From positions 1-39,129 of the forward strand of contig CANQWI010000004.1 of assembly GCA_947627515.1 (NCBI GenBank): a stretch of DNA of 39,129 nt, given 5' to 3'. Position 1 is the stretch's first letter; the number at the start of each line of letters is the position of its first letter. Under the pieces are notes generated by a model. That model was not told the origin of the DNA, did not search any database, and saw only the letters and a list, made by a program, of their open reading frames with translations. Made by a program: the position numbers and the translations under genes. Shown piece after piece: positions 1 to 39,129 of the stretch. The DNA comes from an uncultured Clostridia bacterium. Its GTDB lineage: Bacteria > Bacillota > Clostridia > Christensenellales > Borkfalkiaceae.

Positions 1-1116
1 GATATTGGCCTTCACCCACTTCAGACTGTCCAGCAGGTCCTGAGCGTCATGAGCAAGATCGGCGTCGTGCTCATCATGTTCTCCGCAGGCCTCGGTACAG
101 ACCTCAAAAAACTCAGGCAGACAGGCGTTGCGGCCATCGTGATCACCACCCTCGGCGTCGTTGTTCCCATGGGTCTCGGCACCCTTGTCGCATACCTCTT
201 TGCCCGCTTCGGCCTCATCCCCGATCAGGGCATCCTCTCCCAGCTTTTCTACGGAGCCATCCTCACCGCGACCTCCGTCTCCGTGACTGTGGCAGTTTTA
301 AAGGAGCTCGGCAAGCTCGATTCTGCCGTCGGGACCTCCATCGTAGCAGCAGCCGTGATCGACGACGTGATCGGGATCGTCATTCTGTCTGTTCTGACGG
401 GATTTTCGGGGGGAAGCCAAGGGGGCGGCTGGAATTGGTTTGACCCCGGTGCAGGGCTGGTCGTCCTCAAGATCCTTCTCTTCTTTGTGGCAGCAATCAC
501 GGTCGGTGTGGCACTCCGCAAGCTGTTCAACGTCATGGAGCGCAGGGCACCCCACAACCGTCGGGTGCCGATCATCTCGCTGGCGGCATGCTTTGTCTAT
601 GCCTATGTCGCGGAAAAGATCTTCGGCGTTGCGGATATCACGGGCGCTTATATTGCGGGCATCCTTCTCGGTGGCACGCTCTCCGAGACGCCCTATGTGG
701 AGAGCAAGGTCGACGAGATGGGCTATCTCATCTTTTCCCCCATCTTCTTTGCCTGTATCGGCATGAACAACATCGAATACTTTGCGGGGATCGATCTCAA
801 ATTCCTCGGCTTCGGTGCCGCCTTTGTCGCAGCAGGGCTCCTTGGAAAGCTCCTCGGCTGCGGTCTCGGCGCAAGGCTGTGTAAATTCTCATGGAGGGAC
901 AGCTTCCGCGTCGGGATCGGCATGATGGTGCGTGCCGAGGTCGTGCTCATCTGCACGGAAAAGGGCGTTGCGGCAGGGCTCGTCGACGCCAAAATTTACC
1001 CCTTTGTCATCGTGATCATCCTGCTCTCCTCCATCCTCACCCCCATTCTCATGAAGAGCTCCTATCGCAGAGAGGAGAGGAAGCAGTCAAATACACCGCA
1101 GCAGGAGTTATTATGA
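1..1116 (+). CDS. Cation:proton antiporter (Kef/NhaA-like CPA2 family), 5' truncated by window edge
   Basis: Frame open from base 1; hydrophobic multi-TM protein with LTATSVSVTVAVLKELGKLDSAVGTSIVAAAVIDDVIGIV and GAYIAGILLGGTL motifs typical of Na+/H+ exchangers. Confidence 0.88.
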   Translation, partial: DIGLHPLQTVQQVLSVMSKIGVVLIMFSAGLGTDLKKLRQTGVAAIVITTLGVVVPMGLGTLVAYLFARFGLIPDQGILSQLFYGAILTATSVSVTVAVLKELGKLDSAVGTSIVAAAVIDDVIGIVILSVLTGFSGGSQGGGWNWFDPGAGLVVLKILLFFVAAITVGVALRKLFNVMERRAPHNRRVPIISLAACFVYAYVAEKIFGVADITGAYIAGILLGGTLSETPYVESKVDEMGYLIFSPIFFACIGMNNIEYFAGIDLKFLGFGAAFVAAGLLGKLLGCGLGARLCKFSWRDSFRVGIGMMVRAEVVLICTEKGVAAGLVDAKIYPFVIVIILLSSILTPILMKSSYRREERKQSNTPQQELL

Positions 1117-2087
1117 ACTATCGCAGCATGGGAAAAACAGGGCTCAAGCTCTCTGAGGTCGCCCTCGGGAGCTGGGTCACCGACCTTTCGGACGCCTCAG
1201 CCGTCGAAAATGCCAAGGAAATCGTCGACAAGGCCTTTGCCCTCGGCGTGAACTTCTTCGACTGCGCGGATGCCTATTCGGGCGGGGAAGCGGAGCGGTT
1301 TTTGGGAAAAGCTCTCAAGGATCACCGCCGCGGCGAGTATGTCGTTTCATCAAAGGTCTTTTTCCCGATGGGACGGGGAGCCAATGAATGGGGACTTAGC
1401 CGCAAGCATATCAGGGAGCAGCTCGAAAGGACGCTTCAAAATATGCGGCTCGACTATCTTGACCTCTATTTCTGCCATCGATTCGATCCCACCACCCCCA
1501 TCGCGGAGACCGTCGAGATCCTCTCCGACCTCGTCAAGGAAGGCAAACTTCTATATTACGGCGTGTCCGAGTGGACGCCCGCGCAGATCGTTGAGGCGAT
1601 TTTGACGGCACAGCGGGACGGCAATCGGCCGCTCTCCGTCATTCAGCCGCAGTACAACATGGTGGACCGCTATATCGAGGATGAGATCGTCGGCATCTGT
1701 GAGCGGTTCGGCGTCGGCATTACCCCCTTCTCCCCCCTCTCGCAGGGTCTTTTGACGGGAAAATATCGCAAAAATGCCCCTCTGCCACAGGGCTCCCGCG
1801 CCACATGGCAGGCAGATAAGCAGATCAACAAGCTCCTCACCGAACAAAACCTCGACAAGGTCGAGCGGCTTTTAAAGGTCGCAGAGGAACTCAATGTCCC
1901 CCTCTCCGTGCTCGCCCTTACGTGGATCCTTCGGTTGAAGCAGGTGACGTCCGTCATTACGGGCGCAAGCAGAATGAGCCAGCTCGAGAGCAATGTCTCG
2001 GCAAGCGGGTTTGAGATCCCCGCCGACGCTCTCGGGGAGATCGATAAGATCCTCGATTATCATCCGTTTGTCAGAAGGATCGGATAA
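1113..2087 (+). CDS. Aldo/keto reductase (Kv-beta/YghZ-like)
   Basis: MNYRSMGKTGLKLSEVALGSW, FDCADAYSGGEAERFLGKAL, YYGVSEWTPAQIVEA, TPFSPLSQGLLTGKY. Start taken at 1113 (ATGA overlap with upstream stop) rather than ORF start 891. Confidence 0.92.
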   Translation: MNYRSMGKTGLKLSEVALGSWVTDLSDASAVENAKEIVDKAFALGVNFFDCADAYSGGEAERFLGKALKDHRRGEYVVSSKVFFPMGRGANEWGLSRKHIREQLERTLQNMRLDYLDLYFCHRFDPTTPIAETVEILSDLVKEGKLLYYGVSEWTPAQIVEAILTAQRDGNRPLSVIQPQYNMVDRYIEDEIVGICERFGVGITPFSPLSQGLLTGKYRKNAPLPQGSRATWQADKQINKLLTEQNLDKVERLLKVAEELNVPLSVLALTWILRLKQVTSVITGASRMSQLESNVSASGFEIPADALGEIDKILDYHPFVRRIG

Positions 2088-2101
2088 ATACCTCCACAAG
2101 C

Positions 2102-2129
2102 AACGCCCCCTTTACGGGGGCGTTTTTTA
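2102..2129 (+). terminator. Intrinsic terminator after aldo/keto reductase
   Basis: AACGCCCCC-TTTAC-GGGGGCGTT followed by T-run. Confidence 0.85.
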
Positions 2130-3896
2130 CTCGACTGTGACGCTCTTGGCGAGATTGCGGGGCTTGTCGGGGTCATTCCCGCGAGCGATCGAGACATAAT
2201 AGGCCAAAAGCTGCAGCGGTATGACCGAGAGGATGGGTGAAAAATCGGACGGACATTTCGGGATGAGAACGGAGGATGCGATCTCTTTTTCCGTGCAAAA
2301 TTCCTCAAAGCAGGTGACAAGAAAGATGCTTGCGCCCCTTGCATAGGCCTCATGGACGGCATTCATCGTCTTTTCGGCAATGTCCCGCCGCGTCAAAATG
2401 GCAACAACGGGGGTAAACGGCTCGATCAGGGCAAGCGTCCCGTGCTTGAGCTCCCCCGCCGCATATCCTTCACTCGGAAGGTAGGAGATCTCCTTCAGCT
2501 TCAGGCTCCCCTCAAGGGCAGTGCACATATCGACGCCGCGGCCGATAAAGTAGACGCTTTTCGCTCCGACAAAATAGGGCACCCAGCCTCGCACCCCCTC
2601 GGCTGCCGCGATCGTCCTTGCCGCTCGCCGCTCGATGTGAGAAAGGGTCGGGACCCTCCTCCCCTTTACGGCCGCAAAGGCCTCCACGATGGAATACAGT
2701 GCCATAAGCTGGGCGTTGAAGCTCTTTGTCGCAGCAACGGCGACCTCCCGTCCCGCCCGCGTGTACAGAACGGCGTCGGCAAGTCGGGCAAGCGAGGAAT
2801 ATTTCACATTGACGACCGCAATGACAAAGGCACCTCTTCGCTTTGCGAGACGGACTGCGGCAAGGGTGTCTGCCGTTTCGCCGCTCTGACTGACCGCGAT
2901 CAAAAGAGTGCCCCTGCGCACGATCGGATCCATGTAGCGGTACTCGCTTGCAATGTCGACCTCGACGGGGATACGGCAGACCCTTTCCAGCGCAGCCTGA
3001 AAGCACAGTCCGCTGTGATACGCCGTCCCGCAGGCCACGACCTGGATATACTCTGTCTGACATAGTACTCTGTATAAGTCCAAATTGCAGAAGCTGCGGT
3101 CGATTTCCTCCTTGGAGGCTCTCAAAACCTCGGGGATATCGTCGATCTCCTTGCGCATGAAGTGACGATAGCCCCTGCGGTCCGCGGCCCCATCCTCGAG
3201 GTCAAACTCCATCCTCTCCCGCAAAGTTTTCTCCCCTGCAGCGTTAAAAATCTCGATTTCATCCCCCTTTAGCCTTGCAAAATCCCCGTCCTCGAGGGAG
3301 TAAAGACTCGCGTCCTTCTCCGCAACGGCGGGAATATCGCTCGCGACGACAAGGCCGTCCTTTGCTTTCCCGACGATCAGCGGGCTTCTCATGCGGGCGC
3401 AGACGACGGTGTCGGGCTCGCCCTCACAGAGCACCGCAAGCGCGTACGAGCCGACAAGCCTCGCGCAGCCCCTTCTTACGGCGTCAAGCAGATCCCCGCG
3501 GTATTCTGCGGCAATAAGATGGGCAATGACCTCGCTGTCGGTCTCCGATGCAAATGTTTCACCCTCCTCTATGCACTGCTTCTTTAATTTTTCGGCATTT
3601 TCGATGATACCGTTATGTACGAGCGTAATGCCACGAAAGGTGTGCGGATGAGCGTTTTCTGCTGTCACATCACCGTGCGTTGCCCAGCGGGTGTGACCGA
3701 TGCCGACCATGCCCCTCTCCGCTCTCGCGCTCTCGATCTCCTTAACGCGGCCGATTTTTTTGATGATCTTCAAAGTGCTTCCGTCCGAAAGGGCGATCCC
3801 AACCGAGTCATAGCCCCGATATTCGAGCGCGTAAAGGCCGTCGATGAGGACGGGGGCCGCTTGCCTTTTTCCGAGATATCCGACGATCCCGCACAT
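2127..3896 (-). CDS. glmS: Glutamine--fructose-6-phosphate aminotransferase (isomerizing)
   Basis: MCGIVGYLGKRQAAPVLIDGLYALEYRGYDSVGIAL (Cys1 amidotransferase), VVACGTAYHSG, SQSGETADTLAA, AKSVTVE C-terminus. Confidence 0.98.
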   Translation of the reverse strand: MCGIVGYLGKRQAAPVLIDGLYALEYRGYDSVGIALSDGSTLKIIKKIGRVKEIESARAERGMVGIGHTRWATHGDVTAENAHPHTFRGITLVHNGIIENAEKLKKQCIEEGETFASETDSEVIAHLIAAEYRGDLLDAVRRGCARLVGSYALAVLCEGEPDTVVCARMRSPLIVGKAKDGLVVASDIPAVAEKDASLYSLEDGDFARLKGDEIEIFNAAGEKTLRERMEFDLEDGAADRRGYRHFMRKEIDDIPEVLRASKEEIDRSFCNLDLYRVLCQTEYIQVVACGTAYHSGLCFQAALERVCRIPVEVDIASEYRYMDPIVRRGTLLIAVSQSGETADTLAAVRLAKRRGAFVIAVVNVKYSSLARLADAVLYTRAGREVAVAATKSFNAQLMALYSIVEAFAAVKGRRVPTLSHIERRAARTIAAAEGVRGWVPYFVGAKSVYFIGRGVDMCTALEGSLKLKEISYLPSEGYAAGELKHGTLALIEPFTPVVAILTRRDIAEKTMNAVHEAYARGASIFLVTCFEEFCTEKEIASSVLIPKCPSDFSPILSVIPLQLLAYYVSIARGNDPDKPRNLAKSVTVE

Positions 3897-5230
3897 CAGA
3901 GCACCTCCCCCGCGTGAAGGATAGCATGCTCGAGGTCAGAGATTGCCGCATTACACCCCTCCTCGTCGTATCCTTCTGCGAGAATGCGGAGCACCGGCTC
4001 TGTTCCCGATGCCCGAAGCAGGAGCCTTCCATCCGAGAGGTGACCGCGGGCCGCGTCAAGTGCCTCGGCAACGCTTTCACTGTTCAAAATCTCCTCCTTA
4101 CGGTCGACTCTGACATTTTTTACATGCTGAGGGACGCGTTGGAACCCCTCCACAAGGCAGGAAAGCGGGCATTTTCCTTGGATCATGGTTTCCATGACCT
4201 TGAGCGCGGTCAGAATGCCGTCCCCCGTCGCGGAGACCTTTCGGAAAATAATGTGCCCCGACTGCTCTCCCCCGAGCATATAGCCGCCGCTGACAAGCGC
4301 GTCATGCACCCACTTATCGCCTACCTCACAGCGGACAACCTCGATCCCCTCGCGTCCCAAGGAGTTCTCTAGGCCCGAATTGCTCATCACGGTCGCAACG
4401 ATCCCGTTGTTTTCAAGCTCCCCGCAGTTTTTCATGGCGCGGGCACTCAGATATAAAATTCCGTCCCCGTCGACGACATCCCCGCGTTCATCCACGCAGA
4501 TACAGCGATCCGCATCCCCGTCAAAGGCGAAGCCCACGTCGAGATCTCTCTCCGTGACAAGGGCACGAAGCGCGGAAATGTGCGTGGAGCCGCAATTTTC
4601 GTTAATATTTGTCCCATCGGGCTCCGCGCCGATCGCATACACCCTTGCCCCAAGCGCGTCAAAGACCGCCTTGGAGATCTGCCAAGCACTTCCGTTTGCG
4701 CAGTCGAGTCCCACCCGCATCCCCCGAAAGGAGGCGCGGGAAAGCGTCAGTAGGTATGCAAGATAGCGGTTTCTCCCCGCAACAAAGTCGACGGTCCTGC
4801 CGATCTCGTTCCCCGTCGCGAGCGGGATGCTTCCCCCGTCGATGTACTCCTCGACACGGCGCAGAATATGCTCCTCCAGCTTCTCTCCGTTGCCGTTAAA
4901 GAGCTTGATGCCGTTGTCCGTATAGCGGTTATGGCTCGCGGAGATCATGACGCCGCAGTCAAACCCCTCCGTGCGTGTGAGATAGGAGACGGATGGCGTA
5001 GTCGTGACATGAAGAAGATAGACGTCCGCACCCGACGCTGTCGCTCCCGCAGTCAGAGCATATTCAAACATATAGGAGGAAAGGCGGGTGTCCTTTCCGA
5101 CAAGCAGCCGTGCCCTTCTCCCATGTGAAAAAAATTTGCCGAGAAAGCGGCCGACACGAAATGCATGGATCGCGGTGAGCGTCTCATTTGCCCTTCCGCG
5201 AAAGCCGTCCGTACCGAAATATTTCCCCAA
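3896..5230 (-). CDS. glmM: Phosphoglucosamine mutase
   Basis: LGKYFGTDGFRGRAN start, MISASHNRYTDNGIKLF active-site Ser, DGDADRC metal loop, RASGTEPVLRI. TTG start at 5230 preferred (GGGAGG 6 nt upstream); ORF track ATG at 5269 lacks an SD. Confidence 0.95.
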   Translation of the reverse strand: MGKYFGTDGFRGRANETLTAIHAFRVGRFLGKFFSHGRRARLLVGKDTRLSSYMFEYALTAGATASGADVYLLHVTTTPSVSYLTRTEGFDCGVMISASHNRYTDNGIKLFNGNGEKLEEHILRRVEEYIDGGSIPLATGNEIGRTVDFVAGRNRYLAYLLTLSRASFRGMRVGLDCANGSAWQISKAVFDALGARVYAIGAEPDGTNINENCGSTHISALRALVTERDLDVGFAFDGDADRCICVDERGDVVDGDGILYLSARAMKNCGELENNGIVATVMSNSGLENSLGREGIEVVRCEVGDKWVHDALVSGGYMLGGEQSGHIIFRKVSATGDGILTALKVMETMIQGKCPLSCLVEGFQRVPQHVKNVRVDRKEEILNSESVAEALDAARGHLSDGRLLLRASGTEPVLRILAEGYDEEGCNAAISDLEHAILHAGEVL

Positions 5231-5294
5231 TTCATACCTCCCGCTCCCGCTGAGACGGGTGCAAGCCATCGTATGACGGAGAAATACTTTGTGT

Positions 5295-5328
5295 GAAAAA
5301 AGCCGATCCTGACCCTCAAGATCGACTT
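5295..5328 (-). terminator. Intrinsic terminator/attenuator-like hairpin between glpK and glmM
   Basis: Minus strand GTCGATC-TTGAGGGTCAG-GATCGGC-TTTTTT; 7-bp stem with one G.U then a T-run. Confidence 0.6.
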
Positions 5329-5330
5329 AT

Positions 5331-5369
5331 TATGTCTGACATACTATATATTATGTCTGGCATAGTACT
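5331..5369. promoter_or_regulatory. Tandem operator-like repeats upstream of glmM
   Basis: TATGTCTGACATA (5331-5343, perfect dyad) and TATGTCTGGCATA (5352-5364), spaced 21 bp. Confidence 0.5.
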
Positions 5370-5391
5370 TCGCAAAACAGTCAAAATGCCA

Positions 5392-6855
5392 TTAAAAATG
5401 CATCAATGCCCTCTTTTCCGCAATCAGATATGCGCGGTAGATGCGTTCTGCCTCCTCTCTTCTTTCGGGCACGAATACCCTCTCGCACTCCCTTCGACGC
5501 ACGATTTCGGAAAATTCCATCTCCCCCTTTGCATATGCGCACAGGTACGCCGCGCCGAGGGCGGTGCTCTCCCGCTCTTTAGGACGGTTGACGTTCGCGT
5601 CGAGAATGTCCGACTGAAGCTGCATCAGGAAGTTGTTTTCGGATGCACCTCCGTCGCACTTTATCTCCTTAAGAAGGAGCCCGCTGTCCTGCGTCATGCA
5701 GTCTAAAAGCTCCCTCGCGCCGCAAGCGATGCTCTCGAGAACAGCACGAACGATGTGCGCCCTTGTCGTACCCCGTGTAATGCCGCACAGCATCCCGCGC
5801 GCCTCGCTGTCCCAATAGGGTGCGCCCAGCCCCGTAAAGGCGGGGACAAAGGAGACGCCGCCCGAATCCCTGACGGAGAGTGCAAGTCGCTCGCTCTCTG
5901 AGGAGGTCGATATCAGCTCCAGCCCGTCGCGCAGCCATTGCACGGAGGAGCCAGCATGAAAGACGCTCCCCTCGAGTGCGTAGCAGGTTTTCCCGCCGAC
6001 CTGATAGGCGATCGTCGAGAGAAGCCCCTTCTTCGACGAAATACACCTTTCTCCCGTATGAAAGAGCAAGAAGAGCCCTGTCCCGTAAGTAATTTTCCCC
6101 TCTCCTGCGGAGATGGCAGCCTGTCCGATGAGCGCGGATTGCTGATCGCCCGCCACGCCTGCGATCGAAACTCTGCTCCCGCCGATATTGGCGACCCCGA
6201 ATTCGGCATCCGAAGCGCGGACCTCGGGCAGGATCTCGCGGGGGATCCCGAAAAAGTTTAAAAGCTCCTCGTCGTAATCAAGCTTATGGATGTCATAGAG
6301 CATTGTGCGCGAGGCATTCGTCACATCCGTCGCAAATGTCCCGCCCTCTGTCAGCTTAAAGATGAGATAGCTGTCAATGGTTCCCGCGCAGAGATTACCC
6401 TCCTCAAGAAGCTCCCTTGCGGCGGGGATGTGATCGATCGCCCATTTGATCTTGCTCGCAGAAAAATAGGCGTCATTCGTAAGCCCCGTGCGCTCATGCA
6501 CGATTTTTACAATTTCCTCAGGCATGCTCCTGCAAAACTCGCTCGTGCGCCTGCACTGCCAGACGATTGCAGGGCAAATAGGCTCTCCCGTCTCCCTGTT
6601 CCAGAGGACGACCGTCTCCCGCTGGTTCGTGATCCCGATGCCCACTGCCCTTCCCTTGGCAAGGGCAAGGCAGTCGTTGAGCACATAGGCCGCCTTGAAA
6701 TAGATCTCATTGGCGTCCTGCTCGACCCAGCCCGGGAAGGGATATTTACTCTCGACCTCCTGCTGAGCCCTATGGACGAACACGCCCCGCTCGATGTCAT
6801 AGAGAAAGGCGCGGATGCTTGTCGTGCCCGCATCCAAGGCGATCACATACTTCAC
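5392..6855 (-). CDS. glpK: Glycerol kinase
   Basis: MKYVIALDAGTTSIRAFLYD, GIGITNQRETVVLWNRETGEPICPAIVWQCRRT, PAFTGLGAPYWDSEARG, KCDGGASENNFLMQLQSDIL, ESTALGAAYLC. Confidence 0.95.
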   Translation of the reverse strand: MKYVIALDAGTTSIRAFLYDIERGVFVHRAQQEVESKYPFPGWVEQDANEIYFKAAYVLNDCLALAKGRAVGIGITNQRETVVLWNRETGEPICPAIVWQCRRTSEFCRSMPEEIVKIVHERTGLTNDAYFSASKIKWAIDHIPAARELLEEGNLCAGTIDSYLIFKLTEGGTFATDVTNASRTMLYDIHKLDYDEELLNFFGIPREILPEVRASDAEFGVANIGGSRVSIAGVAGDQQSALIGQAAISAGEGKITYGTGLFLLFHTGERCISSKKGLLSTIAYQVGGKTCYALEGSVFHAGSSVQWLRDGLELISTSSESERLALSVRDSGGVSFVPAFTGLGAPYWDSEARGMLCGITRGTTRAHIVRAVLESIACGARELLDCMTQDSGLLLKEIKCDGGASENNFLMQLQSDILDANVNRPKERESTALGAAYLCAYAKGEMEFSEIVRRRECERVFVPERREEAERIYRAYLIAEKRALMHF

Positions 6856-6880
6856 GGAATCCCTCCTGCTTTGCAGCTTT

Positions 6881-7732
6881 CTAACGAATTTGTGCGAATT
6901 TTAAAATATTTTTGTAAATTTCTGTATCCGACGGCAGGAATGTATTGAACAGGATCTTCATTTTACTACGCGTCTTCATTTTCCAGTTAAGTACGGTCCC
7001 CGTCGCGATCTCTGCCGCGGCCTCCCGAGGGAAATTAAAGACGCCCGTCGAGACACAGCAGAAGGCAATGCTCCCCATCCCCGCCTCCTCAGCGAGATTC
7101 AGACAGGAAATATAGCAGGAACGGAGCGCACCGCGATCCTCACGCGAGGGCTCCCCCGCGATCATCGGGCCGACGGTGTGAAGCACATATTTGCTCGGAA
7201 GATTGTACGCCCGTGTGAGCTTTGCCCCGCCGCATTCCTCCTCCTGCGTCTGCGTTGCCATAAGCTTGGCACAATCGTCGCGTAGCTGCATTCCCGCAAA
7301 GGAGTGGATCACGTTGTCGATGCAATTATGACCCGCAAGAAAGCACCCGAGCAGCGACGAATTTGCGGCGTTGACAATGCCATCCGTCGCAAGACGCGTG
7401 ATATCGCCCTCCCAAAGTCCGATCCCGTATTCTCCGAAAGGGATCTCGTTCTCCGTGAGGATCCCTCTTTCGACGGTCTCCGTCCAGAAGAGCTCGTCCT
7501 GTATCCTGAGGATGTGCTCGGGGATCGGATGCGGCATCCGTCTGTTCATGAGGCGTCGGATCATGTCTCTCCGTCTCGCATAGGGGGCGTTGAACGCTGC
7601 GATCATGCCCTGCTCCCTGAGCAAAAACTTGAGGAGCTCATTGCAATGCGCATTTTTCTCCTCCTCGCTAAGCAGCGCAGGGCGGGGACGGGGCGACAGG
7701 TCGATGATCTTCTCCGTTTCCTTGAACGTCAT
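6881..7732 (-). CDS. Zinc-type macrodomain protein-ADP-ribose hydrolase
   Basis: WEGDITRLATDGIVNAANSSLLGCFLAGHNCIDNVIHSFAGMQLR, GGAKLTRAYNLPSKYVLHTVGP, FCCVSTGVFNFP. Start at 7732 (MTFKETEK) with GGGAGG SD. Confidence 0.9.
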   Translation of the reverse strand: MTFKETEKIIDLSPRPRPALLSEEEKNAHCNELLKFLLREQGMIAAFNAPYARRRDMIRRLMNRRMPHPIPEHILRIQDELFWTETVERGILTENEIPFGEYGIGLWEGDITRLATDGIVNAANSSLLGCFLAGHNCIDNVIHSFAGMQLRDDCAKLMATQTQEEECGGAKLTRAYNLPSKYVLHTVGPMIAGEPSREDRGALRSCYISCLNLAEEAGMGSIAFCCVSTGVFNFPREAAAEIATGTVLNWKMKTRSKMKILFNTFLPSDTEIYKNILKFAQIR

Positions 7733-7786
7733 GGAGCCTCCCTTCCTTGAAGGATCAGTTTGCGTGAAATCATTCACTCTGACAAT

Positions 7787-7815
7787 ATTATACGATATCC
7801 GTGCAACTTTTTCAA
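7787..7815 (-). promoter_or_regulatory. Sigma70-type promoter of macrodomain gene
   Basis: Minus strand TTGAAA-N17-TATAAT. Confidence 0.7.
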
Positions 7816-7834
7816 TACCCATTCTTTAAAATCG

Positions 7835-7863
7835 TTGATTTTTCGGGAAATTTGCTTTATACT
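7835..7863 (+). promoter_or_regulatory. Sigma70-type promoter of PH-domain gene
   Basis: TTGATT-N17-TATACT; -10 ends 7 nt before the ATG. Confidence 0.65.
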
Positions 7864-7870
7864 TTAAGAT

Positions 7871-8383
7871 ATGGAAGACAACACTCAAAAGGGTCAGGTC
7901 CACAAATTTCCGTTCAGGTTCTCCCCGACGATGCTGCTCGTCCTCATCCTCCTGCTCTCACTCTGCGCGGCAGGCTTCGGACTCACGCTCTGGCAGTTTT
8001 TGGATTTTTTAAAGGGTGACCTCGGCTCTGCATGGGAATGGATGAAATATCTTCTGATGTTCCTTGTCTGCGGTCTGCTCTTTATCCTTGTCGTCGCGAT
8101 GCTGATAAAATCGCAGTACCTCATCACAGACAGGGAGCTCGTATTGCAGTTCGGCTTTATCCGTACGCGGTATGAGCTCAAGAAGATCCGCTCCGTGCGA
8201 CATTTTATGGGCTCGGGCAGGCTTGCGGTCTATTTCGACGATATGAAAAACCAATACTCCGTCATTGTGATCAAGGAAAGCTGGTTCGACGCCTTTGTGA
8301 AGGCACTCAAGGAGAAAAACGAGGACATTGAATTTGACTTCACCTCCGCTGAAGAGGAGGAGGAATGGAAAAGGAAGAAATAA
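7871..8383 (+). CDS. Small membrane protein, two TM helices plus bacterial PH-like domain
   Basis: Two hydrophobic segments then YLITDRELVLQFGFIRTRYELKKIRSVRHFMGSGRLAVYFDDMKNQYSVIVIKESWFDAFVKALKEKNEDIEF, typical bPH pattern. Confidence 0.7.
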   Translation: MEDNTQKGQVHKFPFRFSPTMLLVLILLLSLCAAGFGLTLWQFLDFLKGDLGSAWEWMKYLLMFLVCGLLFILVVAMLIKSQYLITDRELVLQFGFIRTRYELKKIRSVRHFMGSGRLAVYFDDMKNQYSVIVIKESWFDAFVKALKEKNEDIEFDFTSAEEEEEWKRKK

Positions 8384-8422
8384 AAAATATCGCCCTTCCA
8401 ATCAAGGAAGCGGCGATTTTTT
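8383..8422 (+). terminator. Intrinsic terminator, probably bidirectional
   Basis: ATCGCCcTTCC-aatcaa-GGAAgcGGCGAT flanked by A-run and T-run. Confidence 0.75.
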
Positions 8423-9217
8423 CTATTCCCGATAAAAATCCTTCTCCGTGTGCCTCCAGAGCCGCGCGGCAAAATGCATTCGCCGGGACAGCGGAACGAG
8501 ACGGGAGAAAATGCAGGTAAGCTTATTCCAAAAACCGATCACGACCCGTCCTCGGTTTCTTTTAACGGCCTTGAGTGCCTTCCCCGCGACCTTCTCGGGC
8601 GGCAGAACGGTGAGGCGGCCGTACCCGCCGTGTGCCTCGATGCTTTCCCTGATATCCATGCGCGTCGGCATACTCCCGGGGAGCACTACCGTTACCCGCG
8701 CCCTCCCTTTGAGCTCCATGCGGAGTGCCATGGAGAAGTATTCCAAAGCCTTCTTCGTGGCGGCGTAGAGGGCAAAATAGGGCTCGGGAAGGATGCTCGT
8801 GATGCTCCCGATCAAAAGGAGCTCCGTGCTACCGTCGAGAGGTGCCCGTTCGAGAAAGCTGCGGGCAAAGGAGACCGCACCCTCAAAATTGACACGGATC
8901 TGCGTCAATACCTTTTTTTCATCGTATTTTTCGAATGCCATCTGTGTGTCGACGCCCGCAACATAGATGAGGCGGTCAAACCGTGCGCCTCTGCTGTCCG
9001 CAAGCCTGAAAAATTCGGCACGGCTCCGTTCATCTCTCAAATCGCAGGGCTCCGTCTCTATCATGCACGCGGGGTTCTTCTCCTTCAGAGAATTTTTTAA
9101 ACCGCGCAAACGCTCCTCGCTTCGCCCCGTCAGATACAACGGAGTGTTTTGCGCCGCGAGGATGCTTACAAACGCGCTCCCGAGCCCGCCGCATGCACCT
9201 GTGATGAGAGTATACAT
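8423..9217 (-). CDS. SDR-family short-chain dehydrogenase/reductase
   Basis: YTLITGACGGLGSAFV (TGxxxGxG), YVAGVD, LLIGSITSILPEPYFALYAATKKALEYFSMALRMEL (S...YxxxK). Confidence 0.9.
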   Translation of the reverse strand: MYTLITGACGGLGSAFVSILAAQNTPLYLTGRSEERLRGLKNSLKEKNPACMIETEPCDLRDERSRAEFFRLADSRGARFDRLIYVAGVDTQMAFEKYDEKKVLTQIRVNFEGAVSFARSFLERAPLDGSTELLLIGSITSILPEPYFALYAATKKALEYFSMALRMELKGRARVTVVLPGSMPTRMDIRESIEAHGGYGRLTVLPPEKVAGKALKAVKRNRGRVVIGFWNKLTCIFSRLVPLSRRMHFAARLWRHTEKDFYRE

Positions 9218-9243
9218 CGCCGCTCCTCCCTCTTCTCCCCTTG

Positions 9244-9272
9244 ATTATACCACACCACGGCCGACAAGGCAA
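9244..9272 (-). promoter_or_regulatory. Sigma70-type promoter of SDR gene (extended -10)
   Basis: Minus strand TTGCCT-N17-TATAAT preceded by TGG. Confidence 0.65.
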
Positions 9273-9325
9273 AAGTTTTTTTTAAAAATACCCCGAATGG
9301 AGGCAAGCTTTTATACAAGCCATAT

Positions 9326-9351
9326 CGGGTCTTGCGCAAGCGCAAGACCCG
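9326..9351. repeat. Perfect 12-bp inverted repeat with 2-nt centre
   Basis: CGGGTCTTGCGC-AA-GCGCAAGACCCG. Confidence 0.9.
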
Positions 9352-9394
9352 AAGTAAAGGAGGAAAGAAGCGATCGCTTCGTATGATAAGGTTG

Positions 9395-10075
9395 TCAGAA
9401 GAGCCCGCCGCCGTCCCGTGCAGCGATGTTATCCGTCTTAGCCGTCCAGCTGAGCACCGCATCCGTCTGCACCTTGACGCAATCCACCATCGGTCCTCCC
9501 GTCTGCCCCATCTTGAGGTCATTGGGAAGAACGGAAAGGGTGATCGTATTTGAGCCCTTCTTGATCGTCGCATTCGTCGTGACTGTCTTATCGTAGAACC
9601 TCATTTCTTCCATGAGCGAGCTCTCGATATACATTGCATTGTACCCGACCTCCTCTCCGTTGATTGAAACGGAGAAGATGGACGGATCGAGGCTGATACT
9701 GCTGCCAAGCTCCGACCCGAGGCGCAGGATGACCGTCCCCGTTGCGTCACGGTCGGATTCAAAGACAAAATTCAGCTTGATGCTGGCACTGTAGGTGTAG
9801 CCGAGGTAGTATCCGCTGCTCCATCCGCGCTGCTTTTCCGCATCCGTTCCCTTGCCGTAGATCATCTGCACGCCCTGCTGGTCCGAGGAGATCCCTGCGC
9901 CATGAACATTGCTAAGGTCGATATACTCTGCTTCCATCACAAAGATATCCGATCCCCCCGTGCTGCCGCCCGTACCCGTCGTATCTCCCTCGCCGCAGGC
10001 TGAGATCATCATTGCGCCGCAAAGGGCCGCCGCAGCGAGAGAAAGCGTAAGAATTTTACTGTGTTTCATTTTCAT
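9395..10075 (-). CDS. Small lipoprotein with beta-rich, CBM-like domain
   Basis: Signal plus lipobox ISAC, G/T/S-rich linker, then FVMEAEYIDLSNV...YYLGYTYSASIKLNFVFESDRDATGTVILRLGS. Confidence 0.7.
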   Translation of the reverse strand: MKMKHSKILTLSLAAAALCGAMMISACGEGDTTGTGGSTGGSDIFVMEAEYIDLSNVHGAGISSDQQGVQMIYGKGTDAEKQRGWSSGYYLGYTYSASIKLNFVFESDRDATGTVILRLGSELGSSISLDPSIFSVSINGEEVGYNAMYIESSLMEEMRFYDKTVTTNATIKKGSNTITLSVLPNDLKMGQTGGPMVDCVKVQTDAVLSWTAKTDNIAARDGGGLF

Positions 10076-13013
10076 TGTCTGATGCCTCCATTTTTTTCAG
10101 CCTCCTGTGCCTGATGAACCATGCGGTCCCGATCGAAGCGGCGACGGCAAACGTCACGCTGTCTCCGACGATCAGGAGGGTGAGCCACCAGGGCATCGTA
10201 TATCCCCAGACGACATTCGGGCCGAAGCCGTTCATGGCACAGGAATTCGCCACCGTATACAGAATATTTTTTGTGGCACGACGGATAGATGAGACGTCCG
10301 TCGGGGTCGACACCGAGGTCGGGCTCTTCCCGCCCGAAAGGTTGAGGTCCCCTCCCGCTCGGATCATCTGATCCGTATCCATATAGTTTTTGAGGTTGAA
10401 ATCGGTGATCACCGTCCCTCGGAAGCCCCATTCGCCGCGGAGAAGGGTCGTGAGGAGCGGATAGCTCCCGCCCGTCCATGTCGCGCCGATGCGGTTGAAG
10501 GAGGACATGATGCCCGTCGTCCCACCCTCCTTGACGCAAAGCTCAAAGGGAAGGAAATAAATTTCACGCATGGCCTGCTCATTTGCCCATGTGATGAGAC
10601 CCGTGGCATCCCGTTTCGTCTCCTGCTCATTCAGGACAAAGTGCTTGACGAACGTGTAGATCCCCTTCGACCTTGCGCCTTTGACGACATTTTCCGCGAG
10701 TCTCCCGGAGAGCAAACCGTCCTCGCTGTAGTACTCGAAATTTCTTCCTCCGAACTGACAGCGATGAAGATTGACCGCGGGGGCGTACCAGCCCGAATAC
10801 GGTCTCCCGTTTCCGTTCTCATTGCCGATGAGACCCTCGTTTCCGATCATCTCCCCCATCTCATTTGCAAGCTCTCTGTTCCACGAGGAGCCGAGCACGC
10901 ATTCGCTCGCATAATAGCATGTTTTGTAAACAGTATTATCGCCCATGAAGAGGGAGTAGCCCATCGGGCCGTCCGCATCCGTCGTCAGCGGCTTATCGAT
11001 GCTCTCGATGGCAAGCGTTCGGAAATTCCCCGTCGAGATCTCGTCGACCATCTGGTCCACTGTCAATTGATCGAGAAGCTCATCCCAAAGGGGATCGTCA
11101 TACTCCTTTCCGATGAGGTCATAGAGCCGAACCTCCGTATCGTCCCGCCGCAAGGTCTTTTTGCTTTGCTGCGGCATCTCAGAGGTATACCAAGGGTCGC
11201 TTTCCTTATCGTTCAAGGTATAAGTGACGGAGCCTACGATCTCATCCGAGGCCTCGAGCTGCTCAGTCACGCCCTTCAGCACCGAGAAGTTCTCAAAGTT
11301 GTTTTTACGTGAAAGATATTCCGTAATCTGCCCGCTGACATCGTCGAAGAGGTTCCCGACGGGCGCGTTCGTGCTTTCATCCGTCTCATATCGGATGTCC
11401 TCGTCGAGGGTGAACGCAAAATCGTAGGCGTCCTCCTCTGCCCAGCCGTGTGCGCTGTCTGCAATATAAATATGGTAAGTCCCTGCCTCGAGCTCATAGC
11501 CCTTAAAGCCGTTGTGATTGGCGTCCGACCAATCGTACGAGGCCATATCGCGCACATCAAGCCTCAGCGTCACAGTCGCCTCGCCGCCTGCGGGGATCGT
11601 CGATGTTTTTTGGAAATCGCCAAGCACGACCTGCGGCTTCTCGATCCCGCCCGGGGTGTAGGGCGCGGAATACCAAAGCTGGACCACATCCTTGCCCGCA
11701 TACCTTGCTCCCGTATTCCTGACCTTGACGTCAAACGTTAGCGTTCCGTCCTTGGAAAGGGCCAAGGAGTTCTTGTTTTCGGCTTCGCGCTCAAAGGTCG
11801 TGTAGCTGAGTCCGTAGCCGAAGGGATAGACGACATTCTCGCTGTACCAGGCCTCGCCCGCCTCCTTCGCCCGCGTCTCATAATAGCGGTATCCGAAATA
11901 GATCCCCTCGCGGTATTCCACAAAATAGGCACTGCTCTGCTTTCCGTGATAAGTATACCGATTGCCGTCCTCCTTGAGATTGTTCCCGAAGTTGAACCAC
12001 GTCGGATCGTTTCGAAAATCTCTCGCATAGGTATCGACTGTCCTGCCCGAGGGGACGACCTCGCCCGAAAGCACTCTTCCGAGCGCATTGAGTCCCGATG
12101 ACCCCGGGGCTCCGATCCAGAGAGCCGCCTTGATGTTCTCATGGTAGGCATAGTGCGAGGGATCGTCCAAAAAACCGAGCTCGATGGGCGACGCGCTGTT
12201 GATCACGAGAATGACTTTTTCAAAGCTCGCGCATGCCTCGGCAAGCATATCCGTTTCATTTTTGTCAAGCTGCAGATAGTGATCGTCCTTTGAACGCGCC
12301 CCGTCGATCGTCTGCGTCCCCTTCCAGTTGGTGAAGGAGCTACCGTCCCAGAACATCGTCCGCGGCAGGTCATATCCCTCCCCGCCGATGCGCGAGATGA
12401 ATACAATTGCCGCATCCGAATAGTCCGCATAGCTTCCCTGCACCGATTGAGGATAGGGAAGAGGCGATTCCGCGATCGGGAAGCCCGTGATGTCGCTCCC
12501 CATCGAGGGAACGTCGGGCCTTCCGTTTCCCGAGGCTCTGCTCTCGTAATAGGCCTTGAGCGTGGGATTGCATTGAAAGCCTGCCCGCTCGAGGCTGTCA
12601 TACACGCCTGCAGTGACCTTCGAGGCACCGCCCGCATTCGATCCCGAGCCCCCAAGCACAGGGTCTACGGAGTTTTTTCCGAACACCGTCACTCTCCCGC
12701 CCGCGATGGGAAGGGCGGCATCCTCATTCTTGAGGAGCACAAACCCTTCCTCGCAGATGCGTTCGTTCAGGGAATTTGCCGCGGCGTACACCTCCTCCTT
12801 GCTGCTGTAATCGGAAGGATAATAGATGTATTCATTCGGGTCGCCGCTCTTGATGTAGGCCTCACTTCCACCGAACATCGAGCATACGGTGTAGTACAAA
12901 AAGGAATTTTCCGAAAGCACGAGTATAATGACGAGCAGAAGGACAAACAGCGCAAAGAAGATGCATGACCAGACTGCGAGCGGTTTGTTACTTTTTGTCT
13001 TGTTCCTCGCCAC
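10056..13013 (-). CDS. Membrane-anchored GH3 glycosidase, permuted domain order (GH3_C - FnIII-like - GH3_N)
   Basis: GTG start with AAGGAGGG SD. N-terminal TM; EEGFVLLKNEDAALPI, SRIGGEGYD, VYPFGYGLSYTTF before FVKHFVLNEQETKR and GTVITDFNLKN; C-terminal TM plus RHRRLKK. Confidence 0.92.
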   Translation of the reverse strand: MARNKTKSNKPLAVWSCIFFALFVLLLVIILVLSENSFLYYTVCSMFGGSEAYIKSGDPNEYIYYPSDYSSKEEVYAAANSLNERICEEGFVLLKNEDAALPIAGGRVTVFGKNSVDPVLGGSGSNAGGASKVTAGVYDSLERAGFQCNPTLKAYYESRASGNGRPDVPSMGSDITGFPIAESPLPYPQSVQGSYADYSDAAIVFISRIGGEGYDLPRTMFWDGSSFTNWKGTQTIDGARSKDDHYLQLDKNETDMLAEACASFEKVILVINSASPIELGFLDDPSHYAYHENIKAALWIGAPGSSGLNALGRVLSGEVVPSGRTVDTYARDFRNDPTWFNFGNNLKEDGNRYTYHGKQSSAYFVEYREGIYFGYRYYETRAKEAGEAWYSENVVYPFGYGLSYTTFEREAENKNSLALSKDGTLTFDVKVRNTGARYAGKDVVQLWYSAPYTPGGIEKPQVVLGDFQKTSTIPAGGEATVTLRLDVRDMASYDWSDANHNGFKGYELEAGTYHIYIADSAHGWAEEDAYDFAFTLDEDIRYETDESTNAPVGNLFDDVSGQITEYLSRKNNFENFSVLKGVTEQLEASDEIVGSVTYTLNDKESDPWYTSEMPQQSKKTLRRDDTEVRLYDLIGKEYDDPLWDELLDQLTVDQMVDEISTGNFRTLAIESIDKPLTTDADGPMGYSLFMGDNTVYKTCYYASECVLGSSWNRELANEMGEMIGNEGLIGNENGNGRPYSGWYAPAVNLHRCQFGGRNFEYYSEDGLLSGRLAENVVKGARSKGIYTFVKHFVLNEQETKRDATGLITWANEQAMREIYFLPFELCVKEGGTTGIMSSFNRIGATWTGGSYPLLTTLLRGEWGFRGTVITDFNLKNYMDTDQMIRAGGDLNLSGGKSPTSVSTPTDVSSIRRATKNILYTVANSCAMNGFGPNVVWGYTMPWWLTLLIVGDSVTFAVAASIGTAWFIRHRRLKKMEASDNENETQ

Positions 13014-16000
13014 GATGCGTTCCCTCCTTTCTGCGGCGGGAGACGATCAGGCATCCCGAGCCAAGACAGAGCGCGGCAAGGAGAACGCCCGCACCGCCGA
13101 ATCCGAGAACGCTTCCGCATCCACCGCCGCCGGATTTTTCGCCTTCGTCAATGTGAAGGGTGAGCGTGATCTCGTCCCCCACCTTGCCGTCGGCATTCGC
13201 TACGATCGTAAAGGTAAAATCTCCGGCCTGTTCGGGTCTTCCCGTGATGATCCCGTTCTCGGAAAGCGTCAGGCCCGCGGGAAGAGAGCTTCCGTCCTTG
13301 AGCGTGTATTTGATCTCGCCCGCGCCCTGCGCCGTGTCGACATGCGCCGTATAGTCCACGCCGACCTTGCCGTTTTGAAGCGTGTTTTCATTGAAGGAAA
13401 GCCCGATCGTAATTCTGAACTCTGCCTCGATCGGATCCGCATAGGGTGCCGTCGCGATAACGGTAAAGGCATGTTCCGTGACCGTTTCCCTCGGGGTGCC
13501 CGTGATGGTCCCGCCCGAGGAGAGCGTCAGCCCTGAAGGAAGCCTACTCTCCTCCTTCAGCGTGTAGGTGATCTTCCCCTGCGCGATGCTTGCGGCGGGT
13601 AGCTTTTCCATATAGCTCACGCCGAGCTTGCCTGCAGAGAGCGTTCCCCCGCTGAAGGTCATTTCATAATGAACGCTGAGCTTGAACTGCATCGTCACGC
13701 TGCTGAAGCCGTCCGCACTCGCCGTAACGGAGAAGGCAATGTTCTCGCAGACGGCAGAGGGCGTACCCGTAATTTTGCCGTCCGAGGAGAGCGAGAGCCC
13801 TGCGGGGAGCAGCGAGCCGTTTGCCAGCGCGTAGGTGCAGGTCGGGAGAGTCCCCTCCGCATCGGCCTTGACAACGCTTGCCTTCCCGACGTCGAGCGTG
13901 CATTGCTTTCCGACGTAGACCGTACCGAGGTTCTCGTCTGCCTCATAGACGATCGCGCCGCTTTCACCGACGATCGAGATCGTAAACTCGGCCGTTCGGG
14001 TGTAGCTTGCATAGGTCGCGTCTATTTTGAAGCGATAATTGTTGCAGTCCTCCGTCGGGATCCCCGAGAGGATGCCATCCTCAGAGAGTGTCAGCCCCGC
14101 GGGGAGTGCGCTGTCCGCATTTACGCTATAGACGATCTCCGAGTCGTCGACATCGGGATAGAGCACATCGGAGATTAACGCATTCGCAACGCTTTGGCTG
14201 TAGGGAATGCCGACAATGCCTCTTTCAAGCAGGCCGCCCGAATAGGATTGGACGGGATAATGCTCACCCTGCGGGATCGTGTTGAGTGCATTGCTGTGCG
14301 CCTGTGCATACAAAATGCCGTGCGCCGCTTCGCGGAGACATGCGACCGTTGTCGAAGTCCCGGTATTATAAAGTAGCCAGGACCAGCCGAGTGCAAGGTT
14401 GCCGCCCGCACGGATCATCTGATCCGCATTGGAGAGGTTGGAAGAGTCGCCGAGATAGCTGTCCGTGACGACGCAGCCGTGGAAGCCCCATTCGTTGCGA
14501 AGGATCTCGGTGAGAAGCTCATAGCTGCCGCCCGTCCACGTTGTTCCGACACGGTTGAGTGCGGACATGATGCCGAGGGTTTTGCCGTCCTTCACGCAAA
14601 TTTCAAAGGGCTTCAGGTAGATCTCACGCATGGACTGCTCATTGAGCCAAGTGATGAGACCCGAACGGTTGGTCTCGGAGTTATTGAATGCAAAGTGCTT
14701 CAGATAGACGGGAAGTCCCTTCTCCTGCGCGCCCTTGATCTCCATCGCGGCGATCCAACCGCCGATAAGGCCCTCCTCGCCGTAATACTCGCCGTTGCGG
14801 CCGCAGAACTGGTTGCGCTGGATGTTTACGGAAGGAGCATACCACCCGCCGATCGCGTCGTTCCAGCCCCAAAGGGCGTCCTCGCCGACAAGCTTGCCGA
14901 AGCGGTAGGCAAGGTCCTTGTTCCACGACATGCCGCGGAGAAGAATGCCGCCGAAATTATAGTGCACGTCACTGCAGTTGACATTGACTCCGATGCCGCT
15001 GGGTCCGTCGCAGTTTACCATTTGACGAACGCCGAGCTCGGGATAGTTCTTGCCCGAGCAATAGGCACCGACCGTGGCAAGCTCGGTAAGCTGACTTACG
15101 GTGAATTGGTTAAGATATTCATCCCACTTGGGATCGTCATAGTCAAGCCCATGAAGCTCCCTGAGAAGAATGCCTTTCGTGACACCCGTGGTGGGCATCT
15201 CTGCCTCATAGTAGGGCTCATTCTTGTCTGCCTCGGGATCGCGGGTCTGCCGTCCGTCCGTGACGAGCCATTCCTTCAAACCGTTTTTGACGGCCTCGGA
15301 GGCCGTGAGTCTGTAGTTGAATTCGGGCCATGTCCCCTCCCAGTTATTGCGGGAGAGATATTTTTGACTGAGTTCCCCGGTGATATATTCGCTGACGTCG
15401 TCGAAGCGGTTCTCGATCTTGTTGTCGGTCGCCTCGTCTGTCTCGTATCTGAAGCCGTCGTTGACCTGATATTTTACGTTGGAGATCTCGTCATGGGCAT
15501 TCTTCATGAGACGGATCGTATATTCGCCCTTTTCGACCTCATATCCCTTGAAGCTGTTAGAGTTGGCGTCACTGTAGTCATAGGAGGCCATATCGCGCAC
15601 GGAAAAGCTCAGGGTGAGCGTCTCTTCCTCGTCGGGGGAAAGCAGCTTTGTCTTTTCAAATGCCACAAGGTTCACATAGGACTTTTCGATCCCGCCCGCC
15701 GTATAGGGAGCGGTGTAGTAGACCTGTACGACCTCCTTGCCCGCGACGGTGCCCGTGTTTTTGACCTTCACTTTAAGGGTGATCGTCCCGTCTGCCGTCA
15801 GAGCTGAATTGCCGACTGGCTCCTCGGAGACGAGCGTCTGCGTAAAGCTCGTGTAGGAAAGACCGTGGCCAAACGGATAGACGACATGCGCATTGTACCA
15901 GCTATCCCATGAGGTCGTGGTCGTGCCGTGAACGTAATCCTTGGATTTTCCCGCACTGCCGCCGCTCTGCGGATCGAGATATTGTGTCTTCTCTACCTCA

Positions 16001-17106
16001 GTCGCACTGGTATACGTCGATCCACCCTCGGTGAAGCCTCTTGTCTCGTAGTAACGGTAGCCCGCGTAAATGCCCTCGTTGTAGGTCACGTAGTTATTGA
16101 CATGACCGCCGCCACCGACGCCGCCCGAGCCTGCGAGATTGGAATACTGGTTGCCCTTGTGGGCACTGTCAACCTCCATGAGGTAGTTGCCGAAATTCTG
16201 CCATGTGGGATCGAGCTTGAAGTCTCTTGCCCATGTCGATGTCACATGTCCGCTCGGATTGATCTTGCCCAGAAGAATATCCGCAACGGCCGCCGTTCTC
16301 ACGTTGTTTGTGATGAACAGCGCAGCCTTGATGTTCTCCTGATAGGCATAATGTCCCGTATCATCCAGAAATCCCATTTCAAATGTCGACGGCGTAGCAA
16401 GGAGCACAACAACCTTCTCGAAACTCTCGCTTGCCATCGCAAGAAGCTCTGTCTCATTCTGATCGAGCTGAAGGTAATGGTCATCCTTTGCTCTCGCACC
16501 GGGGATGAGCTGTGTGGAGTCTGCTGTCCAGACCGCCTGCGACTTGCCGTCCCACATCATCGTGCGAGGTCCGTCCATTCCCTCCCTCATGACACGGTAG
16601 AAAACGACAAGGGCAGCGTCATTATAATTTTTGAAGGTGCCCTTCAGCTCGCTCGTATAGCTTGCCTGGGGAGTTTCGCCCGTTGCATACCCCGCAGAGG
16701 AGGTGTTTCCGTAGTTGTTCAGGTCAACGCCGCTACCGGAACGGTTATTATCGTTGTAAAAGCTGACGACATCGTTGTTGACCTGAAAGCCTGCGTTTTG
16801 CAAATCGAGCGCGAGATTCAATCTGTTGGAATTCTTCCCAAGGATCGTAATTTTCGCGCCCGCGCCGAGCGGCAGGGCATTGTCCTCGTTTTTGAGAAGA
16901 ACAGTTCCCTCTGCACTGATTTCGTTCGCCATAGCTGAAGCCGCTGCCGAAAGATCCGCACGTGAATCATAGTCAGATGAATACACGTTGGTCCTCGGTG
17001 CAACCTCCCCCGCTGCGGATACCCGCAGACCTGCGGGTATCACAACAGAGAAGCACATTGCAGCTGCCATAGATATGGCAACGAGCAATTTAGACTTATG
17101 CTTCAT
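12988..17106 (-). CDS. Secreted GH3 glycosidase, permuted domain order, four He_PIG-like Ig repeats and C-terminal TM anchor
   Basis: Signal peptide; EGTVLLKNEDNALPL, VYPFGHGLSYTSF, then YLKHFAFNNSETNRS and GCVVTDSYLGD. LPAGLTLSxxGxIxGxP repeated four times; GGGGCGS-TM-RRRKE tail. Confidence 0.92.
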   Translation of the reverse strand: MKHKSKLLVAISMAAAMCFSVVIPAGLRVSAAGEVAPRTNVYSSDYDSRADLSAAASAMANEISAEGTVLLKNEDNALPLGAGAKITILGKNSNRLNLALDLQNAGFQVNNDVVSFYNDNNRSGSGVDLNNYGNTSSAGYATGETPQASYTSELKGTFKNYNDAALVVFYRVMREGMDGPRTMMWDGKSQAVWTADSTQLIPGARAKDDHYLQLDQNETELLAMASESFEKVVVLLATPSTFEMGFLDDTGHYAYQENIKAALFITNNVRTAAVADILLGKINPSGHVTSTWARDFKLDPTWQNFGNYLMEVDSAHKGNQYSNLAGSGGVGGGGHVNNYVTYNEGIYAGYRYYETRGFTEGGSTYTSATEVEKTQYLDPQSGGSAGKSKDYVHGTTTTSWDSWYNAHVVYPFGHGLSYTSFTQTLVSEEPVGNSALTADGTITLKVKVKNTGTVAGKEVVQVYYTAPYTAGGIEKSYVNLVAFEKTKLLSPDEEETLTLSFSVRDMASYDYSDANSNSFKGYEVEKGEYTIRLMKNAHDEISNVKYQVNDGFRYETDEATDNKIENRFDDVSEYITGELSQKYLSRNNWEGTWPEFNYRLTASEAVKNGLKEWLVTDGRQTRDPEADKNEPYYEAEMPTTGVTKGILLRELHGLDYDDPKWDEYLNQFTVSQLTELATVGAYCSGKNYPELGVRQMVNCDGPSGIGVNVNCSDVHYNFGGILLRGMSWNKDLAYRFGKLVGEDALWGWNDAIGGWYAPSVNIQRNQFCGRNGEYYGEEGLIGGWIAAMEIKGAQEKGLPVYLKHFAFNNSETNRSGLITWLNEQSMREIYLKPFEICVKDGKTLGIMSALNRVGTTWTGGSYELLTEILRNEWGFHGCVVTDSYLGDSSNLSNADQMIRAGGNLALGWSWLLYNTGTSTTVACLREAAHGILYAQAHSNALNTIPQGEHYPVQSYSGGLLERGIVGIPYSQSVANALISDVLYPDVDDSEIVYSVNADSALPAGLTLSEDGILSGIPTEDCNNYRFKIDATYASYTRTAEFTISIVGESGAIVYEADENLGTVYVGKQCTLDVGKASVVKADAEGTLPTCTYALANGSLLPAGLSLSSDGKITGTPSAVCENIAFSVTASADGFSSVTMQFKLSVHYEMTFSGGTLSAGKLGVSYMEKLPAASIAQGKITYTLKEESRLPSGLTLSSGGTITGTPRETVTEHAFTVIATAPYADPIEAEFRITIGLSFNENTLQNGKVGVDYTAHVDTAQGAGEIKYTLKDGSSLPAGLTLSENGIITGRPEQAGDFTFTIVANADGKVGDEITLTLHIDEGEKSGGGGCGSVLGFGGAGVLLAALCLGSGCLIVSRRRKEGTHRGEEQDKK
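13140..14190 (-). repeat. Protein-level repeat block: four putative Ig (He_PIG-like) units in the GH3 protein
   Basis: LPAGLTLSEDGILSGIP, LPAGLSLSSDGKITGTP, LPSGLTLSSGGTITGTP, LPAGLTLSENGIITGRP (approximate bounds). Confidence 0.8.
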
Positions 17107-19179
17107 TTATTCCTCCGTCCAGTTAAATACGTTATTGTATGTCAGGTGCATAACGAATCCGAAGCCATAGGACGCTGTCGCATTCTCAACGTTTTCCTTC
17201 AAAAGGAAGAAATAGAATTTTTCTTCTGCGCTGTGGCGAGGGACCGCGAATCTGAAGAGCACGGTGTCGCCCGTAACGTCGAAATGAACGGAAACCTCCT
17301 CGCCTTTGGTGGGATCGGTCAGATCCGAACCGATGTAGAACTTATAATCTGCCGTCGGATCTACCTGCATATTCGAAGCCATGTTGGTCGCTCTGCCGTA
17401 GACATAGGTCGTATCCGTTCCCTCGACATATTCGGGCATGTTCGTGATCTGAAATGCTGCCCAGCGGTTGTTTCCGTCAGATCCTGTTCCGAAGGAGGAG
17501 CCCCAGCTCGAGAACAGCATGTAGCCGAGACTGTTGTCGATCGTGAATTCAGGCATGTTATCCGAATGCCAGTTGGATCCGTAATATCCCTTGCAATATC
17601 TATCCTTGTTCGCCTTGTCTTCCGGGGTATTGCTATATTCATAGGTAGCAAATTGTGCATCGGCACCGATATCCTGCATCGGGTCGCCGTTGGGATAAAG
17701 CCTCGTTGCAATCCCGAGGACCATATCGACATTGACCCATTCATCCGCGCTCCCGTTGACAGCGCCGCGGAGCTGAACGCCCCACCATGTGTCCTTCATG
17801 CCAAAGCAAAGCTCGAAGTTCGACTCAACGACCTCATTCGGGCCGACCTCAACGACCTTCGAAGCGGCGAGAATGCCGCAGAAGGAGGCGTAGACCTGTA
17901 ATTTAACGGTACATGTGCTGCTGTGATTCTTCAGAATGAGCTTACCCATGCCGCGCCCATGGTCAAGGTTGTAATATGAACCCCTGATGTTCTCGGGTGC
18001 AGCTGTTGTGCCCTGTGCGTTCCCTCTGAACGCGAGCTTGAATCCGGACAAACCCTTCAAATCGGCGTCGCCATCGCCGCCGTTGATAACCCTGGAGCCT
18101 TGACTCGGGTTATACACCTCGCCGGCAGTATTCTCTAAGGGGATAACGGGAGCCCAGACACTCTTAATGATCGGAGAATAGACCGCTGTATAGGTCGTGC
18201 TATCACGGTCCTCCATATTGAAGGTGTATTCATCAACGCCGAGATCGCCGACGCGGTTGTTTTCAACGAGGTAATCAAAGCCGACGAAGGTTTTATCCGC
18301 TGCAGCGGCATTCGCCTTGATCGTGACCTGTGTCCCGAACTTGATACCGTAGTTCGAGATCTTGGTCTCACTGCTTTCCACGTCGCCGCTATAGCCGCCG
18401 TCCGTCGCCTCGGGGACCTCGCCCTCGCCCACGCTCGTGATCGTTGCGCCGACGAGCGAGAGACGATACAGCGTATCCGTATAGACCGCCGTCGCGGAGA
18501 CATTGCCCTCAGGCATGATAAAGGTCGTCCCGCTGAGCGTCACAGTCGCGGGATCCATTGTCCATGACGACAGGGTCTTATGCTCGACGGTATTTGCCTC
18601 CAAGGTGATCTGCGTACCCGCCTCCGCCTCGGTCACGGTCTGGCCGTTCGCGTCCTTTGCGACGCCGCCGCTCACCGTAATGGTGTATTTTGCAGGGGGA
18701 AGGTCGTCCTCAACGGTGAGAAGGAGCTGGGCAGATTTCCCGCCCGCTTCGGCCTTGATGATCGTCTCACCGTCTGCGTTGAGCGTCACGGTGCCCTTTG
18801 CCCCGTCGCCCTCAACGGTCGCGACGTCGGGCTCGGAGCTCGTCCACGCCACGGTGTACGATGCGCCCTCGTCGGCCGTAACTGCCGCCTGCAGCTCAAG
18901 CGTCCTGACGGAAAGGTTTGCCGAGAGCGTCGCCTCTGCGGTCTGCCCGTTGTACTGGATCGCGACCGACTTGACCTCGGGGGTCTTCTGCTCGCCGCCC
19001 GACTGGCCGCCCGACTGACCGCCCGACTGGCCGCCCGACTGGCCGCCCTGCTGCTGCCCGGGGTTTTCACCGCCGTTGCCGCCGTTTCCGGAATTGCCTC
19101 CGCAGGCAGCCGTGGCACACACACTCAAAGCCATCATTGCGCTCAGAGCAAGTGCAAAAAATTTGTTTCTCCCTTTCAT
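17107..19179 (-). CDS. Large surface lipoprotein with SGGQ linker and Ig-like (BIG2-like) module
   Basis: Lipobox TAAC; NSGNGGNGGENPGQQQGGQSGGQSGGQSGGQSGG; YTVAWTSSEPDVATVEGDGAKGTVTLNADGETIIKAEAGGKSAQLLLTV. Stop codon immediately precedes the ATG of the next gene. Confidence 0.8.
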   Translation of the reverse strand: MKGRNKFFALALSAMMALSVCATAACGGNSGNGGNGGENPGQQQGGQSGGQSGGQSGGQSGGEQKTPEVKSVAIQYNGQTAEATLSANLSVRTLELQAAVTADEGASYTVAWTSSEPDVATVEGDGAKGTVTLNADGETIIKAEAGGKSAQLLLTVEDDLPPAKYTITVSGGVAKDANGQTVTEAEAGTQITLEANTVEHKTLSSWTMDPATVTLSGTTFIMPEGNVSATAVYTDTLYRLSLVGATITSVGEGEVPEATDGGYSGDVESSETKISNYGIKFGTQVTIKANAAAADKTFVGFDYLVENNRVGDLGVDEYTFNMEDRDSTTYTAVYSPIIKSVWAPVIPLENTAGEVYNPSQGSRVINGGDGDADLKGLSGFKLAFRGNAQGTTAAPENIRGSYYNLDHGRGMGKLILKNHSSTCTVKLQVYASFCGILAASKVVEVGPNEVVESNFELCFGMKDTWWGVQLRGAVNGSADEWVNVDMVLGIATRLYPNGDPMQDIGADAQFATYEYSNTPEDKANKDRYCKGYYGSNWHSDNMPEFTIDNSLGYMLFSSWGSSFGTGSDGNNRWAAFQITNMPEYVEGTDTTYVYGRATNMASNMQVDPTADYKFYIGSDLTDPTKGEEVSVHFDVTGDTVLFRFAVPRHSAEEKFYFFLLKENVENATASYGFGFVMHLTYNNVFNWTEE

Positions 19180-19235
19180 AATTCTCCTCCATTTTGTGAT
19201 TTTCTGACAGAATTTGGAGAGATTCTATCATGAAA

Positions 19236-19264
19236 ATTTTATCATGCTTACATTTAGATTTCAA
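19236..19264 (-). promoter_or_regulatory. Promoter of the lipoprotein-GH3-GH3-lipoprotein operon
   Basis: Minus strand TTGAAA-N17-TAAAAT. Confidence 0.65.
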
Positions 19265-19270
19265 CAAAAG

Positions 19271-19309
19271 TGACTCAAACTTGCAAAAAAACGACTCAAA
19301 CTTACAAAA
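19271..19309. promoter_or_regulatory. Candidate LytTR response-regulator binding site (two direct repeats)
   Basis: tGACTCAAACTTgCAAAA and cGACTCAAACTTaCAAAA, 21-bp period; 7 nt upstream of the -35. Confidence 0.65.
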
Positions 19310-19338
19310 TTAAATATCTTGAGCGCAAAATTCACAAA

Positions 19339-19361
19339 AAAAACGGCCGAAGCCGTCTTTT
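19339..19361 (-). terminator. Intrinsic terminator after histidine kinase
   Basis: Minus strand ACGGC-TTCG-GCCGT followed by T-run. Confidence 0.8.
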
Positions 19362-19377
19362 CATAGCCTAACTCTCC

Positions 19378-20685
19378 TTACGGGAACAGGACGATGTAGA
19401 GGTTAAAGAGATTCTCCTGAATTTCGATGTTGAGCGTGCCGCGGTACCGCTCCGTGATGGTGCGGATGCTTCTCATTCCGAAGCCGTGATTGAAGCGGTC
19501 TCCCTTGCTTGTCCGCGGCAGACCGTTTTCCATGACGATCTCCCCCTCATAGTAGTTGCTCTCGCGGATATGGACCACCTCGCCCGTCGACATGATCTGC
19601 AGATCGATCACGCGCCGATCGGGAGCCGCCTTCTCCACTGCCTCGATCGCGTTGTCGATGATGTTTCCGAAGAGTGCATAGATGTCCTCCTCCCTCATGA
19701 AATCGAGCTTTGACCCGTCGGCGATACAGCTGAATTCGATGTGCTGCTTATTGCAAAGGAGACTCTTCTCCGTGAGAATGACGTCGAGGGCCTCGTTCCC
19801 CGTCTTGACGAGGGAATCGTAGATGGAGACGGCGTCCTCAAGCTCCTGCAGGGTATCGGGATTCACCGTGCCCGAGGCTCCAAGCTCCCGTATCTGGTGC
19901 TTGATGTCGTGGCATTTCATGTTGATCATCTCGATGCTCTCCTTGGAAAATTCATACTGCGACTTGGTCTTGTCCCAAATCTGCTGCATGGCGTCAAAGG
20001 TGAGCTCGATCTTGCGCCGTGTGACGACCTCAAACTGCAGATAGAGCGAGACGATGCAGCAGAGAATGTTATACAGACTGATGATTGTAATATATCTCTT
20101 TGCATCCTCGGAGGACGGATAGTAGACGACGACCGCATTGAGAAGGATATCCACGATGAGGATGAGAATTGAGAAGATGAAGATAAATGACTTATTCACC
20201 TCGATCTCCTCCTGCAGTTTCGTCGAGAAAAAGACAAAGCAAAGGAAGTAGATGGTAACATGCAGGAACATGTACAGCGCGAAGATGAAGAGATTGGGAA
20301 AGATCTGCAGAAAGATATCCGTGCCGTAAAAGCCCGTACTGTTGGCATTCATCAGCGTCAGGAGCAGGGTATAGCTCTCATAAGCAAGATGCTGGGTCGT
20401 GTAGCCCGCAAAGCAGCAAAAGACGACCGTGAGCCAGCTCTCGCGGAAAAGCACCTTCCCGACAAGGATCGTAAAGCTGAAGATCATCAGGAAGGTGAAG
20501 GCACAGTAGAATGCATCGTGGGAGAGAATGGGAAAAAGCCACGCAAAAAGATAGCAGGCGGCAATTCCCGCGGGAAGCCGTAGCCAAAAGAGCGAGCGGC
20601 GGCGGTATCGGTAGAGAAACATGCTCTCTGCCAGCAGCAGCTCCGTCACAAACAGAAATGATTTGTAAAATTCAAACTGTGTCAT
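19378..20685 (-). CDS. GHKL-type sensor histidine kinase (AgrC-like architecture)
   Basis: About six N-terminal TM helices; NMKCHDIKHQIREL (phospho-His region), ALFGNIIDNAIEAVEKA (N box), GFGMRSIRTITERYRGTLNIE (G box). Confidence 0.92.
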   Translation of the reverse strand: MTQFEFYKSFLFVTELLLAESMFLYRYRRRSLFWLRLPAGIAACYLFAWLFPILSHDAFYCAFTFLMIFSFTILVGKVLFRESWLTVVFCCFAGYTTQHLAYESYTLLLTLMNANSTGFYGTDIFLQIFPNLFIFALYMFLHVTIYFLCFVFFSTKLQEEIEVNKSFIFIFSILILIVDILLNAVVVYYPSSEDAKRYITIISLYNILCCIVSLYLQFEVVTRRKIELTFDAMQQIWDKTKSQYEFSKESIEMINMKCHDIKHQIRELGASGTVNPDTLQELEDAVSIYDSLVKTGNEALDVILTEKSLLCNKQHIEFSCIADGSKLDFMREEDIYALFGNIIDNAIEAVEKAAPDRRVIDLQIMSTGEVVHIRESNYYEGEIVMENGLPRTSKGDRFNHGFGMRSIRTITERYRGTLNIEIQENLFNLYIVLFP

Positions 20686-20686
20686 T

Positions 20687-21415
20687 TCAGAAATTCAGAC
20701 CGAGGAATTTATTCAACTCCGAGATAAAATCCTTTTTGCGCGGGTGAGAGATCGCCACCTCATCGAATTTGTCGGAGTTCCTCCCATATGAGACATGCAG
20801 CATGTACCCGTCGATCCCAGAGACAAAGCGCATATTGACGAGGCAGTAGTTGTTGCATCTCGAAAAATAGTTCGCAAGGAGCACGGGCTCCACCTTTTTC
20901 AAGGTTCCCCTTTCCTCATAGACCTTGTCCGCGACGTGATAGATGAGCCGATGCTTCAGCACCTCGACGTAGCGGATCTCACGGACATAGAGGATCTTGA
21001 GTTGTCCGTCCTCCCTGACGGATACGGTGTCCTGCTTGCGTCGCACATCCTTTTTGCGGACACGGTCAAGCTTCATCGCAAAGCTGTAATAGGAGACGGG
21101 CTTGACGACAAAATCATCCGCATGGACCTCGTACCCGCTGATCGCATACTGCCGCATGTTCGTGATGAAGATGAGCGATACGAGATCGTCGATCTCACGG
21201 AGCCGCCGCGCCGTGTCGATCCCGTTGAGAACGGGCATATCGATATCGAGAAGGACAAGGTCATAGCGGTCGGTATACTGGGCAAGAAATACCAAGGGAT
21301 CGTTGAACCAATCGGTGTGGCAGGGGAAATCCCGCTCCTTGGCATAGCGGTCAATGACCTGCATGATGAGCTCTGCCGCCTGTTTTTCATCATCCACAAT
21401 CGCGATCCTGAACAT
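20687..21415 (-). CDS. LytTR-family response regulator
   Basis: MFRIAIVDDEKQAAELI, DLVLLDIDMPVLNGIDTARRLR, FITNMRQYAISGYEVHADDFVVKPV, then LytTR (ILYVREIRYVEVLKHRLIYH...YFSRCNNYCLVNMRFVSGI). Start 21415 has GGGAGG SD. Confidence 0.94.
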   Translation of the reverse strand: MFRIAIVDDEKQAAELIMQVIDRYAKERDFPCHTDWFNDPLVFLAQYTDRYDLVLLDIDMPVLNGIDTARRLREIDDLVSLIFITNMRQYAISGYEVHADDFVVKPVSYYSFAMKLDRVRKKDVRRKQDTVSVREDGQLKILYVREIRYVEVLKHRLIYHVADKVYEERGTLKKVEPVLLANYFSRCNNYCLVNMRFVSGIDGYMLHVSYGRNSDKFDEVAISHPRKKDFISELNKFLGLNF

Positions 21416-21445
21416 ATTCCCTCCCGAAGCCCGCAATTCGTTTTT

Positions 21446-21474
21446 ATTCTAACGCATCATAATTTTTTTGTCAA
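21446..21474 (-). promoter_or_regulatory. Near-consensus promoter of the two-component operon
   Basis: Minus strand TTGACA-N17-TAGAAT. Confidence 0.75.
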
Positions 21475-21619
21475 GAGCTAAATTTTGAGAAATTTTTGTC
21501 CGATTTCCCCCATCCCGCCGCGATTTATGCAGAGAATATGCCCCATTCTACTGTTTTGGAGCGGATTTTTTCAAGAAAACAAACAAAAAAGATTTTTTTG
21601 TAAAAGCGATAAAAATCGG

Positions 21620-21648
21620 TTGCTTTTTACGGAGGTTTCGTGTAAAAT
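21620..21648 (+). promoter_or_regulatory. Promoter of tRNA-Ser
   Basis: TTGCTT-N17-TAAAAT. Confidence 0.65.
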
Positions 21649-21660
21649 AAACATTGTCCT

Positions 21661-21751
21661 GCAGAGATGTCTGAGTGGCTTAAGGAGCACGATTGGAAAT
21701 CGTGTGATGGTGGTGAATCATCCCGGGGTTCAAATCCCCGTCTCTGCGCCA
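21661..21751 (+). tRNA. tRNA-Ser (anticodon GGA), CCA encoded
   Basis: Acceptor GCAGAGA/TCTCTGC; anticodon arm CACGA-TTGGAAA-TCGTG; long variable arm; GGGGTTCAAATCCCC T-arm; GCCA end. Confidence 0.97.
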
Positions 21752-21753
21752 AG

Positions 21754-21794
21754 AAAAGCCTGCGTTGAACGAAACGTTCAACGCAGGCTTTTTG
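21754..21794 (+). terminator. Strong intrinsic terminator after tRNA-Ser
   Basis: AAAAGCCTGCGTTGAACG-AAA-CGTTCAACGCAGGCTTTTT. Confidence 0.92.
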
Positions 21795-21833
21795 TAATAC
21801 GAGATGATAGGTGACCTGTCTTTTCAGCCGATG

Positions 21834-24800
21834 CTAAATCGTCAAAATCTCCGTCTCGAAGATGGAATAGCCGTACTGTGTCGTGCGTGAGATGCCGACG
21901 ATGCGGATGTATTTTGCCCGCATGGGTGCTGTCGGCGTCACGGCGTCCGTTCTTGCACCGCCCATAAATTCGCCGTGGAATACCTCGACATAGCTTTCAT
22001 CCTCCCCTGTTTCGGAGAAATATACCTTGTACTCTCTCGCGGACGCAGCCTCCCAGATGATCCTCAGCTGGTAGATCGTCACGACCTCCTCCAAAGAGAT
22101 CAGCAGCCACTCGTCGTCGCTCCCCTGTTTGCTCTCCCAGCGCGTTCCCGTGTTGCCGTCCATGGCATGCGCCGCCCTATTGCCCCCGTTCTCGGAGGAG
22201 GCGGTCAGGGTCGCATTGCCCGAGACCCTGCGAAGAGTCAGCTCCTCCCAATGCAGAGCCGCAAGCCTTCCGCTCCCCTCCACGAGAAGCGTGTGCTTGA
22301 AGGTCAGCGAGATGGGCGCACTCTCGTAGCCGTTTGCGGTTTTGATAAGCGGAAGCGAAGTCCTGTCGAGCTTGACGGTAAAGCTTCCCTCTCCCGTAAG
22401 AATAAGCCGCCGATATTTTTGGATGCTGCCGAATGTGACACGATACTCTGCCCTGCCGCGGTCAAATCTCAATGCGCCGCCGTCGAGGGCTGCATTCTCC
22501 CCGACGGAAAAATCAGATACCTTGAGCGCACCGCAGTCGACGTACCTGTTGAATTTCTCGGTCACGGCAGTGGGATCGCAGGAGACAAAGCTGTGCGCGG
22601 GGACATATGCCCTGCCCGCGATTCCCTTTTCGGAGCGGAATACAACCTCCTGCGTCTCCCCTGTCGGATTCCAGCAGAGCGCAGTGAACACGCCGTCCTT
22701 CTCATATACGGTCGCGGATGCCCCGTTTTCTGCCCAATAGGTCTTGGTGCGCGTCCCCAATGATTTCAAAGCGTGAAGGATCGAATAGACATTGAACTGC
22801 TCGCCGTCATTGCCGATGTTGCCCTGCGTGGAGAGCAGCTCCTCATACCATCCGATCGCCTCGTCGGCGTCGTATGCGGCGACCATGGGGAGAAAGATAT
22901 GCTGCCAACCGTAGATCTCCTTATGGTCGTCGGAGACATTCCATGCGGCCTGCTCCCTTCTCATGCTTTCAATGACATTTCTCAGGCTCTCGCGTTCATC
23001 CGCGCCGAGGGCATAGCTTGTCAGAAATTCCTCCCCGGGGATCATATGGATCCCGTATGCATAGAGCGGCTCCCCGTTAAAGAAGGTACCCAAGAAGTTC
23101 GTTGCGCCATAGAGCTGGCCGATGCCGCCGTAGGGATAGAACTCGCCGAAGCTGTCGCCGTCATAGTTGAGCCAATACTGCTTGACCGCGGCAAGCTCTG
23201 TCGTAAAGCCGCAGATCGCCATCCTGCGGTAGGTCTCGTTTCCGACTGCCGTTGCATAGAGATAGGCACCCACCCAGCTGTTGAGAGCCTCGCCTGCGGA
23301 CTCCTGATTGTTGCCCGCATTGTTGTCCGCATAGCCGCCTGCCCAGCCGTGCCCCGCAAAGACGTCATAATTCCGCATGAAGGGGAACATTTCATCCTCA
23401 CGCGAGGGATTCATGTAGTCACGCATGAGAAGCTCCACCATGTCGCCGTATTCCTCCGCAAAGCTCGGGTCATAGGCGCAGAGTACCCCTGCTGCGAGGG
23501 TGAAATATCCGTAGGTGAAGTGATGGTCGGCAAGGTTGACGCCCGCCCCGAACTCGCTGTTCTTGTAGTAGAGCGTCCCCCACTCGCTGTCGTAGTAAAA
23601 ATAGGCTCCGTTCGGCTCATTCCCCTCCGTATAGGTGAACCAGTCGGTGAGGACGTAGCGGATCTTTTCGAGAAATTTGTCTCTCAGCTCGATTGCGCCG
23701 AGCTGATCCGCGGCAATGACCGCCATCGACATCGGATGAAGATTTTTCCCCTGCCAATAGGGATCGCCGTTGATGAGATTGCAATTCTGAGGCGGCTTGT
23801 CTCCCCCGTTGCTCTCGTAGAGCGTGTTCAAAAGGGAGAGCAGGGTCGCCGCAGAGTACCCGTCGTCTGTGGGCTCCGTAAATTGGGGAACGATGCCGTA
23901 GAAGCGGTCGCACGTTTCATACGCGTTTCCGACATGGCCGCGCAGCTCGCCGTGCACGCCTGCATAGGCGTAGCTTTTCTTCAGATCGTCCTCTGCCTTT
24001 TTATACTGATGAGGAAGATAGGCCGAATAGGCCTCCGCTGTCCCGCGCACGTTCATCGTCTGCAGGCGATATTCCGTGAGAACGGCGTTGGTCTCCTCGT
24101 TGAAGGTATACGACACGCGGGTGCCGATCACAAAGGCGTAGCCATGCTCATGGAGAAGGGCAACCTCCGCAGGGTCGGGCGTGCCATGCGGCTCGGCCTC
24201 GTTGGCTTGATTTTGCGAAATGGTGACCACCCCTGACATCGCCCCGACGGAGAGGTAATTCCCCTCTGTCATGAGGAGATGAAGGCCGTCCTCCGCACGC
24301 ACAACCTGCGTGTTCTGCGGGGTGTTCAGGACGTAAAACCGCTCCTCGTATTCACGGTTATCGCCGTTTGGCGTACCGCCGACGTAGCCGCTGTGTGTAC
24401 GGACGCAGACAATGACGCCCTCCCCCGTATACGTCCCGCGCTCAAGAATGTTGCCCTGCAGATCATAGACCGCAAGCAGATTTTCCGCAGAAATCACGGC
24501 CTTGTCGGGCTCGGCAAAGAAGAAATACCCATAGAGTGCTCCCTGCGAGAGGTAAACGGTCATTTTGTCGACGTCGCTGTCGTCGGTCATGACGGCTGAG
24601 ATCGAATAATCGTCATACCCCGTCACCCGCACCTGCGTCTCATCCTTGAGACCCGCATAGCCGATGCGAAGATCGTGCACGTCCTGATCGATGGTCTGCG
24701 AGCCGTTCCCGGGATACCCGCCAGAATAATAGCCGTCACCGGGATTGGTCAGCCAAAGGCCTTTATCGTCAAAGGTCGCAACGAGCGGATTGAGATACAT

Positions 24801-26675
24801 GTTGTGGCCCTTGTCGTTGATTAGAAGAGATTGCCACCAGTCATTGCTCGGCACAGGCCTCGTGCGCAGGGAGGCGTCGAGGAAGGTCACAAGCTTTGCA
24901 GAGGGAAAAGTGACATCGCCCGTCACGTAGCTGCCGTTTTTGCCCTGAAGAATTTCAAATTCGGGGAAGGCAAGCGAGACGTCGTAATCAATTTTCTCCT
25001 CGTTCGGGTACTGCGAATGCACCCTCATCCCCTCGAGCATAAAGCGGGTCCCGCCCTGCCGTGTGAGGGTGTCGCCGTTCTGATAGTCGATGATGCGCAA
25101 ATACCGCGCCTCCTCAAAAAGATACACGCTCTGCTTCTCAAGCCCGCCATGCGTCTGACGGAACACCGTCCGATAATTTTGCCCGTCCGTGCTGATCTGC
25201 AGGTCGTAGTATTTTCCCTTTCTTCCGTCGTCGCCCTTCCAGCGAAGGTCGACCCTGCCAACGTCCTTTACCTCGCCGAGGTCGACGGTCTGCGGAGACA
25301 GGTCATGCGGGCTCTCCCACCATGTGCCCCAGTCGCGGAGAGCGTTAGACGCCGCATGCCCCTCCATGCTCTCGGCCTGCGCGGTCACATTCCGAAGCTC
25401 CGCGCCGCCGAGACGAAAGATCGTCTGCGAGATCCGATAGGCAGACATGTAGAAGCTTCTCTGATGCAGGTCAAGCCGTATATATCTTGCCGTAAGGACC
25501 CCATCGCGGAAGGCATTCCCGTTCCGCTGTACGGTACGGTAAAGGCTGCCGTCCGTGGAGATACTCACATCATAGGAGAGCGGCGAGCCGTCCTTCCAGC
25601 TTATCTCCATCGAATCAAGCTGCGTCACGCTCCCGAGATCAAAGACGATCTCCTGTTCATCCGTGATCGGGCTCTTTTCGGAATCGTAGAGCACGGGGAA
25701 TCTCTCTGCGGGGATCACCGTGCCCTTTTTTCCGAACACGGAAAGCTCATACACAGAGTAGCCATAGTCGAGCGCACGACGATGGCAGGCAAGACGGATA
25801 TAGCGGGCCGATTCGTTGACGGAGTAGACGGCCGCAACGCCCTGACGGAATGTAAAATTGTCCTCGCTGTGCACCGTTTGAAACCCCTCTCCGTCGTCGG
25901 AGAACTGGATGTCAAACTGCTTGGCATAGGCCGCCTCCCAGAGGATGCTGACCTCCTCGACGGGAACAACCGCACCGAGGTCGACGGTGAGCGTGACCTC
26001 ATCGACGCCGTGAACGCTCTCCCAGCGGGTGCCATTGTCGCCGTCAAATGCTTTGGAGGCCTTTGCATCCCCGTACTCGCTCGTCGAGGACGCGGCGCAC
26101 CCCCGCGCGATGTTGTAGCTCTCCTCTGCCTCATAGATAAACACAGACTCCTCGCGGCCGATCGCGGGGTTGTTTGTGACAGTCACCCTGCGGACATGGG
26201 TTGCTGTTTTTCCGTCAACAGTCGCCGAATAGGTCAGCTCGTACGTGCCCGCACGGGAGGTATCCGCAAGGCCGCGGACGCTGACATAGGGACGGATATC
26301 CTCCCCGTAAACGCCCGTCGCCATGACTCCCTGCATGGGGTCAAAATATTTACCCGCCTGAACAGAAATATCGTCTGCCGCAATGACGGGCTCCCGCTTT
26401 ACAGGGGGGTCCTCGGGCTTGCCATCGTCAGGCTTGCCGTCGTCAGGCTTCCCATCATCGGTCTTTCCGTCGTCTGGCTTCCCATCATCGGTCTTTCCGT
26501 CGTCTGGCTTCCCATCATCGGGCTTCTGTTCCTCGGGCTTGGTCTGCTGCCCTGAACCGCCGCTCGGTGCCTCGGATGCGGGCGGGGTAGACGGCTCTCC
26601 TCCGAAGCCGCATGCGGAGAGAGAAAGCACCCCGCACATCAGAAATGCCATGAGGCAGATGAATTTTTTTCGCAT
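21834..26675 (-). CDS. Lipoprotein GH81 endo-beta-1,3-glucanase with multiple F5/8-type-C (discoidin-like) modules
   Basis: Lipobox LSAC; PDDGK repeats; VPSNDWWQSLL; FGAGVNLADHHFTYGYFTLAAGVLCAYDPSF, RNYDVFAGHGWAGGYADNNAGNNQESAGEALNSW. AxxSTSEYGDAKASKAFDGDNGTRWES-type modules at the N side and C-terminus. Start at internal Met 26675. Confidence 0.92.
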   Translation of the reverse strand: MRKKFICLMAFLMCGVLSLSACGFGGEPSTPPASEAPSGGSGQQTKPEEQKPDDGKPDDGKTDDGKPDDGKTDDGKPDDGKPDDGKPEDPPVKREPVIAADDISVQAGKYFDPMQGVMATGVYGEDIRPYVSVRGLADTSRAGTYELTYSATVDGKTATHVRRVTVTNNPAIGREESVFIYEAEESYNIARGCAASSTSEYGDAKASKAFDGDNGTRWESVHGVDEVTLTVDLGAVVPVEEVSILWEAAYAKQFDIQFSDDGEGFQTVHSEDNFTFRQGVAAVYSVNESARYIRLACHRRALDYGYSVYELSVFGKKGTVIPAERFPVLYDSEKSPITDEQEIVFDLGSVTQLDSMEISWKDGSPLSYDVSISTDGSLYRTVQRNGNAFRDGVLTARYIRLDLHQRSFYMSAYRISQTIFRLGGAELRNVTAQAESMEGHAASNALRDWGTWWESPHDLSPQTVDLGEVKDVGRVDLRWKGDDGRKGKYYDLQISTDGQNYRTVFRQTHGGLEKQSVYLFEEARYLRIIDYQNGDTLTRQGGTRFMLEGMRVHSQYPNEEKIDYDVSLAFPEFEILQGKNGSYVTGDVTFPSAKLVTFLDASLRTRPVPSNDWWQSLLINDKGHNMYLNPLVATFDDKGLWLTNPGDGYYSGGYPGNGSQTIDQDVHDLRIGYAGLKDETQVRVTGYDDYSISAVMTDDSDVDKMTVYLSQGALYGYFFFAEPDKAVISAENLLAVYDLQGNILERGTYTGEGVIVCVRTHSGYVGGTPNGDNREYEERFYVLNTPQNTQVVRAEDGLHLLMTEGNYLSVGAMSGVVTISQNQANEAEPHGTPDPAEVALLHEHGYAFVIGTRVSYTFNEETNAVLTEYRLQTMNVRGTAEAYSAYLPHQYKKAEDDLKKSYAYAGVHGELRGHVGNAYETCDRFYGIVPQFTEPTDDGYSAATLLSLLNTLYESNGGDKPPQNCNLINGDPYWQGKNLHPMSMAVIAADQLGAIELRDKFLEKIRYVLTDWFTYTEGNEPNGAYFYYDSEWGTLYYKNSEFGAGVNLADHHFTYGYFTLAAGVLCAYDPSFAEEYGDMVELLMRDYMNPSREDEMFPFMRNYDVFAGHGWAGGYADNNAGNNQESAGEALNSWVGAYLYATAVGNETYRRMAICGFTTELAAVKQYWLNYDGDSFGEFYPYGGIGQLYGATNFLGTFFNGEPLYAYGIHMIPGEEFLTSYALGADERESLRNVIESMRREQAAWNVSDDHKEIYGWQHIFLPMVAAYDADEAIGWYEELLSTQGNIGNDGEQFNVYSILHALKSLGTRTKTYWAENGASATVYEKDGVFTALCWNPTGETQEVVFRSEKGIAGRAYVPAHSFVSCDPTAVTEKFNRYVDCGALKVSDFSVGENAALDGGALRFDRGRAEYRVTFGSIQKYRRLILTGEGSFTVKLDRTSLPLIKTANGYESAPISLTFKHTLLVEGSGRLAALHWEELTLRRVSGNATLTASSENGGNRAAHAMDGNTGTRWESKQGSDDEWLLISLEEVVTIYQLRIIWEAASAREYKVYFSETGEDESYVEVFHGEFMGGARTDAVTPTAPMRAKYIRIVGISRTTQYGYSIFETEILTI
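26415..26530. repeat. Minisatellite encoding (K/T)PDDG linker of the GH81 protein
   Basis: 15/30-bp units, e.g. GTCTTTCCGTCGTCTGGCTTCCCATCATCG in two identical tandem copies. Confidence 0.9.
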
Positions 26676-26750
26676 AGCTGCTCCTGAAAATAAGCGGGGC
26701 CCCCGCTCTCCGACCTGCAAGAGCGGGAATCCCCGTGCTGTTCTGTTACG

Positions 26751-29700
26751 TTATGATTCCCGCACTTCCTCAGGCAGGGTGGTAAGAACTCCCTCCGACC
26801 AATCGCCGTCCTCGAAGTAGAGGCTATTCTCGTCGACATAGACCCTGGTGCTGTACGTCCAGCCGTCACGGATATCCATGCTTTCTAAGCTATACCACTC
26901 CTTGATCTTATTGCTCAAATCATTTGCCGAGCTCCACGCGTTGCTCACGTCGCCGACAGAGAAGCTATCGCTCGTCTTATCCTTATCCTTGTAGATAACG
27001 ACCTTGCCGTCCTCCTCAAAGAGGAACACGGAATAGCTATCATTGTCCTTTGTGAATTTGAGCTCAACGTATGCCGCCTTTTCGACGCTGAAAATCTCAC
27101 CTCTGCCGAGCCCCTCGGTCGGCTTGAGATATTCCAAATTCGTATCATTGTTTGCGAAATTGAACTGCGCATAACCGGGAGCCTTCACGTCCTTTTCGGT
27201 GAAGGTGTGCTCCTTCACCTCCCGTGCGCCGTCCTTTGTTGCATAAACAAGGTCCGAATCCGAATAGCCGAGCTCTATGCCCTTCTCATTGGCAATGAGC
27301 TGCATCGCGAATACGAAATGATACGTCGCATATTCGACGTCCTCGAGCGTCGTGCCCGCTTCCTTGAGCTCTTGGAACCACGCCATGCGGATCGTCTCGT
27401 TGAGTGCGGAATTTTTCCCGTTGCTCTTATTCCACGATACGGCTAGCTGAGCATTGATACGATAGGTCGCATAGGGCGTAGCCTTCGAGAAATCGTACGT
27501 CTGAGGATCGCCGATATCCTTCGTATCATAGATATAGATGAGTGCGCCGTCGTGGAATGCGCCGTCCGTCGTCACGACCTGCCGCTTGAAATCGATGTCG
27601 CCGTTCCCGTCGCCGAGGCTCCACGCGCCGTTATTCAGATTGGGCTTTAACTTCCCGCCGCGGAGGGCACCGTCAAAGCTGCGATAAATGGGATAGGATT
27701 CCCCGATCTTGTCCGCATAAGGACTGTCCTCGGCAAATGCAAGCCTGATTTTTATCTCATAGCCCTCTCCCGCGAGATCGTTGAAGAGGCCAAAGAGCAC
27801 CTGCTTCAGAGTACCCTCCTGAAGGATCAAGGAATGCACATAATCGGAGGAAAGCGGCTCATAGTAGTCCTTCGTCTCACCGTTATGGGTCACCTCGAGA
27901 TGGAGACGGACAAGCTCACTCGCTTCCCCATTCGTGAGGCTTTCCAGCCCGAGAAGGGCCGCAAGGGATCCGTCGCTGACGGCTGCCTGAATATTCAATT
28001 CCTCATCCCCTTGGAATTTCGGCATGGGAAGACGCTCTTTTGCATCCTCTACGTTGACGTCCTCAAGCACGATCGGTGCACTGGCAGACGTACTGGTAAT
28101 GACGGAGACGTGGAGCTTCCCCTCCTCCTCCCAACGCTGGTAGGCGAGAAGAGCCACCGAAATCGTCCCCGAAAGGCCTGCCTTTGCGGCATAGTAGCGG
28201 AGAGCTTCGGGATTGTCGAAATCATCCTTGGTGCCGCTTGCAAAGGGAAGGCCGTTGATCACGATACTGTCGCCGATGCCCTTTTTGTCGATATCCTCAG
28301 CAAGATATGCCTCGATGAAGGTTTCTTGGTTCGCTGTGCCGCCGATAAGCGTCAGCTTGTGATCGGGATACGCTTCGCCCGTGTCGTTGTCGAAATAGAC
28401 GATCCCGCTGTGTGCGCCGAGCGCAAGCGTCTTCTCACCCTCCTCCATGGGATCGTTCACCGTGTAGGCGAGGGTAATGGGCTTGTTCTCTTTGAAAGCA
28501 TTCGTAAAGGAGACACGCGCGATATAGACCTGTCTCTCCTCGTCATAGGTCACCTCGGACTCAAGCGGAGTCTTTTCCCCGCCTTCGACTTGCTCCGAGA
28601 TCACGATCGTGGGAGTTTCGTCGAGCTTCAACGCTTCGCCCGCAACGTTTTTGTACTGCAAGATCAGCATGAATACGGGCTGTTCGGCGGGTCTGTCGCT
28701 GTTGTAGAGCACCTTTTCGTTCTTTTCGACGCCTGCGACCGCCTTCATCATATTTTCCTTCGCCGTGGAAAGCTGTGTCCTGGCCGCCTCGATATCATCG
28801 AACAAGCTCTTCGCATGGTCACCGAGGGCAGAAATGCGTGCTTCAAGTGCGCCAAGCGCGTCATAGTTATCCTTGGTCGCCGCGGTCTTGTCGGAAAGCG
28901 CGGCTTCGATGTCGGTCTTCAGTGCGTCGACCGTCGCCTGAAGCTGTGCATCGGCATCCGTCTGCGCCTTGGTTAGTGCCTGATATTTATCAGAGACCTC
29001 GCTGTCATTCTTTACATAATTTTCGTATTCGTCATAGCCCTGCAGCAGTGCCGCGATTTCGGTCAGGGCCGCCTCTGCCGTGGCGTCATTTTCGGGCTCA
29101 AGCTCTGTCACTGCTCCGCTCAGCTTTTGGACTGCGGAAGCAATTTCGCTCTCCCATGCCATCAGGGTCGCCTCCAGCGCGGCGATTTTATCCGTCTCTG
29201 CCGTCGTCACGAGCCCGCCTGCGAGGGTGGAAAGCCCGTCCTTTGCGGTCTTTGCGGCGTTGATCGCGGCTTCAAGCTCGGTCGCGGAGGTCTTTGCGGT
29301 CTGCTTTCCCTCAGCGGCCGTAATGAGCGCGGCGAAGGCGTCGTGCGCGGTCTTGGCAGTTGCCGTCTCAGTCGTATAGGCCGTCTTCTTGGTTTCGAGC
29401 GCGGTCTTGGCGTTTGCGGCGTCCGTCTTATCCTCTTCGGTAAGAGCCGCAAAGGCCGTCTCCGCTTCCTCGATCGCGGTCTTGACCTCTGCAGCCTTAG
29501 CCTGTGTGCTGTTCTGCGTCAGCGTCTCGATCCCGTTGACCTTAGCGGCAAATGCCTTCACAGCCTCGGAGGTCGTATCCGACGTATAAATGTAGGACAC
29601 GGCCGCAGAATAATTGCTGTCCGTGTATTTCCCCTCTCCCGTTGCCTTGACCGCAAGGGAGTTTGCCCCCTCGACAAGCTTTGCGGTGACGGTCGTAAGG

Positions 29701-30023
29701 TCGAGCGACGTTGTCTTGACAGAGGTGGTTTCGTCTGTCCCGATCTTGACGGTGTATCCCGATGCGTTCTCGACGGCGTTCCAGAGAAGGGTGTCCCCCT
29801 CAACCTTGACCTCCGCGGGGGTGTCAAGCTGAACGGTCTCATCGTCCCCGCCTTGATCTCCTTGGTTACCTTGGTTGCCTTGGTTGCCTTGGTTCCCTTG
29901 ATTGCCTTGGTTGCCCTGATTCCCGCTGCCCTGATCAGCGTTCCCGCCGCAGGCAGCGAGCCCGAAGGCCATCGAGAGAGCAAGCACCAGACAGAGCGCG
30001 ATCTCCCATAGTTTGCGTTTCAT
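26751..30023 (-). CDS. Large surface lipoprotein with NQG repeat linker, FnIII-like segment and Ala-rich helical region
   Basis: Lipobox LAAC; (NQG)n; LDTPAEVKVEGDTLLWNAVENASGYTVKIG; long A/E/T/K-rich helical stretch. Confidence 0.8.
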   Translation of the reverse strand: MKRKLWEIALCLVLALSMAFGLAACGGNADQGSGNQGNQGNQGNQGNQGNQGNQGDQGGDDETVQLDTPAEVKVEGDTLLWNAVENASGYTVKIGTDETTSVKTTSLDLTTVTAKLVEGANSLAVKATGEGKYTDSNYSAAVSYIYTSDTTSEAVKAFAAKVNGIETLTQNSTQAKAAEVKTAIEEAETAFAALTEEDKTDAANAKTALETKKTAYTTETATAKTAHDAFAALITAAEGKQTAKTSATELEAAINAAKTAKDGLSTLAGGLVTTAETDKIAALEATLMAWESEIASAVQKLSGAVTELEPENDATAEAALTEIAALLQGYDEYENYVKNDSEVSDKYQALTKAQTDADAQLQATVDALKTDIEAALSDKTAATKDNYDALGALEARISALGDHAKSLFDDIEAARTQLSTAKENMMKAVAGVEKNEKVLYNSDRPAEQPVFMLILQYKNVAGEALKLDETPTIVISEQVEGGEKTPLESEVTYDEERQVYIARVSFTNAFKENKPITLAYTVNDPMEEGEKTLALGAHSGIVYFDNDTGEAYPDHKLTLIGGTANQETFIEAYLAEDIDKKGIGDSIVINGLPFASGTKDDFDNPEALRYYAAKAGLSGTISVALLAYQRWEEEGKLHVSVITSTSASAPIVLEDVNVEDAKERLPMPKFQGDEELNIQAAVSDGSLAALLGLESLTNGEASELVRLHLEVTHNGETKDYYEPLSSDYVHSLILQEGTLKQVLFGLFNDLAGEGYEIKIRLAFAEDSPYADKIGESYPIYRSFDGALRGGKLKPNLNNGAWSLGDGNGDIDFKRQVVTTDGAFHDGALIYIYDTKDIGDPQTYDFSKATPYATYRINAQLAVSWNKSNGKNSALNETIRMAWFQELKEAGTTLEDVEYATYHFVFAMQLIANEKGIELGYSDSDLVYATKDGAREVKEHTFTEKDVKAPGYAQFNFANNDTNLEYLKPTEGLGRGEIFSVEKAAYVELKFTKDNDSYSVFLFEEDGKVVIYKDKDKTSDSFSVGDVSNAWSSANDLSNKIKEWYSLESMDIRDGWTYSTRVYVDENSLYFEDGDWSEGVLTTLPEEVRES
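29866..29936. repeat. 9-bp tandem repeat encoding (GNQ)n
   Basis: GGTTGCCTT-like units repeated about eight times with substitutions. Confidence 0.9.
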
Positions 30024-30105
30024 ACCTTCCTCCCTATCATAAGCCGCTCCCTGCGGCTCAAATCTCCCATATATACGTCATTTTGGGCAGAAAAGCCCTG
30101 ATTTC

Positions 30106-30134
30106 ATTATATAAAATTTCCCGAGGCAAGTCAA
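30106..30134 (-). promoter_or_regulatory. Promoter of the 1090-aa lipoprotein gene
   Basis: Minus strand TTGACT-N17-TATAAT. Confidence 0.75.
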
Positions 30135-30261
30135 TATCGGAATTCGCCCGCATGACCCCGATTGTGACAAAAGATTTTACCTTTTCGAGAAAAGTTTATT
30201 TGTCATACCGAATTTTGAAAAATTCATTCCAAAAATCCCTGTTATCCTTTACAATAGAAGC

Positions 30262-32484
30262 ATGAAACGAATGAAAATGCTTCTATGTCTTCTTCTGAGC
30301 GCGGTTTTGTGCGTGAGTGCGCTTTCGGGATGCTTTGAAAGCGGAACGTCGGGCGGTCCTGCCGTCGGCGGGAGCGCGGGACAAACACCCGAGCAGGGCT
30401 CTCCCACGAAACCCGAGGAGCCCTCGGACTCCGAGGAACAGACCAACCCCGAGGAATCGACCGACCCTGAGGAGACGACAAAGCCCACACCCGAGGGTGG
30501 CGGTACCGAGACCGCGAAGCCCGAGGAAACCGACCCCGAGGAGCCCTCAACGGGCGAGGAGCAGACCAAGCCCGAGGGACCGACCGAGCCTGAAGAGCCC
30601 GATCCCGCGGAGGCAGAGGAGCGGGAGAAATATTCCTATCGGCCGCAGATCTTTGAGGAACTCCCCCGCGTCTCCATCGATACCGAGGACGGCATCGACG
30701 ATTTTATCACCCGCCCCCGACTCGAGGACAAGCTCAACGGGAGCATCGACTACACCGCCGCAACGGTGCGCGTAGACGGGCCCGACGGCTCCACCCTCTC
30801 CGCACCCGCACAGGTCAAGGCGCGGGGCAACTATACGCTTGATTACGAAAAGAAGGCCGTCCGCATCAAATTCGGGAGCAAGCAGAATTTGCTTGGCCTC
30901 AATGAGGGAAGAAAATTCAAAAGTTGGGTGCTTCTTGCCGACTACAAGGACCTCTCTGCTCTCAACAACGCCACCGCATTCTATCTCGGGAAGGCCATTC
31001 TCGGCTCCGACGGCTATTACTGCAGTGATTTTTGCACCGTAGAGGTGTACATCAACGGACAATACTGGGGAGTGTATCTCCTTGTTGAGCAGCAGGAAGC
31101 AAAGGAGGGCAGAGCGAATGCCGTCGAGCCTGACGACGGGGAGACAGGCATCGACGTCGGATATCTGATCGAATATGACGGCTATTACGAAAATGAGACC
31201 GCCATGCCAAACGGGAGCGGGGACCCCACCTTTACCGTCGATTACGGCGGGCCGCTGCCCCGTCTGAATGGTGGATACTACGACCCCTTCCAAAGAGGCT
31301 ATACGGTAAAGAGCGACCTTCAGAGCGACGAACAGCTTACCTTCCTCCAAAATTATGTGCAAAATGCCTTCTATATCCTGAGGACTGCCGTTTTTCAGAA
31401 CAAGGCCCTGCGTTTTAACGAGACATACACGGGCGCCGAGCCCGCCGAGCTCACACCTCAGGAGGCGATCGAGCGCGTCGTCGACGTGCAGTCCCTTGCC
31501 GACATCTATCTCCTGCAGGAGATCGCCTGCGACCCCGACATTGCATGGTCGAGCTTCTATCTCACTCTTGACATGCGGGCAGGAGGAGCCAATAGGCTCG
31601 TCTTTGAGGCACCTTGGGACTATGATTCGGCCTTCGGAAGCAAGTGGAACACCGTTAACAGCGGATACGGGATGTATGCCGCAGTCTCCGAGAACCCGTG
31701 GCTGACCGTGCTCATCGGCACAGAATTTTTCCAAAAGCTCGTCAAGGAAAAATGGGAAAAACTGATAAAATACAGCGTCCTCGGAACTGCGCTCTCCCTC
31801 GTCTCCGAGCAGACAGAGGCCTATCGGGAGAATTTTTCCGAAAATTTGCAGCGTTGGCCGAACCGACTTTGGGGCAACGACGAGCTTACCTATGAGATGA
31901 ATTCGTTCAGGACACAAGCGGAGGCGGCGGCAAGGCTTTCAAAGTGGCTTTCTACGCGCTTTAACTATCTCAACGGCGTCCTCACAGGCAGAGGAGACGC
32001 TCTGACTGGGGAGGAACTTCCCACGATCCCCCCTCCCCCCGACCTGCCATATGTGCGCTTTGAGGCTGAAGCCTGCGTGTTTGACGGCTCCATGAAGTGG
32101 GACAATTACTTCCCCTATGCAAGCGGCGGGGCCTATTTGGGACAGGTCGAGCAGGGCTACAACAACGGCCGCCTCGTGACCCTCACCGTTTATTCCAATG
32201 CCGAGACGGACGCTTATCTCTCCATCGGGCTCAGCAAACGTAGCTTTGCAGCAGACTTTTCGGATTGGTTTGCCCTGTTCGTCAATGACGCGCGGGTGTG
32301 GCTTCCCCCCTGCCCCATCGAGGCCTGCAAGGACACGGAGCCCGAGTGGGGTGCATGGACGCAGGCAGATCTCGGCTACATCCATCTCAACAAGGGGATA
32401 AATACGATAAAGCTCAACCCGATTGCAAGCGCAGCGACAAATCTCGACTATTTTACGCTGTACTGCGAGACGGAGATCTCTTAA
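30262..32484 (+). CDS. CotH-kinase-family lipoprotein with Pro/Glu/Thr linker and C-terminal CBM6/35-like domain
   Basis: Lipobox LSGC; PEEPxxPEE linker; VKARGNYTLDYEKKAVRIKFG, FKSWVLLADYKDLSALNNATAFYLG, EAPWDYDSAFGSKW; C-terminal RFEAEACVFDG...YASGGAYLG. Confidence 0.87.
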   Translation: MKRMKMLLCLLLSAVLCVSALSGCFESGTSGGPAVGGSAGQTPEQGSPTKPEEPSDSEEQTNPEESTDPEETTKPTPEGGGTETAKPEETDPEEPSTGEEQTKPEGPTEPEEPDPAEAEEREKYSYRPQIFEELPRVSIDTEDGIDDFITRPRLEDKLNGSIDYTAATVRVDGPDGSTLSAPAQVKARGNYTLDYEKKAVRIKFGSKQNLLGLNEGRKFKSWVLLADYKDLSALNNATAFYLGKAILGSDGYYCSDFCTVEVYINGQYWGVYLLVEQQEAKEGRANAVEPDDGETGIDVGYLIEYDGYYENETAMPNGSGDPTFTVDYGGPLPRLNGGYYDPFQRGYTVKSDLQSDEQLTFLQNYVQNAFYILRTAVFQNKALRFNETYTGAEPAELTPQEAIERVVDVQSLADIYLLQEIACDPDIAWSSFYLTLDMRAGGANRLVFEAPWDYDSAFGSKWNTVNSGYGMYAAVSENPWLTVLIGTEFFQKLVKEKWEKLIKYSVLGTALSLVSEQTEAYRENFSENLQRWPNRLWGNDELTYEMNSFRTQAEAAARLSKWLSTRFNYLNGVLTGRGDALTGEELPTIPPPPDLPYVRFEAEACVFDGSMKWDNYFPYASGGAYLGQVEQGYNNGRLVTLTVYSNAETDAYLSIGLSKRSFAADFSDWFALFVNDARVWLPPCPIEACKDTEPEWGAWTQADLGYIHLNKGINTIKLNPIASAATNLDYFTLYCETEIS

Positions 32485-32509
32485 AATCAATAAAAGGAAG
32501 GAGAGGCAT

Positions 32510-33439
32510 ATGAAGGTCTTACAACGAATCGGAGCGGTCGCCTGCGGGCTGCTTGCGGCCACACTCATCGTCGGATGCGGCGGGCAGAATCAAACGCAAA
32601 AGCCCGACGGAACGCACAGGACTCCCCCCGCCGTTGCCTATACCGTGGACGAGAGCCTGCCCTCAACGCAGTCGAACGCAAACGCAGAGCAGTTTCATGC
32701 CAAAAATGTCAAGCGCGTCGAAAGCCCCCTTGCGGGCAAGACCGTATATTGGCTCGGCTCCTCTGTGACCTACGGGGCAAATTCGGAGGGAGAGAGCATG
32801 GCCGACTTTCTCGCTGCCAAGACTGGCTGCATCTGCAAAAAGGACGCTGTCTCGGGCACGACCATCTTCTGCGACAACAAGACGGAAAATACGGGCGCAA
32901 AATCGTACACGTCCCGCCTCATAAACAGCACAGTATTCGACAAAAACGAGCATGTTGACGCGTTTATCTGCCAAATCTCGACCAACGACGCATGGGGAGA
33001 CAGAAAATCCAACTGGGGAGAGATCACACCCGCCGATGTGTTTCGGCTGGAAAATTTCGACCTCTCGACAACGCTCGGCGGGATCGAATTCATCATTGAA
33101 TATGTCATGGAGACATGGAATTGCCCTATCTACTTTTATTCGGGCGCGAGGTTCTATGATCCCGACACGGACTCCCCCCGCGCCAATGCAAATCCCACGG
33201 GGACGAGCTACGGCCAGCTCGTCGAAAGAGTGCATGAGATCGCAACAAAATGGCAAAATCTGTATGCAGATGTGCAGGTCATTGACCTCTTCAATGACGA
33301 GGCCTTCAATGCTGCCGTCTCGGACACCTATTATTCGTGGGCGACCCATGACCCCATCCACCCCATGCGGGCGGGATATCTTCAGTGGTGGATGCCCTAC
33401 TTTGAGCAATTCCTTCTCGTCGCCTTGAATCTGTATTGA
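32510..33439 (+). CDS. SGNH/GDSL-like hydrolase lipoprotein
   Basis: AAGGAAGGAG SD, lipobox IVGC; VYWLGSSVTYGANSEG, VSGTT, CQISTNDAW, HDPIHP. Confidence 0.83.
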   Translation: MKVLQRIGAVACGLLAATLIVGCGGQNQTQKPDGTHRTPPAVAYTVDESLPSTQSNANAEQFHAKNVKRVESPLAGKTVYWLGSSVTYGANSEGESMADFLAAKTGCICKKDAVSGTTIFCDNKTENTGAKSYTSRLINSTVFDKNEHVDAFICQISTNDAWGDRKSNWGEITPADVFRLENFDLSTTLGGIEFIIEYVMETWNCPIYFYSGARFYDPDTDSPRANANPTGTSYGQLVERVHEIATKWQNLYADVQVIDLFNDEAFNAAVSDTYYSWATHDPIHPMRAGYLQWWMPYFEQFLLVALNLY

Positions 33440-33496
33440 TAAATATACTCCCTGCTATAAATAAGTAAGATATCTTAATTTATAAAAAATCCCACT

Positions 33497-34606
33497 ATGT
33501 CCTTTGTAAAACCTGATTTTTGCAACAATATCGTAAATATTTCTGCAACGCTTGCAGAATTTTTGGGATGCAAAAACGACAAGCCGACTCTTCCCATTCT
33601 TGCGGATGAGTTAAGCAAGGATTACAAAAATGTCGTCTTTTTGCTCCTCGACGGCCTCGGGCTCCACCCCATCGAGGTCAATCTTCCGAAGACCTCCTTT
33701 TTGAGAAAAAACATACGGCAGACGCTCACGTCCACCTTCCCGTCCACGACGGCAAATGCGACGACCTCCATCCTCACCAACATGACCCCGATGGAGCACG
33801 GCTGGTTCGGTTGGAGTCTGTATCTTGAGGGTCTTCAGAGAGTCGTCGACCTCTATCCCGAGCAGGATTCCTTTACGGGCGAACCCATTCCGAAGGGGTA
33901 TGTCAAGAGTCTTCTGCCTACTCCCCCATTTTATAAAAACGCGGCCTCCGACCGTCGCATCCGACTTATCGTTCCCGAATTTTGGCACGGAGACGATGAG
34001 AATAGGCAAACCTACCGTACCTTTGAAGAGGTGTTCGGCATGATTTCGGAGGTCTGCCATCAAAAAGGCAAGCAATTTATCTATGCCTATTCTCCCGAGC
34101 CCGACAACACGATGCATGAATTCGGCGTCTCCTCCCGTGAGGCGCGTGATACCGTCACGGCACTCAATGACGCTGTTGAGCGTTTGGCCTCCTCCCTCCC
34201 CGACACCCTCTTTATCATCGCCGCCGACCACGGACAGATCGACATTCGGGAGGAAATTGCGCTTTATCGGGACATCGAGATCACCGTACTTTTGGAGTGG
34301 CCGCAGTATCTTGAGCCGCGGGCAACGGCCTTCAAAGTCAAAAAGGATTGCCGTGCACTCTTTCGGGAGAGCTTTCTCGGAAAATACGGCGAGGACTTCG
34401 TGCTTGCGGAGACAGAGCAGCTGATTCGGGAAAACTACTTCGGCGGGGAGCTTCCGCATGCCGACCTGCTTGGAGACTTCATCGCGATTGCAAAGGGCAA
34501 CAGGCTCCTGCGTCTGCACGAGCGCGGCCATCATTACAAGGGGCACCACACCTCCCTCACCGCAGAGGAAATGCTTGTCCCCCTCATCCTCTTTGGGAAT
34601 CAATGA
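33497..34606 (+). CDS. Alkaline-phosphatase-superfamily (type I phosphodiesterase/nucleotide pyrophosphatase-like) protein
   Basis: NVVFLLLDGLGLHPIE, TSTFPSTTANATTSILTNMTPMEHGWFGW, YSPEPDNTMHEFG, FIIAADHGQIDI, HKGHHTSLTAEEMLVPL. Confidence 0.9.
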   Translation: MSFVKPDFCNNIVNISATLAEFLGCKNDKPTLPILADELSKDYKNVVFLLLDGLGLHPIEVNLPKTSFLRKNIRQTLTSTFPSTTANATTSILTNMTPMEHGWFGWSLYLEGLQRVVDLYPEQDSFTGEPIPKGYVKSLLPTPPFYKNAASDRRIRLIVPEFWHGDDENRQTYRTFEEVFGMISEVCHQKGKQFIYAYSPEPDNTMHEFGVSSREARDTVTALNDAVERLASSLPDTLFIIAADHGQIDIREEIALYRDIEITVLLEWPQYLEPRATAFKVKKDCRALFRESFLGKYGEDFVLAETEQLIRENYFGGELPHADLLGDFIAIAKGNRLLRLHERGHHYKGHHTSLTAEEMLVPLILFGNQ

Positions 34607-34626
34607 TCGGAATTCTACGAAAGCAT

Positions 34627-34660
34627 GACGCCTGCCAAGGATAAGAGCGGGCGTTTTTTG
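34627..34660 (+). terminator. Intrinsic terminator
   Basis: ACGCCTGC-N11-GCGGGCGT followed by T-run. Confidence 0.7.
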
Positions 34661-34707
34661 TGCAGAAAATATTTCACTGAAATTTCATGCGGCAGGGCAT
34701 GGCTTTT

Positions 34708-34738
34708 TGTTGACATAAGCAACAAGTCAACATATAAT
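34708..34738 (+). promoter_or_regulatory. Perfect-consensus promoter with overlapping inverted repeat (ABC exporter operon)
   Basis: TTGACA-N17-TATAAT; TGTTGAC-N11-GTCAACA overlapping the -35 and spacer. Confidence 0.85.
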
Positions 34739-34755
34739 GGTCGAAAACGGAGTAA

Positions 34756-36528
34756 ATGATGCTGAAAATTCTAAGGTACCTCAAACGTAGAGATTGGCTC
34801 TATCTCGGGATCGGCGTCGGGCTCATCGTCTTTCAGGTGTGGCTTGAGATCACGATGCCCGAATTTACCGAAAAGCTCTCCACTGCCGTCGCTGCGGACA
34901 ATATCAGCATGGGCGATGTATGGTTAAACGGAGGACTGATGGTCGCCTGCGCTGCGGGAAGTCTTGCTGCTGCCGTAATCTGCGGATGGTTTGTCTCACA
35001 CATCGCGGCAGATTTTGCAAAGACATTGCGCGACAAATTGTTTGACAAGATTACCGACTTTTCGAATGCGGAATTCAACCGCTTCACGACGCCGAGCCTC
35101 ATTACCCGCACGACAAACGACGTCGTGCAGATGCAGATGCTGGTTGCGATGGGTCTGCAGGTCGCGGTACGTGCCCCCGTCATGGCGATTTGGGCGATCT
35201 GTAAGATCTCAGCCTCCAATCTTCGCTGGACGCTCGCCGTCGCCATCACCGTGATCGCGATCGTCGTCATGCTTGCCCTTATCGTCGGGCTCTGCTATCC
35301 GAAATTCAAAAAGATCCAAAAGCTCACCGACGACCTCAACGACATCACCCGTGAGAATCTCAGCGGCGTGAGGGTCATTCGCGCCTACAATGCCGAGGAG
35401 TATCAGGAGAGCAAATTCGACAGAGTCAACGCCGCCGTCACAAAAAACCATCTATTCACAGCGCGGACGATGGGTCTCATGACCCCGATCATGACCCTCT
35501 GCATGAGCGGTCTTTCTCTTGCGATCTACTGGATCGCGGCAGTGCTCATGAACGAGATCGCAGGCGCAAGCGTTATGGAGACATTGACGCAAAGAGCCAC
35601 GCTCGTCGGCGACATGGCAGCCTTCTCGCAGTACGCCCTGCAGGTCGTCGGAGCGTTCATGATGCTCATCATGATCTTTATCATCCTTCCACGCACCATG
35701 GTCTCCGCAAAGAGGCTCAATGAGGTGTTTGACACCGTCCCCGCCATTCAATATCCTGACGCTGAGCCTGTCTCCGACCTCAGGGGCGAGATCGAATTCA
35801 AAAACGTCGCCTTCGACTATGAGGACGGCGGGAGCAAATGCATCGAGGGCATCTCCTTCAGTATCCATCGCGGGGAAACCTTCGCCATCATCGGTGCCAC
35901 GGGCTCGGGAAAGACGACCCTCATCAACCTCATCCCCCGCTTTTATGACGTGACTGAAGGGGAGGTGCTTCTCGACGGCATCAACGTCAAGGAATATCCC
36001 AAGGAGACGCTCAACAATAAGATCTCCCTTGCGCCGCAGAAGGCCGCACTCTTCAAGGGGGATATCAAATCGAATATTACATACGGAACGAGGGAGGAGG
36101 TCTCCGACAACGACCCCCGCATCGCACGGGCACTTGAGGTCGCAAGGGCAGATTTCGTCATGGAAAATGAGAATGGGATCCATGCCGAGGTCGCACAGGG
36201 CGGTACAAATTTTTCAGGCGGTCAAAAACAGCGTCTCTCCATCGCCCGCGCCGTCTTTAAGGACGCAGAGGTCATGATCTTCGACGATACCTTCTCTGCG
36301 CTTGATTTCAAAACGGATATGCTTGTGCGGCGGGAGATCAGGGAAAAGCTCACGGGCGTCACGGTCATACTCGTTGCCCAGCGCATCGGCACCATCAAAA
36401 ATGCCGACCAGATCCTTGTCCTCGACGGCGGCAGGATCGCAGGGCTCGGAAAGCATGAGGAGCTTATGGAGAGCTGCGCGGTCTATCGCGAGATCGCCCT
36501 TTCCCAGCTTTCAAAGGAGGAATTATAA
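34756..36528 (+). CDS. ABC exporter ATP-binding/permease subunit A (heterodimer, degenerate catalytic site)
   Basis: TM domain plus GATGSGKTT, NFSGGQKQRLSIARA, VMIFDDTFSALD, VAQRIGTI. Confidence 0.94.
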   Translation: MMLKILRYLKRRDWLYLGIGVGLIVFQVWLEITMPEFTEKLSTAVAADNISMGDVWLNGGLMVACAAGSLAAAVICGWFVSHIAADFAKTLRDKLFDKITDFSNAEFNRFTTPSLITRTTNDVVQMQMLVAMGLQVAVRAPVMAIWAICKISASNLRWTLAVAITVIAIVVMLALIVGLCYPKFKKIQKLTDDLNDITRENLSGVRVIRAYNAEEYQESKFDRVNAAVTKNHLFTARTMGLMTPIMTLCMSGLSLAIYWIAAVLMNEIAGASVMETLTQRATLVGDMAAFSQYALQVVGAFMMLIMIFIILPRTMVSAKRLNEVFDTVPAIQYPDAEPVSDLRGEIEFKNVAFDYEDGGSKCIEGISFSIHRGETFAIIGATGSGKTTLINLIPRFYDVTEGEVLLDGINVKEYPKETLNNKISLAPQKAALFKGDIKSNITYGTREEVSDNDPRIARALEVARADFVMENENGIHAEVAQGGTNFSGGQKQRLSIARAVFKDAEVMIFDDTFSALDFKTDMLVRREIREKLTGVTVILVAQRIGTIKNADQILVLDGGRIAGLGKHEELMESCAVYREIALSQLSKEEL

Positions 36529-38318
36529 TGCCCGGTATGAGGAAAATGCGGAATATGCCGAAGGAAAAAATGGACCTCGCCTCTCTGATGAAGCTGGTCG
36601 CCTTCTGCAAGGGCTATGTCGTCCCCATCATCATCTCCGTGCTCTTTGCGGTCGGCGGGGCGGTCTGCACCATCATCGGGCCCGAGAAGATCGGCGACCT
36701 CACGGCAGAGCTCACAAACGGGGTCATGCAGCCTGCGGGCGTCGACATGAACGCCTTCCTGAGGATCTGCTACAATCTCATCGCGATCTATGCTGCGGGT
36801 GCCTTTGCGGGCTATGCGGGGCAGTTCATCATGGCGACGGTCACGCAGGGCACCTCGAAAAAGCTTCGCGCGGCGATCGACAGAAAGATCGATCTCGTCC
36901 CCCTCAACTATTTTGACACGACGACCAAGGGCGACCTTCTCTCCCGCGTCACCAACGACGTCGACATCATCGCGCAGACGCTCGGCTCCAGCATCGCCAA
37001 TCTTACGAGCGCGCTCGCCCTCTTTATCGGCACCATTTATAAAATGTTTGAGACAAACTGGATCCTTGCCCTTGTGACGATCGGGACCTCCCTTGTCGGC
37101 TTCCTGTGCATGGGTGTGATCCTCAAGCTCTCGCAGAAGTATTTCAACCGCAAGCAGGTCGATCTCGGCATCATGGACGGCCAGATCGAAGAGGTTTACA
37201 CCAACCACAACCTCGTCTCCTCCTTCGGCGGCAAGGAATACGAGCGCGGGAGGTTTACCAAGACAAACAAGGACCTCTTCGTCGATAATGCACGGTCCCA
37301 GTTCCTCTCGGGGATGATGATGCCCATCATGAACTTTGTCGGAAATCTCTCCTACGCGCTCATCTTTATCGTCGGCATCTCCATCGCCCTCAACGGCAAT
37401 GCCGCAAATATGCTTGCGACCATCATGTCTTTCGTTCTCTACGCGCGGCTCTTCTCCCAGCCCCTCTCCGCCTTTGCCCAGTCAATGACCTCCCTCCAGC
37501 AGGCCTCGGCAGCCTCCCGCCGCGTCTTTGAATTCATCGAGACGGAGGAAATGGAGAGCGAGGCAGACAAAACCACCGTTCTCACCTCTGTGCAGGGGAA
37601 TGTTGAATTCAACCATGTGCGGTTCGGCTACCTGCCCGAGAGAACGATCATCCACGACTTTTCAGCCAGCCTCAAGGCGGGGCAAAAGGTCGCAATCGTC
37701 GGCCCTACGGGGGCAGGAAAGACGACAGTCGTCAACCTGTTGATGCGCTTTTACGAATGCGAGGGCGACATCACGATCGACGGCGTCTCCACAAAGGCCA
37801 TGAAGCGCGAGGACGTGCATGATCTCTTTGACATGATCCTGCAGGACACATGGCTCTTTGAGGGGACCATCCGCGAAAATCTTATCTTTAACCAGCAGAA
37901 CGTGAGCGACGAAAAGCTCGACGAGGTCTGCGAGGCGGTCGGGCTCAGGCACTTTATCAAATCCCTTCCGCACGGCTATGACACCCCCATCTCCGACGCT
38001 CTCAACCTCTCTGAGGGACAAAAGCAGCAGCTGACGATCGCACGGGCGATGGTGAAGGATTCCCCTCTTCTCATCCTTGACGAGGCGACCTCCTCCGTCG
38101 ATACGAGGACGGAGCTCATCATTCAGACCGCCATGGATAAGCTGACCGAGGGCAGGACATCCTTTGTGATCGCGCACAGGCTCTCGACCATCCGAAACGC
38201 CGATGTCATTCTCGTCATGAAGGACGGCGACATCATCGAACAGGGAAATCACCGCGAGCTCCTGACGAAGGGCGGCTTCTATGCCGAGCTCTACAACAGC
38301 CAGTTCGCCGCCGCATAA
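36528..38318 (+). CDS. ABC exporter ATP-binding/permease subunit B
   Basis: TAATG overlap with subunit A, SD AAAGGAGGAA; GPTGAGKTT, NLSEGQKQQLTIARA, LLILDEATSSVD, IAHRLSTI. Confidence 0.94.
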   Translation: MPGMRKMRNMPKEKMDLASLMKLVAFCKGYVVPIIISVLFAVGGAVCTIIGPEKIGDLTAELTNGVMQPAGVDMNAFLRICYNLIAIYAAGAFAGYAGQFIMATVTQGTSKKLRAAIDRKIDLVPLNYFDTTTKGDLLSRVTNDVDIIAQTLGSSIANLTSALALFIGTIYKMFETNWILALVTIGTSLVGFLCMGVILKLSQKYFNRKQVDLGIMDGQIEEVYTNHNLVSSFGGKEYERGRFTKTNKDLFVDNARSQFLSGMMMPIMNFVGNLSYALIFIVGISIALNGNAANMLATIMSFVLYARLFSQPLSAFAQSMTSLQQASAASRRVFEFIETEEMESEADKTTVLTSVQGNVEFNHVRFGYLPERTIIHDFSASLKAGQKVAIVGPTGAGKTTVVNLLMRFYECEGDITIDGVSTKAMKREDVHDLFDMILQDTWLFEGTIRENLIFNQQNVSDEKLDEVCEAVGLRHFIKSLPHGYDTPISDALNLSEGQKQQLTIARAMVKDSPLLILDEATSSVDTRTELIIQTAMDKLTEGRTSFVIAHRLSTIRNADVILVMKDGDIIEQGNHRELLTKGGFYAELYNSQFAAA

Positions 38319-38329
38319 GGCTTTATCTC

Positions 38330-38367
38330 CCGACCCTGCCCTGCTTCAGAGCTCGGTCGGTTTTTTC
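38330..38367 (+). terminator. Intrinsic terminator after ABC exporter
   Basis: CCGACC...GGTCGG then TTTTTT. Confidence 0.7.
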
Positions 38368-38373
38368 TATACA

Positions 38374-38401
38374 AAAAAACCTGACTCAATTCGAATCAGG
38401 C
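38374..38401 (-). terminator. Terminator-like hairpin downstream of tRNA-Leu
   Basis: Minus strand CCTGATTC-GAATT-GAGTCAGG then TTTTTTT. Confidence 0.65.
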
Positions 38402-38501
38402 TAAAGCTGGTGCACCACGACCAACCTAATTCGAACCATTATTAGGGCTCCCAAAAAAGATTTGCGGAGCAAAGATTTTTGGGGAAGAGGAGCGACCGAC
38501 G

Positions 38502-38536
38502 TAAAAAGCAAAGCCCTTGCTATTCGGCAAGGGCTT
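38502..38536 (-). terminator. Terminator-like hairpin immediately downstream of tRNA-Leu
   Basis: Minus strand AAGCCCTTGC-CGAATA-GCAAGGGCTT then TGCTTTTT. Confidence 0.7.
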
Positions 38537-38559
38537 GCAAAATGCGTCGCGTCGCGACG

Positions 38560-38646
38560 TGGTGCCGCTGAACGGGGTCGAACCGATACGGTATCACTAC
38601 CACGGGATCCTAAATCCCGCGTGTCTGCCAATTTCACCACAGCGGC
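38560..38646 (-). tRNA. tRNA-Leu (anticodon UAG), CCA encoded
   Basis: Minus strand GCCGCTG...CAGCGGCACCA; anticodon arm CGGGA-TTTAGGA-TCCCG; long variable arm; GGTTCGACCCC T-arm. Confidence 0.96.
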
Positions 38647-38778
38647 ATTTTCGGAAAGGCACCCACGGAGAGCACCCTCCTGTTTTTCAAAAGGATAGCC
38701 GAGACAAGGCCTTTTTATAGCCGTAAGAGCATACCCCTTGAGAGAAGCATTCCGGACTTCTCCCTGTTTTTTATTTTA

Positions 38779-39036
38779 TCACTTTCTTATCGCGCTTGTC
38801 AAGTAATAGATCTCCTCATCTGTCCAACCTGCGACCCCCTTGTTCATCGTCTGATGGATCGTCGCCTCATGGAGAAACCCACAGCTCTCCATCATCCTTG
38901 GGTACGACGCATTCAATGAGAAAATGCGGGCGCGGATCGCATTCGGATGAATGGCTCTTCTCCTGTATATACCAAGCTGCACTGTCTCCGCGGGCGCAGA
39001 GAGCCTTCCTTTCAAGTTGTTCTCTTTCTTTATCAA
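38779..39036 (-). pseudogene. GNAT acetyltransferase C-terminal remnant
   Basis: NAIRARIFSLNASYPRMMESCGFLHEATIHQTMNKGVAGWTDEEIYYLTS resembles GNAT C-terminal half; frame closed by TGA just upstream of a TTG, with no N-terminal acetyl-CoA core. Confidence 0.5.
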
Positions 39037-39129
39037 AATTTCTCATGCATGCCCCCGCCCGCAACCGCTGATTTTTTATATTTTTCTGCACAAATGGTGT
39101 ATTTCCGACGGATGCCTTCCCGCATATTC

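Follow-up and report, generated by a model that had tools for sequence, protein, structure and literature searches.

A pair of direct repeats in a 39,129-nucleotide stretch of DNA from an uncultured Clostridia bacterium (the whole stretch is called the window below) is, judging from sequence comparison, the probable operator of the adjacent LytTR response regulator (RR), which would thereby control an operon of GH3 enzymes. The probability of this reading is put at about 0.9. A switch of this type is already known. Dozens of sister systems exist in uncultured gut Clostridia, each with its own version, and the regulator residues that apparently recognise the word vary with its letters. The interest lies in an expanded, locally wired family and in a likely recognition code.

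The repeat pair and the GH3 promoter

The sequence GACTCAAACTT is present twice, at 19272-19282 and 19293-19303, as a preliminary description of this DNA had claimed. The extended units 21 bp apart that it reported were also recovered, a repeat finder giving two directly adjacent 21-nt copies (19266-19286 and 19287-19307) with 86% identity and a period of 21 bp. On the minus strand the two predicted LytTR half-sites are 12 bp each and lie 21 bp, i.e. two helical turns, apart, the distal one being TAAGTTTGAGTC (19293-19304) and the proximal one CAAGTTTGAGTC (19272-19283). Their 9-bp cores, TAAGTTTGA (19304-19296) and CAAGTTTGA (19283-19275), are separated by 12 bp, and the proximal core ends 10 bp before the -35 element. 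In LytTR operators two ~9-bp direct repeats with 12 (11-13) bp between them stand just before -35, at a distance of 4-11 (mostly 10) bp; the values found here are 12 and 10 bp. The gap of 7 nt between repeat and promoter given previously is correct if counted from the 11-mer but not if counted from the canonical 9-mer, where it is 10 bp. The LytTR half-site consensus known from work on AgrA is [TA][AC][CA]GTTN[AG][TG]. The two copies match it at 8/9 and 7/9 positions, in keeping with the earlier suggestion that the minus-strand core is close to an AgrA-type box.

When the region 19180-19377 was dinucleotide-shuffled 5000 times, 2 shuffles had an exact repeat of 11 bp or more at spacing 21, and 43 had one at any spacing from 12 to 59. 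The exact repeat pair occurs once in its own assembly (1.53 Mb, 71% complete) in a pattern search, even when 3 mismatches are allowed; a regulon search with a degenerate pattern gave extra matches, all of them weaker.

The predicted promoter that faces the lipoprotein/GH3/GH3/lipoprotein operon was confirmed on the minus strand at 19264-19236. It consists of a -35 TTGAAA (19264-19259), 17 bp, and a -10 TAAAAT (19241-19236) preceded by TG, with the same spacing in orthologs. The order on the minus strand is the kinase stop, a terminator hairpin (19362-19337), the repeats, the promoter, a ribosome-binding site GGAGGAG recognised by sequence (19184-19190), and the lipoprotein start at 19179. The hairpin is a predicted intrinsic terminator 3' of the kinase gene (19337-19362, minus strand), with hairpin-like sequences at the equivalent place in three orthologous clusters (L032-L034, described below), and it separates the unit of RR and sensor kinase (HK) from the GH3 operon. 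The RR-HK unit has a near-consensus promoter of its own, TTGACA-17-TAGAAT (21446-21474, minus strand), and a near-consensus promoter is kept in L032-L034. No cognate LytTR repeats were found within 400 bp upstream of the RR, either in the window or in these orthologs, so that a search for autoregulation of RR-HK gave no sign of it in either.

The regulator, the kinase and the genes of the operon

The assignments of regulator and kinase made earlier hold. The RR (20687-21415, minus strand, 242 aa) has Response_reg and LytTR domains by Pfam, the latter matching PF04397 with 37.9 bits against a cutoff of 22.6, and the kinase (19378-20685, minus strand, 435 aa) is a membrane sensor with a GHKL ATPase domain (PF14501, HATPase_c_5) that aligns with its orthologs. 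The content of the operon is likewise as described. Its first gene encodes a 690-aa lipoprotein with Big_2/InlB-like domains by domain match (17107-19179), followed by GH3 enzymes of 1372 aa (12988-17106) and 985 aa (10056-13013) and, last, by a small lipoprotein of 226 aa (9395-10075) with a weak CBM-like match, which is also present in the orthologous clusters; all are on the minus strand. By Pfam, both enzymes have the GH3_C domain before the GH3 N domain. Besides this permuted domain order they have hydrophobic C-terminal segments, and their NCBIfam matches fall far below the cut-off, the best being to alpha-L-arabinopyranosidase. No sugar transporter was found in the GH3 cluster, the ABC genes at 34756-38318 standing apart on the opposite strand.

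Beyond a tRNA-Ser upstream of RR-HK lies a lipoprotein-type protein with a GH81 C-domain and four F5/8 type C domains (21834-26720), and then a 1090-aa lipoprotein without a Pfam family (26751-30023). A strong cognate LytTR pair was looked for ahead of these two genes and none was found. Two tandem repeats in the window, of 12 bp at 18994-19048 and of 30 bp at 26409-26540, encode low-complexity lipoprotein linkers (GGQS; PDDGK-type).

Orthologous clusters and linkage to GH3 genes

The cluster, in the order RR-HK-lipoprotein-GH3-GH3-lipoprotein, is found in three genomes of the same genus (L032-L034), with RRs that are 64-67% identical to that of the window. In L033 the RR and the second GH3 gene are missing from the simple ORF table, longer or overlapping frames taking their places, and the RR was recovered by homology. 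Retention of the repeats upstream of orthologous operons had been named as a check, and in all three clusters the repeats, their spacing and a TTGAAA-17-TATnnn promoter are kept. The half-site pairs are TAAGTTTGAGCC/CAAGATTGAGCC, TAAGGTTGTGCC/CAAGTTTGGGTC and TAAGTTTAGGAC/CAAGATTGGTAC, the last being the diverged half-sites of L034. This conservation, together with the 9-12-9 geometry followed by ~10 bp, supports the earlier proposal that the adjacent RR regulates the GH3 operon. The closest relatives that bear a name are uncultured Clostridia, many of them from 'Lapin' (presumably rabbit-gut) metagenomes.

Many RR-HK pairs of the same type are present in the genus and in related families. Among 80 distinct systems whose downstream sequence extended for 3.5 kb or more, 65 had a GH3-like gene on the same strand that started within 6 kb downstream. 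By our own estimate the chance of a GH3 gene on a given strand in a random 6-kb stretch is below 3%, a 1.7-Mb genome having at most about 15 GH3 genes. The genome of the window itself contains two further LytTR regulators, and a GH3 gene is near all three.

Repeat spacing in sister systems

The collection of sister systems comprised 157 distinct kinase loci, with an RR upstream in 147. Across 99 regions between the kinase gene and the next co-directional gene, direct-repeat strength peaked at a spacing of 21 (z=8.0), with 21 the best spacing in 23 regions and 20 in 11; the loci are related to one another, which makes this and the other spacing z-scores optimistic upper bounds. An initial 350-bp scan without restriction to noncoding DNA was noisy. 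In a promoter-anchored test on 85 distinct LytTR/GHKL loci, in which only the best predicted promoter served as anchor, 9-mers 21 bp apart and ending 7-8 bp upstream of -35 matched at z=9.0. Over spacings 8-45 the maximum outside 20-22 was z=3.6, spacing 21 retained z=6.4 when only G/C matches were counted, and spacings 10, 11, 31 and 32 showed no enrichment in this set. For 48 held-out loci, spacing 21 gave z=7.3 (5.0 with G/C matches only) and the runner-up, spacing 9, gave 4.9 (2.8). The repeats are weak or undetectable in many sister loci, in the lower half of the ranked site list.

An EM model seeded with the operator family of the window settled on n[AC]AGnTT[AG][TC]G, and for most of its good sites the distance to -35 was exactly 10 bp. 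Its core, [AC][AC]GnTT[AG], agrees with the LytTR consensus from AgrA, and its sites agree with the published LytTR geometry including a minority with an 11-bp spacer (PMC6193735). In eight loci (L087, L095, L099, L100, L043, L144, L189 and L049) the repeats have a period of 20 instead of 21 bp, i.e. an 11-bp spacer. The C-terminal motifs of the regulators in this group are often of ISxPRH- or ISQPR-type, and repeat spacing may go with the regulator subgroup. At L049:5583-5720, before the gene that follows the two-component system (TCS), there are apparently two tandem pairs of LytTR-like half-sites, and at L070 (G052:C94) about four 10-bp repeats in a row, AAAAGTTATC, occupy the operator position after the kinase gene. 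Control intergenic gaps not beside a TCS in the same loci had a smaller 21-bp excess (z=4.3; 21 was the best spacing in 17 of the 234 gaps), which perhaps reflects further targets or shared regulation nearby.

Likely recognition of the operator word by the LytTR domain

The operator words differ from paralog to paralog. Operators were more alike where the LytTR domains were more nearly identical (Mantel r=0.45, p<0.001), and partial correlations were 0.32 for operator against LytTR domain given the receiver and 0.00 for operator against receiver given the LytTR domain. The operator words follow the LytTR domain and not the receiver. With sister systems carrying their own 21-bp repeats at the equivalent position, this bears out the LytTR reading first put forward for the repeats.

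The strongest residue-base associations were between residue 224 and half-site position 1 (H with A, 36/38; R with C, 26/32; Q with T, 6/10), residue 225 and position 2 (P with A, 69/70; R with C, 11/12) and residue 169 and position 11 (R with C, 44/52; T with A, 12/14; Y with T, 5/8). Bases were then predicted for held-out sites chosen with positions 1, 2 and 11 masked, the strictest cut being 23 loci. The base was predicted correctly in 31 of 38 cases from residue 224 (null 0.40, p=0.0005), in 23 of 34 from residue 169 (null 0.29, p=0.0005) and in 23 of 28 from residue 225 (null 0.70, p=0.05). On supported branches of the tree there were 3 contrasting pairs for residue 224, with the base changing the same way in 0.7, the opposite way in 0.0 and not at all in 2.2, and 3 pairs for residue 169 (R vs T/C/W/A/S), with 2.8 the same way. 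Thus the contrasts are consistent for residue 169 and mostly undecided for residue 224. As there are too few independent contrasts, shared ancestry may lie behind the associations, and the code is offered as a strong lead and termed likely.

This LytTR set is related in sequence to the LytTR domain of AgrA, whose structure has been solved (3bs1), and an alanine mutant of AgrA R233 fails to bind DNA (PMC4227749). Residues 224 and 225 align with R233 to within one residue, the placement being uncertain to that extent (224 by eye, 225 by MAFFT), and residue 169 aligns with AgrA Y183. The fuller proposal, that these are parallel LytTR circuits in which each GH3 operon has a private word read through residues 224, 225 and 169, is given even odds. 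If true, it would mean that LytTR domains have a natural recognition code; no such residue-base code was found in the literature searched.

Proposed mechanism and alternatives

The RR and HK would be made from their own near-consensus promoter, and the membrane kinase, on sensing a signal, would presumably phosphorylate the regulator. Each half-site could then be occupied by a LytTR domain, the two sitting 21 bp apart on one face of the DNA, and the proximal domain, 10 bp upstream of -35, would activate TTGAAA-17-TAAAAT, leading to synthesis of the lipoprotein, the two GH3 enzymes and the second lipoprotein.

Activation rather than repression is suggested by the position of the site. Since the argument for activation is one of position, and since the genome has two more LytTR regulators, the site may conceivably be a LytTR site at which the regulator represses the operon or at which a distant LytTR regulator acts. 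This is considered unlikely: repeats placed just upstream of -35 go with activation in LytTR systems that have been characterised (PMC6193735), and the other two regulators have GH3 neighbours of their own and the words are regulator-specific.

Direct repeats about two helical turns apart are used by several regulator families, so the repeats might belong to another DNA-binding protein, for example one of OmpR/PhoB-type with tandem repeats, the LytTR system adjoining them by coincidence. That would be hard to square with the recurrence of 21-bp repeats at the equivalent position in many loci with nothing in common but the LytTR/kinase pair, and with a word that varies with the LytTR domain and not independently with the receiver. 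The consensus and the distance to -35 are also LytTR-like (PMC6193735), and this explanation is held to be very improbable. Least credible of all, to the point of being negligible, is that phased A-tracts, an UP element or a chance repeat produced the pattern. The region around the repeats is indeed AT-rich with A/T runs, but the rarity of the repeat in shuffled sequence and its retention in orthologs speak against chance. Phasing of A-tracts was rejected on the G/C-only matches, which still give 21, and on the lack of a comparable signal at spacings 10, 11, 31 and 32. The operator reading for the adjacent LytTR regulator is therefore preferred.

Comparison with known systems

On this evidence the repeat pair is very probably the switch by which a sensor-kinase system turns on a neighbouring operon for sugar-cutting enzymes, which would provide concrete wiring for GH3-family control in uncultured gut Clostridia. 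In LytTR regulatory systems of Streptococcus mutans and others (HdrR, BrsR) there are two 9-bp direct repeats with 12 bp (sometimes 11) between them, typically followed by a further 10 bp to -35, and the word is poorly conserved between systems (PMC6193735). The GH3-operon site has the same repeat geometry and shares the low conservation of the word. However, HdrR and BrsR are one-component LytTR proteins, each with an inhibitory membrane protein and regulating its own operon (PMC6193735), whereas the GH3 system has a receiver-LytTR regulator with a GHKL kinase, lacks a site at the RR-HK promoter and would act on the GH3 operon, which places it outside that class (no receiver, inhibitory membrane protein, autoregulation).

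AgrA at agr P2/P3 of Staphylococcus aureus resembles the GH3 system in its LytTR response regulator, GHKL-type sensor and tandem repeats. It differs in targeting its own operon and RNAIII, in serving peptide quorum sensing and in its half-site word; no agrB/agrD-like genes were recognised among the Pfam-annotated neighbours in the window. In the Gram-positive polysaccharide utilisation loci (gpPULs) of Roseburia and E. rectale, too, glycoside hydrolases are tied to a regulator, and in occasional cases, such as Ros-7, this is a LytTR response regulator accompanied by an HK (PMC5320581). A gpPUL needs enzyme, transporter and regulator, the last mostly LacI or AraC (PMC5320581), whereas the cluster described here has GH3 enzymes, lipoproteins and a regulator without a sugar transporter. 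The closest parallel for the recognition code is the LacI family, a different protein family in which local operators and regulator residues likewise reveal a residue-base code (PMC2978694). The many paralogs described here would be a natural experiment on the choice of DNA word by the beta-strand LytTR domain, which is used by regulators of virulence and bacteriocins.
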